Positions 1 through 64,000 of a DNA stretch of 64,000 nt are shown here, piece by piece. The DNA is taken from assembly GCF_025717515.1 (NCBI RefSeq), contig NZ_JAJIRN010000006.1, forward strand, positions 310,001 to 374,000, in the 5' to 3' direction. The stretch comes from Roseateles oligotrophus. Its GTDB lineage: Bacteria > Pseudomonadota > Gammaproteobacteria > Burkholderiales > Burkholderiaceae_C. How positions within the stretch are numbered: position 1 is the first letter of the stretch; each line of letters starts with the position of its first letter. The notes below the pieces were generated by a model that was given only the letters and a program-made list of their open reading frames with translations, had not been told where the DNA came from and ran no database searches. Made by a program: the position numbers and the translations under genes.

Positions 1-72
1 GGCCAAGAGGCTGCGGCGAGCGATTGAAGTGGTATTCATGATTGAAGTTCTCTCTATGCTGGGCGGAGTGGA

Positions 73-621
73 TCAAGCGGCCGACTTGGCAGTCACGAGA
101 GGAAAGTCGATATCGGTCTGCGCCACGTTGTTGACGTAATTGGTTAGCACATTGAGTGCCACATTGAGGACGATTTCGACCACGCTGCCCTCATCAAAGT
201 CGGCGGCGCGCAAGGCGGCCAGGTCGGCATCGGCCACAAGGCCGCGCGCTTCGGCCACGCGGCGGGCAAAAGCCAGCGCTGCGGCGGTGCGCGCATCATC
301 GGACTTGCCCTCGCGCGCAGCGTCAACTTCGGCCGCGCTGATCTTGGCGACGTTGGTGGCCAGGTAGCTATGCGCCGACAAGCAGTAGTCGCAGCCGTTG
401 AATTCGGCCACGGTCAAGGCGATGCGCTCGCGCAGCTGCACGCTCAGCTTGCCCTTGGCCAGCGCGCCGTTCAGCGCCAGATAGCCTTCCAGCGCGGCCG
501 GGCTGTGGCCGACCAGCTTCATCAGATTGGGCACCACACCAAGTTGCTGCTGCACGGCGGCAAGCAAAGGCTTGGCTGCGGCGAGAGATTGGTCGACGGA
601 AGGGATGCTGATGCGTGACAT
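73..621 (-). CDS. AhpD-like carboxymuconolactone decarboxylase family protein
   Basis: The 182-residue protein has the CMD/AhpD-type helical fold signature, with a redox pair in CDYCLSAH (Cys77, Cys80, His84). That arrangement is typical of AhpD-like alkylhydroperoxidases, not of true carboxymuconolactone decarboxylases. Members of this group reduce peroxides or act as small thiol oxidoreductases in the cytoplasm; the substrate here is unknown. It is divergent from the LysR gene starting at 774, and the shared 150-bp gap makes regulation by that LysR plausible. A second family member lies at 3319-3882. The family call is firm, the specific function is not. Confidence 0.85.
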   Translation of the reverse strand: MSRISIPSVDQSLAAAKPLLAAVQQQLGVVPNLMKLVGHSPAALEGYLALNGALAKGKLSVQLRERIALTVAEFNGCDYCLSAHSYLATNVAKISAAEVDAAREGKSDDARTAAALAFARRVAEARGLVADADLAALRAADFDEGSVVEIVLNVALNVLTNYVNNVAQTDIDFPLVTAKSAA

Positions 622-773
622 GGTTATTTCCTGAGCAAAGTGGATAAAAGGGGTTTCCAGTGGTTCGTCTGCCGGCGCTTTGGCGTCATCAGCGAATGAC
701 TGAACTGTCCTTTATTCGATGGTTGATTAGAATCACCGGCGCCACCAATACACCGTTACGCCAGGAGAAACAA
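622..773. promoter_or_regulatory. Divergent promoter region between AhpD-like gene and lysR
   Basis: This 152-bp gap separates the divergently transcribed AhpD-like gene and the LysR regulator. LysR proteins commonly bind such gaps and control the neighbouring gene. A strong ribosome binding site, AGGAGA at 763-768, sits five bases before the TTG start of lysR. I could not pick out a convincing T-N11-A operator by eye, so the regulatory role is inferred from the arrangement. Confidence 0.4.
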
Positions 774-1673
774 TTGGACCGTCTGCACCTGATCAATGTC
801 TTTGTGGCCGTGGTGGATGCCAGTGGTTTCGCCGGCGCTGCGCGCAAGCTGAACATCTCGCCGCCGGCCGTAACAAGGGCGGTCAGCGAATTGGAAGAAC
901 ACCTCGGCGTACGCCTGTTCACGCGCACCACCCGGGTCGTGCGGGTGACCGATGCAGGGGCGCGTTATGTCGAAGATTGCCGGCGCGTGTTGGCCGATCT
1001 GGCCGAGGCGGATGAGTCGGTCAGCGGCATGCATGGCGCGCCGCGCGGGCGCCTGACTCTGACTGCGCCGGTGCTGTTTGGTGCGCTTTTCGTCACTCCC
1101 ATCGTGACCGAATACCTGCAGCGCTATCCCGAGGTCAATGCTTCCTGCTGGTTTCTGGATCGGGTAGTGAACATGATGGATGAAGGCGTGGACGTGGCGG
1201 TGCGCATCGGCGAGTTGCCTGACTCCAGCATGCAAGCGATACGCGTCGGACGGGTACGGCGAGTGATCTGCGCCTCGCCCGACTATCTGGCCGCGCATGG
1301 CATACCGCAAACCCCAGAGGCGCTGACACAGCACAGCATTATTTCCGCCAGCGCCGTTTCACCAACGCCGGAATGGCGACTGTTTGACAAGGGTGAGCCA
1401 AAGTTGATCAAGCTACAGCCGCGCATGCTGACGACCACCAATGATTCGGCGGTGGCGGCTGTGGCTTCGGGTTTTGGCCTCTCGCGGCTGATGTCCTATC
1501 AAGTGGCCGAGCATTTGCGCGCGGGCAGCATCAAGATCGTCCTGAGCGAGTTCGAACCGCCAGAGTTACCGATCCATTTGATCCACCGCGAAGGCCGCCA
1601 TGCATCCAAGAAGGCGCGAGCCTTTTTGGACCTCGCGATTGAACGCCTGCGCGCTGACCCGTCCATCAATTAA
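774..1673 (+). CDS. LysR family transcriptional regulator
   Basis: The 299-residue protein has a LysR-type winged helix-turn-helix at about residues 3-61 (FAGAARKLNISPPAVTRAV) and a substrate-binding effector domain. The start is chosen at TTG 774 because AGGAGA lies just upstream and the encoded LDRLHLINVF aligns with the ATG start of the paralogue at 20981-21886; the frame stays open upstream to 660, but nothing there looks conserved. The two LysR proteins also share a closing block, HREGRHAS followed by RAFLDLA. It probably controls the divergent AhpD-like gene; the effector is unknown. Confidence 0.88.
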   Translation: MDRLHLINVFVAVVDASGFAGAARKLNISPPAVTRAVSELEEHLGVRLFTRTTRVVRVTDAGARYVEDCRRVLADLAEADESVSGMHGAPRGRLTLTAPVLFGALFVTPIVTEYLQRYPEVNASCWFLDRVVNMMDEGVDVAVRIGELPDSSMQAIRVGRVRRVICASPDYLAAHGIPQTPEALTQHSIISASAVSPTPEWRLFDKGEPKLIKLQPRMLTTTNDSAVAAVASGFGLSRLMSYQVAEHLRAGSIKIVLSEFEPPELPIHLIHREGRHASKKARAFLDLAIERLRADPSIN

Positions 1674-2194
1674 TACTCGCTGTATCGGGCCTGCGGGCTC
1701 GGTTTAGGCCTTGGCCTTCAGCGCGGAAAGGGCGCTATGGCGCCGCCGGATCGGCTTCGATGATTCGGTTCTAACGGTTCCGGCTACACCAGCAACTCGC
1801 GATCTGTGCAATCACTGAGCAGGCGCGCAACCAAAAACCGGCAAGCAATTCTGCTGTGCTTGCATGAGGCTTGCTCTGAACTGAAGCAGTCTTGTTTCAT
1901 TTGCGGGCCTGCGCCCTGCTCTTGAGGATTTGCTTCCTCCACTGCGCGACCGACGCGGTGGCCGACGCGGTGGCCGACGACTTGCGCAGCCTAGCAACAT
2001 GCTGTGGCCTTCCATGCGCACGCCGGTCCGACAACTCCCCATCGCCCTTGCGTCGCTGCACCGTTTGCACAAGCTCGGGTTGAAGCTTGCTTGGCCTGTC
2101 GCGCAATAAAAACATACAGGTCTATAAATATTTAATGCACACCCAAAAATTTTGACATAACATACAGACTTGTACACAACAAAGTATCAGGCGC
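1674..2194. other. 521-bp gap with no confident gene
   Basis: No ORF here has a recognisable domain. Around 1950-1982 a 12-bp unit (gacgcggtggcc) is repeated twice in tandem. The last 100 bp are AT-rich, unlike the surroundings, and include a TTGACA hexamer at 2152-2157 ahead of the dehydrogenase gene, probably its promoter region; I see no well-spaced -10 box. The short ORFs in the gap lack ribosome binding sites and similarity that I can recognise. Confidence 0.4.
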
Positions 2195-3217
2195 ATGACC
2201 TCTTCATCCCGTCAATTTCAATTGCTCAATTCCGGCTCTGCGCTGGTACTTGAACTCAAATCCGTCCAAATCCCAACGCCAAGCGCCGGCCAGGTGCTGC
2301 TGCGTATGGGCGCAGCAAGCCTGAACTATCGCGATCTGCTAACTCAAGGAGACAGCGCATCTACAAAGGATGGCCTGGTTCCTCTGTCGGATGGTGCTGG
2401 CACGGTGATCGCTCTTGGTGCTGGTGTAGCGCGCTGGAAGCTTGGCGACCGCGTAATGGCGAACTTCTTCCCCGGCTGGGTGGATGGCGCTTTCAATCCC
2501 ACTCAGCTGGGCAATGCCTTTGGAGGTGGAACCACTGACGGCATGTTGGCCGAGCATGTGATCGTCGATCAAAGCAGTTTGGTGGCAGTCCCCGAGGGCA
2601 TGAGCTTGGAAGAAGCATCTACCCTGCCCTGTGCTGCCTTGACGGCATGGCATGCCTTATTCGAGCGCGGCGGCATCAAGGCCGGCGACACCGTCTTGGT
2701 GCAAGGCACCGGTGGCGTGGCCTTGTTTGGCTTGCAATTGGCCACGGCGATTGGGGCCAAGGTCATTGTGACCTCATCGTCAGATGCGAAGCTGGCGCGC
2801 GTCAAGGCGATGGGTGCCTGGCAAACCATCAATTACCGCAGCCACCCAGATTGGGAAAAAGTCGCGTTGGACCTGACCGGTGGCCGGGGTGTTGATCACA
2901 TTTTGGAGCTCGGCGGCCCAGACACCTACGACCGCTCTATTGCAGCCATCGCTCCAGGCGGAAAGATTGCGCAAATCGGCGTTTTGACCGGCTTCGCATC
3001 TCAGCCCAATATCTTGCCGCTGCAATTCAAGAATGCCTCGATCAACGGTATTTGCGTAGGCAGTGTCGAGCAACTGAAACGCTTGGTGCAATTCATGGCA
3101 CAGCACCAGATCCGTCCGGTCATTGATGAGCAATTCGCTTTTGAAAGTGCGCCCGAGGCCTATGCCCAACTCAGCGCAGCGACCCACTTTGGCAAGCTGG
3201 TGGTGAAGATCGCCTGA
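2195..3217 (+). CDS. Quinone-oxidoreductase-like / zinc-type alcohol dehydrogenase (MDR superfamily)
   Basis: The 340-residue protein belongs to the medium-chain dehydrogenase/reductase superfamily. It has a GroES-like N-terminal domain (YRDLL near residue 48, then GAGTVIALGAGV) and a Rossmann domain with GTGGVALFGLQLATAIGA. The cysteines that bind catalytic zinc in true alcohol dehydrogenases are not evident, which favours an NAD(P)H quinone or enone reductase. It precedes a second AhpD-like gene and a DUF1330 gene on the same strand, so the three may form a small redox or detoxification unit. The substrate cannot be told from sequence. Confidence 0.85.
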   Translation: MTSSSRQFQLLNSGSALVLELKSVQIPTPSAGQVLLRMGAASLNYRDLLTQGDSASTKDGLVPLSDGAGTVIALGAGVARWKLGDRVMANFFPGWVDGAFNPTQLGNAFGGGTTDGMLAEHVIVDQSSLVAVPEGMSLEEASTLPCAALTAWHALFERGGIKAGDTVLVQGTGGVALFGLQLATAIGAKVIVTSSSDAKLARVKAMGAWQTINYRSHPDWEKVALDLTGGRGVDHILELGGPDTYDRSIAAIAPGGKIAQIGVLTGFASQPNILPLQFKNASINGICVGSVEQLKRLVQFMAQHQIRPVIDEQFAFESAPEAYAQLSAATHFGKLVVKIA

Positions 3218-3318
3218 AGCCGAATTCGGCCCGACTTCCGGCCATTTCGAAACCCCCTCCTCCCGAACGCATCACCGTACAACGGGATCTATTCTGTAGT
3301 TTTCAAAGGAAATATTTG

Positions 3319-3882
3319 ATGAGCAAGTTCCCTATCCACACGATGGAATCCGCTCCCGAAGGCAGCCAGTCACTGCTGCGAGGTGCCACTCAAGCCTACG
3401 GCTTCATGCCCAATTTGCTGGCCGGCATGGCCAACGCCCCTGCGCTGCTGGAAGGCTATATGACCCTGGCAGGCATCTTCAACAAGACCGCCCTGACGGA
3501 AACGGAACGCCAAATCATTTTGATGACCGCAAACCGCATCCACGGTTGCACTTGCTGCATGGCAGCGCACAGCTTCATCTCCAGCAGTTCGGGGGTATCC
3601 GCCGAAGTAGTGGCGTCGTTGCGTAATAACAGCCCCATCGCCGACGCCAAGCTCGAAGCCCTGCGTCAGTTTGCGATCGTGATGGTCAATAGCCGTGGCT
3701 GGCCAGAACCCAAGGATGTGCAAGCGCTTGTCGCCGCCGGCTATGGCCAACAGACTGTGCTGGAAGTGATTCTAGGCATCAGCCTGAAGGTCATGTCCAA
3801 CTACACAAACCATATTGTGCAAACTCCCGTGGATGGTGTCTTCGCCTCGCACATCTGGGTCGATGGTCAGGCTGGCAAGTAA
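3319..3882 (+). CDS. AhpD-like carboxymuconolactone decarboxylase family protein, second copy
   Basis: This 187-residue protein has the AhpD-type redox motif GCTCCMAAH, giving a CxxC pair (Cys77, Cys80) and a nearby His84 in the same spacing as the family member at 73-621. ATG 3319 is preferred over the in-frame TTG at 3316, with AAAGGA at 3305-3310 as ribosome binding site. It follows the dehydrogenase gene by about 100 bp and precedes the DUF1330 gene. The role is probably peroxide or thiol redox chemistry; the extra cysteine inside the CxxC pair is a minor oddity. Confidence 0.85.
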   Translation: MSKFPIHTMESAPEGSQSLLRGATQAYGFMPNLLAGMANAPALLEGYMTLAGIFNKTALTETERQIILMTANRIHGCTCCMAAHSFISSSSGVSAEVVASLRNNSPIADAKLEALRQFAIVMVNSRGWPEPKDVQALVAAGYGQQTVLEVILGISLKVMSNYTNHIVQTPVDGVFASHIWVDGQAGK

Positions 3883-3944
3883 GCAAGCATTCCGGTGCGG
3901 GTATTTTCATAGCCGCACCGTCCAAATAACAATTTAGGAAATTT

Positions 3945-4259
3945 ATGCGCGCTTTTATCACCGTGGACTTCACACCCACAGACAAAGAAGAATTGCAGAA
4001 GTATGGTGCCGCAGTGCCCGCGACCTTGGCCCAATTCTCCGGCGCCTACTTGGTGAAGGGTCCGGCAGAACAGTTGCTGGGCGACAGCGGTTTTCAAATG
4101 CAGGTGATCCTGGCATTCCCTTCAAAAGAACAGGCATTGGCGTGGTACCACTCGCCCGAGTACCAGGCGCTGGTACCAGTCCGAGATGCGGCCATGCGAT
4201 CACAATTCCGACTTGTGGGCGCTGTGCACTCGCACCCAGTCGAGCCCGAGCTCCCGTAA
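3945..4259 (+). CDS. DUF1330 family protein
   Basis: The 104-residue protein looks like the DUF1330 family, a small ferredoxin-like alpha-beta fold related to YciI and dimeric alpha-beta barrel proteins. Seen features are the N-terminal strand MRAFITVDFTPTD, the central AFPSKEQALAWYHSPEYQ block and the closing RLVGAVH strand. An upstream TTAGGAAATTT gives a ribosome binding site. It follows the AhpD-like gene by 62 bp, probably in the same transcript. The biochemical role of the family is poorly known. Confidence 0.8.
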   Translation: MRAFITVDFTPTDKEELQKYGAAVPATLAQFSGAYLVKGPAEQLLGDSGFQMQVILAFPSKEQALAWYHSPEYQALVPVRDAAMRSQFRLVGAVHSHPVEPELP

Positions 4260-4292
4260 AGAGCCCGACCAATGTCAAGTGGAATGCAAAAC

Positions 4293-4913
4293 TCAGTTTG
4301 CCAACTTTGCCAAGGCGCGAATCACTGCCGGGCGAGCCGAGATGCGGGCAAGCCAATCCTCCACGGCGGGGTAATTGGCAGCATCGACTCCCGCATAGTT
4401 CAGTTGCCGAAGCCACCCATAGTTCATGATGTCGGCAATTGAATAGGACCGGCCTGCCAACCAGGGTTGAACTTGCAGCCTGGCCTCGAGCACTGCGGTG
4501 AGTCGGCGCGACTCATCTTGATAGCGTTGAACCGCAAGCGGTATTGGAGAACTCTGGCGCATGAACCAGCCTGCCTGCCCAAACATTGGCCCCACCCCGC
4601 CAACTTGGAAAAAGCAGTACTCCATTGCACTGACGCGCTCTCTCGGATCTAAGGGCAACAAGCCATGGAACTTCTCACCCAAGTACCAAAGAATGGCCCC
4701 TGACTCGAACACATTCAGTGGTTCACCATCTGGCCCGTCACTGTCAACAATGGCAGGGATCCGGCCATTCGGGTTGATGTGTAGAAACTCAGGCTGCTTT
4801 TGCTGGTTGGCACTCAAATCGATACGAACAAGACGGTAAGGCAGCCCCAGCTCTTCCAATGCGATTGGAACCTTGATGCCATTCGGCGTGTTCGCTGTGT
4901 AGACGTCAATCAT
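4293..4913 (-). CDS. Glutathione S-transferase family protein (YfcG/YghU-like)
   Basis: The 206-residue protein shows a GST thioredoxin-fold N-terminal domain (residues 1-80) with the cis-proline motif NPNGRIPAIVD (Pro53) and an all-helical C-terminal domain. The opening MIDVYTANTPNGIKV resembles YfcG/Ure2p-type disulfide-bond oxidoreductases, which use a Thr/Asn site with glutathione. It is convergent with the DUF1330 gene and follows the flavoprotein disulfide reductase gene on the same strand with a 35-bp gap, so both may serve thiol redox balance. Confidence 0.88.
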   Translation of the reverse strand: MIDVYTANTPNGIKVPIALEELGLPYRLVRIDLSANQQKQPEFLHINPNGRIPAIVDSDGPDGEPLNVFESGAILWYLGEKFHGLLPLDPRERVSAMEYCFFQVGGVGPMFGQAGWFMRQSSPIPLAVQRYQDESRRLTAVLEARLQVQPWLAGRSYSIADIMNYGWLRQLNYAGVDAANYPAVEDWLARISARPAVIRALAKLAN

Positions 4914-4948
4914 TTCTTATCCTATATAGCCAAGAACTCTGAACCAAT

Positions 4949-6391
4949 TCAGGTACCCGGAAGGCAGTCAATGCATTGGTCAATCGCCGATGGCGCCAAT
5001 TGCAGTTTGCTGCGCAGATGGCGCAGCGCTGTACGCAAGCCTTCTTCAATGACCGGATGGTAGAAAGGGCTGTCGATCATTTGCTGAACGGTGTCTCCTC
5101 GCTGGGCGGACCAGGCCAGCAAATGGCCGAGGTGCTCGGCAGCCGGTCCTATCATTTCAGCGCCGAGGAAGCGACCAGTGCCTGGTTCACCATAGACATG
5201 CAAGGCCCCTTGATTGCGACCCATAACCCGGCTGCGCCCTTGGTCTTCAAACGACACTACGCCGGTTTCAAAGGCCTGGCCATCACGTGTCAGCTCGGCA
5301 TGGCTGGCTCCCGCGAGCATGATCTGCGGTTCACTGAATACGACCGCCAATGGCGCTCTGCGCAGCCGCAGCCTGACGTCAGGAAAGCGACCAGCGTTGT
5401 CGCCTGCAATGCGCCCTTCGTCAGCGGCTTCGTGCAGTAGCCCGCGGTCGTCGAGCGCATCGCCGGCAATAAACACCGGTGAATTTCCGACCTGCCCAGA
5501 GCGTCGGTCGAAAACTGGTACCCCGTTGGCAGCAAGCTCCAGTCTTGTCATTGACAGTCCCAAGTTGTCGATATTGGGGCGTCGGCCCATGGCGGCCAAG
5601 AGGTAGTCAAACTCCTCTTCGTGACGCACGCCATCGGATGCGATCCACTGCAAGCTCACGCCCTGCTCATTGCGGCGCGGCCGGATGTCCTGAGCCGACA
5701 GCGACATCGCCAGCTCCTTTTGGAAAACATCTCGAGTCACGCTCTGCAATAGGGGGTCGCTCAGCGGCCCAACACGCTCGGTGCGCCCAAACAAGCGAAC
5801 GCGCACGCCCAATCGATGAAGCGCTTGCGCCAACTCCAGGCCAATGACTCCGGTGCCGACTACCGCAACCGAAGTCGGCAAGGTCGACCAGGCGAACACA
5901 TCATCATTGACTATGAGCCTGTCACCCAACTCGCGCCGCCAAGCCTCGGGCACAGCCGGGCGCGAACCTGTCGCAATGACTATCCGCGACGCGTCTACGC
6001 GGGTGTGCCCACCGACATGCAAGGCCATATCTTCTACAAAGCGTGCATGGCCCCAAAGTCTGTTCTCGGGCGGCCATTGCTCCACGGTATCGAGCACGAA
6101 GCCGACAAAGCGATCACGCTCACTGATCACTCTAGCCATGACCTCGGCACCATCAATATTCACCTTGCCTGCATGCACGCCAAATTGCCCGGAATGTTTG
6201 ACGGCGTGGGCACTCTCTGCGGCGGCGATCAACAGCTTGCTGGGCATACAGCCCACGCGCGCGCAGGTGGTGCCATAGGCTTGACTTTCGATCAAAGTTA
6301 CGCGGTCTGTATGAGCCAATGCGGCCCGATAGGCTGCCATACCGGCGCTGCCCGCGCCGATGATGGCTACGTCAGTTTGAATGGTCTTCAA
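4949..6391 (-). CDS. Dihydrolipoamide dehydrogenase-like pyridine nucleotide-disulfide oxidoreductase
   Basis: The 480-residue flavoprotein has an FAD-binding GAGSAG motif near residue 13, the redox disulfide in TTCARVGCMPSK (Cys43, Cys48), an NAD-binding VVGTGVIGLELAQ motif and the C-terminal catalytic His445/Glu450 in YHPVIEEGL. The start is set at TTG 6391 because AGGAG stands eight bases upstream; an upstream in-frame ATG at 6445 would add 18 unconserved residues. No 2-oxoacid dehydrogenase E1/E2 genes are nearby, so it may be a stand-alone disulfide reductase. Its tail ends in an unusual extra pair, CIDC. Confidence 0.88.
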   Translation of the reverse strand: MKTIQTDVAIIGAGSAGMAAYRAALAHTDRVTLIESQAYGTTCARVGCMPSKLLIAAAESAHAVKHSGQFGVHAGKVNIDGAEVMARVISERDRFVGFVLDTVEQWPPENRLWGHARFVEDMALHVGGHTRVDASRIVIATGSRPAVPEAWRRELGDRLIVNDDVFAWSTLPTSVAVVGTGVIGLELAQALHRLGVRVRLFGRTERVGPLSDPLLQSVTRDVFQKELAMSLSAQDIRPRRNEQGVSLQWIASDGVRHEEEFDYLLAAMGRRPNIDNLGLSMTRLELAANGVPVFDRRSGQVGNSPVFIAGDALDDRGLLHEAADEGRIAGDNAGRFPDVRLRLRRAPLAVVFSEPQIMLAGASHAELTRDGQAFETGVVSFEDQGRSRVMGRNQGALHVYGEPGTGRFLGAEMIGPAAEHLGHLLAWSAQRGDTVQQMIDSPFYHPVIEEGLRTALRHLRSKLQLAPSAIDQCIDCLPGT

Positions 6392-6707
6392 CTTTGAGAC
6401 TCCTATTGCTGTGTGGCAGGACCAAACCATGCATAGACGCTGCAACTGGCTTTCAAATATTGCCTGTATAGCCAGAACTGTGCAGTCGGCAGCTTTGTCA
6501 GGACATGAGCGTTTTCACGATAAGGCTGGTCGAGAAGCAAGTCATCAAGGCACTCGATAAAGAATGGGGCGGGAAGCATGGATTTCCTAAGGAAGTCTTT
6601 TGTCTATGCCCCCACTGTGCTTGTTCGAGCGTGAGAACAGAAGCCGCTAAATTGCCAAGGCTGTATTGTTCGAATAGGAACAATGGCGATCTATTGATCG
6701 CCCTTCA

Positions 6708-8294
6708 TTAAGATTTTTTGGCGACCGCGAGATCTTCCTCAGTACGGATGCTAAAGAAGTCCACCGAATTCAGCACCTGTTTGGCTTGATGTTTGAGGCT
6801 GTCTGCAGCTGCGGCGCTCTCTTCGGCCAAGGCCGCGTTGTGTTGGGTGACGCCGTCGATCTCTTCTATGGCTGAACCTATTTGGCCGACTCCTTGACGC
6901 TGCTCTTGGCTGGCGTCGTTGATTTGACGGAGTAGCCCAGCGGTCCGGGAAATTGCGTCAACGACTTCGGTCATGGTGTGGCCGGCTTGGTCGGCAAGAT
7001 TGCTGCCCTGCTCGACCCTTGCAACGCTGCTGTCGATCAAGCCCTTGATTTCCTTTGCAGCCTGGGCCGCACGTTGAGCAAGACTGCGTACCTCGCTTGC
7101 CACTACCGCAAATCCACGGCCATGTTCGCCAGCCCGCGCGGCCTCGACGGCAGCATTGAGGGCCAGAATGTTTGTCTGAAAAGCTATACCGTCAATAACA
7201 GAGGTTATGTCAGTAATTCGGCGAGAACTTTCATTGATCTGCTTCATGGTGCTCACCACCTGCGCCACCACCGTGCCTCCCTGGCGCGCTACGAGGCAGG
7301 CTTGTCCTGCGAGTTGGTCGGCAGAAGTTGCAAACTGTGCGGTCTGCTCCACGGTTGCCTGAAGCTGACTGACGGCCGAAGCCGTGTTTTCGAGCGAACA
7401 AGCCTGGGATTCGGTTCGATTTGACAAATCGACACTGCCATCGGCAATTGCACTTGCATCGGCACCCACACGTTCCGCTGAATCGCGCACTGCACGCATG
7501 ACCGTCGCAATCGACTCGACGGTGGCGTTCAAACTCTGACAAATATCCAGCAACTCATCTTGACCGGCAGGGAGATCAACAGGTTTGAGAATGCCTAGCC
7601 TTAGCTGCGCCGACAGCTTTGCAGCGCTGGCCACCGAGCCTGCGATGGAGCGCAGCGTCGCACCTACGAACCATAGACTGATACCCGTGCCAATCAGCCA
7701 AAGCGCCAACGAACCATTCTGCAGTCGTTTGTACAGAGCCTGGGCCGTTTCCACGTCCGCTATCGCTCTGGCGTCGGCCAATTTTTGCAATTCGGCAATC
7801 GCCTTTTCTATCTTGCCGTAGGACTTGAAGGTGGTTGTGACGACCTGCACCGCTGTCTCATAGTCGGCGGCGTCAAGAGCGTCGGCGGCAGGCGTCATGG
7901 TCTTGACGATGTAGTCGTTCAATCCTTGCTCGATCTCAGCAATCAGCGCTGGTTCTTCGCCGCGATGTTCAAGCGAAGCGTATTGCGACCACATTGTTTT
8001 GACATCCTTGATGGCCAACCGTATGTAGTTGCTGTGCAAAGTGATTGGATGGCTATGCAATTTGGAAGCAGGAACCGCTGGGTTGTGCACATAGCCGGCA
8101 TTGATATGCCCGCGGCTGTTTTTAAGGGTTGCGTCGATACGCCCCAGCAACACCGCGGGCACCATATTGTTCGAATGAACGCGAGTCACGGCATCGGCAG
8201 TGACTCGGAGTGCCAGCGCTGAGGACACGAAAACCGCGGCCGGCAAAAGCACCACCAGAGCGGCGATAGCAAGTAGTTTTGTCTTGAGTTTCAT
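6708..8294 (-). CDS. Methyl-accepting chemotaxis protein
   Basis: The 528-residue inner-membrane chemoreceptor has an N-terminal transmembrane helix (about 6-30), a periplasmic helical sensor of the four-helix-bundle type (about 31-185), a second membrane helix (about 192-215), a HAMP-like linker and a cytoplasmic signalling domain. The hairpin tip reads [20 protein letters not shown] followed by [16 protein letters not shown], the hallmark that binds CheA and CheW. No che genes are in the window. It lies 106 bp downstream of a periplasmic solute-binding protein gene on the same strand, which may supply its ligand. Confidence 0.95.
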
Positions 8295-8400
8295 GGACTG
8301 CTTTCTTTGAACAGGGCTCTGGGAGCATTTCCGCTACGCTAAATATGAAGTTCAATGCGGCGAAGCAGAGTTCGCAGTGAACTGTTGTCGCGCAAGCCAA

Positions 8401-9354
8401 CTATTGCTTGCCGCGATTGCCGACTCGCCCTTCAAGATGGACGGGAATATTCAAAACCACATCAGCAGACAAGATCTCTACCGGGTAGTAGTACTCAAGG
8501 ATGCGAAGCAAACTACCGTCGTTTTTTGCAGTTATGGTTGCGGCGCGTATTTTCTCGACGTCGGACTTGGCTACGTTGGTGGAATTTAAGTAGATCCCGA
8601 CCTTGGCTCTTGGCAGGTCTGACAGGAGCGAGTATCGAAAATCGGGGGGCAAGCCGGCAGGGCCACGGCCGCTATGCATCGATCCGTAAAGCAGGGTCGG
8701 CGGCAAGATGGTGAACTTGGCGCGACCTGCCCGCAACATCGCATGGACGGTTTTCAAATCACTGACCAAGTCAAGCCTGCCCTCCTGGTCCATCTTCTTA
8801 ATGAAGGCGTCATAGAGATCACCCCAGCTGTAGTTGCGCACCACAACGGCTCGCCAGCTTTTGCTGGTGAGCAGGCTCTTCAAATCAGGCATGGTTTCAC
8901 GATCCCAAGATGCGGTGATCAGCTGAGGCGTCAATTCCATCCAAGCAATGAAGTCGGCATGTTTGTCTCTCATCGTCGACTGCGTCGCAGGTGCGAGTAC
9001 GTCGACGTTGTTGGCAAAAAAGTCCCTGTCCAGTCGGCTGCGGGGCAAGACCGGGAATTCAAATTGGCACCCAGCCAAAGTGCCGATGAGGCGCATGAAG
9101 TCTGGAAACACGCCAGCGACCTTGTCTTCTTGGAGTATTACGTTCAAGCCTGTCGGCGATGCCGGAGCAACCAATGTCCGCTCACAACTTTGCGCCGCGG
9201 AAGCCAAAAACAGGCAGCCCAAAAACGCCCAGAAAATGAGTACCCTTTGATTGAAACCACTCCCAAAATTGCCAAAGCCATAGACGAATGCCTCTGAGCG
9301 CATCGCCGCGCTTCCGAATCCAAGCTTGGGCATCGACTTGCCGGTAAACAACAT
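8401..9354 (-). CDS. Periplasmic substrate-binding protein (SBP family 3-like)
   Basis: The 317-residue protein has an N-terminal hydrophobic segment (VLIFWAFLGCLFLASAAQS, about residues 38-56) that looks like a signal peptide, then a two-lobed periplasmic binding fold of the family 3 kind (GVFPDFMRLIGTLAGCQF; LAPATQSTMRD). A start at M18 (9303) would give a shorter, more typical signal region. No permease or ATPase gene is adjacent, so it probably does not feed a local ABC transporter. The chemoreceptor gene immediately downstream suggests a sensing role instead. Confidence 0.7.
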   Translation of the reverse strand: MLFTGKSMPKLGFGSAAMRSEAFVYGFGNFGSGFNQRVLIFWAFLGCLFLASAAQSCERTLVAPASPTGLNVILQEDKVAGVFPDFMRLIGTLAGCQFEFPVLPRSRLDRDFFANNVDVLAPATQSTMRDKHADFIAWMELTPQLITASWDRETMPDLKSLLTSKSWRAVVVRNYSWGDLYDAFIKKMDQEGRLDLVSDLKTVHAMLRAGRAKFTILPPTLLYGSMHSGRGPAGLPPDFRYSLLSDLPRAKVGIYLNSTNVAKSDVEKIRAATITAKNDGSLLRILEYYYPVEILSADVVLNIPVHLEGRVGNRGKQ

Positions 9355-9797
9355 GGGGCCCTCTTGTGATAACCGCTTAATGCAAGGTTGGAAATGCTAG
9401 TCTTGGCCGCAGCAAGTTTGAAGCTCCCTTTGGCGGAAGGAAGCATTCCAAAATTCGCAACAATTGCCCCGATCGGCTTTCAAAATTTGCTGAAAACTGT
9501 ATCGATGCGTGGTCAGCACTCACAAGAGTCGCTCGCAAAAAAACCGTGTGATTTGTAAGTTATTACAAAACACCCGCCCCCCCAGAATGGCCAACCAGCG
9601 CTAGTGGCAACGAATCTTTTTCAGGACCCTCGCCGCAGAAGCGCCCATCAACCGTTCCACTTTTCGGAAGAGACTATTGGGAATACTGGCCGTTCCCCTC
9701 GCAGCCTCCAGAAGAGATAGTTCAGTCATTCGCCGGGTAGCACTTGGCGGACTTTCCCCAGATTCATTCTTTTAACTTTCTTTCCTGGAGTCTTCAA
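9355..9797. other. 443-bp gap before the YHS gene
   Basis: No ORF with family features is present. The stretch holds divergent promoters for the solute-binding protein gene (minus) and the YHS gene (plus). It includes runs of eight A at 9537-9544 and of eight C at 9575-9582, but no repeat or hairpin that I could assign. Confidence 0.35.
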
Positions 9798-10289
9798 ATG
9801 TCAAAGATCGGCACTTCTTCCTCGCGCCACTTCCTGGCCGCAATCATTGCCGCCGCGGCAGCCTTCATGGCCATCGTGCCGTCGACCTCGTTCGCGGTGA
9901 AAGCCACCGGCGGCGAATACAACACGCTGTACGCCGGCTTGGGCGCCAAAGGCTATGACGTGGTGTCCTATTTCACCGATAAAAAGCCGGTGCAAGGTTC
10001 GGACAAATTCACCCATTCCTACGGCGGCGTGACTTGGCAATTTGCCTCGGCCGAGCACCGTGACACATTCAAAGCCGACCCGACCAAATACGCACCACAG
10101 TACGGCGGCTTCTGCGCTTGGGGCGTGGCTCAGGGCAAGCTGTTTGATGTGGATCCGGTGAATGGCTGGACCGTCAGCAACGGCAAGCTCTATTTGAATT
10201 TCAATGCCGACCTGAACAAGACTTTCGCCCGCGACACCGCCGGCTTCGTCGGCAAGGCAGAGAACAACTGGGCCGGCCTGAACAAGTAA
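9798..10289 (+). CDS. Secreted YHS domain-containing protein (Cys form of a seleno-family)
   Basis: The 163-residue protein has a signal peptide (AAIIAAAAAFMAIVPSTSFA) and a YHS domain whose core reads KGYDVVSYF, then TWQFASAEHRDTFKADPTKYAPQYGG, then FCAWGVAQGK. YHS domains bind metals, often copper. In related proteins annotated as YHS domain-containing (seleno)proteins, the cysteine in GGFCAWG can be selenocysteine; here it is an ordinary TGC. ATG 9798 follows TGGAG with good spacing. It precedes a DoxX gene and the arsenosugar-type operon and may be linked to them. Confidence 0.88.
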   Translation: MSKIGTSSSRHFLAAIIAAAAAFMAIVPSTSFAVKATGGEYNTLYAGLGAKGYDVVSYFTDKKPVQGSDKFTHSYGGVTWQFASAEHRDTFKADPTKYAPQYGGFCAWGVAQGKLFDVDPVNGWTVSNGKLYLNFNADLNKTFARDTAGFVGKAENNWAGLNK

Positions 10290-10353
10290 GTCTGAACAGG
10301 GCCCGACCGTGAGCCTTGGCACGCGGGTCCTTCCAAAGTTTTTTTGACCGGAG

Positions 10354-10755
10354 ATGGGCTTGAAACCAATCCACCAAAGTCGCTATGTTCTGCTGGGGCG
10401 ATGGCTGTTGGCCTCGATTTTCATCCTGGCAGGGCTGGCCAAGCTGGCGAGCACCGAAGTTGTCACTGCCGGCCATCTCGCCAGTGAAGGTTTGCCGCTG
10501 GATCGCATGCCCACGCTGCTGATTGGCGGATTCGAGCTGATTGTGGGTTTTTGCCTGGGGCTTGGCGTGCGGCTTCGCTGGACCGCACCGGCGCTAGCTA
10601 TTTCCACGATCATCACCAGCTTGTTGTTTCATCAATTCTGGGCCGTTGCGCCGGAATTCCAGTTCGCTCAGCAACTGCTATTCATGAAAAACATCGGCCT
10701 TGCAGGCGGCCTGCTTTTGGCTGCAGGCGCTAGCGCCAACATCACAAGAACCTAG
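10354..10755 (+). CDS. DoxX family membrane protein
   Basis: The 133-residue protein has four predicted transmembrane helices and the DoxX-type opening LLGRWLLASIFILAGLAKLAS. DoxX proteins are small integral membrane proteins found with redox and detoxification genes; their chemistry is not settled. It lies 64 bp after the YHS gene and about 155 bp before arsS on the same strand. A short hairpin with a six-base stem (10820-10835) sits in the gap before arsS. Confidence 0.85.
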   Translation: MGLKPIHQSRYVLLGRWLLASIFILAGLAKLASTEVVTAGHLASEGLPLDRMPTLLIGGFELIVGFCLGLGVRLRWTAPALAISTIITSLLFHQFWAVAPEFQFAQQLLFMKNIGLAGGLLLAAGASANITRT

Positions 10756-10910
10756 TAGTCAGGATGGGCAGGATTTGCGTCGCTATGTCGCGCAAAGTGT
10801 AAGTAAAAAATTCCTCCGACGACTCAAAGGAGTCGGGGCTCTGCCCTACTGCCATTGCCCGCCACCTACATCAAGCCAGTTTCACGAATAACGCCGGAAC
10901 CCACAGCACC

Positions 10911-11924
10911 ATGCATCCCACCATTCAGCTGCTTGCCAAGACCGACTTCCCGCGCATCACTCGCGCCAGCCTCGATACCTTGCAGGTCAATCTGGGCTAC
11001 AAATGCAATCAGTCCTGCTTGCACTGCCATGTCAATGCCGGCCCCAATCGAATCGAGATGATGGATTCGGGCACGGTTGACCTTGTCATCGAAGTGCTGC
11101 GCGCGCGCGCCATCAAGACCTTGGACTTGACAGGCGGTGCACCCGAGTTGAACGAACACTTTCGCCGTTTGGTGTCTGCAGCCAGGGGGCTAGGCGTCAA
11201 AGTCATTGACCGCTGCAACCTGACCATCTTGGCCGAACCTGGCCAGGAAACCTTGGCGGAGTTTCTGGCCGCCTCGGGCGTTGAGGTGGTGGCATCGATG
11301 CCCTGCTATTCACCCGAGCGGGTGGACCGGCAGCGTGGCGATGGCGTGTTCGACCTCAGCATTGCGGGCCTGCAAAGACTCAATGCTTTGGGCTACGGTC
11401 AAGAGGGCTCAGGCCTGGTGCTGAATCTGGTTTACAACCCACAGGGCGCCACCCTGCCGCCGCCGCAAATGGCGCTGGAGGCCGATTACAAGCGTGAACT
11501 GATGGCTCATTTCGGCATCCGGTTCAACCAGCTTTTTGCGTTGACGAATATGCCGATTCAGCGCTTCGGCAGCACGCTGATTTCCAAGGGTACGTTTCAA
11601 AGCTATATGCAGTTGCTCAAGTCCGCCTACCGGCCGGAGAACCTTGGCACCGTGATGTGCATGAGTATGTACAGCGTTGACTACCAAGGCGATTTGTACG
11701 ACTGTGACTTCAACCAAATGCTGGGCTTGCGCGCTCGCCTGGGCACGGCTGAAGACACAAAGGGCAGGCCTCATTTACGTGACCTTCTGACGCAAGGCAC
11801 TGCCGGCGAAAGCATCCGAGTTGCCGACCATTGCTATGGCTGCACCGCTGGCCAAGGCAGCAGTTGCGGCGGCTCGCTCGACAGCAAGTCGCCCTCACTC
11901 CGACTCAATCAAGAGGCCGCCTAA
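10911..11924 (+). CDS. arsS: Arsenosugar biosynthesis radical SAM protein ArsS
   Basis: The 337-residue protein has the radical SAM cluster motif CNQSCLHCH (CX3CX2C, about residues 31-38) in the ArsS context NLGYKCNQSC, the SAM-binding TGGAPE loop, and the C-terminal ArsS-type domain ending CYGCTAGQGSSCGGSL. The family is annotated as arsenosugar biosynthesis radical SAM (seleno)protein; the position that can be selenocysteine appears as Cys. ArsS acts on dimethylated arsenic with SAM to form 5'-deoxyadenosyl arsenicals. Its stop overlaps the next start (TAATG), beginning a run of coupled genes. No arsM is present in the window. Confidence 0.92.
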   Translation: MHPTIQLLAKTDFPRITRASLDTLQVNLGYKCNQSCLHCHVNAGPNRIEMMDSGTVDLVIEVLRARAIKTLDLTGGAPELNEHFRRLVSAARGLGVKVIDRCNLTILAEPGQETLAEFLAASGVEVVASMPCYSPERVDRQRGDGVFDLSIAGLQRLNALGYGQEGSGLVLNLVYNPQGATLPPPQMALEADYKRELMAHFGIRFNQLFALTNMPIQRFGSTLISKGTFQSYMQLLKSAYRPENLGTVMCMSMYSVDYQGDLYDCDFNQMLGLRARLGTAEDTKGRPHLRDLLTQGTAGESIRVADHCYGCTAGQGSSCGGSLDSKSPSLRLNQEAA

Positions 11925-14086
11925 TGGCATCGACCTCCAAGAAAACACTGTGGCTGGCGATCGTCGCCTTAGGTGTAGCTGCGATCTTTTTGTACCAACA
12001 TTTCGGACTGGGTCAACTGCTGACCCTGGATTCGCTCAAAGCCAGCCGTGACGGACTGGTGTCGCTTTACCAAGAACGTCCGCTGTTCGCAGTAGTGAGC
12101 TTCTTCGCGATCTACGTCGCATGCACAGCGCTGTCGGTTCCAGGAGCGGCGATTTTGACCTTGGGCGCGGGCGCGATGTTTGGCTTGGGCGTGGGCACCC
12201 TGCTGGTTTCCTTCGCCTCCAGTCTGGGTGCGCTGCTGGCCTTTTTGGCCGCCCGGTACTTGCTGCGCGATATGGTGCAGACGCGCTTCGGCAAGCAGTT
12301 GGCGCCCATCAATGAAGGCATGCAGCGCGACGGCCTTGTCTATTTGCTGACGCTGCGGCTGGTGCCGCTGTTCCCCTTCTTCATGGTCAATCTATTGGCC
12401 GGTTTGACACCGATTGGTGCCGGCCGCTTTTACTGGGTCAGCCAAGTCGGTATGTTTGCCGGCACGGTGGTATTCGTCAACGCGGGCACACAACTGGCGG
12501 CGATACAGCGGCCGTCGGATGTCTTGAGCCCCGCCTTGCTCTTGAGTTTCGTGCTCCTGGGTGTGTTCCCCTTGATCGGCAAATGGATCGTCGCCATGCT
12601 GCAAAAACGCAAAATCTACGCCAAGTGGACAAAGCCCAGCTCCTTCGATCGCAACCTGCTTGTCATTGGCGCCGGCGCCGGCGGCTTGGTTACCTCCTAC
12701 ATCGCTGCCGTCGTCAAGGCCAAGGTGACGCTGGTGGAAGGTCACAAAATGGGCGGCGACTGCCTGAACTATGGCTGCGTCCCCAGCAAGGCGCTGATCC
12801 GCTCGGCCAAGTTGGCCAAACAAGTGCAAAAAGCCGCCTCTTTGGGCGTGCAAGTTGCTGACGGACGGGTTGATTTTGCCGGCGTGATGGCAAGGGTACA
12901 CCGCGTCATTGCCGACGTTGAACCGCATGACTCGGCCGAGCGCTACAGCAAGATGGGAGTTGATGTGGTGCAAGGGCAAGCCCGCATCACCTCGCCCTGG
13001 ACGGTGGAGATCACCACCGAGGCGGGTGTGCAAACCCTGAGCACCCGCAACATCGTCATTGCCTCTGGTGCGCGGCCCTTTGTGCCGCCTATCCCGGGTT
13101 TGGACAAGGTTGGCTACCTGACGTCGGACACCGTCTGGGGCATGACCGAACTGCCACGTCGCATGGTGGTCTTGGGTGGCGGGCCGATTGGTTGTGAGTT
13201 GGCACAGAGCTTTGCCCGCCTCGGTGCGCAAGTGACCCAAGTAGAAATGGCGCCGCGCCTGATGGTGCGTGAGGACCAAGACGCTGCTTCGCTGGTCACG
13301 GCCTCCTTGCAGGCTGACGGCGTGCAAGTGTTGACCGGTCACCAAGCGGTGCGCTGTGAATTGGACGGCGACATCAAGCGCCTGATCGTCAAACATGGGG
13401 AGCAAGAGATCGCCATCGAGTTTGATGTGCTGCTTTGCGCGGTTGGCCGCAGTGCGCGCGTTGAAGGCTTTGGCATCGAGGAACTCGGCATCGCCCTGAC
13501 GCCGCGCAAGACCATCGCCGTAGATGCCTTTATGCGCACCAACTACCCCAATATCTATGCGGTTGGCGATGTGGCCGGGCCTTTCCAGTTCACTCACACC
13601 GCCGCTCACCAGGCCTGGTATGCGGCCGTCAACGCCTTGTTTGGTCGCTTCAAGCGCTTCAAGGTGGACTACTCGGTGATCCCCTGGGCCACCTTCACCG
13701 ACCCCGAGGTCGCTCGCGTCGGGCTCTCGGAAGATGAAGCAAAGACTCAAGGCATTGCCTATGAAGTGGTCAAGTTCGAATTCGAGGAACTCGACCGCGC
13801 CATCGCCGATGGCACCGCCCATGGCTTCATCAAGGTGCTGACCGTGCCGGGCAAAGACAAAATCCTTGGCGTCACGATTGTGGGTGAACATGCGGGTGAC
13901 CTGCTGGCGGAATATGTGCTGGCGATGAAACATGGTCTGGGCTTGAACAAGATCCTCGGCACCATCCACACCTATCCGACCCTGGCCGAAGCCAATAAGT
14001 ACGTGGCCGGTGAGTGGAAACGTGCTCATGCCCCACAAAAGATCATGCCCTGGCTGGAACGCCTGCACGCCTGGGAGCGTGGATGA
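11924..14086 (+). CDS. TVP38/TMEM64 membrane domain fused to mercuric-reductase-like flavoprotein
   Basis: This 720-residue fusion joins a TVP38/DedA-like membrane module (residues 1-230; GAAILTLGAGAMFGLGVGT, then the LVPLFPFF motif near 147) to a full pyridine nucleotide-disulfide oxidoreductase (about 243-715). The latter has FAD motif GAGAGGLV, redox pair Cys280/Cys285 in GGDCLNYGCVPSK, NAD(P) motif GGGPIGCELAQ, and the C-terminal HTYPTLAEA segment. The C-terminal cysteine pair of true MerA is absent, so mercury reduction is unlikely. Such enzymes occur in arsenosugar-type clusters; the substrate is unknown. ATG 11924 overlaps the arsS stop. Confidence 0.9.
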   Translation: MASTSKKTLWLAIVALGVAAIFLYQHFGLGQLLTLDSLKASRDGLVSLYQERPLFAVVSFFAIYVACTALSVPGAAILTLGAGAMFGLGVGTLLVSFASSLGALLAFLAARYLLRDMVQTRFGKQLAPINEGMQRDGLVYLLTLRLVPLFPFFMVNLLAGLTPIGAGRFYWVSQVGMFAGTVVFVNAGTQLAAIQRPSDVLSPALLLSFVLLGVFPLIGKWIVAMLQKRKIYAKWTKPSSFDRNLLVIGAGAGGLVTSYIAAVVKAKVTLVEGHKMGGDCLNYGCVPSKALIRSAKLAKQVQKAASLGVQVADGRVDFAGVMARVHRVIADVEPHDSAERYSKMGVDVVQGQARITSPWTVEITTEAGVQTLSTRNIVIASGARPFVPPIPGLDKVGYLTSDTVWGMTELPRRMVVLGGGPIGCELAQSFARLGAQVTQVEMAPRLMVREDQDAASLVTASLQADGVQVLTGHQAVRCELDGDIKRLIVKHGEQEIAIEFDVLLCAVGRSARVEGFGIEELGIALTPRKTIAVDAFMRTNYPNIYAVGDVAGPFQFTHTAAHQAWYAAVNALFGRFKRFKVDYSVIPWATFTDPEVARVGLSEDEAKTQGIAYEVVKFEFEELDRAIADGTAHGFIKVLTVPGKDKILGVTIVGEHAGDLLAEYVLAMKHGLGLNKILGTIHTYPTLAEANKYVAGEWKRAHAPQKIMPWLERLHAWERG

Positions 14087-14907
14087 AGACCGTGATCCAA
14101 CGGCGACTGATCTTGGCCTCCTGCCTGCTGTGGGTCTTGCCGGCCCGGGCGCAGAGCTTTGACCACCAGCACGCGGCTTGGGCCGCGCTGCTGAAGAAGC
14201 ATGTGGTGGTGCTGGACGGAGGGCGCGCTTCGCAGCTTCGCTATGCCGGTTTTGCCTCCGACCGCGCTGCGCTGACATCCTATTTGGCTGCACTCTCGGC
14301 CGTCAGCAAGGCCAGCTTCGATGCCTTCAGCAAACCGCAGCAGATGGCTTTCCTGTTGAATGCCTACAACGCCTTCACGGTCGAACTGATCCTGACGCGC
14401 TACCCCAAGCTGGCTTCGATCAAAGAGCTGGGCAGTTTGATCCAGAGCCCCTGGAAGCAAAAATTCATCCCCCTGCTGGGCAAGCAACTGTCGCTCGACG
14501 GGATCGAACAAGACATGCTGCGCGAGCGCGGCCGTTTTGACGACCCACGCCTGCATTTCGCCGTCAACTGCGCCTCCATCGGCTGCCCGCCGCTGCGCGA
14601 GGAGGCTTTTGTAGCCGAACGCCTCGACGCTCAATTGGATGAGCAAGCGAGGCGGTTTTTGTCCGACCGCAGCCGCAATCGCTGGAACGGCGAGCAACAA
14701 CGCTTCGAGGTGTCGAAGATTTTCGACTGGTATGCGGACGACTTCAAACTTGGCCACCGCGGTATCGGCTCGGTGGGTACTTATCTGGCCCGCCATGCTG
14801 ATCAGTTAGCCGACGTTCCGGCCGAGCGCGAGCGTTTGCGCGGCCAAACCGTAGCGAAGATCAGCTATCTCGACTACGACTGGAAGTTGAACGACGCCCG
14901 CCCATGA
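14083..14907 (+). CDS. DUF547 domain-containing secreted protein
   Basis: The 274-residue protein starts with a signal peptide (MKTVIQRRLILASCLLWVLPARAQS) and carries the DUF547 signature: KPQQMAFLLNAYNAFTVELI, then FAVNCASIGCPPLR, then KIFDWYADDF. DUF547 proteins are periplasmic or secreted and resemble cysteine-dependent enzymes of unknown activity; the conserved Cys in NCASIGCP could be functional. ATG 14083 overlaps the previous stop (ATGA) and its own stop overlaps the next start, so it is translationally coupled within the operon. Confidence 0.88.
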   Translation: MKTVIQRRLILASCLLWVLPARAQSFDHQHAAWAALLKKHVVVLDGGRASQLRYAGFASDRAALTSYLAALSAVSKASFDAFSKPQQMAFLLNAYNAFTVELILTRYPKLASIKELGSLIQSPWKQKFIPLLGKQLSLDGIEQDMLRERGRFDDPRLHFAVNCASIGCPPLREEAFVAERLDAQLDEQARRFLSDRSRNRWNGEQQRFEVSKIFDWYADDFKLGHRGIGSVGTYLARHADQLADVPAERERLRGQTVAKISYLDYDWKLNDARP

Positions 14908-15581
14908 GTCCAACAATTTCCGTCATTCTTCCCATGCTCAATGAGGCGGCCGGCATCCAAGCCTGCCTGAACGCCTTGGCCGGCCTGCGCGAGCGCGGGG
15001 CAGAAGTGATTGTGGTGGACGGCGGCAGCAAGGACGACAGTGTGGCGCTCAGCCAAGGCCTGGCCGACCAATTCATCCAGGCCCCACGGGGCCGCGCCAA
15101 GCAGATGATGGCGGGGGCGACGGCGGCTCGCGCAAACGTACTGCTCTTTTTGCACGCCGACACCCGCCTGCCAGAAGGGGCCGATCGGGCGATCGCAAAC
15201 GCGCTCGATGCGGGCGCGCAATGGGGCCGCTTCGATGTGAAGATCACGGGCCGCTCAAGCATGTTGCCGGTCATTGCCGCCATGATGAATCGTCGCTCAC
15301 GCTGGAGCGGCATTGCGACCGGCGACCAGGCCATGTTTGTGCAGCGCGAATTGTTTGAACGCGTAGGCGGCTTTCCGGATCAGCCCCTGATGGAAGACAT
15401 CGAACTCTCAAAGCGCCTGCGCGCCGTGGCGCCCCCTGCCTGCTTGCCGGAGACCGTACTCACGTCCGGGCGGCGCTGGGAGCAGCATGGCGTTTGGCGC
15501 ACCATATTTCTGATGTGGCGTCTGCGCTGGCTTTACTGGCGCGGCGTCGCCCCCGCAACCCTGGCGGCGCAATACAAATGA
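14904..15581 (+). CDS. Arsenosugar-associated family 2 glycosyltransferase (TIGR04283 type)
   Basis: The 225-residue GT-A fold protein opens with ISVILPMLNEAAGI, followed by EVIVVDGGSKDDS and LLFLHADTRLP, the nucleotide-sugar and metal-binding motifs of family 2 glycosyltransferases. GRAKQMMAGA and GDQAMFVQRELFERVGGF match the TIGR04283 group found beside arsS. It probably attaches or processes the sugar of an arsenosugar or related product. The gene overlaps both neighbours by ATGA. Confidence 0.88.
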   Translation: MSPTISVILPMLNEAAGIQACLNALAGLRERGAEVIVVDGGSKDDSVALSQGLADQFIQAPRGRAKQMMAGATAARANVLLFLHADTRLPEGADRAIANALDAGAQWGRFDVKITGRSSMLPVIAAMMNRRSRWSGIATGDQAMFVQRELFERVGGFPDQPLMEDIELSKRLRAVAPPACLPETVLTSGRRWEQHGVWRTIFLMWRLRWLYWRGVAPATLAAQYK

Positions 15582-16213
15582 ACTCAAACAAAGCTAGCTT
15601 TAACTGCGGGGTGATTGTGATGGCCAAGGCCCCGGTGGCCGGCTATGCCAAGACCCGCTTGATACCGGCATTGGGCGCGGCCGGCGCGGCGGCGCTGGCC
15701 GAACGCCTGCTGTGCCGGGCGGTCGAACAAGCACTGGCCGCCGGGCTGGGTGGCGCAATTGAAATTTGCTGCGCGCCCGATACCGATCACCCCAGCTTTG
15801 CTCGTATGGCCGAGAAGCAGCCGATTGAGCTGCACCCGCAAGGGCTTGGCGATCTGGGTGCCCGCATGAACCGTGCCTTCCAGAGGCGCTTGGCCGGCGC
15901 AGCGGGCCCGGTGCTGTTGATCGGCACCGATGCGCCGTCACTTGACGCGGCCATACTGGCCACCGCCGCCCTTGCGCTGCGACAGGCGGACGCTGTATTC
16001 GTCCCCGCGCTGGACGGCGGCTATGCCTTGGTGGGTCTGCGCCGTCCGGCGGCTTGCCTGTTCGAGGCGGTGAGTTGGAGCACGGTGCAGGTCATGGCGC
16101 AGACTCGCGAGCGCCTTAAGCTGGCCGGCCTGCAGCACATCGAACTCGCGCCGGTCGCCGACATCGACGAGCCTGCCGACCTCGTTCATTTGCCTGCGGG
16201 ATGGGTGCAGTGA
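15578..16213 (+). CDS. Arsenosugar-associated glycosyltransferase (TIGR04282/DUF2064 type)
   Basis: The 211-residue protein shows the DUF2064/TIGR04282 signature: VMAKAPVAGYAKTRL near the N-terminus, a nucleotidyltransferase-like LLIGTDAPSLDA and FVPALDGGYALVGLR. The fold is GT-A or nucleotidyltransferase-like, consistent with sugar activation or transfer. ATG 15578 is used because it overlaps the previous stop as ATGA; the longer frame from 15494 would lie inside the preceding gene. The pairing of this gene with the TIGR04283 gene is a known feature of arsenosugar-type clusters. Confidence 0.88.
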   Translation: MNSNKASFNCGVIVMAKAPVAGYAKTRLIPALGAAGAAALAERLLCRAVEQALAAGLGGAIEICCAPDTDHPSFARMAEKQPIELHPQGLGDLGARMNRAFQRRLAGAAGPVLLIGTDAPSLDAAILATAALALRQADAVFVPALDGGYALVGLRRPAACLFEAVSWSTVQVMAQTRERLKLAGLQHIELAPVADIDEPADLVHLPAGWVQ

Positions 16214-17361
16214 AGAAGCAACTTCTTCTTGTCGGCGCCGGCCATGCCCATGCACAAGTGTTGCTGGACTGGCTGCATGCCCCCTTGGCCGACACCGAGC
16301 TGACCCTGGTCTCACCGACGGCTTTGGCGCCCTATTCCGGCATGGTGCCCGGCTGGTTGGCGGGAACCTATTCATTCGACGAAATTTGCATCGATTTTGC
16401 GGCGCTTGCAGCGGCAGCCGGCGCTCGCTTTATCTTGGGGCATGCGGCCAATCTGGCCACGCAAGACAAGCTGCTGATCCTGCTCGACGGAACGCAGTTG
16501 CACTACGACTTGCTCTCGCTCAATATCGGTTCGACCCTGACGCCGCCAGCGCTGCCGGCGACCTGCCGCTTGCTCAGCCTGCGCCCACTCGGCGAACTCC
16601 AGCAAAGCTGGGAAAGCCTGCTGGCCGACCCTCAGCTGATGTCCGGTCACAAGCCACTGCGCATCACGGCGCTGGGCGGCGGAGCCGCCGGCGTGGAGGC
16701 CTTGTTGGCGACTGTGGCGAGGCTTCGCAAGCTAGTCGGACCCCATCGAGCGCTACAGCCGCAACTGTTGACGCGAGGGGACAGGCTCTTGCCCGGCATG
16801 GCGCCGGCCGCAGCCCGGGCTGCGGCCCAGGCTTTGCACGCCGCCGGCGTCAGCATTCAGCTCGGACGCAGCTTCGACGCGGAGCTTGCACAAGACTGCG
16901 ACTTGCTGCTCTGGGCTACCGGGGCCAAGGCGCACTCATGGCCAGCCACATCCGGTCTGGCCGTCACCGGCGAGGGCTTCATCCGGGTCGATGAGCAGCT
17001 CCGCTCGGTCTCGCATCCGCAAGTATTTGCGGTCGGAGATTGCGCTGAATGGTCGTCGCCGCTGCCCAAGGCGGGGGTATTTGCGGTCCGCATGGGGCCG
17101 GTGCTGTCGCGCAATCTGCGTGCGGCACTGGATCCAGGCAGCCCCGCCGCGACCAACTACAAGCCGCAGCGCCGCTATCTGGCACTGCTCGCCACTGCCG
17201 ATGGTGGTGCCATTGCCAGCTGGGGTTCTTGGTCACTGCGAGGCCGCTGGATAGCCCGCGCCTTGTGGCGCTGGAAAGACCATATTGACCGCAGCTTTTT
17301 GCGTCGCTTCCAACTCAGCGCTTCCCCATTCAACTCTCAACCTTCCTTCAAACGTCCCTAA
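16210..17361 (+). CDS. FAD-dependent oxidoreductase of the SelD-associated type (TIGR03169-like)
   Basis: This flavoprotein of about 383 residues starts with KKQLLLVGAGHAHAQVLLDW and contains APYSGMVPGWLAG, GGGAAGVEALLA and the closing FAD-binding VFAVGDCAEW. These mark the NDH-2-like family associated with selenide, water dikinase. GTG 16210 gives a GTGA overlap with the previous stop, in keeping with the operon; ATG 16201 is an alternative adding three residues. No selD is present here, so the oxidoreductase serves this cluster alone. It ends 17 bp before phnD. Confidence 0.85.
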   Translation: MKKQLLLVGAGHAHAQVLLDWLHAPLADTELTLVSPTALAPYSGMVPGWLAGTYSFDEICIDFAALAAAAGARFILGHAANLATQDKLLILLDGTQLHYDLLSLNIGSTLTPPALPATCRLLSLRPLGELQQSWESLLADPQLMSGHKPLRITALGGGAAGVEALLATVARLRKLVGPHRALQPQLLTRGDRLLPGMAPAAARAAAQALHAAGVSIQLGRSFDAELAQDCDLLLWATGAKAHSWPATSGLAVTGEGFIRVDEQLRSVSHPQVFAVGDCAEWSSPLPKAGVFAVRMGPVLSRNLRAALDPGSPAATNYKPQRRYLALLATADGGAIASWGSWSLRGRWIARALWRWKDHIDRSFLRRFQLSASPFNSQPSFKRP

Positions 17362-17378
17362 GCAAACAGGATCAGCCC

Positions 17379-18257
17379 ATGACACTAGTTCCTCGCCTCA
17401 AACCTTTGCTGGCCGCCGTCGGCCTCAGCCTCTTGACGCTATCGGCATCGGCGCAGCAGCTCGCCCCGTTGAAATTTGGCGTCGGCCTGTTCCAGCCCGA
17501 CAAGGAGCGCAATGACGCCACCTACCGCCCCTTGGCTCAACACCTGGCCGCCGCCTTGGGTCGCCCGGTTGAGCTGCGCACGGTAGACAGCTGGGAGGGC
17601 CTGGCCAAGTCCTTGGCCAACGGCGAGACCGACATCGGCCTGCTCGGCCCCTGGGGCTATGTGCTGGCACACCAATCCGCCAAGGCCCAGGTGGTGTCCA
17701 CCATCCTCTATGACGGCAAGCCCGAGTATTTCGCCATCATGGTGACCCATCCAGAATCCGGCATCAACAATGTGGCCGACCTGAAAGGGCGGACCTTTGC
17801 TTTTGGCGACAAGGGCTCGACCTCCGGCTACTTGATCCCGCTGCATTTCTTCATGAGTCAAGGCATTGACCCCGACAAGTATTTTTCCAAGTTGCTCTAC
17901 ACCAAGCATCAAGCGATCGAAACCCAAGTCGTGGCTGGCCAGCTGGACGCCGGCGCCGACTACAACCGCAACCGTAACGCCATGATCGAGCAGGGTCTGA
18001 TCAAGGCCGAGCGCTCCAAGATCATCTGGCAATCGGCCCCGTTGCCCAATGACGCGGTGGCCGTCAGCGAAGCCTTGTTCAAGGACAAGGCCTTTGTAGG
18101 CAAGTTGCAAACGGCGCTGGAAGCCGTCGGCCCACTCTTGAAGACGCAGGCCAATTTGCTACCTGCCCATTACACCGGCTTCGTCAACAGCGACAACGCC
18201 TTCTACAAACCCATTCGCGACGCCGGCCTCGCGACCGGCAAGCTCGCGCCAAAATGA
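17379..18257 (+). CDS. phnD: Phosphonate-type ABC transporter substrate-binding protein (PhnD-like)
   Basis: The 292-residue periplasmic protein has a signal peptide (LLAAVGLSLLTLSASAQQ) and a PhnD-like fold with DIGLLGPWGYVLA, DKGSTSGYLIPLHFF and AGADYNRN. PhnD proteins bind phosphonate, phosphite or similar tetrahedral oxyanions and deliver them to PhnE/PhnC. Its place at the end of an arsenosugar-type operon suggests an organophosphonate, an arsenical or a glycosylated product as ligand. The stop overlaps the phnE start by ATGA. Confidence 0.9.
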   Translation: MTLVPRLKPLLAAVGLSLLTLSASAQQLAPLKFGVGLFQPDKERNDATYRPLAQHLAAALGRPVELRTVDSWEGLAKSLANGETDIGLLGPWGYVLAHQSAKAQVVSTILYDGKPEYFAIMVTHPESGINNVADLKGRTFAFGDKGSTSGYLIPLHFFMSQGIDPDKYFSKLLYTKHQAIETQVVAGQLDAGADYNRNRNAMIEQGLIKAERSKIIWQSAPLPNDAVAVSEALFKDKAFVGKLQTALEAVGPLLKTQANLLPAHYTGFVNSDNAFYKPIRDAGLATGKLAPK

Positions 18258-19144
18258 CGTCCAGCGCCCCGCTGCGGAGTTTGATGGCCGTGCCCGGCCG
18301 CTTGCGCTTTTTGTCTTTGGTGCTGCTCTACATTGCCTTGGTGGTGCTGTGTCTGGGCAGTTTGTGGAGGGCAGGCGAGTTGTCGATGGGCCGCCAACCC
18401 TGGGCCAATCTGCTCAAGACCGGGGTCGAGTTTTCGCATCCAAGTTTCCTGGATGCATGGTCCGGCAACACCCGGCTCGAATACCGCAGCGATGACGGCA
18501 CGCTGTTGCGTCTAGAGAATCGACGCGAGATCGAACGCGACTACCTGCTGGCAGTCGCCCGCGCGACCTGGACCACGCTTCAGATCGCTACCTTGGGTTC
18601 GCTATTGGGCGCCATACTCGCCCTGCCCCTGGGTGTCTTGAGCGCCAAGAACCTGGAGGCGCCGTGGCCATTGGTGGCGGCCTCGCAGGCAATCCTGAAC
18701 GTCACGCGCGCCATACACACACTGGTGTTCGGCTTGGTGCTGGTGGGCATCGTGGGCCTCGGGCCCACGGCCGGCATTCTGGCCATCGCTCTTCATTCAC
18801 TGGGCACCTATGGCAAGCTTTACGCCGAATCGATAGAAACGCTGGACCGTGCGGCCATCGATGCAGTGCGCGCCACCGGCGCCGGCCCGGCGCAGGTTTT
18901 TTTCAATGCGGTCTGGCCGACGGTACTGCCGCAGTTCGTCTCCAACCATCTCTACATCTGGGAATACAACATCCGCGATTCCACCATCCTCGGCCTGATC
19001 GGAGCCGGTGGCCTGGGGCTATTGATCTCGGAAGCAACCGCCTTGTTCCAATGGGGGCGCTTGGCCACGCTGCTGATGGTGGTGATCGCGATGGTGGTGG
19101 TGTTCGACGGTCTGAGTCGGCGCATCCGCCAAGCACTGTTATGA
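18254..19144 (+). CDS. phnE: Phosphonate-type ABC transporter permease (PhnE-like)
   Basis: The 296-residue inner-membrane permease has about six hydrophobic segments and a PhnE-type core: ARATWTTLQIATLGSLLGAI, then the ABC permease EAA-like loop DAVRATGAGPAQVFFNAVWP and the closing DSTILGLIGAGGLG. It would form the channel fed by the PhnD-like protein and driven by the PhnC-like ATPase. Both gene junctions are ATGA overlaps. The N-terminal part (about residues 35-85) holds a longer periplasmic stretch than some family members. Confidence 0.9.
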   Translation: MTSSAPLRSLMAVPGRLRFLSLVLLYIALVVLCLGSLWRAGELSMGRQPWANLLKTGVEFSHPSFLDAWSGNTRLEYRSDDGTLLRLENRREIERDYLLAVARATWTTLQIATLGSLLGAILALPLGVLSAKNLEAPWPLVAASQAILNVTRAIHTLVFGLVLVGIVGLGPTAGILAIALHSLGTYGKLYAESIETLDRAAIDAVRATGAGPAQVFFNAVWPTVLPQFVSNHLYIWEYNIRDSTILGLIGAGGLGLLISEATALFQWGRLATLLMVVIAMVVVFDGLSRRIRQALL

Positions 19145-19995
19145 ATCAAACCTCTATGAGCCGAGCACCCGACATCGAGATCCGAGACCTGCGCTGCGAG
19201 TTTCAAGGTCGCCTGACCCTGGCGCTCCCCAGGCTCACCATTGAGAGTGGTGAACATATCACCCTGATTGGGCCCAATGGCGCCGGCAAGTCGACCTTGT
19301 TGCGCTGTCTGGCCGGGTTTGCCGCGACCGCCGGAGGTCACTTGTCGGTGCTTGGGCGACCGTTGCACAAGATTGAGCACCGAGCGCTGCGCAGTCTGCG
19401 CAGCGAGGTTGGCGTGGTGCTGCAAGGCTTGCATCTGGTTCAGCGTTTGTCCGCGCTTGAGAACGTCTTGATCGGTGCGCTTGGCCGCTTGAATGGTGCC
19501 GAGGCTTGGCGAAGCTGGGCTCGCATTTACAGCCCGCGGGAACGCGCCGCTGCTTTTGCTGCGCTACATCAGGTCGGATTGGCTGGCCGCGAGCAAGAGC
19601 GGGCCGACAAGCTGTCGGGGGGCGAGCGTCAAAAGGTCGCAATCGCCCGCATGCTGATGCAGCGCCCTCGTTTGATCTTGGCCGATGAACCCACCGCTGC
19701 GCTCGACCCGGCCGCTGCTTTAGAGATCTGCGAGCTGCTAGCGCGAGCAGCCAAGGATCTCAACGCGACGCTGATCAGCGTGGTCCACAACACCGCCCTC
19801 TTGCCCCTGTTGGGCGAGCGCGTGATCGGCTTGCGCCAAGCTGGACTGGCCTTTGACTTGCCTGTGGAGGCGGTGGGGGAACCCGAGTTGCAGACTTTGT
19901 ACCGCAACGATTCCGTACAGCATATTGACCCCGGCGCCGAGCCAATGGGCGCTGAGTGGGCCAGGCCAGTGGCAATTCACACATCCGCCGTTTGA
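19141..19995 (+). CDS. phnC: Phosphonate-type ABC transporter ATP-binding protein (PhnC-like)
   Basis: The 284-residue ATPase has Walker A GPNGAGKST (about residues 45-53), signature motif LSGGERQKVAIARML, and Walker B RLILADEPTAALDP. It is the energising subunit of the PhnDEC-like importer and closes the coupled operon that began at arsS. ATG 19141 overlaps the phnE stop; the much longer open frame upstream runs inside phnE and is not used. A strong hairpin follows at 20016-20051. Confidence 0.9.
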   Translation: MNQTSMSRAPDIEIRDLRCEFQGRLTLALPRLTIESGEHITLIGPNGAGKSTLLRCLAGFAATAGGHLSVLGRPLHKIEHRALRSLRSEVGVVLQGLHLVQRLSALENVLIGALGRLNGAEAWRSWARIYSPRERAAAFAALHQVGLAGREQERADKLSGGERQKVAIARMLMQRPRLILADEPTAALDPAAALEICELLARAAKDLNATLISVVHNTALLPLLGERVIGLRQAGLAFDLPVEAVGEPELQTLYRNDSVQHIDPGAEPMGAEWARPVAIHTSAV

Positions 19996-20015
19996 TGCAC
20001 AAGTCCATAAATAGC

Positions 20016-20051
20016 TGGCTTGCGCCGTCAGAACCCCAGACGCGCAAGCCA
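20016..20051 (+). terminator. Strong hairpin after phnC
   Basis: TGGCTTGCG pairs with CGCAAGCCA (9 bp), and after one bulged C the stem continues CGTC with GACG around a nine-base loop. It lies 20 bp after the phnC stop, where a transcript end is expected. There is no T run afterwards, so this is not a classic intrinsic terminator; it may protect the 3' end or act with Rho. Confidence 0.45.
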
Positions 20052-20104
20052 CGGAACGAACCGCTTCGCATCCGGATGCGGTTGCTGACTCGGGTATTCG
20101 ACCA

Positions 20105-20860
20105 GTGATGGTTTGGCCTTTTTCGCGCAATGTCCTGGCATGCGGCTTGGTGTCGCTGTGTGGCGGCGCCATGGCACAGAAGCCGGCTGCTAACGCGGAA
20201 GACCAGGGCAACGCTGAGTTGATGTTTCGGGCAGTAGGCGCGGGCTGGCATATTGCCACGCTGCCCAGGCAGCGCATGCCGCTGACGGCCTACTCGGACG
20301 CCATTGAATCAGGCGAAGTAGCGCTTCGCCTGGAGGCTATGGACTCGTATGGCCCCCTGGTCAAGTCCTTCTACCCTGCGCTCGGGCTGACCCAGGTGGC
20401 ATGGTCCTGGCGCGTGGCGAAACAAGGCGACACCATTGACTTGCGAAAAAAGAACGGCGATGACGCCGCAGCCAAAGTCTGCATGAGTTTTGTTTGGCCC
20501 GATGAGCGGATGCCTTTTTTGGATCGGCAGCTGATGCGCTTCGCACGCTCCCGCAGTGCTCAGGACCTCTCGGCCGCTACGCTGTGCTGGACTTGGGCCG
20601 GATCCGAAGAGCTTGGGGTTGCCATCGACAACCCTTACACAAGACGCGTGCGAAGCATTGCATTGCGCAACGCTTCGCATGTGGGGAGCACATGGTTCAA
20701 TGAAAAGCGGGACATCATGAAAGACCTGCGCTTGGCTTTTGGCGACGAGTGGCCCTCGGGCGCTGCAGAGCCAGGCGTGACCGCCATTTTTCTCGCTGCC
20801 GACGCCGACAACACCCACAGCCATTCGATCGCGTGGATTGCCGACTTTCATTACAAGTGA
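20105..20860 (+). CDS. DUF3047 domain-containing exported protein
   Basis: The protein of about 250 residues has a signal-like N-terminus (VLACGLVSLCGGAMAQ) and DUF3047 features: YGPLVKSFYPAL, TQVAWSWRV, AKVCMSFVWPDE, then ADADNTHSHSIAWIADF near the C-terminus. The family is exported and of unknown function, with a jelly-roll-like fold thought likely. GTG 20105 and ATG 20108 are both possible starts. It lies downstream of the phn genes beyond a hairpin, so it is probably separately transcribed. Confidence 0.82.
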   Translation: MMVWPFSRNVLACGLVSLCGGAMAQKPAANAEDQGNAELMFRAVGAGWHIATLPRQRMPLTAYSDAIESGEVALRLEAMDSYGPLVKSFYPALGLTQVAWSWRVAKQGDTIDLRKKNGDDAAAKVCMSFVWPDERMPFLDRQLMRFARSRSAQDLSAATLCWTWAGSEELGVAIDNPYTRRVRSIALRNASHVGSTWFNEKRDIMKDLRLAFGDEWPSGAAEPGVTAIFLAADADNTHSHSIAWIADFHYK

Positions 20861-20980
20861 CGCCTGCGCCAAGGGCTTGCAGACAGCGTTAGTTCTTGGT
20901 CTTCGAGGGCAGTTTGCGCACAGGTCCCGCCACTCGCGAGTAGACCTCAGACTTAGAGAGCTCCAATCGCTTGCTCTTTC

Positions 20981-21886
20981 TTAGGCGTGTAATTCCGCCA
21001 AAGCCTGAAGACGTTCTTTGGCGAGATCAAGAAATGCGCGCACCTTCATTGAGGCATGACGGCCCTCGCGGTGAAGCAGATTCACGGGCAAGGGTTCGGG
21101 CTCATATTGCGGCAAAACTATCCGTAATTTTCCTTCGGCAAGCGGGTCGGCGACTTTGTAAAGCATTTGCTGTGTCAAGCCATGACCGGCCACCGCAGCA
21201 GCCACCGCGGTTTCGTTGCTGGTGCAAGTCCAGCGCGGCGTCAACTTCAAAATATTGCCGGCATGGCTTCCTGGTTTGAGGCGCCATTCGGCGCCTGGCA
21301 TAACGCCGGTGGCGGCGACGGTGCTGTGTTGCGCCATGTCAGCCATGGTGAGCGGCGTGCCTCGCTCCTCTAGGTAGGATGGGCTGGCACAAATGACCAA
21401 GCGCATGGAACCTACCCGGATCGCTTGCATGCTTGAATCCTGTAGCTCAGAGAAGCGCAGGGCGACATCGACGCCCTCTTCAATCAAGTTCACCACGCGA
21501 TCCATAAACCAAGTCGCCACGCTGACTTTGGGATATTGATCCAAGTATTCGGCCACGATGGGCGCCATGAATTTGGCCCCAAACCATCCCGGCGCCGTGA
21601 CGGTCAGCTGACCTTGAGGCAATTCATGCAAGCCGGCCGCAACTCGGTCCGCTTCACCGAGGTCATGCAAGACGCGCCGGCAGTCATCGGCATAACGTAT
21701 CCCTGCTGCGGTTACACGAACCACACGCGTCGTGCGAGTCAATAGCCGCACGCCAAGAAACTCCTCCAATTCGTTCACCGCTCTTGTGACCACCGGCGGT
21801 GACACATTGAGCTTGCGCGCCGCGCCGGCAAAACCGCCAGCATCCACAACCGCCACGAAAACATTGATGTGATGCAGTCTGTCCAA
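20981..21886 (-). CDS. LysR family transcriptional regulator, paralogue of the one at 774
   Basis: The 301-residue protein has a LysR helix-turn-helix (FAGAARKLNVSPPVVTRAV) and effector domain. It is closely related to the regulator at 774-1673: the openings MDRLHHINVFVAVVDAGG and LDRLHLINVFVAVVDASG match almost residue for residue, as do the C-terminal HREGRHAS blocks. The target is unclear; LysR genes usually act on a divergent neighbour, but the 430-bp region upstream is followed only by a truncated lysR. Confidence 0.88.
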   Translation of the reverse strand: MDRLHHINVFVAVVDAGGFAGAARKLNVSPPVVTRAVNELEEFLGVRLLTRTTRVVRVTAAGIRYADDCRRVLHDLGEADRVAAGLHELPQGQLTVTAPGWFGAKFMAPIVAEYLDQYPKVSVATWFMDRVVNLIEEGVDVALRFSELQDSSMQAIRVGSMRLVICASPSYLEERGTPLTMADMAQHSTVAATGVMPGAEWRLKPGSHAGNILKLTPRWTCTSNETAVAAAVAGHGLTQQMLYKVADPLAEGKLRIVLPQYEPEPLPVNLLHREGRHASMKVRAFLDLAKERLQALAELHA

Positions 21887-22314
21887 TGACTTCCCCTCCG
21901 ATCATTGTTGGGCACAGTGCCGCCCGAATTCTAGGCCTGCAATGAAGTGCGCCACTCTGATTGAATCCCGCTCGGTGCGCCGGATAGGCCAGCCATTGTT
22001 TCCACTCCGGAAATAGCTCATTGCCCACCGCGCTATTTGTGCGCGAGGCATTCCTCTTTAGGATTGAATTTCAATGGCAGCCCGAGAATGCGCGCACCTC
22101 TTTGCGGCTACTCGAAGCCAAAAACTCATACGCCGGATCATCTATGAACACGAAACATGAAATGGCCATAACGATGAATCGAGTGGCACTCGATTGCCAC
22201 GCCAAACAGCCAACAAGCATTCTTGTAAATGCTGACAATTATTTCGCCGAGAAAGGCAGTCGGTCCATGACTCGCCGTCTGAGTCGGAGCAAGGTCTGCA
22301 CTGAGAACTAGCCC
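21887..22314. other. 428-bp gap between lysR and lysR fragment
   Basis: No ORF here has recognisable domains; a 56-codon frame at 22144-22311 (MNTKHEMAITMNRV start) is too short and unsupported to call. The stretch probably includes the promoter of the minus-strand lysR and the former promoter of the truncated lysR that follows. Confidence 0.35.
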
Positions 22315-22638
22315 ATGAGCGCCAACCGGCTTCAACTGCTGACCATCTTTGTGACCCTTGTAGAAGCGGGCAGCGTTGCCGCAGCTGCGCAAAAGCTGGA
22401 GCGGTCGGCCTCCACCGTGCGGCGGACCATGGCTGCGCTAGAACAACAACTAGCAGTTGCGTTGATTCTGCGGCCGTCACGTAAATTGAAGCTCACGCCG
22501 GCAGGCGAACGCTATTTTGAGGATTGCCGACGCATTCTGAACAGGCTGGCCTACGCAGAAGAGACCGTCAGCAAAAACTTGGACCCCGAGCGCGGTCGCC
22601 AGGACGGGCGAGGCGCCAAGGCGCCGGACGAGCAATGA
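22315..22638 (+). pseudogene. Truncated LysR-type regulator (DNA-binding domain only)
   Basis: The 107-residue frame encodes a clear LysR helix-turn-helix (VAAAAQKLERSASTVRRTM) and the start of the linker helix (ERYFEDCRRILNRLAYAEE), then degenerates to a low-complexity tail and stops. The whole effector-binding domain of some 200 residues is missing. The following DNA enters the GGDEF gene, so the remainder was lost. It could still bind DNA as a dimer, but loss of function is the simpler reading. Confidence 0.7.
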
Positions 22639-22755
22639 AGATCACAACCTTGAGTTCGCGTTGTATTGCAACATTCCGCGTGGCCTTGCTGCCCTTGGCC
22701 GCCAATGGGCAAAGGGGATAAAGTTGGAATCAGCCTGATTGCGAGAAGGTTTCAG

Positions 22756-24165
22756 ATGGATCCCTACCAAGTCGCTTTGCATCCCAACTTGCCATTTGAT
22801 GTCGACGAACTGAATCACCATATTCTGCAATCGGTGACCGATGGCATCCATGTGATCGACCTCAAGGGTACGGTTTTGATCGAAAATCGGGCATCCTCTT
22901 TGATGTTGGGTTGGTGCGGCGATTGCCTGGTGGGGAAGTCCGGGCATGCCGCCATTCACCATCACCATGCCGACGGTACAGAATTCCCCGCCCATGAATG
23001 CCCGATTTATGCAACCCTGAATGACGGCATAGCCCGGGAAGTTGACGATGACGTCTTTTGGCGCCAAGACGGCAGTTCGTTTCCGGTCCAATACAGGACC
23101 GCTGCGCTGTGCAACCCCGACGGCGTTCGATACGGCGTGACCGTGGTGTTTCGCGACATCACCGAGCGCAAACGTGCAGGCCTGATGCAACAAACACTTC
23201 ACGGCATCGCCAATTGTGCGCATGACTGCGAAAGCCCTGCGGCCCTCTATCCACAGGTTCACCGCATGATTTCGGCGCTGTTGAGCAACGATCATTTTTG
23301 CATCGCACTCTTTGATGAAGTCAATGAGTTGCTCAGCTTTCCCTATTGGGTCGATGCCCGTTCCAGCGCTTTAGCCCCAGTGCCGCTCGCTCAGGGCGGC
23401 CGGGTGGCCGAGGTGATTCAGCAAGACCGGGCAATTTTGCTGAACGGCGTGCAAATGGCAGGCCATGTGCCGCATGACTGGCTAGGCGTGCCTTTGCGCG
23501 CGTCCAAACGGGTGATCGGAGCACTGGTGGTCAAGAGCGAAGATCCTGCTCGGCCCTATACCGAGGCGGATAGGGACTTGCTGCAATTCGTCTCAACGCA
23601 GCTCGCCACCTCTATTGAACGCACCCAGAAAGAATCGCAACTGCGCCGTATGGCGCAGTTCGACGCTCTGACCGATTTGCCCAATCGCAGCCTTTTTGAT
23701 GACCGCTTGCTTGCCGCATTGCAACAAGCCCATCGCCGCAGCGAACATCTAGCCTTGATGTTCATTGACCTCGATAAATTCAAGCCCGTCAACGACAAAT
23801 TTGGCCATGCGACGGGTGACGCGCTGCTGAAGATGGTGGCCGATCGGCTAAAGACCTTGCTGCGCACCTCCGACACAGTTGGCCGCATTGGCGGCGATGA
23901 ATTCGTGGCGGTACTGCATCCGCTTGCCGGCGCCAAGGATGCCGGCTTGGTGGCAGAAAAGATTCGCCAAACTTTGTCAGAGCCGTTTTCCTTGACGGGG
24001 GGGCTGTACCTGGAAATTTCGGCAAGTATCGGGGTGGCCATCTACACCGGCGCGGCAGCTGGAGGCCCGAACGCCATAGGCCCGGCCGAGCTCGCACGGA
24101 TTGCCGATGCGGCCATGTATCGCGCTAAACGGAGCGGAGGTAATGCTTGGATTGTTGCCGACTGA
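22756..24165 (+). CDS. Diguanylate cyclase with PAS and GAF sensor domains
   Basis: The 469-residue cytoplasmic protein has a PAS domain (about 15-140; HILQSVTDGIHVIDLKGTVL), a GAF domain (about 150-300) and a GGDEF domain (about 310-469). The active loop GGDEF is intact at 379-383, and an inhibitory-site RxxD (RTSD) stands five residues before it, so it should make c-di-GMP with product feedback. The start at ATG 22756 follows GAGAAGG; the frame is open further upstream without conserved sequence. No EAL domain is present. Confidence 0.92.
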   Translation: MDPYQVALHPNLPFDVDELNHHILQSVTDGIHVIDLKGTVLIENRASSLMLGWCGDCLVGKSGHAAIHHHHADGTEFPAHECPIYATLNDGIAREVDDDVFWRQDGSSFPVQYRTAALCNPDGVRYGVTVVFRDITERKRAGLMQQTLHGIANCAHDCESPAALYPQVHRMISALLSNDHFCIALFDEVNELLSFPYWVDARSSALAPVPLAQGGRVAEVIQQDRAILLNGVQMAGHVPHDWLGVPLRASKRVIGALVVKSEDPARPYTEADRDLLQFVSTQLATSIERTQKESQLRRMAQFDALTDLPNRSLFDDRLLAALQQAHRRSEHLALMFIDLDKFKPVNDKFGHATGDALLKMVADRLKTLLRTSDTVGRIGGDEFVAVLHPLAGAKDAGLVAEKIRQTLSEPFSLTGGLYLEISASIGVAIYTGAAAGGPNAIGPAELARIADAAMYRAKRSGGNAWIVAD

Positions 24166-24314
24166 ATAAGTCGCCGCCAGGCTTGTCACAAGCTCGACAA
24201 GCAAACCATTGCAATTGACGAAACAGTGTCTTGATGACGCCGGTGATTCCAATGGGGAAAGCTTTGAGCGACAGTCCTGTCATCGCAGCCGCTGCAAGAC
24301 AAGATAGAGCCATC

Positions 24315-24947
24315 ATGAGCCGAGCTTATTCCGACATCGCTTTCACGCCCGCCGTGCGGGCCATGCAAACCCGCATGGGCAGCCGTGCTGCGTACGCACC
24401 ACTAGATCACACCAATGACCGACAAAACGTCCTGGGCGGCAGCGAAGCCGAGTTCATCGAAGCACGCGATGGCTTTTACCAAGCGACGGTGGGTGAAACC
24501 GGCTGGCCCTATGTGCAGTTCCGCGGCGGTCCGCTGGGATTCTTGAAGGTTCTGGATGAAAAAACCATTGCCTATGCCGACTTTCGCGGCAATGTGCAGT
24601 ACATCAGCGTCGGCAACTTGCAGAACAACGACCGTGTTTCCTTGATCCTGATGGACTATGCGAGCAAGAGCCGTTTGAAGATTCTTGGCCGAGTGAAGTT
24701 CGTTCCTGCCGACCAGGATCCAGGGCTCATGGCACGATTGACCATGCCTGACTACCGCGCTCGCGTTGAGCGTGCTGCCGTGATCACGATCGAAGCTTAC
24801 GACTGGAATTGCCCGCAGCACATCACTCCACGCTTTACTGAAAGTGAAATTGAGCAAGGCATCGCACCTCTGCGATTCGAGTTGGCGCGTCTACAAAAGG
24901 AGCTGCAAGTAGCGCGAGCCGAATTGGCGGCCCATGGCAAGACCTAA
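24315..24947 (+). CDS. Pyridoxamine 5'-phosphate oxidase-fold flavoprotein
   Basis: The 210-residue protein has the split-barrel PPOX fold: DGFYQATVGETGWPYVQFRG, then NVQYISVGNLQNNDRVSLIL and LKILGRVKF. These proteins bind FMN or F420 and reduce or detoxify small molecules. A C-terminal helical extension follows (LQKELQVARAELA, coiled-coil like). ATG 24315 is the likely start; in-frame ATGs at 24231 and 24234 have no better ribosome binding site. No co-transcribed partner is visible. Confidence 0.85.
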   Translation: MSRAYSDIAFTPAVRAMQTRMGSRAAYAPLDHTNDRQNVLGGSEAEFIEARDGFYQATVGETGWPYVQFRGGPLGFLKVLDEKTIAYADFRGNVQYISVGNLQNNDRVSLILMDYASKSRLKILGRVKFVPADQDPGLMARLTMPDYRARVERAAVITIEAYDWNCPQHITPRFTESEIEQGIAPLRFELARLQKELQVARAELAAHGKT

Positions 24948-24991
24948 GCTACCGAGAGATTTCGCAGCGCAAGCCCCATCAAGGTTTGGAT

Positions 24992-25870
24992 CTACATCGC
25001 CCATAGGCGCGGCGGGGTGGCCGGCAGACCCCAGAGCTCATGGCGCCACAGGCCCCAAGCCTGACGCAGCAGATCCAAGCTCGGCTCCGTCAGCTCGCTG
25101 AGGGCGCGCAGGACCAGCACCTGGCCATGTGGGGCGGTAAGCCCGGCAAACTCACGCAAGGCATGTGTCTCGATCAACGCTCGCACGGCGTCAAGTGCGC
25201 GCTCTTGACGCGAGCGGGAGATCATCGAGCCGGCCGCGAACACCAGGGTGGCCAGGCAGCGCCGCCCTGCTAGCCCGAGCAGCCCGTTCATCAGCAAATC
25301 GTCTTCGGCTGCGATCAATCCCTGTTCTAGCCACACACCTTCGACCTCCAAATGCTGAGAAAAATGCCCGCGCTCGAAAGGATGACCGGAGACGGGCAGG
25401 CCCAGTGCGGTAATGTCCCAGCACATCATCTCGGCCCCCGGGGCCAACGCAAAACGGGCCTCGTTGCGCGCCTCGCAGCCGGGATAGGCCAATGCCTCCA
25501 AGGGCAACCATTCAAGCCGCGCGCCCGCTGCCAGCGTCGCTCGCACCGCTTGCGTGGCGATGGCCCCCGCCTCACTGCGATAAAAACGTGTGGCGCCCGG
25601 CGTGGTGAGCAGCCCATGTGCGCCTTCGCCCACCGCCACAGTCACCTGCAACCTGTCGCCGCCGACCAAGCCCCCGGGCGGATGGATCATCACGTTATGG
25701 CAGACCGCCTCGCTTTCCGGGTAAAGGCTCTTGAGGATGCGCAAAGGTCCGTCATGCTTGTAGCGCGCCACGCAGCGTCCGGCTTCGCGGGCATAGGACA
25801 AGTCCAAGTTGGCGCGCCAAGCCGAACCAAGCGCCTGGACTTGGGATGAAAACTCTGGGGATTTGCTCAT
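24992..25870 (-). CDS. ureD: Urease accessory protein UreD
   Basis: The 292-residue protein matches UreD/UreH: LDLSYAREAGRC near the start, GPLRILKSLYPE, HNVMIHPPGGLVGGDRLQ, TTPGATRFYRSEAG, and the C-terminal LPATPPRLWAM. UreD binds apo-urease and with UreF and UreG delivers nickel. ATG 25870 is preferred; an upstream ATG at 25936 adds an unconserved stretch. It is on the same strand as the other ure genes but separated from ureG by over 1 kb and a secreted-protein gene, an unusual position since ureD usually leads the operon. Confidence 0.93.
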   Translation of the reverse strand: MSKSPEFSSQVQALGSAWRANLDLSYAREAGRCVARYKHDGPLRILKSLYPESEAVCHNVMIHPPGGLVGGDRLQVTVAVGEGAHGLLTTPGATRFYRSEAGAIATQAVRATLAAGARLEWLPLEALAYPGCEARNEARFALAPGAEMMCWDITALGLPVSGHPFERGHFSQHLEVEGVWLEQGLIAAEDDLLMNGLLGLAGRRCLATLVFAAGSMISRSRQERALDAVRALIETHALREFAGLTAPHGQVLVLRALSELTEPSLDLLRQAWGLWRHELWGLPATPPRLWAM

Positions 25871-26064
25871 GCGGTCATTGCATGCAAGAACCAAGCCTGC
25901 GGCACTGACTTTCTGGATTGCATTCCTGGCGGCCAAAGCGACGGGGCGCTAGCGGCACTGGGCAGGCATGTCAGGTGCGTTAGTCCAATCGCTCGGGCTG
26001 TTGCGCAGCTCGGGTGCGCAGCCAATTGAAAATGGCTGCGCACCCGCTCATTCCTCCGCTCGGC

Positions 26065-26412
26065 TCAACGCAGTCGATCCATTTCATAGGCCACGCGCTC
26101 AACCGAGCCCTTGGCGTTGCGGAACAGTCGCACGCGGCGATGCCCGTCGGAACTCAAGAGCATGTCGGCGTTCTCGGCATGCCAGCGTTCGAGCGGCTGT
26201 CCATCTAGAGCCACCGCAATGCGGTGCACGCCAATGTCCACTTTGAGCGTTCGACCGTCTTCAAGGTCGTAATAGCCTGTGGCTTCGCGGAGCAGACTTC
26301 GCTCGGCAGCGGTACCGGGGATTTCAGGCGTACCGGCATGCGCAGACAAAGCAAGGGAAGCGAGAAACGCGGCCAGTAGTTTGAAAGAGCGCGCAATAGT
26401 CAAGGTGGTCAT
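26065..26412 (-). CDS. Small secreted protein of unknown function
   Basis: The 115-residue protein starts after AAAGGAG with good spacing and has a signal peptide (LLAAFLASLALSAHA). The mature part is about 90 residues (TAAERSLLREATGYYDLED; HRRVRLFRNAKG) with no family I can name. It lies between ureG and ureD on their strand, so it may be co-transcribed with ureD. A role in urease is not shown by the sequence. Confidence 0.6.
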   Translation of the reverse strand: MTTLTIARSFKLLAAFLASLALSAHAGTPEIPGTAAERSLLREATGYYDLEDGRTLKVDIGVHRIAVALDGQPLERWHAENADMLLSSDGHRRVRLFRNAKGSVERVAYEMDRLR

Positions 26413-27056
26413 GGTGATTACTCCTTTGGTTGATCCGAGGCCAGTCGCCCCGGCAAGCTCAGTGATTGCAAACCTCATGCCAGGCCAAAACACCTCTCTA
26501 CCTCGGCATTTCGCCCCATCGCTGGGCTTCATCCCCCATATCCGCGCCAAATTCAAGAATGCTGCACCGCAACATAGCACTCTGTCATGGCGGTCCAAGC
26601 GATCAACGGTGTCTTGTTGCCGGGCGAGCGCGTGCGGACCAAGGGCTTGATATTTGCCGCCACCCCGGCCACCGATTTCATCTGCGGCACGCTGCAATTG
26701 GCGACCCGCATGAATTTGCATACCTTCACCAGCGGGCGCAACACGCCCTATGGTCTGGCGGCCCCTACCTCGTGATCAAGGGCGCCACCCGCAAGAAGAC
26801 TTGGGCCGAGCATTGGAAACTGCAAAAAAGACTTGATGCTGTTCAACCGCGCTTCCATCACATGACAGCCGAATAACGCCAAGGGCGGACGGCATTGCGG
26901 CTTGCAGCCCAGCGCCCGCGCGCAATGCCCAACTCCTGACCTCGCCAGCTTTTATGCGGGTTGGTGGTCGATTCACTTGGCTGAGCAAACGCCAAGCGCA
27001 GCATCAATCCGGTCGCTCAACAGACCCAAAAACCTTCACGCCCGGCCAAATTCCAA
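26413..27056. other. 644-bp gap between ureG and the small secreted protein gene
   Basis: No intact gene is evident. The central part carries a possible frameshifted gene remnant on the plus strand (26587-26876). The gap interrupts what would otherwise be a continuous ureABCEFG-ureD transcript. Confidence 0.4.
26587..26876 (+). pseudogene. Possible frameshifted gene remnant, family unknown
   Basis: A 62-codon frame ([19 protein letters not shown], ending [11 protein letters not shown]) stops at 26775, while the neighbouring frame continues from about 26757 with [19 protein letters not shown] to 26876. Joining the two by a one-base shift gives a protein-like sequence of roughly 95 residues. 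I do not recognise the family. A chance open frame is possible, so this is tentative. Confidence 0.3.
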
Positions 27057-27704
27057 TCACCGAAGCAACATGCCGCGCTTCTCGATAAAGTCCACCACCT
27101 CGGCCACGCCGACGCTTGTCTTCAGATTCGTCATCACAAAAGGCTTGGTTCCGCGCATCCGCCTTGTGTCGCCCTCCATCACGTCGAGATTGGCGCCGAC
27201 ATGCGGCGCCAGATCGGTCTTGTTGATCACGAACAGATCGCTCTTGGTGATGCCGGGCCCGCCCTTGCGCGGGATCTTTTCACCGGCCGCGACGTCGATC
27301 ACATAGATCGTCAAATCGCTCAGCTCGGGGCTGAAGGTGGCGGCCAGGTTATCGCCGCCGGATTCAATGAACACCACATCGGCATCCGGGAACTTGGCCA
27401 GCATGCGGTCAATCGCTTCGAGGTTGATCGAGCAATCTTCGCGGATCGCCGTATGCGGGCAGCCGCCGGTCTCCACGCCCAGGATGCGCTCGGCCGGCAG
27501 CGCGCCGCTGACGGTCAGCAGGCGCTGATCTTCCTTGGTGTAGATGTCATTGGTGATGGCGACCAGGTCCCAGCGCTCGCGCATCGCCTTGCAGAGCATC
27601 TCCAGCAAGGTGGTCTTGCCCGAGCCGACCGGGCCGCCAATGCCGACCCGCAGCGGCGGCAGCTTTTTCGTGCGATGGGGGATTTGGTGGATTGCTGTGT
27701 TCAT
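27057..27704 (-). CDS. ureG: Urease accessory GTPase UreG
   Basis: The 215-residue GTPase has the P-loop [17 protein letters not shown], the metal-binding Cys-Pro-His in [13 protein letters not shown], the [17 protein letters not shown] switch region and the guanine-specific NKTD ([12 protein letters not shown]). UreG hydrolyses GTP to load nickel into urease with UreD, UreF and UreE. The start overlaps the ureF stop by ATGA, so translation is coupled. Confidence 0.96.
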
Positions 27705-28378
27705 GATCTGAATAGCCGTGAATATTGGGTTTCATGCCGCGCCGACAAAATCGCCAGCATCGGAGAAAAAGCCTGGCGTTGATCGCGCTCGGCCAGCGTC
27801 ATCGCCTGCGCCACCGCCTGAGGCATCTCGGCCGCCAAACGAGCCAAGATGCGCTGACCGGCGCTCTGGCCCAGCGGCACCGACTTGATCGCCGCACCCA
27901 CCATGTTCTCGGCCCAGCCGAAGGCATAGGCGAGCAAGGCATCGGCCAAGGCCGCGCCGCTGCCGGCCAGCGCCAAGGCCATCACCAGCGGATAGGTTGG
28001 CTGGCCCAGGGCCCGGCATTGCTCGATCTGCTCGGCGCTGGCCGTGTGATGGTTGCGCAGCCAATCCAGGAGCGAACGCCCCATCTGCTCGGACTGCAGG
28101 CGCAGCTCGGCCGTCTCGCGGGTCTGCAGCACCCAATCGTTCAGCCGTTTGAGAGCCGGCAGATCGCCTTCGCGCCAGGCCGGCAAGGCGCGCGCGGCCA
28201 GCGCCAAGTCGCCGCGCGTTTGCGTCAGCGCCAATTGCTGCGACAGCCATTCGGCGGCCGAGGCTTCGTCGCGCACCAGGCCATGCTCGACCGCCGACTC
28301 CAGGCCCTCGGAATAGGAAAACCCGCCAATCGGCAGCGCCGGCGAGGCCAGCCAGATCAATTGCAGCAGCGCGCTCAT
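27701..28378 (-). CDS. ureF: Urease accessory protein UreF
   Basis: The 225-residue all-helical protein shows the UreF opening [20 protein letters not shown], then [14 protein letters not shown] and a C-terminal [19 protein letters not shown]. UreF bridges UreD-urease and UreG in the activation complex. Both junctions, with ureE and ureG, are ATGA overlaps, marking a tightly coupled set. Confidence 0.95.
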
Positions 28379-28887
28379 GCGTGGCTGTGGCCGTGATCAT
28401 GCCCATGCCCATGCCCATGACTCGACGCATAGGCGCCGCCCTCGGGCTCGAAGGGCGCGTCCACCTCGGTGACCGTCAGATGCTGGGCACGCAGCATCTC
28501 GGCCAGCACATGGTCGGGCTCGATTTGCAGATAGTCGGGGCGCAGCTCGATAGGCACATGGCGATTGCCCAGATGGTAGGCCGCGCGTGTCAGATCGAAG
28601 GGCGAACCATGGCTGCTGCAGGCGCTGATGCGCAGCAGCGCTTGCGGCGCGGCAAGGACGCGAATGAGGCTGCCGTCCTCGGCGACCAATACATCGCCAC
28701 CCCGCAGCTGCGTGCCGCGAGGCAAGAAGATACCTAACTTGCGAGTCAAGCTGTCCTCAGCCTGGAAGCGGCTTTTCTGGCGGGTGTCCCAGTCCAGCCG
28801 CAGCTCGGCGGCGCGCTTGAGCAGCACCAGCGCCAGGCCCTGGCCTTGCGGCAATAATTTGGAAACTTGCAACATCGTGGCGCTCAC
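28375..28887 (-). CDS. ureE: Urease nickel metallochaperone UreE
   Basis: The 170-residue protein has the UreE N-terminal peptide-binding domain ([20 protein letters not shown]) and the metal-binding C-terminal domain ([12 protein letters not shown]). It ends in a His-rich tail [14 protein letters not shown], which binds extra nickel. UreE supplies nickel to UreG. It follows the GNAT gene with an ATGA overlap at 28884-28887. Confidence 0.95.
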
Positions 28888-29375
28888 AGCTCGATGCTCA
28901 TGAAGCAGCTATAGGGATCTTCCGCATAACTTCCAAACGGCGCGCATTGCAGAAAGCCCTCGCGCTGATACAGGCCTCGCGCCGGCGCAAAAAATGGTTG
29001 CGGGCCGGTCTCAAGGCTCAAGCGGCTAAAGCCCTGCAGGCGCGCTTGGCTCAACACATGGATCAGCATCGCACGCGCCAGCCCGCGGCCGCGCAACGCG
29101 GCGGCGGTGCGCATGGACTTCAGCTCAGCATGGCTGTCGTCCAGGCGCTTGATCGCCGCCGTGCCGGCCAGGGCTTCAACACCGGCTTCGTCCACCAACC
29201 AGGCCGACCAGAAGCTGATGCCGGGCTGGCGCAAGGCCGCCAGGTCGAGCGCATGCACGCTTTCCGGCGGCGAGGCGGCGCGCATGTCTTGCATATGCTC
29301 TTCAAGGAAGACCGCGATGCGCGGGTCGCTCAGATCGTCGAGGCGGACCAGTAATTCGGGGGCAAGCGTGGACAT
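28884..29375 (-). CDS. GNAT family N-acetyltransferase inside the urease operon
   Basis: The 163-residue protein has the GNAT core: MRTAAALRGRGLARAMLIHV (acetyl-CoA loop RGRGLA) and LSLETGPQPFFAPARGLYQR. It lies between ureC (15 bp away) and ureE (4-bp overlap), so it is part of the urease transcript. GNAT genes occur in some betaproteobacterial urease operons; the acceptor is unknown. Candidates are an amino-acid or amine substrate, not a urease subunit as such. Confidence 0.88.
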   Translation of the reverse strand: MSTLAPELLVRLDDLSDPRIAVFLEEHMQDMRAASPPESVHALDLAALRQPGISFWSAWLVDEAGVEALAGTAAIKRLDDSHAELKSMRTAAALRGRGLARAMLIHVLSQARLQGFSRLSLETGPQPFFAPARGLYQREGFLQCAPFGSYAEDPYSCFMSIEL

Positions 29376-29389
29376 GGTTTGAACTTGGT

Positions 29390-31119
<1,730 letters not shown>

Positions 31120-31120
<1 letters not shown>

Positions 31121-31425
31121 TACAAAGCCCCCTGGATCAAGCCGCGAAAGCCGTAAACGATGCGCTCGCCGGCCAGATCGACCAGCTCGACCGTGCGCTG
31201 CTGGCCGGGCTCGAAGCGCACCGCCAGACCGGAGGCGATATTCAAACGCATGCCGCGCGCGGCGGCCCGGTCGAAACTCAGCGCCGCATTGGTCTCGGCA
31301 AAGTGATAGTGCGAGCCGACCTGGATAGGCCTGTCGCCGGCGTTTTGCACCACCAGGACTAGCGTGCGCCGGCCGGGGTTGAGCTGATGCTCGCCAGCGG
31401 GCGTGAACAGCTCGCCCGGCGTCAT
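31120..31425 (-). CDS. ureB: Urease subunit beta UreB
   Basis: The 101-residue protein shows the UreB sequence [36 protein letters not shown] and [19 protein letters not shown]. It packs with UreA and UreC in the urease oligomer. Its start overlaps the stop of the small membrane protein gene by ATGA and its stop overlaps the ureC start. Confidence 0.96.
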
Positions 31426-31646
31426 TTGCGCCCCGCGCGAAGCCAGCGGCGCAAACCCAGGCCTAGGCTCGCCACGAGTCCCACCCCCAAGATCAACCCC
31501 TGATCCAGGCTACTCATTGCATGCAGCAAGTCAATGAAGACTTGGCCGAATTGCCCATGGCTGTGCGGAACGTCAACGCTGTGCGCCTGCGCCAACAGCG
31601 GGGCCGCGAGCAGGAGGGTGAGGATAAGGATGAGCAGATTTTTCAT
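31422..31646 (-). CDS. Mini HupE/UreJ-like membrane protein between ureA and ureB
   Basis: The 74-residue protein starts at ATG 31646 after AGGA and has a signal peptide or first helix ([18 protein letters not shown]), a His-rich short loop ([10 protein letters not shown]), then [13 protein letters not shown] and a hydrophobic helix ending RRWLRAGRK. The [13 protein letters not shown] segment resembles the first nickel-motif region of HupE/UreJ permeases (LLHPxxGxDH), but the remaining helices are missing. ATGA coupling to ureB indicates a real gene. A role in nickel handling is inference. Confidence 0.7.
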
Positions 31647-31671
31647 AGGAGTTTGCCTGGGTCGAATCGAA

Positions 31672-31974
31672 TTACACAATCGGTTGATGCACGGTCACCA
31701 GCTTGGTGCCGTCGGGAAAGGTCGCCTCGACCTGGATGTCGGCAATCATCTCGGCGATGCCGTCCATCACATCGGCGCGGGTCAGCACATTGCGGCCCTC
31801 GCTCATCAGCTGGGCGACGGTCTTGCCGTCGCGGGCGCCTTCCATCACCGCCGCGCTGATGAAGGCCACGCTTTCCGGATAGTTGAGCTTGAGGCCGCGC
31901 GCCAGGCGGCGCTCGGCCAGCAAGGCGGCGGTGAAGATCAGCAGCTTGTCTTTCTCTCTAGGTGTGAGTTCCAT
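31672..31974 (-). CDS. ureA: Urease subunit gamma UreA
   Basis: The 100-residue protein matches UreA throughout: [60 protein letters not shown]. It is the first gene of the urease operon. A sigma-54 type promoter is visible at 32007-32022, some 35 bp upstream, pointing to nitrogen control. Confidence 0.97.
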
Positions 31975-32006
31975 TGCGGACCTACTCTGTTCAGTCCCTG
32001 TTTCTA

Positions 32007-32022
32007 AGCAAGGCCCGTGCCG
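32007..32022 (-). promoter_or_regulatory. ureA: Sigma-54 (RpoN) type promoter for the urease operon
   Basis: Read on the minus strand the element is CGGCACGGGCCTTGCT, which matches the -24/-12 consensus TGGCACG-N4-TTGCW at all but one position, with GG and GC separated by exactly ten bases. A transcript would start near 31997, about 22 bases before the ureA ATG. Sigma-54 needs an activator such as NtrC; its binding site would be upstream, within or beyond the start of the divergent gene. Confidence 0.7.
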
Positions 32023-32062
32023 TCTTGCGCGGGCACGAAAACTGCAACGCTCTCACTCAGCC

Positions 32063-35000
32063 ATGCACATCCCACCCTCAACTCCTTCATCAGCCGCCGC
32101 CGCCGCGCCGCAGCGCGTGATCAAGGTGCGGCGCGACTACAACGCCTGGGTGGCCAGCGAAACGCTGGAGGATTACGCGCTGCGCTACACGCCGCAACGC
32201 TTTCGGCGCTGGTCGAATTTCCGCGTCGCCAACACCGCTTTTGGCGCCGCCGCTTTTCTGATCCTGGAGGCGGTAGGCGCCACCTTGCTGGTGCAGTACG
32301 GCTGGGCCAATGCCTTCTGGGCCATCCTCGCCACCGGCCTGATCATCTTCCTGGCCGGCCTGCCGATCAGCATCTACGCGGCCCGCTACGGCGTCGATAT
32401 GGACTTGTTGACCCGAGGCGCCGGCTTTGGCTATATCGGCTCCACGCTCACCTCGCTGATCTACGCCTGCTTCACCTTCATCTTCTTTGCGCTGGAGGCC
32501 GCCGTGATGGCCTATGCGCTGGACCTCGCGCTGGACATCCCGCCGCGCTGGGGCTATCTGATCTGCGCTTTGGTGGTGATCCCGCTGGTCACGCACGGTG
32601 TGTCGGCCATCAGCCGGCTGCAATTGATCACCCAGCCGCTGTGGCTGCTCATGCTGTTGCTGCCCTTCGCGGTGGTGCTGGCCAAAGACCCCGCCGCGTT
32701 TGCGGGCGTTGTGCACCATGCTGGCTCGCAATCGCACGATGCCGGGTTTGGCTTGATCCACTTTGGTGCGGCGCTGACGGTGGGCATCGCCTTGATCACG
32801 CAAATGGGCGAGCAGGCCGACTATCTGCGCTTCATGCCGGCGCTCGGCGCCAAAGCCAGCAAAGCAGACAAGCGCCGCTGGTGGGCGGCCGTCTTGGTCG
32901 GCGGGCCGGGCTGGGTGCTGCTGGGCGTGCTCAAGATGCTGGGCGGCGCGCTCTTGGCCTGGTTGGCGCTGCAGCATATGGTGCCGCCCGAGCGCGCGGT
33001 GGACCCGAATCAGATGTATCTGGCCGCCTATGAATATGTGTTCCCGCATTACGGCTGGGCGGTCGCAGCCACCGCGCTGTTTGTGGTGGTTTCGCAGATC
33101 AAGATCAATGTCACCAATGCCTATGCAGGCTCGCTTGCCTGGAGTAACTTTTTCTCCAGACTGACCCACAGCCACCCCGGCCGCGTCGTCTGGGTGGTGT
33201 TCAACACCTTCATTGCCTTCATGCTGATGGAGATGAATGTGTTCGAGGCGCTGGGTCAGGTGCTGGGCCTGTATGCCAATGTGGCGATCGCCTGGATCAT
33301 GGCCGTGGTGGCCGATCTGGTGATCAACAAGCCGCTGGGTCTGTCGCCGCCTGGCATCGAGTTCAAGCGCGCTCATTTGTACGACATCAACCCGGTCGGC
33401 GTCGGTGCGATGGCGCTGGCCTCGCTGCTCTCGGTCGGCGCGCATCTGGGCCTGATGGGCGAGCTGGCACAGGCCTTCTCGGCCGTCATCGCGATGACCA
33501 CCGCTTTCGTCACGGCGCCCTTGATTGCCTGGGCCACCGGCGGGCGCTACTACCTGGCGCGCCGGCCAGCGCAGCAAGAAGAGCAAGCCCGCTGCTGCGT
33601 GATTTGCGAGCGCGAATATGAAGGCCCGGACATGGCGCAATGCCCCGCCTACCAGGGCCCGATCTGCTCGCTCTGCTGCACGCTGGACGCACGCTGCGGC
33701 GATTTATGCAAACCCGAGGCCAAACTCTCGGCGCAATGGCGCTCTGCCTTGCAAGCCGTCTTGCCGCGCAAGACCTGGCCCTGGCTGGACACCGGCCTGG
33801 GTCATTTTTTGCTGCTGATGGCGCTGCTGATGCCGATGCTGGCCGCGCTGTTCGGCCTGCTCTATCACCAGGAGCTGCGCAGCCTCGCCGGCGCTGCCAA
33901 TGCGGTGGCGCCCGCAGCGGCCGACAGCCTGCGCAATGGCTTTGTGAAGGCCTATCTGCTGCTCGGCGTTGGCGTCGGCATCGCGGCCTGGTGGCTGGTG
34001 CTGGCGCAGCAAAGCCGCGAGGTCGCGCAAGAGGAATCGAATCGGCAGACGCAAGCCTTGATGCTGGAGATTGCCTCGCATGCCCGCACCGACGAAGCCT
34101 TGCAAAGAGCCAAGGTCGCGGCCGAACAGGCGCAACAGAGCGCCGAGCAGGCCAACCAGGCCAAGAGCCGCTATGTCAGCACGATCAGCCATGAGCTGCG
34201 CACGCCGCTGAACAGCATCCTCGGCTATGCGCAGCTGATGGCCGAAGACGCCGAGCTGCCGCCGCGCCGCCGCCAAGCGGTGCAGGTGATCAAGCGCAGC
34301 GGCGAGCATCTGCTGCAGTTGATAGACGGCACCTTGGATCTGGCCCGCATCGAGGCCGGCAAGCTGTCGCTGGAACCGGCCGCGATGCCCTTCGAGGACG
34401 CGATGCATGAGCTGGCCGAAATGTTCGAGCTGCAAGCCGCCGCCAAAGGCCTTCACTTCCGCTTCGAGGTCATCGGCGAGCTGCCCAGCAGCGTGCGCGC
34501 GGATGAAAAACGCCTGCGCCAGATCCTGATCAATCTGCTCGGCAATGCCCTGAAGTTCACGCCCAAGGGTCAGGTCTTGCTGCGCGTGCGCCATGCGCGT
34601 GAGATTGCCTTGTTCGAGATCGAGGACAGTGGGCCCGGCCTCAGCAGCGAAGCGTTGAGCCGCATCTTCGAGCCCTTCACGCGCGGCAGCACGCGCGCCA
34701 CCGACGCCGCACCTGGGGCCGGTCTGGGCCTGACCATCGCCAAGATGCTGACCGAGCTGATGGGCGGCGAGTTGAGCGCCAGCAGCCAGCCCGGCCAGGG
34801 CTCGGTGTTCCGGGTCAAGCTGTTTTTGCCGGCGCTTGGGGGCCTGTCGCGGGGCCGCGAAACAGCGCCGCCAAGGCGTGGCTATGCCGGCCCGCGCCGG
34901 CAAATCCTGATCGTCGACAACGAAGCGGCCGACCGCCAATTGCTGAGCGAGCTATTGCAGCCGCTGGGCTTCGATGTGCGCAGCGCCGCCAGCGGCCATG

Positions 35001-35518
35001 ATGCGCTGGACCTGTTCGTCAGCGGCCTGCGGCCCGACGCGGTGTTGATGGATCTGGCCATGCCCGGCATCGACGGCTGGGAGACGATTCGCCGCCTGCG
35101 CTTGCTCACGCCCGCCTTGCTCAATATCGCCGTCGTCTCCGCCAATGCATTTGAGAAAGGCCAGGACAACGCGGCCTTTGGCATCGCCCAGGTGGACTTC
35201 ATCACCAAGCCGGTGCGCCATGCCGAGCTGCTGGACTGGCTGGGGCGCCGGCTTGGATTGCAATGGCTGGAGGCAGCGACCCTGGCTCCGGCGCAGCCCC
35301 CAAGACCCCTGGGTCTGGGCCCCGCCCTGCTGACGCCACTGCGCGAGGCGCTGAACCTCGGCTATTACCGCGGCGTACAGACCCAGCTGGACCTGATTGC
35401 CGGCGCCATACCCGAAAGCGCCGCCAGTGCAGCCTGGGTTGAGAGCCTGCGCGGCTTGGCGCGCCAATACCAATTCGAAACAATCTCAGACCTCCTGGGG
35501 CCGGAGCTCCGCGCATGA
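32063..35518 (+). CDS. NCS1 permease-like / hybrid histidine kinase fusion
   Basis: This 1151-residue protein joins an NCS1 (purine-cytosine permease-like) transporter module (about residues 50-500, roughly twelve helices), a Cys-rich segment (Cys511, Cys512, Cys515 to about 550) that looks metal-binding, two more membrane helices, a coiled linker, a HisKA domain with His710 in TISHELRTPLNSI, a HATPase (NLLGNALKFT; GAGLGLTIAKM) and a receiver with Asp997. It probably senses a nucleobase, allantoin or urea through the transporter fold. It is divergent from ureA and coupled by ATGA to a response regulator. ATG 32063 is the start; the frame upstream overlaps ureA. Confidence 0.9.
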   Translation: MHIPPSTPSSAAAAAPQRVIKVRRDYNAWVASETLEDYALRYTPQRFRRWSNFRVANTAFGAAAFLILEAVGATLLVQYGWANAFWAILATGLIIFLAGLPISIYAARYGVDMDLLTRGAGFGYIGSTLTSLIYACFTFIFFALEAAVMAYALDLALDIPPRWGYLICALVVIPLVTHGVSAISRLQLITQPLWLLMLLLPFAVVLAKDPAAFAGVVHHAGSQSHDAGFGLIHFGAALTVGIALITQMGEQADYLRFMPALGAKASKADKRRWWAAVLVGGPGWVLLGVLKMLGGALLAWLALQHMVPPERAVDPNQMYLAAYEYVFPHYGWAVAATALFVVVSQIKINVTNAYAGSLAWSNFFSRLTHSHPGRVVWVVFNTFIAFMLMEMNVFEALGQVLGLYANVAIAWIMAVVADLVINKPLGLSPPGIEFKRAHLYDINPVGVGAMALASLLSVGAHLGLMGELAQAFSAVIAMTTAFVTAPLIAWATGGRYYLARRPAQQEEQARCCVICEREYEGPDMAQCPAYQGPICSLCCTLDARCGDLCKPEAKLSAQWRSALQAVLPRKTWPWLDTGLGHFLLLMALLMPMLAALFGLLYHQELRSLAGAANAVAPAAADSLRNGFVKAYLLLGVGVGIAAWWLVLAQQSREVAQEESNRQTQALMLEIASHARTDEALQRAKVAAEQAQQSAEQANQAKSRYVSTISHELRTPLNSILGYAQLMAEDAELPPRRRQAVQVIKRSGEHLLQLIDGTLDLARIEAGKLSLEPAAMPFEDAMHELAEMFELQAAAKGLHFRFEVIGELPSSVRADEKRLRQILINLLGNALKFTPKGQVLLRVRHAREIALFEIEDSGPGLSSEALSRIFEPFTRGSTRATDAAPGAGLGLTIAKMLTELMGGELSASSQPGQGSVFRVKLFLPALGGLSRGRETAPPRRGYAGPRRQILIVDNEAADRQLLSELLQPLGFDVRSAASGHDALDLFVSGLRPDAVLMDLAMPGIDGWETIRRLRLLTPALLNIAVVSANAFEKGQDNAAFGIAQVDFITKPVRHAELLDWLGRRLGLQWLEAATLAPAQPPRPLGLGPALLTPLREALNLGYYRGVQTQLDLIAGAIPESAASAAWVESLRGLARQYQFETISDLLGPELRA

Positions 35519-36528
35519 ATGAGGTTCTCAAGTCAGACGGCCTGCTGGCCCTTCAAGGCGGTGACCTGGTGCTGATCGTTGACGACATGCCGGACAACGT
35601 CCGCGTGCTGCACGACGCGCTGGACGAAAGCGGCTACACCGTGTTGGTGGCCACCAGCGGTGAAACGGCCCTGCAACGCGCCACCCAGGCGCTGCCCGAC
35701 ATCATCTTGCTGGACGCGATGATGCCCGGCATGGACGGCTTCGAAGTGGCGCGCCGCCTGAAGGCCAGCACCGCCACCGCGCATATCCCGATTGTCTTCA
35801 TGACCGGCTTGACCGAGACCGAACACCTGGTCGCGGCGCTGGACGCCGGCGGCGTTGACTATGTGACCAAGCCGATCAAGCCCAAGGAGGTGTTGGCCCG
35901 CATGCAGGTGCATTTGCGCGGCGCGCGCCAGGCGCAGGGCGCCGTGCAGACCCGCCGCGCGCTCGATGCTTTTGGCTACGCCAGCATCACGGTGCGGGTG
36001 AGTGACGGCCGACTGATGTGGCAGACGCCGCTGGCGCGGGAGCTGCTCAGCGACTATTTCGGCGCGATGGGTGAGTTGACGCCCGCGCCGGTGCTGGCCT
36101 GGCTGCGTCGCCATGTGCCGGCGGCACGCGAGCAGCAAATCGAGCCGCCGCGCTTTTATGCCGAACTGGGCGCGCGCCGCCTGAGCTTTGCGCTGCATCA
36201 GCAGATGGGCGGCGAGGAGGAGGCGGAAGACGCAGGCGACGGCGAAAGCAGCGACTGGCTGATCGTGATGCGCGAAGTATCGGACCTGGCCATCATCGAA
36301 GCGATGGGCCTGAACTTCAAGCTCACCGCCCGCGAGGCCGAGGTGCTGTACTGGGTCGTCAAGGGCAAGATCAACCGCGATATTGCCGACATCCTGGGCG
36401 CCAGCCCCGCCACCGTGAAGAAGCACCTGGAGCGGGTGTTTTCGAAGTTAGGGGTGGAGACTCGGACCTCGGCCGCGGCGATGGCTTTGAACCGGATTCG
36501 GGCGCTGCATCCGCATTGGGAGTTGTAA
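35515..36528 (+). CDS. Response regulator with receiver and LuxR-type output
   Basis: The 337-residue regulator has a receiver domain (about 17-135; LIVDDMPDN, phospho-acceptor Asp67 in ILLDAMMPGMDG, lysine in VTKPIKP), a middle region of about 130 residues of unclear fold, and a LuxR helix-turn-helix at about 272-330 (LTAREAEVLYWVVKGKINRD). Its start overlaps the kinase stop (ATGA), so it is the kinase's cognate partner. Likely targets are the divergent urease operon or a permease elsewhere; this is inference. Confidence 0.92.
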   Translation: MNEVLKSDGLLALQGGDLVLIVDDMPDNVRVLHDALDESGYTVLVATSGETALQRATQALPDIILLDAMMPGMDGFEVARRLKASTATAHIPIVFMTGLTETEHLVAALDAGGVDYVTKPIKPKEVLARMQVHLRGARQAQGAVQTRRALDAFGYASITVRVSDGRLMWQTPLARELLSDYFGAMGELTPAPVLAWLRRHVPAAREQQIEPPRFYAELGARRLSFALHQQMGGEEEAEDAGDGESSDWLIVMREVSDLAIIEAMGLNFKLTAREAEVLYWVVKGKINRDIADILGASPATVKKHLERVFSKLGVETRTSAAAMALNRIRALHPHWEL

Positions 36529-36590
36529 AGAAAAGCGGGGGGCGAGCAAGCATGCCGCGCCAGCCCCATCAAGCGCCATGGTCATGCGCC

Positions 36591-36634
36591 AACGATTCAA
36601 TTTACAATTCGTTGAACTATTCACAAACTATTCA
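36591..36634. promoter_or_regulatory. Phased repeats before the HipA-like gene (possible operator)
   Basis: Copies of AACTATTCA stand at 36615-36623 and 36626-36634, exactly 11 bases apart, with related AACGATTCA at 36591-36599 and ACAATTCGT at 36604-36612. One helical turn spacing and position right up to the start codon at 36636 suggest an autoregulatory operator, possibly for the protein's own N-terminal helix-turn-helix. Confidence 0.45.
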
Positions 36635-36635
36635 A

Positions 36636-38018
36636 ATGAATGCCACCAGACGGCTGACTTCGCTCACTCAAACTCAGCAAATTGAGCGTGCTTTAGCTGT
36701 GGGCCCGCTGTCAGCGGCGCAACTTGTTGCTGTGCTTGGAATCAGCCAGCCAACCCTGTCGCGAACTATTCGTGACATGTCTGCTTCGGTGTCCAGCTTC
36801 CGCGTCACCGGCGACCGCACACCGCGCTACGCGATGCTCCGTTCATTGCCAATGGGCCTGAACCCCCGGCAGCGTGTCTACCGGCATATGAGCCAAGGCA
36901 ATATCGAGCCTTTTGCAGACCTGGAGTTCCTCGCGGGCGGGGCCACGCTGGAGCGCAGTGGCACTGTCACTCGCTTGTACGAGGGGCTGCCGCCCTATCT
37001 GCGGTTTGCCGCCCCGTCTGGCTTCCTCGGCCGCCAGCTGGCCCAAGAGGCGGCACGTACCCTGCCTTTCCCTGGCAGCCTGAAGGATTGGGGGGATGAC
37101 CATTGCTTGGCCTACCTCTTCACGCGAGGCATCAACCTGCCTGGCAATCTTGTTTTCGGTGACGCCTGCCTGCAGATGGAGCTCGATTTCCGCAGCCTGC
37201 GCCCCACCGCCGTCGACAGCAAACTCGAACATTACGAAGGGATGGCGGCCGCGCTCAAGGGTGCGACCTACGGCTCCAGCGCCGGTGGCGAGCAGCCGAA
37301 ATTTCTCTGGTTGACCGAGGATGCTGGCCACGTCATCGTGAAGTTTGCCAAGCTCGGCAGCCGCATGGCTGAATTGCTGCCGCTCGAGCATCTGGCGCTG
37401 CGCTCATTGGCCGAGGTCGGTGTGCCGGCCTGCCGTACTCGGCTGCTGACTTCTGATGCCTACGTTTTCCTGGAGATCCAGAGGTTCGACCGCATGGGCC
37501 TGCATGGCCGCATCGGGATGCTCTCGGCCGGCGCTGTTGACGATGAATTCTTCGGCAAGCGGGACACCTGGCCGGAGTTCGTGGCAAGGTGCGAGCAAGC
37601 GAAGTACCTCAGCCCTGCCGACGCACGCCTTGTCGACACCATGGCCGCCTTCAGCGAGCTGATTGGGAACACCGACCGCCACTTCGAGAACATCTCCTTG
37701 CTGATTCGCGAGGACGGTGAATACCAAGGCATTGCGCCCGCCTACGACATCCTGCCGATGCGCTACGCCTCGATCGGGGGCGGCCTTGACCCCGACCTTG
37801 TGGACATCGAGCCGAAGATCGGCAGCATCGGAGCGAAGCCGGCGGTATGGGCAAAGGCCGCTGCGGCTGCGGATCGCTTTTGGCGGGCCGCCATGACAGA
37901 AGATTTGTCGGCGCCGATTTCGCCTGCGATGCGTGCTTGGGCGCAACGAAATCTTCAAGTGGCCAAGGCGTTTGCAGCGCCGTTGTTGCCCATGCCCATG
38001 CCCTTGCCCTTGCCCTGA
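36636..38018 (+). CDS. yjjJ: HipA family kinase of the YjjJ/HipH type
   Basis: The 460-residue protein has an N-terminal winged helix (QIERALAVGPLSAAQLVAV, ISQPTLSRTIRDM) followed by a HipA-like kinase domain: GSSAGGEQPKFLW as the nucleotide loop, HVIVKFAKLG with the ATP lysine, catalytic GNTDRHFENISLL and the metal-binding aspartate in APAYDILPMRYA. This arrangement, helix-turn-helix fused in front with no separate HipB, matches E. coli YjjJ (HipH). It probably phosphorylates a translation component or other protein. It ends in an odd Pro-Met-Pro-Leu repeat tail. No ribosome binding site is obvious, so it may be leaderless. Confidence 0.88.
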   Translation: MNATRRLTSLTQTQQIERALAVGPLSAAQLVAVLGISQPTLSRTIRDMSASVSSFRVTGDRTPRYAMLRSLPMGLNPRQRVYRHMSQGNIEPFADLEFLAGGATLERSGTVTRLYEGLPPYLRFAAPSGFLGRQLAQEAARTLPFPGSLKDWGDDHCLAYLFTRGINLPGNLVFGDACLQMELDFRSLRPTAVDSKLEHYEGMAAALKGATYGSSAGGEQPKFLWLTEDAGHVIVKFAKLGSRMAELLPLEHLALRSLAEVGVPACRTRLLTSDAYVFLEIQRFDRMGLHGRIGMLSAGAVDDEFFGKRDTWPEFVARCEQAKYLSPADARLVDTMAAFSELIGNTDRHFENISLLIREDGEYQGIAPAYDILPMRYASIGGGLDPDLVDIEPKIGSIGAKPAVWAKAAAAADRFWRAAMTEDLSAPISPAMRAWAQRNLQVAKAFAAPLLPMPMPLPLP

Positions 38019-38078
38019 ATCAAAACGTCGTCGGTTTTTTGTCGCGGGAACGAATAGTCAGCTGGCTGGATTTCGGGC

Positions 38079-38372
38079 TCAGTGATAGTCCTCTTCGAGC
38101 TGGTGGCGTAAGGCCAGCACGACGACCTTGGATGTGCTGACAATCTCGTACAGCGCCACGTAGCCGTTGCTACCGAAGGAGATGATCAACTCCCGCTGAG
38201 CGGGGTTCCGGGCCGCCTTGCGAAAGCTGAACGGCGTCACGCCCAAGCCGTGCTGCACGGATGCCCTGATCGCGGCTATAGCCGCTTGAGCGCCACCGAG
38301 TTGTTCGCTGGTCTGGTTTCGGCTCGGCTCGGCGAAGCAAGAAATCAAAAAAGCGCCATGTTCAGACCGCAA
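38079..38372 (-). pseudogene. Decayed ParE/RelE-family toxin gene
   Basis: The frame's C-terminal part (GLGVTPFSFRKAARNPAQ, RELIISFGSNGYVALYEI, VLALRHQLEEDYH) is clearly of the ParE/RelE toxin family. The N-terminal part is not in frame: an FFDFLL segment typical of the missing first helix appears in another frame near 38345. No start codon with a ribosome binding site and no antitoxin gene are present upstream. It is convergent with the HipA-like gene. Probably inactive. Confidence 0.6.
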
Positions 38373-38491
38373 AGGTCCGGCGCCAACAACTGCGCTGAAG
38401 CCATGGCGCTGGACAGTGGCAGGCTTTTAGGGATATCGCACAGACCGCCGCCCATCTATGCTGCATTGCAGCATTTACCAGGAAGATCCTT

Positions 38492-39523
38492 ATGCGCATC
38501 ATCATCAACATCAACAGCAACTTGGCCCGGATCGGGCTCGGCCTACTCACGCTATTGACCGGCCTGCATTCGGCATGGGCGGCCGACAGTCTGCCGGCCA
38601 TACAGGCGGCGGCCGACCGCACCTCAATCTCGGGCTTGTCCTCCGGGGCCTTCATGGCGGTGCAGTACAGCACCGCTTATTCGGCCAGTGTGATGGGCAT
38701 CGGGGTCGTCGCCGGCGGGCCTTACAACTGTGCTTATGTGAATCTGGGCGGCATTCTGACTTGCATGAGCGGGGCGCCGTCGGGCGGGGTCTCATGGCAA
38801 GCCGCACAGGGCTTTGCCTCACTCGGGCAGATTGACCCGGTCGCTGCCATCAGCAAGTTCAAGGTCTATGTCTACGGAGGCAAGCATGACACCGTGGTGC
38901 TGCCCAGCGTGGTGAAGGCCACCAAAGACTTCTATACCGCCGGCGGCGTAGCCAAGAAAAATCTGGCCTATGTCAGCAGTTTGCCCTCGGGCCATGCCTT
39001 TATTTCGCCGGATTTCGGCAACGCTTGCAAGGTCACCGAGTCGCCCTACATCGCCCAATGCAAGGTGAAAGGCGCGCCCTATGACCAGGCCAAGGCCATC
39101 CTCAGCCAAATCTATGGGCCGCTCAAGCCGGCGATGTTGTCGCTATCGTCCACGGTGCGGCCGTTTGATCAGCGTGAGTTCGCTGCGGCCGAGACGGGGC
39201 TGGACAATATCGGCTTCTACTACCTGCCCAAAGCCTGTGCCGACAAATCCAGCCATTGCGCGGTGCATGTGGTGTTCCATGGCTGTGAGCAGGGGGCGGC
39301 GGTGGTCGGCAGCGATGTCTACAGCAAGGTCGGCTACAACCGCTGGGCCGACGTCAATCAGATCATCGTGCTGTATCCGCAGGTGGTGGCCACCGAGTTG
39401 CCGCTCAACCCCAAGGGGTGTTGGGATTGGTGGGGTTACTCGGGGCTGAATTTTCAGGTGCGTGGTGGGCCGCAGTTGCAAGCGGTCAAGGGCATGGTGG
39501 ACCGATTGATCTCGGCGCCTTGA
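38492..39523 (+). CDS. Extracellular short-chain-length PHA (PHB) depolymerase, type 2 domain
   Basis: The 343-residue secreted enzyme has a signal peptide cleaved after SAWA (about residue 30) and the nucleophile Ser51 in ISGLSSGAFMAVQY, the early-placed serine of type 2 catalytic domains. Other family blocks are VVAGGPYNCAY, VFHGCEQG and CWDWWGY near the C-terminus. It hydrolyses poly(3-hydroxybutyrate) or its oligomers outside the cell. No separate substrate-binding domain follows, so it may prefer soluble oligomers or be membrane-near. Confidence 0.9.
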   Translation: MRIIININSNLARIGLGLLTLLTGLHSAWAADSLPAIQAAADRTSISGLSSGAFMAVQYSTAYSASVMGIGVVAGGPYNCAYVNLGGILTCMSGAPSGGVSWQAAQGFASLGQIDPVAAISKFKVYVYGGKHDTVVLPSVVKATKDFYTAGGVAKKNLAYVSSLPSGHAFISPDFGNACKVTESPYIAQCKVKGAPYDQAKAILSQIYGPLKPAMLSLSSTVRPFDQREFAAAETGLDNIGFYYLPKACADKSSHCAVHVVFHGCEQGAAVVGSDVYSKVGYNRWADVNQIIVLYPQVVATELPLNPKGCWDWWGYSGLNFQVRGGPQLQAVKGMVDRLISAP

Positions 39524-39650
39524 GGGGGCGCGTAGCACTTTTTTTGATTGCTTGTTGCGATTGAATTTCCAAGGCCTGAGAGCAGCTTTCGGGCTTGTAT
39601 GCCAGGGCCTGCAGAAAGAATGCGTGGCCTTCGACGCTATTGCTTGCCCC

Positions 39651-40061
39651 GCACGATGCCGGGAGTTCGCCCCGGCGGGCGACCTACATCTCTTGTCTCG
39701 CCAAGAGATGTAGGCCAGAGAAGGCGCTCAGCCGCTGGTAGGCGTCTGATCCTTCGGCAGCCGTCGCAAGCGATGCTTGCTCGGTGCGGCCTCAGACCCT
39801 GCCGCATGGCCCTGCGGGTCCGCTCGGATGCTCAAATTTGCCGGGCCGCGCCCAACTCGCTTCGCGCCCTAACGGCCACTGCGCTCAGACAGGGGGCGCG
39901 AAGTCAGTTCGTGAAGTCGCTGCGCGACGCCCGGCAAATTCTCCGCTCCTCGCCATGCAGAAGGGGTGAACTCCAAAGAACACGACTCGCTGCGCGTCGC
40001 CTCGATGGGTGCTGCGCTGCGCGCCTGCACCTTGCAGGCCGATGACTTAAGGGTCAGGTCT
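39651..40061 (+). repeat. Long inverted repeat, copy A
   Basis: The segment from gcacgatgcc to gggtcaggtct matches the reverse complement of 41576-41906 over nearly its whole length, including gggagttcgccccggcgggc, ccgcatggccctgcgggtcc and gatgctcaaatttgccggg. Copy A has about 80 extra bases in its first third. Together the copies bracket the two cassette genes. Confidence 0.85.
39684..39713. repeat. 30-base hairpin inside repeat copy A
   Basis: CTACATCTCTTG and CAAGAGATGTAG pair perfectly (12 bp) around TCTCGC. In copy B the same place is held by a different but equally perfect 30-base palindrome (41845-41874). Confidence 0.8.
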
Positions 40062-40086
40062 TGCCTTTAGATTAAAGACCTGACCC
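40051..40086. repeat. GGGTCAGGTCT inverted repeat
   Basis: GGGTCAGGTCTT and AAAGACCTGACCC face each other over 11 bases. The same terminal motif occurs at 41489, 41550 and 41576, flanking the cassette region on both sides. Confidence 0.7.
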
Positions 40087-40105
40087 CGAACCTTTCCGAA
40101 CCTTT

Positions 40106-40190
40106 CAGCTGGCCGCGCGGAGCTGAAAATATACAGGCAGCGTAGCGCGGCCAGCTGGCGGAGGTCCACTCGAGCGACGGGTCAGAGCGC
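40106..40190 (-). other. Partial attC-like site after the tautomerase cassette
   Basis: Read on the minus strand, GAGCGCTCTGACCCGTCGCTC then GAGTGGACCTCCGCC resembles the left half of an integron attC site. A perfect 13-bp inverted repeat (40106-40118 with 40145-40157) follows. The expected right half with GTTAG is missing, apparently replaced by the GGGTCAGG repeat region. Confidence 0.45.
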
Positions 40191-40194
40191 TCTT

Positions 40195-40581
40195 TCATAC
40201 GTCGAGTTTAAAACCCAGGTTGATTTCGGATGCTGACTTGCCGCCTACGCCCCAGTTGTCCAGGGAAGGCTCATGCAGGATGATTGTGATGTCATTGGGT
40301 TGAATTCCAATTTCACCAAAGCGCCGAGCAACCTCGTTGTACAAGTTGCGCTTCGCATCCAGCGATCTTCCGGGAAATATCTGAATTTCTACCAAAGTGT
40401 AGTTCTCAGTCTTGCTTGGCGGCACGGGGAAATGCTCGGGCTTGTATTCGATGTAACGAATCTGCTTGTCATCCTCAGGCACTTTTAATGCGATAAGTTG
40501 AGCTTGGTAGACAGCATCGATGAGCGCGGCAACTTCCACTGCGGTTCGCGGGCGGCAGACTTCAATTTTGGCGATTGGCAT
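40195..40581 (-). CDS. Tautomerase-superfamily protein, gene-cassette type
   Basis: The 128-residue protein starts MPIAKIEV, giving the N-terminal Pro of 4-oxalocrotonate tautomerase/MIF-type enzymes after Met removal. It also has ENYTLVEIQIFPGRSLDAKR and IIILHEPSLDNWGVGG typical of the family's larger members. Base composition is lower in GC than the neighbours. The gene is compact, stands 48 bp after a complete attC site and is followed by a partial one, so it is best seen as an integron cassette. Substrate unknown. Confidence 0.85.
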   Translation of the reverse strand: MPIAKIEVCRPRTAVEVAALIDAVYQAQLIALKVPEDDKQIRYIEYKPEHFPVPPSKTENYTLVEIQIFPGRSLDAKRNLYNEVARRFGEIGIQPNDITIILHEPSLDNWGVGGKSASEINLGFKLDV

Positions 40582-40629
40582 GACGTGAATTTTGGATTGG
40601 GCGAGTAACGGCGCGCTTTGTATTGGAGC

Positions 40630-40741
40630 GCTCTAACGTCAAAGTTGAGCCGCGAGCGGCGGCTGGGCACGGAAGGCCCAGAATGAAATGGGGGCCTGGA
40701 GAGACCAGCCGTTGCGAGTCGGCTCGAACTAGGGGTTAGCC
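40630..40741 (-). other. attC recombination site between two cassettes
   Basis: On the minus strand the 112-bp site begins GGCTAACCCCTAGTTCGAGCC and ends GCGGCTCAACTTTGACGTTAGAGC. The outer boxes (GGCTAAC, GTTAGAGC) and inner boxes (AGTTCGAGCCG against CGGCTCAACT) pair, with one unpaired base in an inner box, the hallmark of attC. The orientation fits cassettes reading on the minus strand, GNAT first and tautomerase second. Confidence 0.75.
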
Positions 40742-40778
40742 GTCTGTGGGTTCATGGAGGAATGCGGACTGAATGACC

Positions 40779-41234
40779 CTAAGCTAGCAAGTTCTTGGCG
40801 AAACAGACTGCTTCAGCTTTGCCGGCGTATTTGCCGAAGTTTGGAATACGGGAGTAACCCTTCTTCTCGTAGAACGAGACTGCTCGGAGGTTGACGACTC
40901 GGGTCTCCAGCCAGAGCTGAGAATAGCCAAGTAGTCTTGCCTCGCTCTCTAAGTGGGCGAGCACTGCGCTCCCGACGCCGGATGTGCCTGGCATTGCATA
41001 CATGCGCTTCACTTCTGCCGTTGATTCTTCGATTGGACGGAAGGCGCCGCAGCCGACGGGAGTTCCAGTGCTCGTGCGAGCAACGACAAAGCAGGCTCTG
41101 CTTCCACGAACATCGTTTGGATCGAATGAGGACTTACCACTGTCCCCCGTGATCTTTGCGAGGGTCTCTGACAGTGCGTCAATCAACTGCGCGGCTGCGG
41201 GCGAGGCTGGATCTTCATTTGTGATTGTGAACAT
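40779..41234 (-). CDS. GNAT family acetyltransferase, gene-cassette type
   Basis: The 151-residue protein has the GNAT core: EVKRMYAMPGTSGVGSAVLA (acetyl-CoA loop) and LWLETRVVNLRAVSFYEKKG with the family's closing Asn-Tyr-type motif. The gene is bounded upstream by GTTAGCC (41259-41265) and downstream by a complete attC site, so the whole 40630-41265 unit looks like an integron cassette. Similar cassette acetyltransferases modify small amines or antibiotics; no resistance class can be assigned here. Confidence 0.88.
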   Translation of the reverse strand: MFTITNEDPASPAAAQLIDALSETLAKITGDSGKSSFDPNDVRGSRACFVVARTSTGTPVGCGAFRPIEESTAEVKRMYAMPGTSGVGSAVLAHLESEARLLGYSQLWLETRVVNLRAVSFYEKKGYSRIPNFGKYAGKAEAVCFAKNLLA

Positions 41235-41575
41235 GACGTGTAGAAGCTGGGGTCAGACGGCTAACGAACAACCCCAAATCCACAGCCACTTCTGCCGACC
41301 GGCGCGCGGGAGTCTTTGTCGAATGGGATTGCTGGTTTCATTGCTGAAATGAGTTTGATGAAGCTTGTGCTGCACCCGTGAGCGCAGCCCGAGGGCGATT
41401 GTGCCGCTTGGCGGCCGGGTTACTGAATCCTGGTTTGCCCAAACCCCGCTTTCGAGAGCTTTTCGATGTTGTGCACCACACCACAAGGCCGGGGTCAGGT
41501 CTCAAATCTACCTGATTAGGTATCCGAGAACTCGGGGTCACGAGAACTCGGGGTCAGGTCTCAAATATATAGTCA

Positions 41576-41906
41576 AGACCTGACCCTCAAGCAATCGACT
41601 TGCGAGGTGCATGCGCGCAGCGCAGCACCCTTCGAGGCGACGCGCAGCGAGCCGTGTTCTTGGGTGTTCACCCCTTCTGCATGGGCGAGGAGCGGAAGAT
41701 TTGCCGGGCGTCGCGGAGCGACTTCAAAGACTGACTTCGCGCCCTTTGTCTGAACGGAGCGTAGCGAAGTGAGTTGGGCGCGGCCCGGCAAATTTGAGCA
41801 TCCGAGCGGACCCGCAGGGCCATGCGGCAGGGGCGCCTTCTTTGCCCTCTTTCTTGTGCGCACAAGAAAGAGGGTCGCCCGCCGGGGCGAACTCCCGGCA
41901 TCGTGC
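41576..41906 (-). repeat. Long inverted repeat, copy B
   Basis: This is the inverted counterpart of 39651-40061, starting at agacctgaccc and ending ggcatcgtgc. It lacks about 80 bases present in copy A, and its internal hairpin has a different sequence with perfect pairing. Confidence 0.85.
41845..41874. repeat. 30-base perfect palindrome inside repeat copy B
   Basis: CCCTCTTTCTTGTGC is followed directly by its exact reverse complement. It takes the place of the unrelated-sequence hairpin at 39684-39713 in copy A. Confidence 0.85.
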
Positions 41907-41964
41907 TGAATGAGCAATACACACGAAGCCAGCCCCGAAAACCGAGCCCGACTGAACCGGACCA

Positions 41965-42258
41965 TCAGTTCTCCGCAATCTTGCCGCCCTTAAGCACCAC
42001 ATCCCCACCAGCCTTGACGCCCACGGCCTCACTGGCCTCGAAGCTCAGCCTGCGCCCCTTGATGACAATGCTGCCGTCCTTCTTCATCAGCAAACTCGAC
42101 TGGCCCACCACCAACTCCAGCGAATCACCCGCCTCGATGCGCAGCGTCTTGCCGACTTGAGCACCCATGTCCTTGGCCACCACCGTCAAGCGGTCCTTCC
42201 CATCGATCACGACAAGGCGGTCAAGGGACAGCGGCGCAGCGGCCTTCTCTTTTGGCAT
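41965..42258 (-). CDS. Small VgrG-tail-like protein of unknown function
   Basis: The 97-residue protein starts at ATG 42258 after AGGAGACTTGTC. Its second half (LRIEAGDSLELVVGQSSLLM, GSIVIKGRRLSFEA, VKAGGDVVLKGGKI) resembles the beta-helical gp5/VgrG C-terminal repeats. No type VI secretion genes or full vgrG are nearby, so it is a stand-alone relative or a remnant. Function unknown. Confidence 0.65.
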   Translation of the reverse strand: MPKEKAAAPLSLDRLVVIDGKDRLTVVAKDMGAQVGKTLRIEAGDSLELVVGQSSLLMKKDGSIVIKGRRLSFEASEAVGVKAGGDVVLKGGKIAEN

Positions 42259-42394
42259 GACAAGTCTCCTCATGTTTGGCTGGGCCCGGGCCTGTGAAGG
42301 ATAGCGGACGAACCGCCGCTCGCCCGCAACCATGGCCCTTGAACCACGCACTAGCCTTGCAGCCGCATAGATGGCTACGGCCCGATACGCATCT

Positions 42395-43540
42395 TCAGCG
42401 TCGGCGCAACTGCGCCAAGGTCCATGCCGGCAACAGCTCCAAATAGCCGGGCGCAAACGCGGCCTCGGCTTGCCATAAATAGCGCGCGCTCATGGCCCAG
42501 GTCCATTCCTGCGGCAGTTGCCCCGCGTAGTCGGCCGCATTCAGCAGCTTGTGATCGCCACCTTCAAACACCTTGACCGCATGGTGCTGCGGCTCGATCA
42601 GGTGCAAAGCCTGGTCCGAAGGCCCGGCGTTGAGCAACTCGGCATAACGCTGCGCACTCGCGGGCGCATCGACATTGAGATCCTGCGCCCCCCAAACCGC
42701 CAACAAGGGCGCCTGTGTCTGGAACAGCCCCGTGCTCACATCGGCGCGCCGATTCAGCGCCACAAAACGGTAGCGCTGCGCAGAAAGAGGCTCGGAATTG
42801 GCGCCGGGTGGCACGGGCGCAGCCGATACATAGGCCGCCAGCGCACGCAGATAGTCGGCATGGCCGAGCGTGACATCCGGCTGCGGCGCGCCGCGCTGCC
42901 AAGCGATGACACGCTGCACCGCCTGCGCGTCGGCCATGCCTGCTCGCGCCAAGCGCATGCGGGTGAAGTACTCGCCCTGGCTGGCCCAGTCCACCGCACC
43001 ACCGACGGTGATCAAGAAGGCGGGCGCCCTGATGACCTTCCCCTGTTGGCCCCATTGGGCGGCTTGCGCCAATACCCAAGCGCCTTGCGAAAAGCCGATC
43101 AAACCAGAACCCTTGGCATCCAACTCGGGCCGCTGCGCCAACATGGCCATCGCGGCAGCCGCCTCTTCGGCCCGGTCAGACATGGTTTGCTCAAGCCAAT
43201 TGCCTTGATTCGGGCCTTGAGATTGCCCGGTGCCGAGCTTGTCCCAGCTGTAGCAAGCAATGCCGGCCTTCAAGAATGCATTCATGACCAGGGCGTACTG
43301 CTCAAGCCCACGCGTTTGGGCGCCATCCCCATGGACAAAAGAAACGACCGGATGGGGCCCCGGCCCGGCGGGCAGCAGCAGAGTCCCGGTCAAGGTGTTG
43401 CCTGCATGCGCAAAGCTCAAGGGCAGCTCACGCTCGGCCTTGAGTTCATGCGGTTCCAGCAGCCACAAAACCATCAAAGTCAGGGCAACGCCCAGCGCGG
43501 CCAGGCCCATCAAGAGCTTAAAGCGAAGAGTTCGAATCAT
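42395..43540 (-). CDS. Alpha/beta hydrolase
   Basis: The 381-residue protein starts with a membrane anchor or signal (LLMGLAALGVALTLMVLWLL) and has the hydrolase fold with oxyanion motif SFVHGDGAQ, nucleophile elbow GFSQGAWVLAQ, an acidic residue in AVWGAQDLNVD and a probable His in GGDHK. It probably acts as an esterase or peptidase at the periplasmic side of the membrane. It is on the opposite strand from urtA, about 200 bp away. No specific substrate can be given. Confidence 0.85.
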   Translation of the reverse strand: MIRTLRFKLLMGLAALGVALTLMVLWLLEPHELKAERELPLSFAHAGNTLTGTLLLPAGPGPHPVVSFVHGDGAQTRGLEQYALVMNAFLKAGIACYSWDKLGTGQSQGPNQGNWLEQTMSDRAEEAAAAMAMLAQRPELDAKGSGLIGFSQGAWVLAQAAQWGQQGKVIRAPAFLITVGGAVDWASQGEYFTRMRLARAGMADAQAVQRVIAWQRGAPQPDVTLGHADYLRALAAYVSAAPVPPGANSEPLSAQRYRFVALNRRADVSTGLFQTQAPLLAVWGAQDLNVDAPASAQRYAELLNAGPSDQALHLIEPQHHAVKVFEGGDHKLLNAADYAGQLPQEWTWAMSARYLWQAEAAFAPGYLELLPAWTLAQLRRR

Positions 43541-43747
43541 TGAGAAACAGCGGAATGGCTTGGAAGTGGTTGAAAGTGCTTGGAGGTTTTGAAGGCCTTG
43601 GCAAGGATAGCGGACTGCTGCTCTTGTACGCCATTCGCCGTATATGCCGCGCGGCCGGCGCTGCCTACATTGGACCTGTCCGCAATGCGATTGCGGCGAG
43701 CTTAACTGCCATTCAAGCCCCTAACCCTTTCCAGGAGCGCATCCACC

Positions 43748-45022
43748 ATGCTGCAACGCCGCCACTTCTCCCTCAAGACCCTGGCCGCCGCCAGCGCCGT
43801 CGCCGGCCTGAGCTTCACCGGACTCAATGTGCAAGCCGCCGACACCATCAAGGTCGGCGTGCTGCACAGCCTGTCCGGCACCATGGCGATCTCGGAGACC
43901 GTGCTCAAGGACACCGTCTTGATGGCGATTGACGAGATCAATGCCAAGGGCGGCGTGCTGGGCAAAAAGCTCGAGCCGGTGATCGTCGACCCGGCCTCCA
44001 ACTGGCCGCTGTTCGCCGAGAAGACCAAGCAGCTGCTGACCCAAGACAAGGTGGCCGTGATCTTCGGCTGCTGGACCTCGGTGTCGCGCAAGTCGGCGCT
44101 GCCGGTGCTGGAAGAACTCAACGGCCTGCTGTTCTACCCGGTGCAGTACGAGGGCGAAGAGCTGAGCAAGAACGTGTTCTACACCGGCGCCGCGCCGAAC
44201 CAGCAGGCCATCCCTGCGGTGGACTACCTGATGAGCAAGGACGGCGGCGCGGCCAAGCGCTGGGTGCTGCTGGGCACCGACTATGTTTACCCCCGCACCA
44301 CCAACAAGATCCTGCGCGCCTACCTGAACAGCAAGGGCGTGAAGGATTCGGACATCGACGAGAAGTACACCCCGTTCGGCCACAGTGACTACCAGACCAT
44401 CGTCGCCGACATCAAGAAGTTCTCGGCCGGCGGCAAGACCGCCGTGGTGTCGACCATCAATGGCGACTCCAATGTGCCCTTCTACAAGGAGCTGGGCAAT
44501 GCCGGCCTGAAGGCCAAGGATGTGCCGGTGGTGGCCTTCTCGGTCGGCGAAGAAGAGCTGCGCGGCGTGGACACGAAACCACTGGTCGGCCACCTGGCCG
44601 CCTGGAACTATTTCATGTCGATCAAGAACCCGAGCAATAGCGAATTCATCAGCAAATGGACCGCCTATGCCAAGGCCAAGAACCTGCCCGGCCACAAGGA
44701 CAAGCCGCTGACCAATGACCCGATGGAGGCGACCTATATCGGCATCAATATGTGGAAGCAGGCGGTTGAAAAGGCCAAGAGCACCGAGGTGGACAAGGTC
44801 ATCGCCGCGATGGCCGGCCAGACCTACACCGCGCCCAGCGGCATCACCTCCAAGATGGACGAGAAGAACCACCATCTGCACAAGTCGGTGTTCATCGGCG
44901 AGATCAAGGCCGACGGTCAGTTCAATGTGGTCTGGAAAACCCCGGCCCCGGTCAAGGCCAAGCCTTGGAGCCCCTTCATCGCGGGCAATGACGTCAAGCC
45001 CGATGAGCCGGTGAAGAAATAA
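43748..45022 (+). CDS. urtA: Urea ABC transporter substrate-binding protein UrtA
   Basis: The 424-residue periplasmic protein starts MLQRRHFSLKTLAAASA, a twin-arginine-like signal (RRHFSLK), and has UrtA features: IKVGVLHSLSGTMAISE, IFGCWTSVSRKSALPVLEEL, LFYPVQYEGEE and YVYPRTTNKILRAYL. It binds urea and delivers it to UrtBC. It leads a five-gene urt operon; the 207-bp upstream gap probably holds the promoter, though I found no sigma-54 match there. Confidence 0.96.
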   Translation: MLQRRHFSLKTLAAASAVAGLSFTGLNVQAADTIKVGVLHSLSGTMAISETVLKDTVLMAIDEINAKGGVLGKKLEPVIVDPASNWPLFAEKTKQLLTQDKVAVIFGCWTSVSRKSALPVLEELNGLLFYPVQYEGEELSKNVFYTGAAPNQQAIPAVDYLMSKDGGAAKRWVLLGTDYVYPRTTNKILRAYLNSKGVKDSDIDEKYTPFGHSDYQTIVADIKKFSAGGKTAVVSTINGDSNVPFYKELGNAGLKAKDVPVVAFSVGEEELRGVDTKPLVGHLAAWNYFMSIKNPSNSEFISKWTAYAKAKNLPGHKDKPLTNDPMEATYIGINMWKQAVEKAKSTEVDKVIAAMAGQTYTAPSGITSKMDEKNHHLHKSVFIGEIKADGQFNVVWKTPAPVKAKPWSPFIAGNDVKPDEPVKK

Positions 45023-45042
45023 ATAAGAGAAGAGCGAGCCGT

Positions 45043-46638
45043 ATGAAGCGCCTGCTGAATTCAATGTTATGTTGCCTGCTTTTGTGGCCCTGCGTCACAC
45101 AGGCCTTGACGCCGCAGCAGGCGCTCGCGCTGGCGACCGGCGATGGCGACGAGCGCAGCGCCGTGCTGCAAGCGATCGTCGCGGCCCCGGACGCCAGCAG
45201 CACAAGGCTGCTGCTGGCCATGAAGGCCGAACAAGTGAAGCTGGACCCGGCGCGCCAAGTTTTGCTCATCGTCGCCGCCAATGGCGATATGCAGGACGCG
45301 CTTACGGGCAAGCCGCTGACCCAGGTGCCGGCGGCTCTGGAAGACGTGATGCTGAACAACCGCCTGCGCGGCGAGCTGGATCAAGCGCTGGCGGTCTTGC
45401 AGCTGTTCGCGCCGGCTACTGGCTCTGAGCGACTCGCTGCCGCGCGGGCCTTGCAGCAGGACGCCAAGATCGACTATCTGCCCATGCTGGACATGGCGCT
45501 GACTAAAGAAGCAGACACCGCAGTCCGTACGGAGTTGGCGCTGGCAAGAGCCGCTGCGCTGTCCTTCAGCCCGGTCGCAGATCAGCGCCTGCTAGCGGCC
45601 AAACTGCTCGGTGCCTCGCGCAGCCCGGCCACCCAATTGTTGTTGAACCAGCGCCTGGCCGAGGAAACCGACCCCGACGTCAAAAGCGCCTTGAAGAACT
45701 CGCTGCGCAGCCTGGAATCCACGCTGGCGTTTGGCGAGCGCCTGGGCGCCTTGTTCACCGGCCTGAGCCTGGGCAGCATCTTGCTGCTGGTGGCACTCGG
45801 CCTGGCCATCACCTACGGGCTGATGGGCGTGATCAATATGGCGCATGGCGAGCTGATGATGATTGGCGCCTACGCCACCTATCTGGTGCATCTGGCCTTT
45901 CGCCAATGGTTGCCGCCGAGCTGGTTTGACTATTACCTCGTCTTGGCCTTGCCGGCGGCCTTCCTCGCCGCCGCAGCGGTGGGCGCGTTGATGGAGCGGC
46001 TGGTGCTGCGCTGGCTGTATGGGCGGCCGCTGGAATCGCTGCTGGCGACCTGGGGCCTGAGCCTGATGCTGATGCAGACGGTACGCAGCCTGTTCGGCGC
46101 GCAAAACGTCGGCGTCGAGAACCCGGCCTGGATGAGCGGTGGCTGGCAGGTCTTGCCGAATCTGAGCCTGCCCTTCAATCGCCTAATGATCATTGTCTTT
46201 GCCGGCCTGGTGCTGGGCGGCATGACGCTGCTGATCAAGCGCACGCGCTTGGGCCTGTTCGTGCGCGGCGTGACGCAGAACCGGCCCATGGCCTCCTGCA
46301 TGGGCGTCAACACCGCCCGCGTCGACACCTATGCTTTTGCGCTGGGCTCCGGCATCGCGGGCCTGGCCGGCTGTGCGCTGAGTCAGGTCGGCAATGTCGG
46401 GCCGGATCTGGGCCAGAGCTATATCGTCGACGCCTTCATGGTGGTGGTGCTGGGCGGCGTCGGGCAATTGGCCGGCACCGTCTATGCGGCGCTGGGCCTG
46501 GGGCTGCTGAACAAGTTGCTGGAGGGATTTGTCGGCGCCGTGCTGGCCAAGATCGCCGTGCTGGTCTTCATCATCATCTTCATCCAGAAGCGCCCGCAAG
46601 GCATCTTCGCGGTGAAGGGCCGGGCGGTGGAAGCATGA
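45043..46638 (+). CDS. urtB: Urea ABC transporter permease UrtB
   Basis: The 531-residue protein has a signal peptide, a long periplasmic N-terminal region (about 20-235) as usual for UrtB, then a LivH-like permease (LGLAITYGLMGVINMAHGEL, MVVVLGGVGQLAGTVYAALG). With UrtC it forms the membrane channel for urea. It follows urtA by 20 bp and overlaps urtC by ATGA. Confidence 0.95.
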   Translation: MKRLLNSMLCCLLLWPCVTQALTPQQALALATGDGDERSAVLQAIVAAPDASSTRLLLAMKAEQVKLDPARQVLLIVAANGDMQDALTGKPLTQVPAALEDVMLNNRLRGELDQALAVLQLFAPATGSERLAAARALQQDAKIDYLPMLDMALTKEADTAVRTELALARAAALSFSPVADQRLLAAKLLGASRSPATQLLLNQRLAEETDPDVKSALKNSLRSLESTLAFGERLGALFTGLSLGSILLLVALGLAITYGLMGVINMAHGELMMIGAYATYLVHLAFRQWLPPSWFDYYLVLALPAAFLAAAAVGALMERLVLRWLYGRPLESLLATWGLSLMLMQTVRSLFGAQNVGVENPAWMSGGWQVLPNLSLPFNRLMIIVFAGLVLGGMTLLIKRTRLGLFVRGVTQNRPMASCMGVNTARVDTYAFALGSGIAGLAGCALSQVGNVGPDLGQSYIVDAFMVVVLGGVGQLAGTVYAALGLGLLNKLLEGFVGAVLAKIAVLVFIIIFIQKRPQGIFAVKGRAVEA

Positions 46639-47726
46639 AGAACTTGCCACACACACAACTGCTCAGCCCCAAAGGCTGGCTGAGCTTCGCCAGCGCGCTG
46701 CTGGTCATCTGCCTGCTGGCACCCATGCTCAACCTCTGGGTGCCCGAGGGTCAGGTCTTGCATCTGAGCGACTATGCGGTGGGCCTGCTGGGCAAGTTCA
46801 TGTGCTACGCGATCTGCGCGCTGGCGATGGATTTGATCTGGGGTTTTGCCGGCATTTTGTCGCTGGGCCATGGCCTGTTCTTTGCACTCGGCGGCTACGT
46901 GATGGGCATGTATCTGATGCGCCAGATCGGCAGCGACGGCCAATACCAAAGCGCGCTGCCCGACTTCATGGTGTTCCTGGACTGGAACGCGCTGCCCTGG
47001 CATTGGAGCTTCAGCGACAGCCTCATCGCCACCCTGATCCTGATCCCGCTGGTGCCCGGCCTGGTCGCCTTTGTGTTCGGCTTCTTTGCCTTTCGCTCGC
47101 GCATCAAGGGCGTCTACTTTTCCATCATCACGCAGGCGCTGACCTATGCGGCGATGCTGCTGTTCTTCCGCAATGAGACCGGCTTTGGCGGCAATAACGG
47201 CTTCACCGACTTCAAACGCATTGCCGGCCTGACGATCGCCACGCCCCAGATGCGCATGCTGCTGTTCGTCTTGAGTGGCCTGTCCCTGCTGGGTTGCTAT
47301 TTGCTGGCGCGCTGGCTGACACGCAGCAAGTTCGGCCGCGTGCTGCAGGCGGTGCGTGATGCCGAATCCCGACTGATGTTCTGCGGCTACTCGCCGTTCG
47401 CCTACAAGTTGGGCGTCTGGACGCTGTCTGCCGTGATGTGCGGTGTGGCCGGCGCGCTCTATGTGCCGCAGGTCGGCATCATCAACCCGAGCGAGATGAG
47501 CGTGGCCAATTCGATCGAGATCGCGGTGTGGGCGGCGGTCGGTGGGCGCGGCACGCTGCTGGGCCCCATCGTCGGTGCCTTTTTGGTCAACGGCGCCAAG
47601 AGCTGGTTGACGGTCAGCGCGCCGGAGATCTGGCTCTATTTTCTGGGCGCGCTGTTCATTGCGGTCACGCTATTTCTACCGAACGGTCTGGCGGGCCTGA
47701 TCAAATTCAAGGGCAAAACATCATGA
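46635..47726 (+). CDS. urtC: Urea ABC transporter permease UrtC
   Basis: The 363-residue LivM-like permease has about ten hydrophobic segments with GFAGILSLGHGLFFALGGYV, FRNETGFGGNNGFTDFK and SIEIAVWAAVGGRGTLLGP. It pairs with UrtB. Both junctions are ATGA overlaps. Confidence 0.95.
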   Translation: MKNLPHTQLLSPKGWLSFASALLVICLLAPMLNLWVPEGQVLHLSDYAVGLLGKFMCYAICALAMDLIWGFAGILSLGHGLFFALGGYVMGMYLMRQIGSDGQYQSALPDFMVFLDWNALPWHWSFSDSLIATLILIPLVPGLVAFVFGFFAFRSRIKGVYFSIITQALTYAAMLLFFRNETGFGGNNGFTDFKRIAGLTIATPQMRMLLFVLSGLSLLGCYLLARWLTRSKFGRVLQAVRDAESRLMFCGYSPFAYKLGVWTLSAVMCGVAGALYVPQVGIINPSEMSVANSIEIAVWAAVGGRGTLLGPIVGAFLVNGAKSWLTVSAPEIWLYFLGALFIAVTLFLPNGLAGLIKFKGKTS

Positions 47727-48595
47727 CCCCCGATCTGATGGAGCAAGGCAGCGAGCGGCTGCAGCACAAGAAGGAAGTCGACGAAAACAAAGGCAGCTCG
47801 GGCGGGCGCAATGCCGGTTACTCCCGCATACACGAACCCGGCGCCTTGGACCTGGCGCATGGCCGCATCCTTTACCTGGAAGAGGTCAGCGTCTCCTTCG
47901 ACGGCTTTCGCGCCATCAACAAGTTGTCGCTGGACATTGCACCGGGCGAGTTGCGCTGCATCATCGGGCCCAATGGTGCCGGCAAGACCACGATGATGGA
48001 CATCATCACCGGCAAGACCCGACCCGACGCCGGCCAGGTTTTCTTCGGCAGCACCATCGACCTCTTGCGCCACAGCGAGGCCGAGATCGCCGGTCTGGGC
48101 ATTGGCCGCAAGTTCCAGAAGCCGACCGTGTTCGAAGCGCTGACCGTGTTCGAGAACCTGGAGCTGGCGCTCAAGTCGCCGCGCGGTGTGGCGTCCGCGC
48201 TCTGGCACCGGCTCAGCGGCGTGCAGCGCGACCGCCTCGGCGAGGTGTTGACGCTGATTCAATTGAGCGATCAATGGCAACGGCCGGCCGGCCTGCTCAG
48301 CCATGGCCAGAAGCAATGGTTGGAAATCGGCATGCTTTTGATGCAGGAGCCCAAGCTGCTGCTGCTGGACGAGCCGGTGGCGGGCATGACGGACCAGGAA
48401 ACCGAGCGCACGGCGGAGCTGTTTTTGTCACTGAAGGGCAAGCATTCGCTGATCGTGGTGGAGCATGACATGAGCTTCATCGCGCGCATCTCCGAGATCG
48501 TCACCGTGCTGTGCGAGGGCGCGGTGCTGGCCCAGGGCACGCTGGCCCAGGTGCAGGCGGACGAACGGGTGATCGAGGTCTATTTAGGACGATGA
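47723..48595 (+). CDS. urtD: Urea ABC transporter ATP-binding protein UrtD
   Basis: The 290-residue ATPase has Walker A GPNGAGKTT, the LivG-like FQKPTVFEALTVFENLELAL, signature LLSHGQKQWLEIGMLL and Walker B LLLLDEPVAGM. Residues 1-50 form a hydrophilic extension before the ATPase domain. ATG 47723 overlaps the urtC stop; the long frame upstream lies within urtC. The stop overlaps urtE by ATGA. Confidence 0.95.
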   Translation: MTPDLMEQGSERLQHKKEVDENKGSSGGRNAGYSRIHEPGALDLAHGRILYLEEVSVSFDGFRAINKLSLDIAPGELRCIIGPNGAGKTTMMDIITGKTRPDAGQVFFGSTIDLLRHSEAEIAGLGIGRKFQKPTVFEALTVFENLELALKSPRGVASALWHRLSGVQRDRLGEVLTLIQLSDQWQRPAGLLSHGQKQWLEIGMLLMQEPKLLLLDEPVAGMTDQETERTAELFLSLKGKHSLIVVEHDMSFIARISEIVTVLCEGAVLAQGTLAQVQADERVIEVYLGR

Positions 48596-49302
48596 GCATG
48601 CTGCAAGCCAAAAACATTCATCAGTATTACAGCGGCTCGCACATCCTGCGCGATGTCAGCGCTAGCGCCAGCGCCGGCCGCATCACCGTGCTACTCGGGC
48701 GCAATGGCGTGGGCAAGACGACCTTGCTGAAGTCGCTGATGGGCCTGGTGCCGATCAAGAGCGGCGAAGTGCTGTTCGACGGGCGCAACATCACCAAGCT
48801 GGCACCCTACGAGCGCGCCCGCGCCGGCATCGGCTATGTGCCGCAGGGCCGCGAGATTTTTGCCCGGCTGACGGTGGAAGAAAACCTGCGCATGGGTCTG
48901 GCCACGCTGCCCGGGGGCACGCCGATTCCGCCGCAGCTGTTCGAGCTGTTCCCTGTGCTCAAGCAAATGTTGCACCGGCGCGGCGGCGATCTGTCGGGTG
49001 GACAGCAGCAGCAACTCGCGATTGCTCGTGCGCTGGCGGCCGGCCCGAAGTTGCTGATCCTGGATGAGCCGACCGAAGGCATACAGCCCAATATCATCAA
49101 AGACATTGGCCGCATCATTCGCCAGCTGGCCGACCAGGGCTTGAACGGTCAGCGCATGGCGGTGCTGCTGTGCGAGCAGTATTACGACTTTGCCGAAGAG
49201 CTGGCCGACGACTACCTGGTGCTGGAGCGCGGCGCGGTGATCTCACAAGGCACACGCAGCGAAATGGTAGCCAAGGGCGTGCGGCAGATCGTGTCGATTT
49301 AA
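48592..49302 (+). CDS. urtE: Urea ABC transporter ATP-binding protein UrtE
   Basis: The 236-residue LivF-like ATPase has Walker A GRNGVGKTT, GYVPQGREIFARLTVEENL, signature DLSGGQQQQLAIARALA and Walker B LLILDEPTEGIQP. It is the last gene of the urea importer operon. About 15 bp past its stop, on the opposite strand, lies a short stretch like the 3' end of ureD. Confidence 0.95.
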   Translation: MSMLQAKNIHQYYSGSHILRDVSASASAGRITVLLGRNGVGKTTLLKSLMGLVPIKSGEVLFDGRNITKLAPYERARAGIGYVPQGREIFARLTVEENLRMGLATLPGGTPIPPQLFELFPVLKQMLHRRGGDLSGGQQQQLAIARALAAGPKLLILDEPTEGIQPNIIKDIGRIIRQLADQGLNGQRMAVLLCEQYYDFAEELADDYLVLERGAVISQGTRSEMVAKGVRQIVSI

Positions 49303-49722
49303 CTCTGCGCTTAGGACTACATCGCCGATAGGCGTGACAGGGTGGCCGGCGTTGCCTGCGGCGCGGAGCTTCGCGCCCACGATGCACATTTTCAAGCCGC
49401 CGCTTGGGCTAATGCGCGATCTGCCGGGCGGCCTACCTTGTCCTGTTCGCCTCCAGGGTAGGCGGCACGCGGCGGCGCAACGCCGCAAGACCTTAACGGG
49501 AACATCCCAAGCGGGCCCGACTACAACGCGAGCCTATCCGGCGTCACTGATAAAATCGCGCTGCGCTGTTGGGGTGAGATCGCGGAGCAAACACGATAGA
49601 TTTGTGTAGAGAACTGTGTATCGGCTCAAAATCCGGCATAGAAGATTCTTGTAAATCAAAGACTTGCGGCTCATTTCGCGCGGCAAGTGCGGAACATTGA
49701 ATAAAAAGAAGGTCGATTGAGC
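49303..49722. other. 420-bp gap between urtE and gmk
   Basis: At 49317-49350 the minus strand reads PATLSRLSAM then stop, nearly the same DNA as the final codons of ureD (PATPPRLWAM stop). The rest shows no gene; the AT-richer end (49600-49715) probably holds the gmk promoter. Confidence 0.45.
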
Positions 49723-50343
49723 ATGGAATATCCAGGCAATTTATTCGTCGTCGCCGCGCCCAGTGGCGCCGGCAAGTCCAGCTTGGTCAAGGCCTTGCTG
49801 GAACTCGACGCCAAACTAGGCGTATCGATCTCCCACACCTCACGCGCACCGCGCGGCCAAGAACAACATGGCCGCGAATACTGGTTCACCAGCATCGAAG
49901 AATTTCACGCAATGGCAGAGCGCGGCGAGTTTTTCGAATGGGCCGAGGTGCATGGCAATCTCTACGGCACCTCGCGCGCAGCCATCGAAGAGCGCATGGC
50001 CCATGGCGATGATGTGGTGCTGGAGATCGACTTTCAGGGCGCGCTGCAGATCAAGCAGTTGTTCCCTTATGCCGTCTTGGTGTTCATCTTGCCGCCAAGC
50101 TGGGAAGAGCTAGAGCAGCGCCTGAACCGGCGCGGCGATACCGACCCCGATGTGATCGCGCGGCGGATGGCGAACGCACGTATCGAGGTGGCGCAAGCCC
50201 ATAAATTCGATTTTGTGGTGGTAAATGCCGTCTTTGACACCGCTGTTTTCGATTTGAAGGCGATTGTTCACGCGCAGCGGTTAAAATACGCGGCTCAGCG
50301 CAGAAACCGGTCCGCCGTTTTCCAGGCGCTCGATCTGCCCTAG
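49723..50343 (+). CDS. gmk: Guanylate kinase
   Basis: The 206-residue enzyme has the P-loop [15 protein letters not shown], the GMP-binding [19 protein letters not shown] and the [13 protein letters not shown] segment. It phosphorylates GMP to GDP. ATG 49723 gives the family's usual length; TTG 49717, two codons upstream and nearer to AGAAGG, is an alternative. It leads the conserved gmk-rpoZ-spoT order. Confidence 0.96.
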
Positions 50344-50375
50344 TTTTTCACCGAACATCTGTACTGGAACCCAAA

Positions 50376-50579
50376 ATGGCCCGCATCACTGTTGAAGACT
50401 GCCTGACCAAGATCCCTAACCGCTTCCAGTTGGTGCTCGCCGCGACCTACCGCGCTCGCATGTTGAGCCAAGGCCACACGCCAAAAATCGAGAGCAAGAA
50501 CAAGCCAGGCGTGACCGCTCTGCGCGAAATTGCTGCCGGCGAAGTTGGCATCGAAATGTTGCGCAAGGTGCCGGTCTAA
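50376..50579 (+). CDS. rpoZ: RNA polymerase omega subunit
   Basis: The 67-residue protein reads [20 protein letters not shown] then the conserved [11 protein letters not shown], the omega subunit in a short betaproteobacterial form. It assists assembly of RNA polymerase and contributes to a ppGpp site, fitting its place before the (p)ppGpp enzyme gene. A hairpin with a partial T run follows. Confidence 0.95.
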
Positions 50580-50610
50580 ACACCACATCGCAGCCAATAG
50601 CTTGTCCTAG

Positions 50611-50630
50611 CGGGCGCCTTCGGGCGCCCG
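50611..50630 (+). terminator. Hairpin after rpoZ
   Basis: CGGGCGCC pairs with GGCGCCCG around TTCG, followed by TTGTCGTTT. The tetraloop and GC stem make a good intrinsic terminator or attenuator between rpoZ and the (p)ppGpp gene. Confidence 0.7.
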
Positions 50631-50701
50631 TTGTCGTTTCCAGACCCCGCTTGGCTTTGTTTCGGCAAACCGCGTGGCCGTTGATGCGTTAAATTAGGCG
50701 C

Positions 50702-52972
50702 ATGGGTTTTCGATCATTTGCTGCCTCCCGCTTGCCTGCGGCCCTCTCCGGTCTGCCGGGCCTGCGCACGCCCGCCGAACCGACTGCTGCCGAAGCGGCC
50801 TCTTTCGACGCGCTGCTGCATCGCCTGAACTATTTGCCCAAGGCCGATATCAAACGTGTGCGCGAAGCCTATAAATTCGCCGATGAGGCGCATTTGGGTC
50901 AGTTCCGCGCCAGCGGCGAGCCCTACATCACCCACCCGATCGCGGTGGCCGGCATTTGCGCCGAATGGCGGCTCGACGCGCAGGCCATCATGGCGGCGCT
51001 GATGCATGACGCGATGGAAGATTGCGGCGTCACCAAGACCGAGTTGATCGAGCGCTTCGAAGCACCCACGGCGGAACTGGTAGACGGGCTGACAAAACTG
51101 GACAAGCTGCAGTTCTCGACCAAGGAAGAATCGCAGGCCGAGAGCTTCCGCAAAATGCTGCTGGCGATGGCCCGCGACGTGCGGGTGATCCTGATCAAGC
51201 TGGCCGACCGTCTGCACAATATGCGCACGATGGAAGCGATGGCCGCCATCAAGCGACGCCGCATCGCCCGCGAAACGCTGGACATTTACGCCCCGATTGC
51301 GCACCGCCTGGGTCTGAATCAGATTTACCGCGAGTTGCAAGACCTGTCCTTCCAGCATATCAACCCTTGGCGCCATGCCGCCTTGAGCAAGGCCATCTCC
51401 AGGGCGCGCGGCAATCGGCGCGATCTGGTGTCGCGGATTGAAAAGGATGTGCTGAAGGCCTTTGAGGGCTCGCAATACAAGGCCGAGATCGACGGGCGCG
51501 AGAAGACCATCTACTCGATCTACAAAAAGATGAAGGACAAGCACCTGAGCTTCGCCCAGGTCAGCGATATTTTCGGTTTTCGGGTCGTCGTGGCCGACCT
51601 GCCCCACTGCTACTTGAGCCTGGGCGTGCTGCATCAGCTCTACAAGCCGCAGCCCGGCCGCTTCAAGGACTACATCGCCATCCCCAAGCCGAACGGCTAT
51701 CAGTCGCTGCACACCACGCTGGTGAGCCCGCTGGGCACGCCGGTGGAGTTCCAGATTCGCACCGAGGCCATGCATATGGTGGCCGAAAAAGGCGTCGCCG
51801 CGCATTGGCTCTACAAGGATTCGGGCGGCGCCCACAGCGCGCAGCAAATGGGCGCCCGCTGGCTGCAGTCGCTGATCGAAATTCAGGACGAAACTCGCGA
51901 CGCTAACGAGTTCCTTGAGCATGTCAAGATCGACCTGTTCCCCGACGCGGTCTACGTCTTCACGCCCAAATCCAAGATCATGGCCCTGCCCAAGGGCGCC
52001 ACGCCGGTGGACTTTGCCTACGCGATCCACTCCGACGTGGGTGACCATTGCGTCGCGGCGCAGATCAACGGCGAAGCGGTACCGCTACGGACCGAATTGC
52101 GCAGCGGTGATGTGATCGAAATCGTCACCGCCGCCGGCGCCCGCCCCAACCCGGCTTGGCTGAGCTTTGTGCGCACCGGCCGCGCCCGCTCGAAGATTCG
52201 CCACTTTCTCAAGAATCTGGAGCAAGACGAGTCCCGCGATCTGGGCGAGAAGATGCTCTCGCAGGCACTGCGCGCCGAAGGCCTGGCCCTGCCCAGCCTG
52301 GATGACGAAGACAGCACCGCCGCGCATCAATGGCTGCAACTGGCCCGCTGGGCCGGCAATCGCCATGTTGACGAGTTGCTGGTCGAGATCGGCCTGGGTC
52401 GCAAGATCGCCACCATCGTGGCCAAAAAACTGGCGCGCATTCTGGCCGAACAAGGCCAACGCCCCGACGCGGTGATGCTCAGCATGGGCCGCTTTGCAAC
52501 CGATGATGCACCGGCACAGGGTCAGGTCACGCTGGACGGCAGCGAGGGCGCCTCGGTGCGTCTGGCCAGCTGCTGCCGGCCTATTCCTGGCGATGAAGTC
52601 AAGGGTTATCTGGGGCGCGGCGAGGGCCTGCTGGTGCATACCGCCGATTGCCAAGTCGGCCGCAAGCTCTTTGCCCGCGACAGCGAGCATTGGATCGCGG
52701 TGCATTGGGCCGAGGAACTCACCCGCCCCTTTGAGGCCGCCGTTTCATTGCTGCTGAACAATGGCAAGGGCGTGCTGGCGCAGGTGGCCGCCGCCGTCAG
52801 CGCGGCCGAGGCCGATATCACCCATATCCTGATGAGCGATGAGTCGCAACAGCGTGAGACCGCCGAGATGAATTTGCTGCTGTCGGTGCGCGACCGTCTG
52901 CACCTCGCCGATGTGTTGCGCACCCTGAAACGCTCGCCCGCCGTGTTGCGGGTTTGGCGGGTCAAGCCTTAG
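50702..52972 (+). CDS. spoT: Bifunctional (p)ppGpp synthetase/hydrolase (SpoT-like RSH)
   Basis: The 756-residue protein has an HD hydrolase domain with intact His102-Asp103 (AALMHDAMEDCG), a synthetase domain (FGFRVVVADLPHCYLSLGVL, IPKPNGYQSLHTTL), a TGS domain (VYVFTPKSKIMALPKGATP), a zinc-finger-like CC motif region (RLASCCRPIPGDEVKGYL) and a C-terminal ACT domain. Both catalytic halves look intact, as in SpoT. It controls the stringent response. Confidence 0.95.
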   Translation: MGFRSFAASRLPAALSGLPGLRTPAEPTAAEAASFDALLHRLNYLPKADIKRVREAYKFADEAHLGQFRASGEPYITHPIAVAGICAEWRLDAQAIMAALMHDAMEDCGVTKTELIERFEAPTAELVDGLTKLDKLQFSTKEESQAESFRKMLLAMARDVRVILIKLADRLHNMRTMEAMAAIKRRRIARETLDIYAPIAHRLGLNQIYRELQDLSFQHINPWRHAALSKAISRARGNRRDLVSRIEKDVLKAFEGSQYKAEIDGREKTIYSIYKKMKDKHLSFAQVSDIFGFRVVVADLPHCYLSLGVLHQLYKPQPGRFKDYIAIPKPNGYQSLHTTLVSPLGTPVEFQIRTEAMHMVAEKGVAAHWLYKDSGGAHSAQQMGARWLQSLIEIQDETRDANEFLEHVKIDLFPDAVYVFTPKSKIMALPKGATPVDFAYAIHSDVGDHCVAAQINGEAVPLRTELRSGDVIEIVTAAGARPNPAWLSFVRTGRARSKIRHFLKNLEQDESRDLGEKMLSQALRAEGLALPSLDDEDSTAAHQWLQLARWAGNRHVDELLVEIGLGRKIATIVAKKLARILAEQGQRPDAVMLSMGRFATDDAPAQGQVTLDGSEGASVRLASCCRPIPGDEVKGYLGRGEGLLVHTADCQVGRKLFARDSEHWIAVHWAEELTRPFEAAVSLLLNNGKGVLAQVAAAVSAAEADITHILMSDESQQRETAEMNLLLSVRDRLHLADVLRTLKRSPAVLRVWRVKP

Positions 52973-53541
52973 TCTATTGCAGCAGCTTTAGGTGCCGGAT
53001 AGCGCACCTCCAGCACCTCGATTTGCTCAAGCCCGCCTGGCGTCATCAATTGCAGCTCATCGCCTTCGCGCGCCTTCAGCAAGACCCGCGCTATCGGCGC
53101 AATCCAACTGACCTCTCCGGCCAAGCTATTCGATTCATCGATGCCCTTGATGGTGATGGTGCGCTCTTCCCCTTTGGCGTTTGAGTAGGTCACGGTCGCG
53201 CCAAAAAAGACCTGGTCCTTGCCATAGTGGATGCTGGGGTCGGCTACCTCGGCAATGTCCAGGCGCTTGGTCAAGAAGCGCAAGCGTCTATCGATCTCCC
53301 GCAGGCGCTTCTTGCCGTACAAATAATCGCCATTCTCCGAACGATCGCCGTTCTTGGCCGCCCAGGAGACGATCTCGACGATCTTCGGTCGCTCCTCGTC
53401 CAGCAGCGTCATGAACTCCGCCCGCATGCAGGCATAGCCCTCGGGCGTCATGTAGTTGCGCGTTCCCTGCGGCAAGGCCGGCAATGCGCCCTCTTCCTCA
53501 TCGTCTTGGGAGTCGCTTTCTTTGGTGAATGCCTTGTTCAT
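52969..53541 (-). CDS. greB: Transcription elongation factor GreB
   Basis: The 190-residue protein has the Gre coiled coil (YMTPEGYACMRAEFMTLLDE, SENGDYLYGKKRLREID) and the C-terminal FKBP-like domain (VFFGATVTYSNAKGEERTIT). The RFLTKRLD segment favours GreB over GreA. An acidic N-terminal extension (about 30 residues) precedes the core. It is convergent with the (p)ppGpp gene, sharing the 52969-52972 overlap. ATG 53541 is chosen as start. Confidence 0.93.
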   Translation of the reverse strand: MNKAFTKESDSQDDEEEGALPALPQGTRNYMTPEGYACMRAEFMTLLDEERPKIVEIVSWAAKNGDRSENGDYLYGKKRLREIDRRLRFLTKRLDIAEVADPSIHYGKDQVFFGATVTYSNAKGEERTITIKGIDESNSLAGEVSWIAPIARVLLKAREGDELQLMTPGGLEQIEVLEVRYPAPKAAAID

Positions 53542-53589
53542 GCGTGTATTGTGGCGGCAAGCCAAAACTAAAGTGAGCAGGTTCAAACC

Positions 53590-54711
53590 ATGAGCAATCC
53601 AACCGCCGGCGGCCCGCTGCAGGGCCTGCGCGTGATCGAGATGGCGGGCATCGGTCCGGCGCCGTTTTGCGGCATGTTGCTGGCCGATATGGGCGCCGAT
53701 GTGATCGTGATCGAGCGACCCGCCTCGCTACGGGTGCTGAACACCGGCACGGCCATGAACCGCGGCAAACGCTCGATCTGCCTGGACCTGAAGACAGAGT
53801 CTGGCCTGCGGGCGGCCATCGCCTTGATAAACAGCGCCAGCGCCTTGATCGAAGGCTATCGGCCCGGGGTGATGGAAAGCCTGGGCTTGGCGCCGGCAAA
53901 TTTTGCAGCCAGCAATCCAAAATTGGTGTTCGGGCGCGTCACCGGCTGGGGTCAAACGGGGCCACTCGCCCAAGCGGCGGGCCACGACATCAACTATGTC
54001 GCCTTGACCGGTATCGCCTCCATTGCCGGCCGCGCGGGCATGGCGCCTAGCCTGCCGGCCACCATCATCGGTGATATGGCCGGCGGCGCGATGTTTCTCG
54101 CCTTCGGCTTGCTCTGCGCCATCCTTGAGGCGCAGAGCAGCGGTCAAGGCCAAGTTGTGGACGCGGCAATGATAGACGGCGTCGGCACCCTCAGCGCCTT
54201 GATTCACTCGATGCGGGGCAGCGGCATGTGGCCCGAGGCGCCGGCCAGAAACCTCTTTCTGCACGAGTCACCCTTTTACGATAGCTTCGAATGTGCTGAC
54301 GGTCGGCATGTCACCCTCGGCGCCATCGAACCGCAGTTTTACAGTGAACTGCTACGGCGTTTGGAGCTGACCGACATAGACCCGGCCCAGCAATTCGACA
54401 CCGAGCGCTGGCCGGCCTTGCGTGCGCGCGTGGCGGCCCGCATCAAGAGCAAGTCACGCGATGAATGGTCGGCACTGCTGGAAGGATCCGACGCCTGCTT
54501 TGCACCGGTATTGACGTTTGCCGAGGCCGCGACGCACCCTCACCAACGGGCCCGCGGCAATTTCCACGAAGTCGACGGGCATTTGCAGCCGGCGCCCGCT
54601 CCGCGCTTCTCGCGCAGCCAAGTTCGAAATCCCCAAACAGGCCCCACCCCAGGGCAACACAGCATGGAGATACTGATTGAACTTGGCCTCGCCCAGCCCA
54701 AGCCGAGCTGA
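53590..54711 (+). CDS. CaiB/BaiF family CoA-transferase (alpha-methylacyl-CoA racemase-like)
   Basis: The 373-residue protein shows family III CoA-transferase features: LRVIEMAGIGPAPFCGML, ADMGADVIVIERP, RGKRSICLDLK, EGYRPGVMESLGL and GRVTGWGQTGP, GHDINYVALTG. The arrangement is closest to alpha-methylacyl-CoA racemases, which epimerise branched acyl-CoAs, but transferase activity is possible. It is divergent from greB by about 48 bp. Confidence 0.9.
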   Translation: MSNPTAGGPLQGLRVIEMAGIGPAPFCGMLLADMGADVIVIERPASLRVLNTGTAMNRGKRSICLDLKTESGLRAAIALINSASALIEGYRPGVMESLGLAPANFAASNPKLVFGRVTGWGQTGPLAQAAGHDINYVALTGIASIAGRAGMAPSLPATIIGDMAGGAMFLAFGLLCAILEAQSSGQGQVVDAAMIDGVGTLSALIHSMRGSGMWPEAPARNLFLHESPFYDSFECADGRHVTLGAIEPQFYSELLRRLELTDIDPAQQFDTERWPALRARVAARIKSKSRDEWSALLEGSDACFAPVLTFAEAATHPHQRARGNFHEVDGHLQPAPAPRFSRSQVRNPQTGPTPGQHSMEILIELGLAQPKPS

Positions 54712-54730
54712 CCCATTCGGAAAATAAAAA

Positions 54731-54754
54731 GGGCCGGTGATTTCTCACTGGCCC
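54731..54754 (-). terminator. Hairpin terminator of downstream tRNA-Arg copy
   Basis: Stem GGGCCGGTGA pairs with TCACTGGCCC around TTTC; on the minus strand it is followed by TTTTTATTTT, 19 bp after the tRNA end. It may also stop the CoA-transferase transcript from the other side. Confidence 0.75.
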
Positions 54755-54773
54755 TGTTCATTTCTTATAGTTT

Positions 54774-54850
54774 TGGTGCGGCTGGCAGGATTCGAACCCA
54801 CGACCCCTTGGTTCGTAGCCAAGTACTCTATCCAACTGAGCTACAGCCGC
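54774..54850 (-). tRNA. tRNA-Arg (ACG), copy 1
   Basis: The 77-base gene on the minus strand folds as a cloverleaf: acceptor GCGGCTG with CAGCCGC, D arm GCTCAGTTGGATAGAGT, anticodon stem-loop CTTGGCTACGAACCAAG with anticodon ACG, T arm GGGTTCGAATCC, and encoded CCA. It reads CGN arginine codons. An identical copy lies 237 bp away. Confidence 0.96.
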
Positions 54851-54953
54851 TCCAAGCCCTCTACTATAGCATCGAATTTACAATCAACGCAAGGTAATTT
54901 TGATATTCTTCAATTTCCCTCGCGACGTTAAATTATCCGGCACAATTGAAAAA

Positions 54954-54977
54954 GGACCGGCGATTTCTCACTGGTCC
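54954..54977 (-). terminator. Hairpin terminator of upstream tRNA-Arg copy
   Basis: Stem GGACCGGCGA with TCACTGGTCC around TTTC, flanked by A and T runs. It corresponds to the hairpin at 54731-54754, with a paired change at the third stem position (G-C to A-T). Confidence 0.75.
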
Positions 54978-55010
54978 TTTTTACTTTCTTTTTAGCGTTC
55001 TTATTTTTTT

Positions 55011-55087
55011 TGGTGCGGCTGGCAGGATTCGAACCCACGACCCCTTGGTTCGTAGCCAAGTACTCTATCCAACTGAGCTACAGCCGC
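55011..55087 (-). tRNA. tRNA-Arg (ACG), copy 2
   Basis: This 77-base gene is identical to the copy at 54774-54850, including the encoded CCA and anticodon ACG. Each copy has its own terminator, so a gene-plus-terminator unit appears tandemly duplicated. Confidence 0.96.
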
Positions 55088-55148
55088 CAAGCCTTGCACT
55101 ATAGCATGGTTTTTACATGCTTAGCAAGAAGTTCGTCACATCGCTGTC

Positions 55149-56396
55149 TTACTGAACCAAGGCTGCGGCCTCATGGCAGCGCGCCCGGCGCTCTTGGTTG
55201 CCGTCTTCATGGGCCATTTGAGCCAACATCAGCCAACTCCGGCGACGGGCCGCAGCCGGCATCGAATGGTCGTCGCAGACCTGCTCCAACATCATCCGTG
55301 CCTTGCCCCAGAGCTGCCGTTCGGCCAGCGCGGCGCCCAGTGCATAGGCCAGGTATTTGTCACGCGGAAAACGCTGCACGGCCGACTCCAGACGTTGCAA
55401 CCACTCCGGCCCCAGGCCCGGCAAGACCGGCACCAAGGCCTCGGCCAGCACCGCCCGGTCATCTACGGCCAAGTCACCAATATCGTCCCAAAATGGCCGC
55501 AACCAACCGCGCCCATCTTCCGGCGCACCCAGCACCGCGGCGCGCTGAGCAGCACGTGCCGCCACCACCACATCACGCCGGTCCACATTGTCGAGTTGCT
55601 GCCAGACCGAACGCAGTTGATCCGCATCGCGGGCGCCGTCCAAGGCCTCAAATGCCAAGGAACGCAACAGCCCTTGCGCGGCCACTTTCGAGAAGCCCTG
55701 ATGCTTGGCCAACAACCTGGCGGTGCGCAAGGCTTCCAGCGCTTGCTTGGCCAGGCGCGTCGCCTGCAGCTTCAAACGCAGCGCCTGCGTACGGCGCGCA
55801 ACGCCCGGATTCAAGTCGGCCAGCAATTCCAGCGCCCGGCCTGCATCGCGATCATCCAAAGCCCATTCGGCAGCCAGCAGCAAGCCCCCCTCCTCTTGTG
55901 GGCGCGTGGCTGAGTTTCCCTTGGACAAATTCAGCGCCAATAGCAATTGCTCATCCCGGCGGCGCCTGTCCTGCAAGCGATGCGCGCTGCTGGCCGCAAG
56001 CAAATGACCCAAAGCCATAAAGCCCGGGTCCTGCACCAATTCCGGCGTTTGCTGATGAATGATCAAGGCCCGTTGAGCGGCTTTTTGAGCGCGCCCATAG
56101 CGAGCGCCGAAGAACTCCGCCAATGACTCGCGCAGCGCCACTTGCGCCGTGCGCTCGCGCTGCGCCAGACGCCAGGCACGCGCCCGCTCGGGCAAGGTTG
56201 TCAAGGAATGCAAGGTCTGGATCGCGGTCACCAGCGCAAAGCAAGTGCCGACCAAGACCAGCAAGAACAGATTCAGCGAGACATCAAGCCGCCAACCGTT
56301 CCAGTAGAAGCTGGCCAGCCCGTCATTGCGACCCAGCACCAGCGCCGCGACCACGGCCACGGCAAACAGCAAGACCAACCAAATAATGGTGCGCAT
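55149..56396 (-). CDS. hemY: HemY-type inner-membrane protein
   Basis: The 415-residue protein has two N-terminal membrane helices (IIWLVLLFAVAVVAALVLG, LNLFLLVLVGTCFALVTAI) and TPR-like helices after them (ALRESLAEFFGARYGRAQKA, LLLALNLSKGNSATRPQEEG). This is the proteobacterial HemY, not the protoporphyrinogen oxidase of the same name; its exact role in haem synthesis is unsettled. It is last of the hem run, 15 bp after hemX. Confidence 0.9.
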   Translation of the reverse strand: MRTIIWLVLLFAVAVVAALVLGRNDGLASFYWNGWRLDVSLNLFLLVLVGTCFALVTAIQTLHSLTTLPERARAWRLAQRERTAQVALRESLAEFFGARYGRAQKAAQRALIIHQQTPELVQDPGFMALGHLLAASSAHRLQDRRRRDEQLLLALNLSKGNSATRPQEEGGLLLAAEWALDDRDAGRALELLADLNPGVARRTQALRLKLQATRLAKQALEALRTARLLAKHQGFSKVAAQGLLRSLAFEALDGARDADQLRSVWQQLDNVDRRDVVVAARAAQRAAVLGAPEDGRGWLRPFWDDIGDLAVDDRAVLAEALVPVLPGLGPEWLQRLESAVQRFPRDKYLAYALGAALAERQLWGKARMMLEQVCDDHSMPAAARRRSWLMLAQMAHEDGNQERRARCHEAAALVQ

Positions 56397-56411
56397 CGCC
56401 CTTGCTCCCCC

Positions 56412-57548
56412 TCAGCGCCCGGCCGCCGCGGCAGCCAGGGCCGCCAGCGTATCGTCGGGTCGGGGAACATTGACCTGGCGTGCCTGGCCCGCCACCTGCC
56501 TGATCAAATCATTGGCCACCACGACCTTGCGCGAATGCGAATCAAAGTAACGCGACAGCGCCTCTTGGGCATCCCGCAAATCGGCTTGCGCCGTATCGAA
56601 CTGGCGACTTAGCAGCGCTAAACGAGCGTTGAGCAAGCGCAGTTTCAAGTTTTCCCGCAAGAAAAAGGCTTGATCCGGGGCCAGCAAAGCGGCCTCGGGA
56701 TGGTCGATACGGGTGACCCTCAACAGCGTTCTGGCCTCACCCCAGACCAGCCCGGCGCCTTCGGTCAAACTGTTTTTGGCCTGCCACCACCAATGGGCCA
56801 GCATCCCGTCCGCCTGCTCCGGCGGCTTCGCTGCCGCCGAGCCAGGGCCTCGAGCATTTTTAGGCGGGCTTGCGAGCGACTTTTCCTCGCGGCCTTTGCC
56901 ATCCGAAGATGGCTCGCCACTCGCCACCAAGGGCAACTCATCCAGCAAACGCACCACCTCATCGAGCTTGATCGTCAGCGTCGACATATCGACGACGCTG
57001 ATCGCCTTGACCCGATCAAGGTCACGCACCACGGCCCGGCGCACGCCTTCCATGCGCGGCTGCTTGTAACGCAGCAGTCGCTCCTCGGCTTGCTTGAGCG
57101 TCGCGATCAAGGGTTCCGCACTGCCGGTGATGCTCGACTGCTGCAGCGCGACGCGAATCGAGGCCTCGATATCGCCGATCACGTTCTCGTCCCGCGAGCG
57201 TGACATCGATTGGATCAACTCCTCCAACTGTCCGCGTTGCAAGGCCACTTCGGCCAAGCGCGCATCCAGCATCGCCACCTTGGCGGCGGTGTCGCGGGTC
57301 AGGTCTTGCGACTGACGCGATGCCGCCCGGGCTTCACTGGCATCGGCCTGCACCGCGGCTTGGCGTCGCACCAATTCCTGCTCAAGCGCTTGCTGGCGAC
57401 TCATGCTTTGCCAAGCCAAGCCAAGGCCGGCGAAGGACGTCAAGGCCAGAATCACGGCGCCTACAGGCAACCAGCCGGGCAAAGCGGCAATGGCATTCGC
57501 GGCCGGCACGGGACCAGCCTCATTAGGGGTTTGTTGGGTATCGCTCAC
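56412..57548 (-). CDS. hemX: HemX-type membrane protein
   Basis: The 378-residue protein has one N-terminal membrane helix (about 28-50) and a coiled-coil rich periplasmic part (QALEQELVRRQAAVQADASE, VALQRGQLEELIQSMSRSRD). It is of the HemX family, often labelled uroporphyrinogen-III C-methyltransferase though no SAM-binding site is present. GTG 57548 overlaps the hemD stop as GTGA, so that start is preferred. Confidence 0.88.
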   Translation of the reverse strand: MSDTQQTPNEAGPVPAANAIAALPGWLPVGAVILALTSFAGLGLAWQSMSRQQALEQELVRRQAAVQADASEARAASRQSQDLTRDTAAKVAMLDARLAEVALQRGQLEELIQSMSRSRDENVIGDIEASIRVALQQSSITGSAEPLIATLKQAEERLLRYKQPRMEGVRRAVVRDLDRVKAISVVDMSTLTIKLDEVVRLLDELPLVASGEPSSDGKGREEKSLASPPKNARGPGSAAAKPPEQADGMLAHWWWQAKNSLTEGAGLVWGEARTLLRVTRIDHPEAALLAPDQAFFLRENLKLRLLNARLALLSRQFDTAQADLRDAQEALSRYFDSHSRKVVVANDLIRQVAGQARQVNVPRPDDTLAALAAAAAGR

Positions 57549-58342
57549 AGTGAAAATGATTGTAGGGGCCGCTTCGGCATCGCAGCCAAGGCTTGGGCCA
57601 CTGCCTGCGCATCCGGTCGCGCCAAAACCACATGCCCGACACCCAACTCGCGCGCCCGGGCTGCGATGCGCTCGTGCGTCGCGATGCAGCGTGCGGCGCG
57701 CCAGTCATGGCCGGCCGGCACCAGCGTTTGCAAATAGCCGATTGCTTCGGCGCTGCTGAAGAGCCAGACATGACGTTCGGGCTCAGCCAGCGCCTGGCTC
57801 AACAAGCCCTGCTCACCCGCCGTCAAACTCGGGCAGCGACGCTGGTAGACGCTGAAAAACTCGGGGCTTGCGCCCTGCTCGCGCAAGCGCTCGGCCAGCC
57901 ATTCCCGGCCGCCATCGCCTCTGAGCATCAGCACGCGCCGCCCCGCCCAATCTCGCTCACGCAACAGCGGCCATAAATGTTCGGAATCCAGACTCTGCGA
58001 GTCGGCCGGCGGTTGCACGATCAGCGCCGCCGGCACCCCGGCCTGCGCCAAGGCGCGTGCGCTGCCTGGGCCCACGCAGGCGGCAAGCGTCTGCTCGGGC
58101 CAGCCGCTCCCGGCCGGCTGCTCGGCAAAGAAGTTGGCCACCGCATTCGGGCTGACGAACAGCGCGAGCGCCGCCGTCGGCAACAAGGCCCAAGCCGCTC
58201 TGGCTGCTTGCCCGTCGGTCGGCACGATCTCGATCAAGGGCAGGCTGCGCGCCTGTACCCCCAAGGCCGCCATCCGCGCCAGCCATTCCCCCGCCTGCTG
58301 CCTGGGGCGGGTCAGCAATAGCGTCGACTCAGATTCGCTCAC
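57545..58342 (-). CDS. hemD: Uroporphyrinogen-III synthase HemD
   Basis: The 265-residue two-lobed protein has LLLTRPRQQAGEWLARMAAL, FVSPNAVANFF, ACVGPGSARALAQAG and LWLFSSAEAIGYL-like (VWLFSSAEAIGYL) blocks of HemD. It closes and inverts ring D of hydroxymethylbilane. The start is GTG 58342, nine bases after the hemC stop. Confidence 0.92.
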   Translation of the reverse strand: MSESESTLLLTRPRQQAGEWLARMAALGVQARSLPLIEIVPTDGQAARAAWALLPTAALALFVSPNAVANFFAEQPAGSGWPEQTLAACVGPGSARALAQAGVPAALIVQPPADSQSLDSEHLWPLLRERDWAGRRVLMLRGDGGREWLAERLREQGASPEFFSVYQRRCPSLTAGEQGLLSQALAEPERHVWLFSSAEAIGYLQTLVPAGHDWRAARCIATHERIAARARELGVGHVVLARPDAQAVAQALAAMPKRPLQSFSL

Positions 58343-58351
58343 AGCGAACTT

Positions 58352-59281
58352 TCAGACCTGCGGCAAATAAGCGGCGGCGCCCAAGTCTCGCAAGGCCTGC
58401 GCGGCCTGCTCGCCGAACTGCAAAGCCTGCTCGACCGTCTGTACCTTGGCCTGAATGGACGCCTTCAGCAGCGGGCGCTCGGCCCGCTCCGCGTCGCCCA
58501 AGGCAACGGCCAGATGCAAGTCGGCGCCTACCCAATGGGCATGCGCGGCCAGCGGCATGCTGCAGCTGCCGCCCAGGCTGCGCGACACCGCCCGCTCCGC
58601 CTGGGTCGCCAGCCAGGTGGGGGTATCGATCAGGCCGCTCAGGCTGGCCTTCAGCACCGCCGCATCGGCGCGCACTTCCAAGCCCAGCGCGCCTTGGCCC
58701 GCGCAGGGGATCATCTCCTCGACGCTGAAGCAGCAGCGGATACGTGACTCGAGGCCGAGCCGCTTGAGCCCGGCTGAAGCCAGCACGATCGCCGCATAGC
58801 CGCCCTCATCAAGCTTACGCAAACGGGTGTCCAGATTGCCGCGCAGGGGTTCGATCTGCAGATCGGGCCGCAAGGCCTTGAGCTGCACGACCCGGCGCAG
58901 GCTGGACGTGCCGACCACCGCGCCCTGCGGCAGCTCGGCCAAATTGGCGTAAAGATTGGAGACAAAGGCGTCGCGCGGATCTTCGCGCTCCAGGATCGCC
59001 ACCAGCTCGAAGCCGTCCGGCAATTCCATCGGCACGTCCTTCAGGGAATGCACGGCCAGATGGGCGCGGCCCTCTTCCAGCGCGGTTTCCAGCTCCTTGA
59101 CGAACAGCCCCTTGCCGCCTACTTTGGACAGGCTCCGGTCGAGAATCTGGTCCCCTCGGGTCGTCATGCCCAGCAAGTCGACCTGCAATTGCAGGCGCTG
59201 CTCCAGCAAGGCTTTGACATGTTCGGCCTGCCACAGGGCCAGGCGGCTTTCACGGGTGGCAATGATTACTTTTTCACTCAT
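58352..59281 (-). CDS. hemC: Hydroxymethylbilane synthase HemC
   Basis: The 309-residue enzyme has the HemC blocks [73 protein letters not shown] and the cofactor cysteine region [14 protein letters not shown]. It joins four porphobilinogens. The start lies 12 bp after the response-regulator gene's stop, so the two-component genes and hem genes are probably one transcript. Confidence 0.95.
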
Positions 59282-59293
59282 GGGCGAATGCTA

Positions 59294-60034
59294 TCAGCCC
59301 GCCACCTTGCCCTCGGCGCCAACGCCGGGATCAAAGCGATAGCCGACCCCGTAAACCGCGCTGATGCAGTCTTGCGGCGGCTGCAGCGCTGCCAGCTTGC
59401 GGCGAATATTCTTCACATGGCTGTCGACCACGCGGTCGCTGACATCACGAAAGTCCTCGTGAATCAGGTCCAGCAAACGGCTGCGCTCGAACACCCGGCC
59501 GGCTTGCGACAGCAACAGCCGCAGCAACTTGAACTCCACCGGCGTCAGCTGCAAGACCTGACCCTGCCAGGCAATCCGCTGGCCCGCCTCGTCAAGCGAA
59601 AAACCGCCGATCACCATGGGTGCCGCGGCTTGCTGAGTCACGGGTGCCAGCCGGCCATCGGCACGGCGCAGCAGCGCCCGCACCCGCGCCACCACCTCAC
59701 GCGGGCTGAAGGGCTTGCAGACATAGTCATCGGCGCCCAACTCCAGGCCCAGCAGCCGGTCCAGCTCATCGACGCGCGCGCTGATGATGACGATGGGCAG
59801 GTCGGAAAAGGCCCGCACGGCGCGGCAAAGCTCCAGGCCGTCCATACCCGGCAGCATCAGGTCCAGCAGCATCGCCGCCGGTTTGGCTTGGCTGCCGTCT
59901 TGCAGCCGCTGCAGCGCCAAGCGGCCATCGGCCAGCCATTCGCTGCCATAGCCGGCTGCGTTCAGGTAATCACACAGCACAGCGGCGAGCTTGGGCTCAT
60001 CCTCAACCACCAGAACGCGCCGCGCTGTGTCCAT
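59294..60034 (-). CDS. OmpR-family response regulator (BaeR-like)
   Basis: The 246-residue regulator has a receiver domain (RVLVVEDEPKLAAVL, phospho-acceptor Asp in AMLLDLMLPGMDG, KPFSPREVVARV) and an OmpR winged helix (LQLTPVEFKLLRLLLSQAGR, VVDSHVKNIRRKL). ATG 60034 overlaps the sensor kinase stop by ATGA. It lies directly ahead of hemC. Likely targets are the divergent di-haem peroxidase gene and its own operon; this is inference. Confidence 0.93.
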   Translation of the reverse strand: MDTARRVLVVEDEPKLAAVLCDYLNAAGYGSEWLADGRLALQRLQDGSQAKPAAMLLDLMLPGMDGLELCRAVRAFSDLPIVIISARVDELDRLLGLELGADDYVCKPFSPREVVARVRALLRRADGRLAPVTQQAAAPMVIGGFSLDEAGQRIAWQGQVLQLTPVEFKLLRLLLSQAGRVFERSRLLDLIHEDFRDVSDRVVDSHVKNIRRKLAALQPPQDCISAVYGVGYRFDPGVGAEGKVAG

Positions 60035-61536
60035 CAGACCGGTCTCCTCAATTTTTGCGGCGGCTGCCTTGCCTGCAAAGGCAAAGCCAAGCTCAGCTTC
60101 AAACCGCCCAGGTCCGAAGGCAAGGCGACTAGCTTGCCCCCATGGCTGCGCGCAATCGCCTGCGCCACACCCAGCCCCAAGCCACTGCCGCCGGCTTGGC
60201 GGCTGCGCGATGCGTCCACGCGGTAGAGCGGCTCGAACAAATGGGCCAAGGCCTCGGCGGGCACGCCGGGCTTGCTGTCGTCGAGGCAAATTTCCAGACT
60301 ATCGCCGTCAAGCCTGGCACTCAGTTTGAGCAGCCCCGGCGCATCGGTATAGCGCAGGCTGTTCTCGAGCAGATTGGCCAGCATCTGCGCGATGCGCTCA
60401 CCGTCCCAATTGGCCAGCGGCAATTGCGCCGGCCAGTCGGCCTGCAGCGCCAAGCCCGCAACCTGCGCACGCGAGCGGATGCGCGCCAAGGCCTCGGCCA
60501 ACAAGGCCGTCAGCTCGGTCGGCGTGAAATTGCAGGGCAGCTCCTGCAGCTCGGAGATCGCCAGGGTGTGAAAGTCCTCGGTCAAACGACTCAGGCGCTG
60601 CACCTCGTCTTGCAGCGAGCCCAGCGCCTCTTTTTCGAGCGGGCGAACACCGTCCTGCAGCGCCTCCAGCTCGGCGCGCAAGACCGCCAGCGGGGTGCGC
60701 AACTCATGCGAAAGCTCGGCGATCCAGCGCCGCCGGCTCGATTCCAGCCGCGCCAGCGCCTCGGCCATGGCGTTGATGTCGTCGGTCAGCGCACCCAGTT
60801 CGTCATCGCCTTGCTTGGCGATACGCACCTTCAACTCGCCGCGCGCAATCCGCCGCGTGGCGGCCTGCGCTTGCTGCAGCGGCCGCACCCAGCGCGCCGC
60901 CAACACGCGCGCGGCCAACAAGGCCAGCGCAATCACCAGCAAGGCCATGCCGCCCAAGCCCCAATACTGACGGCGCAAAAAGCTCGCGTCCACACCCTGC
61001 GCCGGGCCGGCCCGTTCGGCCAGACGCAAGATCAAGACGGTTTGGCCATCTAGCTTGAGCGCGCGTTGCTGCCCAGGCAGGCGGGCCACCTCGGGATGGC
61101 CGGCCAAGGCGCGCTCGCCATTGGCGTCCAAGAGCACGATGCGGGGGGCGAAGAAATTGGGGTCGCCCGGCGGTCTGGGAGGCCGAGGCGGCGGCCCGTC
61201 ATGCCTGGGGCCAAAACGAGGCGGAGGTGGCGGCCGCGCGTCATCGGGCGGCGGCCCCTCACCTTGCCCACCGCGCTGCTCCAGGCTGCCGTCCAGCCAT
61301 TGCCGCAGCACCGGCTGCCAGCGCTCGGGCAACACACCGTCGCGCGAGCGGCGCTGACTCAGGTCTTGCTCGGCCAAGACCATCAGCCGGTCCAACATTT
61401 GCCCGTCCTGGGCGCGCAGATAGTCGCTGAAACCGGCGCGCAAATTCCAGGCCACCACGCCGGCCATGGCCAGCACGGCCAGCGCCGTGCTGACCAGCAC
61501 CAGCAGTGAGAGTTGATGGACAAGGCGAAAGTTCAA
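60034..61536 (-). CDS. Membrane sensor histidine kinase (BaeS-like)
   Basis: The 500-residue kinase has a first membrane helix (about 8-31), a periplasmic domain with a marked Pro-Arg-rich stretch (PPPDDARPPPPPRFGPRHDG), a second helix (about 195-215), HAMP, HisKA with ELSHELRTPLAVLRAELEAL and HATPase (GSGLGLGVAQAIARSHGGKL). The start is TTG 61536; a later ATG would cut off the first membrane helix. The signal is unknown. Confidence 0.93.
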   Translation of the reverse strand: MNFRLVHQLSLLVLVSTALAVLAMAGVVAWNLRAGFSDYLRAQDGQMLDRLMVLAEQDLSQRRSRDGVLPERWQPVLRQWLDGSLEQRGGQGEGPPPDDARPPPPPRFGPRHDGPPPRPPRPPGDPNFFAPRIVLLDANGERALAGHPEVARLPGQQRALKLDGQTVLILRLAERAGPAQGVDASFLRRQYWGLGGMALLVIALALLAARVLAARWVRPLQQAQAATRRIARGELKVRIAKQGDDELGALTDDINAMAEALARLESSRRRWIAELSHELRTPLAVLRAELEALQDGVRPLEKEALGSLQDEVQRLSRLTEDFHTLAISELQELPCNFTPTELTALLAEALARIRSRAQVAGLALQADWPAQLPLANWDGERIAQMLANLLENSLRYTDAPGLLKLSARLDGDSLEICLDDSKPGVPAEALAHLFEPLYRVDASRSRQAGGSGLGLGVAQAIARSHGGKLVALPSDLGGLKLSLALPLQARQPPQKLRRPV

Positions 61537-61675
61537 GACAGCGGGCTCGCAAGAAGTTGGACTCCATCTTACGCAGACATCGGCTTACAACTATGGAGCG
61601 CCTCTCCACAATTCCTCCATTCTTGCCGCACAAGGCAAGCTCAAGCTAGCGCCCATCAATCAATCATTCGCCCCG
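61537..61675. promoter_or_regulatory. Divergent promoter region between sensor kinase and di-haem peroxidase
   Basis: The 139-bp gap must hold the promoters of the kinase-regulator-hem run and of the peroxidase gene. It is AT-richer than its surroundings, and it is the natural place for the OmpR-type regulator to bind. I could not identify a clear direct repeat by eye. Confidence 0.4.
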
Positions 61676-62938
61676 ATGGAGAACCGTATGAATCGCTTGA
61701 GCATGATTTGCAATCGATGGGTCGCCGGCGCCGGCATGCTGCTCTTGTTAAGCGCTTGCGGAGGGGGCGGCGGCAGCAGCAGCACCTCTGTGGACGCGAC
61801 GGCCGCCGCGATGGCTAGGCCGCCAGCGCCAGTTCCTGTGCCGGCTCCGCCACCGACGCCCCTGTCGCTGAGCGAAGTCGGCGACCGCCTGTTCAACGAA
61901 GTCAGCCTATCCGCCAGCGGCAAGCTGTCCTGCGCGGGCTGCCATGTGCAAGCCTTTGGCCATGCCGACGCGGCCGGCAGCTTCCTGCCGCTGGGCGGCA
62001 TCGATGGCCAGGCGCAAGGCCTGCGCAGCAGCCCCAGCCTGAACTACCTCGAAGGCGCGGGCGCCTTCCGCTTCAACGCTCAAGGTGATCCGCAGGGCGG
62101 CCTGTTCTGGGACGGCCGCGCCGACAGCCGCGAGGCGCAAGCCCGCGGCCCCTTGTTCAACGCCAAGGAGATGGCCAATACCGAAGGGCCGGCCTTCAGC
62201 AACAAGCTGCGCGCGCTGAGCTATTTTCCGGACCTGTTGCGCAGCAGTAATTTGACCGCCAGCGCCAACGACGAGCAATTGCTGCAAGCCGTCACCAGCG
62301 CCCTGGCGGCCTACCAAGTCAGCGATATCGACTTCCACGCGCACAGCAGCAAGTTCGACGCGGTGCAGGCCGGCCGCGCCAGCTTTACCGCCCAAGAGGC
62401 GCGCGGGCTGACCACCTTCAATGACCCGCAGCGTGGCAATTGCGCGGCCTGCCATGACAGCTCGCCCAGGCCCAACGGCCAGCCCGCCGCCTTCACCAAC
62501 TTCCGCTACTTCGCCCTCGGCGTGCCGCGCAATAGCAGCCAAGCCACAGCCGACCCCGCCTTTTTCGACCTCGGCCTATGCGGCCCGCAACGCAGCGACC
62601 TGAGCGGGCGCAGCGATCTGTGCGGCCTGTTCCGCGTGCCGACGCTGCGCAATGTGGCCTTGACCGCACCCTATTTCCACAACGCATCGCTGCAGTCGCT
62701 GGAGGATGTGGTGGGCTTTTACGCCACCCGCGACAGCGATCCGGCGCGCTGGTACCCGGTCGTCGGCGGCCAGGTGCAGCGCTTCAACGACCTACCCGCC
62801 GCTTACCGGGCCAATGTGCACCAGGGCCCGCCGTTCGGGCGGCGCGCCAATCAGCCGCCCGCCTTGAGCCCTCAAGACGTCAGCGATGTGGTCGCTTTTC
62901 TGCGCACGCTGTCGGACGGATTCAACAGTTCGCCCTAA
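61676..62938 (+). CDS. Di-haem cytochrome c peroxidase-family lipoprotein (MauG/CcpA-like)
   Basis: The 420-residue protein has a lipoprotein signal ending LLLLSAC (Cys28), a Gly/Ser and Pro-rich linker, and two haem c sites, CAGCH (86-90) and CAACH (256-260). The peroxidase fold is supported by FWDGRADSREAQARGPLFN and VPTLRNVALTAPYFHNA. It would reduce peroxide or oxidise a protein partner in the periplasm. It is divergent from the sensor kinase with a 139-bp gap, so the two-component system may control it. ATG 61688 is an alternative start. Confidence 0.9.
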   Translation: MENRMNRLSMICNRWVAGAGMLLLLSACGGGGGSSSTSVDATAAAMARPPAPVPVPAPPPTPLSLSEVGDRLFNEVSLSASGKLSCAGCHVQAFGHADAAGSFLPLGGIDGQAQGLRSSPSLNYLEGAGAFRFNAQGDPQGGLFWDGRADSREAQARGPLFNAKEMANTEGPAFSNKLRALSYFPDLLRSSNLTASANDEQLLQAVTSALAAYQVSDIDFHAHSSKFDAVQAGRASFTAQEARGLTTFNDPQRGNCAACHDSSPRPNGQPAAFTNFRYFALGVPRNSSQATADPAFFDLGLCGPQRSDLSGRSDLCGLFRVPTLRNVALTAPYFHNASLQSLEDVVGFYATRDSDPARWYPVVGGQVQRFNDLPAAYRANVHQGPPFGRRANQPPALSPQDVSDVVAFLRTLSDGFNSSP

Positions 62939-63004
62939 TCTGCAGAGGCCAGGCCAGCGGGGCTCAAAGAAACTGTTAAAGTCAGAAACACGTAACTTGG
63001 TTAC

Positions 63005-64000
63005 ATGCCTGTTTCACCCCTTCTGACGAGTCCTGCCATGCCGCCCAAGCCAGTTAGTCCAGTGTCCCGCGCCAAAAAGTCTGCACCCACCGCTGCCGAC
63101 AAAAACCAGCCCTTGATGGATGACATCCGCCTGCTGGGCCGCATTCTGGGCGAGGTGATTCGCGAGCAAGAGGGGCGCGACACCTATGAGCTGATCGAGC
63201 GCATCCGAAAGCTCTCGGTCGCGTATCGTCACAAGGCCGACGCGCAGGCGGGCAAAAGCTTTGACAAGCTGCTCAAGAGCCTGAGCGGCGAGCAAGCGGT
63301 CAGCGTGATCCGCGCCTTCAGCTATTTCTCGCATCTGGCCAATATCGCCGAGGACCGCCACCATGTGCGCCGGCGCGAAATCCATGAACGCGCCGGCAGC
63401 CAACAAGCCGGCTCGCTGGCCTTCGCGCTGGAGCGCTTGCATGAAGCCGGCGTGCGTCCGGCCGAGATCGCCAAGACCTTGCACCACGGCTTCATCTCGC
63501 CGGTCTTGACCGCCCACCCGACCGAGGTGCAGCGCAAGAGCATTCTGGACGCCGAGCGCGCCGTCGCGCAATTGGTCGAGCAGCGCGATGAGCTGCACAC
63601 CGAGCGCGAGCACCGTGACAACGAGGCCGCCATCCGCGCCCGCGTCACCCAGCTCTGGCAGACCCGCATGCTGCGCTACAGCAAGCTCACAGTCGCCGAC
63701 GAGATCGAGAACGCGCTGTCCTACTACCAGTCGACCTTTTTGCGTCAGATCCCCAAGCTCTATGCCGAGCTGGAAGAGGCACTGCCGGGCCATGACTTCA
63801 ACAGCTTTTTGCGCATGGGCCATTGGATCGGCGGCGACCGTGACGGCAACCCCAATGTCACCGCCACGACGATGCGCCACGCGCTGGCACGGCAGAGCGA
63901 GGTGGCGCTGCGCCACTACCTGACCGAGCTGCATGAGCTGGGCGCGGAGCTGTCGATCTCGGCAAGGCTGGCGCAGGTCTCGCCCGCGATGCAGGCCTTG
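63005..64000 (+). CDS. ppc: Phosphoenolpyruvate carboxylase, 5' part (runs off the window)
   Basis: The 332 codons present encode the N-terminal third of PEP carboxylase: [20 protein letters not shown], the catalytic His171 in [16 protein letters not shown], and the [14 protein letters not shown] loop. The enzyme fixes bicarbonate onto PEP to give oxaloacetate. ATG 63005 and ATG 63038 are both possible starts; neither has a strong ribosome binding site. The gene continues past base 64000. Nearness to hemC is common in this group, but here a two-component system and a peroxidase gene lie between. Confidence 0.95.

Follow-up and report, generated by a model that had tools for sequence, protein, structure and literature searches.

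An NCS1-fold hybrid histidine kinase beside urease genes as a candidate sensor of urea and short-chain amides

A kinase-regulator pair beside urease genes, with urt genes in the same window

In the 64,000-nucleotide stretch of Roseateles oligotrophus DNA analysed here (hereafter the window), an open reading frame on the forward strand (31883-35518) encodes a kinase of 1151 aa when translated from the internal ATG at 32063 (32063-35518 including the stop codon). Its domains follow each other in the order NCS1-fold membrane domain (about residues 52-491; 32216-33535), eight-cysteine module (residues 512-549; 33596-33709), two further helices running into a coiled coil (residues 579-611 and 617-698 of the AlphaFold model; 33797-34156), HisKA with the phospho-acceptor His710 (residues 700-766; 34160-34360), HATPase_c (residues 814-922; 34502-34828) and a Response_reg receiver with Asp997 (residues 948-1058; 34904-35236), the last three assigned by Pfam. 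The two further helices would lie in the membrane. HisKA, HATPase and receiver on one chain make the window protein a hybrid histidine kinase, and its stop codon (35516-35518) overlaps the ATG of a 337-aa LuxR-type response regulator on the same strand (35515-36528), composed of a receiver and a GerE/LuxR helix-turn-helix domain (Pfam). The reading frames and Pfam matches thus bear out a preliminary description of this DNA, made from the sequence alone, which had proposed a single 1151-residue protein with histidine kinase and receiver and a LuxR-type partner. Among long family members from GTDB, the His and N boxes of the kinase were present in all 77, the G2 box pattern was recognised in 69 and the receiver Asp pattern in just 30, where missing patterns may reflect either a narrow search pattern or genuine loss. 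In three distant members (L051, L206 and L217) the chain is shorter, at 885-913 aa. Searches of open-access papers turned up no function reported for an NCS1-fused kinase or for the present kinase-regulator pair.

Only 88 bp separate the kinase from ureA, and the genes for urease gamma, beta and alpha run away from it on the reverse strand from 31974 to 29390 (ureA, 31672-31974, and ureB, 31120-31425, by Pfam; ureC, 29390-31120, by profile match), confirming the divergent arrangement noted before. Further along that strand lie the accessory genes ureE, ureF and ureG (27057-28887), of which UreG was recognised by its cobW/HypB/UreG match and the other two are presumably ureE and ureF, judging by gene order, size and the usual make-up of such clusters, followed by ureD (24992-25936; Pfam). 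The window also holds genes of a urea ABC transporter at 43.7-49.3 kb on the forward strand, absent from the preliminary description: urtA, encoding the binding protein (43748-45022; TIGR03407 over cut-off and a search of the source genome), urtB and urtC (45043-47726; TIGR03409 and TIGR03408 over cut-off) and urtE (48511-49302; TIGR03410 over cut-off). The reading frame ahead of urtE (47438-48595) is presumably urtD.

Sigma54 promoters are defined by GG-N10-GC with a flanking consensus. Two sigma54-like sites stand back to back between ureA and the kinase, GGCACGGGCCTTGC on the reverse strand directed at ureA (32008-32021) and GGCACGAAAACTGC on the forward strand directed at the kinase (32032-32045); both are kept in close relatives, and such sites are enriched in divergent regions. 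Use of the second site is uncertain, as it would give the kinase a leader of just ~6 nt. Of 78 divergent ureA-kinase regions, 36 had a strict site directed at the kinase and 49 had one directed at ureA. Such sites were rare at other urea loci (5/26 toward the kinase, 1/26 away) and at loci of the amide type described below (4/45 and 1/45), so sigma54 control would not be general in the family. A search of the ureA-kinase regions for an operator of the regulator gave no convincing dyad, the best occurring in 5 of 78 regions compared with a shuffle maximum of 4.

The membrane domain, its pocket and the eight-cysteine module

Sequence profiles and the predicted structure together confirmed an NCS1 fold for the membrane domain. 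Pfam reported only HisKA, HATPase_c and Response_reg in the kinase at E 0.001, with no match to SLC5 or STAC domains and none to the NCS1 family PF02133 even at E 10, and neither the membrane part nor the A1 profile found a match among PDB sequences. Profile-profile alignment of NCS1 with the kinase family (hhalign, bridge proteins left out) gave a probability of 99.2 and E 7.7e-20, revealing remote homology from TM1 to TM10, and a plain transporter, L218, bridges the two groups by matching both the kinase family (4.5e-50) and PF02133 (3.6e-9). In a Foldseek search of the AlphaFold model against the PDB, the five best hits were chains of Mhp1 (three) and CodB (two), with E between 3.3e-9 and 1.4e-7 and TM-scores by target of 0.66-0.78; among the 138 matches with E<=0.001, other LeuT-type folds began at 4.6e-6 and SLC5 types came later. 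It is this alignment, the bridge and the fold search, and not a direct Pfam match, that uphold the full NCS1 permease fold proposed earlier.

NCS1 transporters hold their substrate in a clamp of two aromatic residues, between which cytosine is stacked in CodB (PMC9379551). This clamp is lost across the 166 sequences of the kinase family. The TM3 position, Trp in NCS1, is Phe in 157 and Leu in 9; the TM6 position, Phe or Trp in NCS1, is Ile in 104, Val in 41, Met in 16, Leu in 3 and Phe in 1, with the NCS1 Phe falling opposite a gap in one hhalign alignment. Glu69, Gln247, Glu250, Lys347, Asn349 and Asn352 in the pocket region are present in all 166 sequences, and Glu145 in 165. When the NCS1 profile included bridge proteins, Lys347 lay opposite Thr278 of the Na2 sodium site in six of six hhalign runs; without them, it lay opposite Asn275 in six of six, with a Val opposite Thr278 and a gap in the alignment. 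Judged from these alignments, the Na2 hydroxyl pair on TM8 is perhaps lost as well, and the invariant Lys347 may fill the sodium site. Because the aromatic clamp is gone and an invariant lysine may hold the sodium site, the NCS1 domain appears to be a receptor instead of a sodium symporter, and the invariant residues where the clamp was lost suggest retooling and not decay. Uniform loss of ion- and substrate-binding residues had been named in the preliminary description as speaking against its transceptor reading; the clamp and perhaps the Na2 pair are indeed lost, but the invariant Lys347 and Glu145 are found there.

The eight-cysteine module has the pattern CxxC-x11-C-x7-CxxCC-x5-C-x3-C, which was found in 79 of 80 GTDB loci, the exception (L121) being truncated. 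All eight cysteines are invariant in the alignments and regularly spaced, and the module is probably a cytoplasmic binuclear zinc finger. Among the matches listed in a fold search with its model, most were RING, PHD and similar fingers, all weak (lowest E 0.44; pTM of the model 0.42), and a search of PDB sequences with the cysteine profile gave nothing below E 0.5. Among 249 genomes, 34 had matches to the module, which by coordinates lay within the kinase family bar two weak ones, in G173 (E 8.7e-5, in an 80-aa frame with stops) and G145 (E 0.008). Of the probable metal site placed earlier at residues 511-550, the conserved and regular cysteines at 512-549 are therefore real, and the metal itself stays a probable one.

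Two subfamilies that follow urea and amide genes

Relatives of the kinase are encoded in at least 578 stretches of GTDB genomes, and a match was present in 54 of the 398 genomes sampled from the phylum (in G250 just a plain transporter, in G292 just a fragment). In the phylum-wide sample, 53 of 54 loci adjoined urease, urea-transporter or formamidase/amidase genes, the remaining locus being truncated at the end of its contig. Flanks with a urease, urt, fmdA or amiE gene were likewise seen at 30 of 31 loci from relatives and at 65 of 80 loci from among the best GTDB matches; one locus was counted twice, so that these sets comprise 164 distinct loci. Nine of the 15 GTDB loci lacking a nearby marker gene had full flanks, and all nine genomes carry a urease alpha gene or fragment elsewhere (7/9 over cut-off).

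Two kinase subfamilies follow the two substrates. Among 59 genomes, the urea type was accompanied by urease in 22 of 22 cases (P 1.6e-7), the amide type was present in 9 of 10 genomes with FmdA and 0 of 49 without (P 8e-10), and the cross pairs of urea type with FmdA and amide type with urease showed no association (P 0.56 and 0.46), although these Fisher P values overstate independence because relatives have common ancestry. On a quick tree, urea and amide context changed four times over 149 labelled rows. Eight genomes (G004, G019, G020, G028, G281, G302, G431 and G215) contain both types, each at its own cluster. Only three alignment columns separate the types at >=85% in both groups (residues 91, 280 and 285, none an evident pocket residue); at >=70% there are 21, among them the clamp position on TM6, residue 245 (usually Ile in the urea type and usually Val in the amide type), together with the neighbouring residues 242, 248 and 252. 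These columns are too few for reading ligand specificity.

A proposed receptor kinase and its alternatives

Urea or short amides are recognised by the AraC-type activator UreR and by AmiC/AmiR, a soluble amide-binding protein system; in contrast to the window system, these lack a membrane receptor kinase. The closest architectural parallels are SLC5/STAC kinases such as those of CrbS/CrbR (acetate) and RpuS/RpuR (pyruvate), which likewise combine a transporter domain with a histidine kinase and a LuxR-type regulator and govern how a small nutrient is taken up or used (PMC5715377, PMC9100948). The window kinase differs from them in belonging to the NCS1 and not the SLC5 branch of the LeuT fold, in its urea/amide context, and in carrying the eight-cysteine module and two helices in place of the unmatched STAC domain. 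The analogy to SLC5-fused kinases drawn in the preliminary description is thus a good one, CrbS too being a hybrid kinase paired with a LuxR-type regulator, but it does not extend to an SLC5 or STAC match. CbrA/CbrB of Pseudomonas shares the transceptor architecture, with a sodium-independent transporter domain in CbrA (PMC13022988), but has SLC5, STAC and PAS domains, a sigma54-dependent activator as partner and histidine as substrate. Ks-Amt5 of Kuenenia also uses a nitrogen-compound transporter fold as kinase sensor (PMC5764959, PMC12918730), but with an Amt fold, ammonium as ligand and an anammox host. The symporters Mhp1 and CodB share the fold and the remote homology from TM1 to TM10, whereas in the window kinase the clamp is lost, a kinase is fused and, if bridge proteins are included, Thr278 of Na2 is aligned with the invariant lysine. 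Two reported pairs fit the family in size and place, likened here by their published descriptions alone: 583663/583664 near UrtA in Dechloromonas aromatica, a 1131-aa histidine kinase with a 308-aa CheY-like receiver (PMC2907700), and the HK/rcsC pair by urt operon III of Ectopseudomonas guguanensis, a hybrid kinase with a LuxR-type regulator (PMC13296017); the passages describing them give no function for either. GrtK, an ammonia sensor kinase of Burkholderia glumae, was considered and rejected, being described with 427 aa, a PilS-like membrane domain and a Fis-type partner. A term search of the main text of a paper on an NCS1 metformin transporter yielded no mention of histidine kinases.

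We consider it likely that the pair is a two-component system regulating the use of urea or short-chain amides, which it would sense by means of a retooled NCS1 pocket. Anatomy, NCS1 fold, motif conservation, gene context, phyletic match and sigma54-like sites were computed here, and we infer from them the identity of the ligand, its binding by the NCS1 domain, the metal, the direction of signalling, the targets, transport and regulation. In the proposed mechanism, an NCS1 transporter fold turned receptor would hold a small amide or ureide in a central pocket where aliphatic and smaller aromatic residues replace the aromatic clamp, with buried charges nearby and a lysine perhaps in the sodium site. 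A change in helix packing would pass through the cytoplasmic eight-cysteine (probably zinc) module, the two membrane helices and the coiled coil to His710; under modulation by its own receiver, the kinase would then phosphorylate the co-translated LuxR-type regulator. In the urea type, the phosphorylated regulator would activate ure and urt, for urease and urea transport. Judging by the sigma54-like sites in the ureA-kinase gap, nitrogen limitation may gate these same promoters, such that expression would require nitrogen hunger as well as substrate. In the amide type, the regulator would activate amide genes (a urt-like transporter, fmdA, amiE), with formamide and other short-chain amides as ligands. 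Of the ligands suggested before, urea has strong support from gene context and phyletic pattern, and is widened here to short-chain amides; purine and allantoin are unsupported, since the recurrent identified neighbours are urea and amide genes, in searches that were not aimed at purine or allantoin genes.

A possible, if doubtful, alternative is a true transceptor, whose NCS1 domain still imports urea or amide, perhaps coupled to protons, and signals upon transport. The complete fold and the invariant polar and charged residues would fit, and CbrA, which moves histidine by proton motive force, is a precedent for a sodium-independent kinase-coupled transporter (PMC13022988), but Ks-Amt5, also a transporter-fused kinase, is said to sense instead of transporting (PMC12918730). 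A second uptake route would also be unneeded, as most loci adjoin an ABC urea/amide transporter or a urease cluster and the source genome has urt within the same window. Response of the kinase to a consequence, for example ammonium, pH or nickel, with the NCS1 fold as a structural relic, seems improbable to us. Urease produces ammonium and requires nickel, and the urea type adjoins it, but the amide type sits with formamidase clusters, tracks FmdA and not urease, and in the eight genomes coexists with a second copy at urea genes. In the membrane and cysteine part, 158 columns are invariant across 16 diverse sequences, which is hardly expected of a relic.

Sensing of purines, allantoin or another nucleobase-derived compound, with urease downstream in that pathway, is very unlikely, even though urea is a possible end product of allantoin breakdown: the amide type adjoins fmdA and amiE, and we know of no role for their enzymes in purine breakdown. 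Nucleobases, hydantoin and allantoin are known substrates of NCS1 transporters (PMC13390362), but the aromatics that stack cytosine in CodB are here replaced by Phe/Leu and Ile/Val/Met. For an accidental position beside urease, whose probability we regard as negligible, we found no supporting point, and it is contradicted by the phyletic match and by the phylum-wide sample, where 53 of 54 loci have such neighbours.

Our confidence is evenly divided on the broader proposal accompanying the sensing of urea and short-chain amides. This would be a newly recognised sensor-kinase family derived from the NCS1 fold and the first membrane receptor kinase for these compounds, in which the clamp was removed, a lysine replaces the driving sodium, a zinc-finger readout is exclusive to the family, and duplication produced urea and amide specialists sharing one cell. 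Bacterial urea use bears on soil nitrogen loss and fertiliser chemistry, and the urea-responsive regulators known to us are all soluble; if true, a membrane receptor kinase of wide distribution that serves urea and amides would close the gap they leave. A direct use would be a modular urea or formamide biosensor, and two natural specialists per genome provide built-in controls for ligand specificity. The family would also be a case of transporter-to-receptor change, for which the nearest relative without a kinase, the loss of the clamp and the lysine close to the sodium site permit point-by-point tests.

Domain organisation and the identity of the membrane domain

The kinase gene (32063-35518, forward strand) encodes 1151 residues, including catalytic His710, the N box, the G boxes and receiver Asp997, all of which were found. 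The LuxR-type response regulator (35515-36528, forward strand) carries a phospho-acceptor motif and starts with its own ATG overlapping the kinase stop, bearing out the coupling proposed in a preliminary description. Likewise, the urease genes run the opposite way from 31974 (reverse strand), 88 bp from the kinase start, confirming the divergent arrangement, and urtA, urtB, urtC and urtE, for a urea ABC transporter, lie downstream of the kinase at 43.7-49.3 kb. Further genes in the window encode a GNAT acetyltransferase (28884-29375, reverse) between ureC and ureE, found in the same place in many, not all, relatives; a 218-aa ORF (26065-26721, reverse) between ureG and ureD, to which no Pfam or NCBIfam model matched at the thresholds applied; and, after the regulator, a YjjJ-like HipA-family protein (36699-38018, forward; scoring 340 bits where the cut-off is 401), unmatched in the relatives' neighbourhoods scanned. 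A fusion protein at 11831-14086 (forward) joins a VTT membrane domain to a pyridine nucleotide-disulphide oxidoreductase; nearby genes encode a radical SAM DUF3641 protein and a phosphonate-type ABC binding protein.

The Pfam model PF02133 did not match the window kinase, even at E 10, but does detect a true NCS1 gene elsewhere in the same genome. When 166 family rows were aligned, profile against profile, with 14 NCS1 rows (L220 and L222 being the same gene), the probability was 99.2 and E 7.7e-20; a smaller set of family rows had earlier given E 6e-17. A free-standing 497-aa transporter (L218:7949-9442, forward), the nearest to the kinase membrane domain, matched both the kinase family (4.5e-50) and PF02133 (3.6e-9, over the cut-off). 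In addition, an AlphaFold model of 684 residues (mean pLDDT 81.9, pTM 0.82) matched NCS1 chains best in the PDB: Mhp1 (three chains) and CodB (two) filled the first five places, ahead of other LeuT-type folds. The agreement of alignment, bridge protein and fold matches upholds the original NCS1 claim despite the absent PF02133 match. The L218 protein, possibly an amide or nitrile transporter, would serve well as an outgroup to the sensors; by eye only, the ORF downstream of it resembles a carbon-nitrogen hydrolase.

Taking the site residues of CodB from PMC9379551, we found the same pairing in 12/12 hhalign runs: Trp108 aligns with residue 141 (Phe in 157/166 rows, Leu in 9/166), Phe204 aligns with residue 245 (Ile, Val or Met, 161/166), Gln105 aligns with Thr138, which is invariant, and residue 145, Glu in 165/166, takes position 112; in an earlier run, Phe204 fell opposite a gap. 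The invariant Lys347 fell at Thr278 in 6/6 runs with bridge proteins in the NCS1 profile and at Asn275, with a gap, in 6/6 runs without them. Because the TM8 register varies with the profile set, a sodium-site position of Lys347 is only plausible, whereas loss of the aromatic clamp is a firm reading of the alignments. By helix spacing, residue 145 would correspond to the substrate ligand Gln121 of Mhp1, a link made through Trp117 of Mhp1. The outcome for the substrate-site residues was mixed: the clamp is lost, and Glu69, Gln247, Glu250, Asp253, Lys347, Asn349 and Asn352 are invariant in 166/166 rows.

The cysteine pattern CxxC-x11-C-x7-CxxCC-x5-C-x3-C is kept in 79/80 GTDB loci, the remaining one (L121) being truncated, and in 28/28 phylum-sample proteins picked by start pattern out of 54 loci. 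A profile of the module matched 34 of 249 genomes, by coordinates within the kinase family save for two weak matches. The module as modelled is similar to RING and PHD fingers, though not significantly (lowest E 0.44), and in the main AlphaFold model two long helices follow the module and run into a coiled coil. As twelve NCS1 helices precede it, the module should be cytoplasmic. Of the probable metal site first described, the eight-cysteine pattern stands; the metal we infer.

Urea and amide contexts

Gene context was examined in three sets (165 loci, 164 distinct), with counts that depend on the tblastn thresholds chosen. Among 31 non-own places in 59 related genomes (set A), 21 had urea and 9 amide context, and one, at a contig end, had none. 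The 80 best-matching of at least 578 relatives found in GTDB genomes (set B) gave 65 urea loci and 15 without context, of which 6 were cut short and 9 had flanks of at least 8.5 kb on both sides. All 9 of these genomes carry a urease alpha gene or piece elsewhere (7 over the cut-off), and 6/9 have urtA over the cut-off. If contig C1 corresponds to contig 1 of the record, the urease of locus L061 would lie just past the examined flank. From the 62 rows of a search across 398 genomes of the phylum we took 54 loci (set C), leaving out the window, one set A locus, two pieces, one unfetched locus and three non-kinase proteins. Marker proteins of the window and of sets A and B were used for scoring, which gave 36 amide loci, 17 urea loci and one without context (L188), cut 393 bp upstream, where a urtA-like gene piece is visible. 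The nearest marker lay at most 6.5 kb away (median 354 bp); for a random gene we put such proximity at about 2/100, an estimate rather than a computed control. UrtA (TIGR03407), FmdA (NF045496), the FmdB zinc ribbon and aliphatic amidase (NF009802) were confirmed on examples, all over the cut-off.

Two amide-type kinases adjoin NAD-linked formate dehydrogenase-like genes at L046:13010-18000 (NuoF-like and FdhA-like, scanned) and, by homology, at L048:11192-16999, which would oxidise formate derived from formamide. Shorter members of 885-913 aa (L051, L206, L217) adjoin FmdA; in L051, the following ORF begins, by eye, like a receiver. At L033 (G020:C1:4304889-4306593), urease alpha is in three pieces in different frames, through either frameshifts or sequencing errors, beside an intact kinase gene.

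Among the 59 relatives, we separated a urea type (TM identity at least 76%, 22 genomes) from an amide type (54-64%, 9 genomes), assigning the more distant G037 member (49%) to neither. The urea type occurred only with urease alpha over the cut-off (22/22, urease alpha being in 35/59 genomes; P 1.6e-7) and the amide type only with FmdA over the cut-off (9/9, FmdA being in 10/59; P 8e-10), P values that shared ancestry makes too small. The crossed pairs showed no association in the same relatives (P 0.56 and 0.46), a double dissociation not easily explained in any other way. On a quick-method tree, with long branches flagged and unlabelled rows omitted, urea versus amide context required 4 changes over 149 labelled rows. 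Both types are present together in eight genomes.

Sites in the ureA-kinase gap

Aligned gaps of close relatives revealed two conserved, mutually outward-facing, sigma54-like GGCACG-N4-YTGC blocks. In the window, the block facing ureA occupies 32008-32021 and the one facing the kinase 32032-32045; the strict pattern has five matches in the whole 64 kb. Across 78 divergent regions, a ureA-directed site was present in 49 and a kinase-directed one in 36, with both in 24; random windows from those loci had a site in one direction in 3.0% of cases. Low counts in amide-type loci (4/45 toward the kinase and 1/45 away from it), other urea loci (5/26 and 1/26) and loci without context (1/17 and 1/17) speak against a general role. 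The ureA-directed site leaves a normal leader; use of the kinase-directed site is doubtful because its leader would be about 6 nt.

Relation to known transporter-fused kinases

The NCS1-kinase family works like CbrA, CrbS and RpuS, which carry SLC5/STAC, and Ks-Amt5, which carries Amt. For this family we infer ligand, metal, transport, phosphotransfer and targets. The analogy with SLC5-fused kinases drawn at the outset holds for the mode of working and not for the domain, since the window kinase has no SLC5 or STAC match in Pfam. Gene pairs of matching size and position, candidate members of the family, have been published from Dechloromonas (PMC2907700) and Ectopseudomonas (PMC13296017), with no function stated where they are described. 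In line with the initial assessment, we found no functional description of an NCS1-fused kinase or of the kinase-regulator pair in the literature searched, mostly open-access papers.
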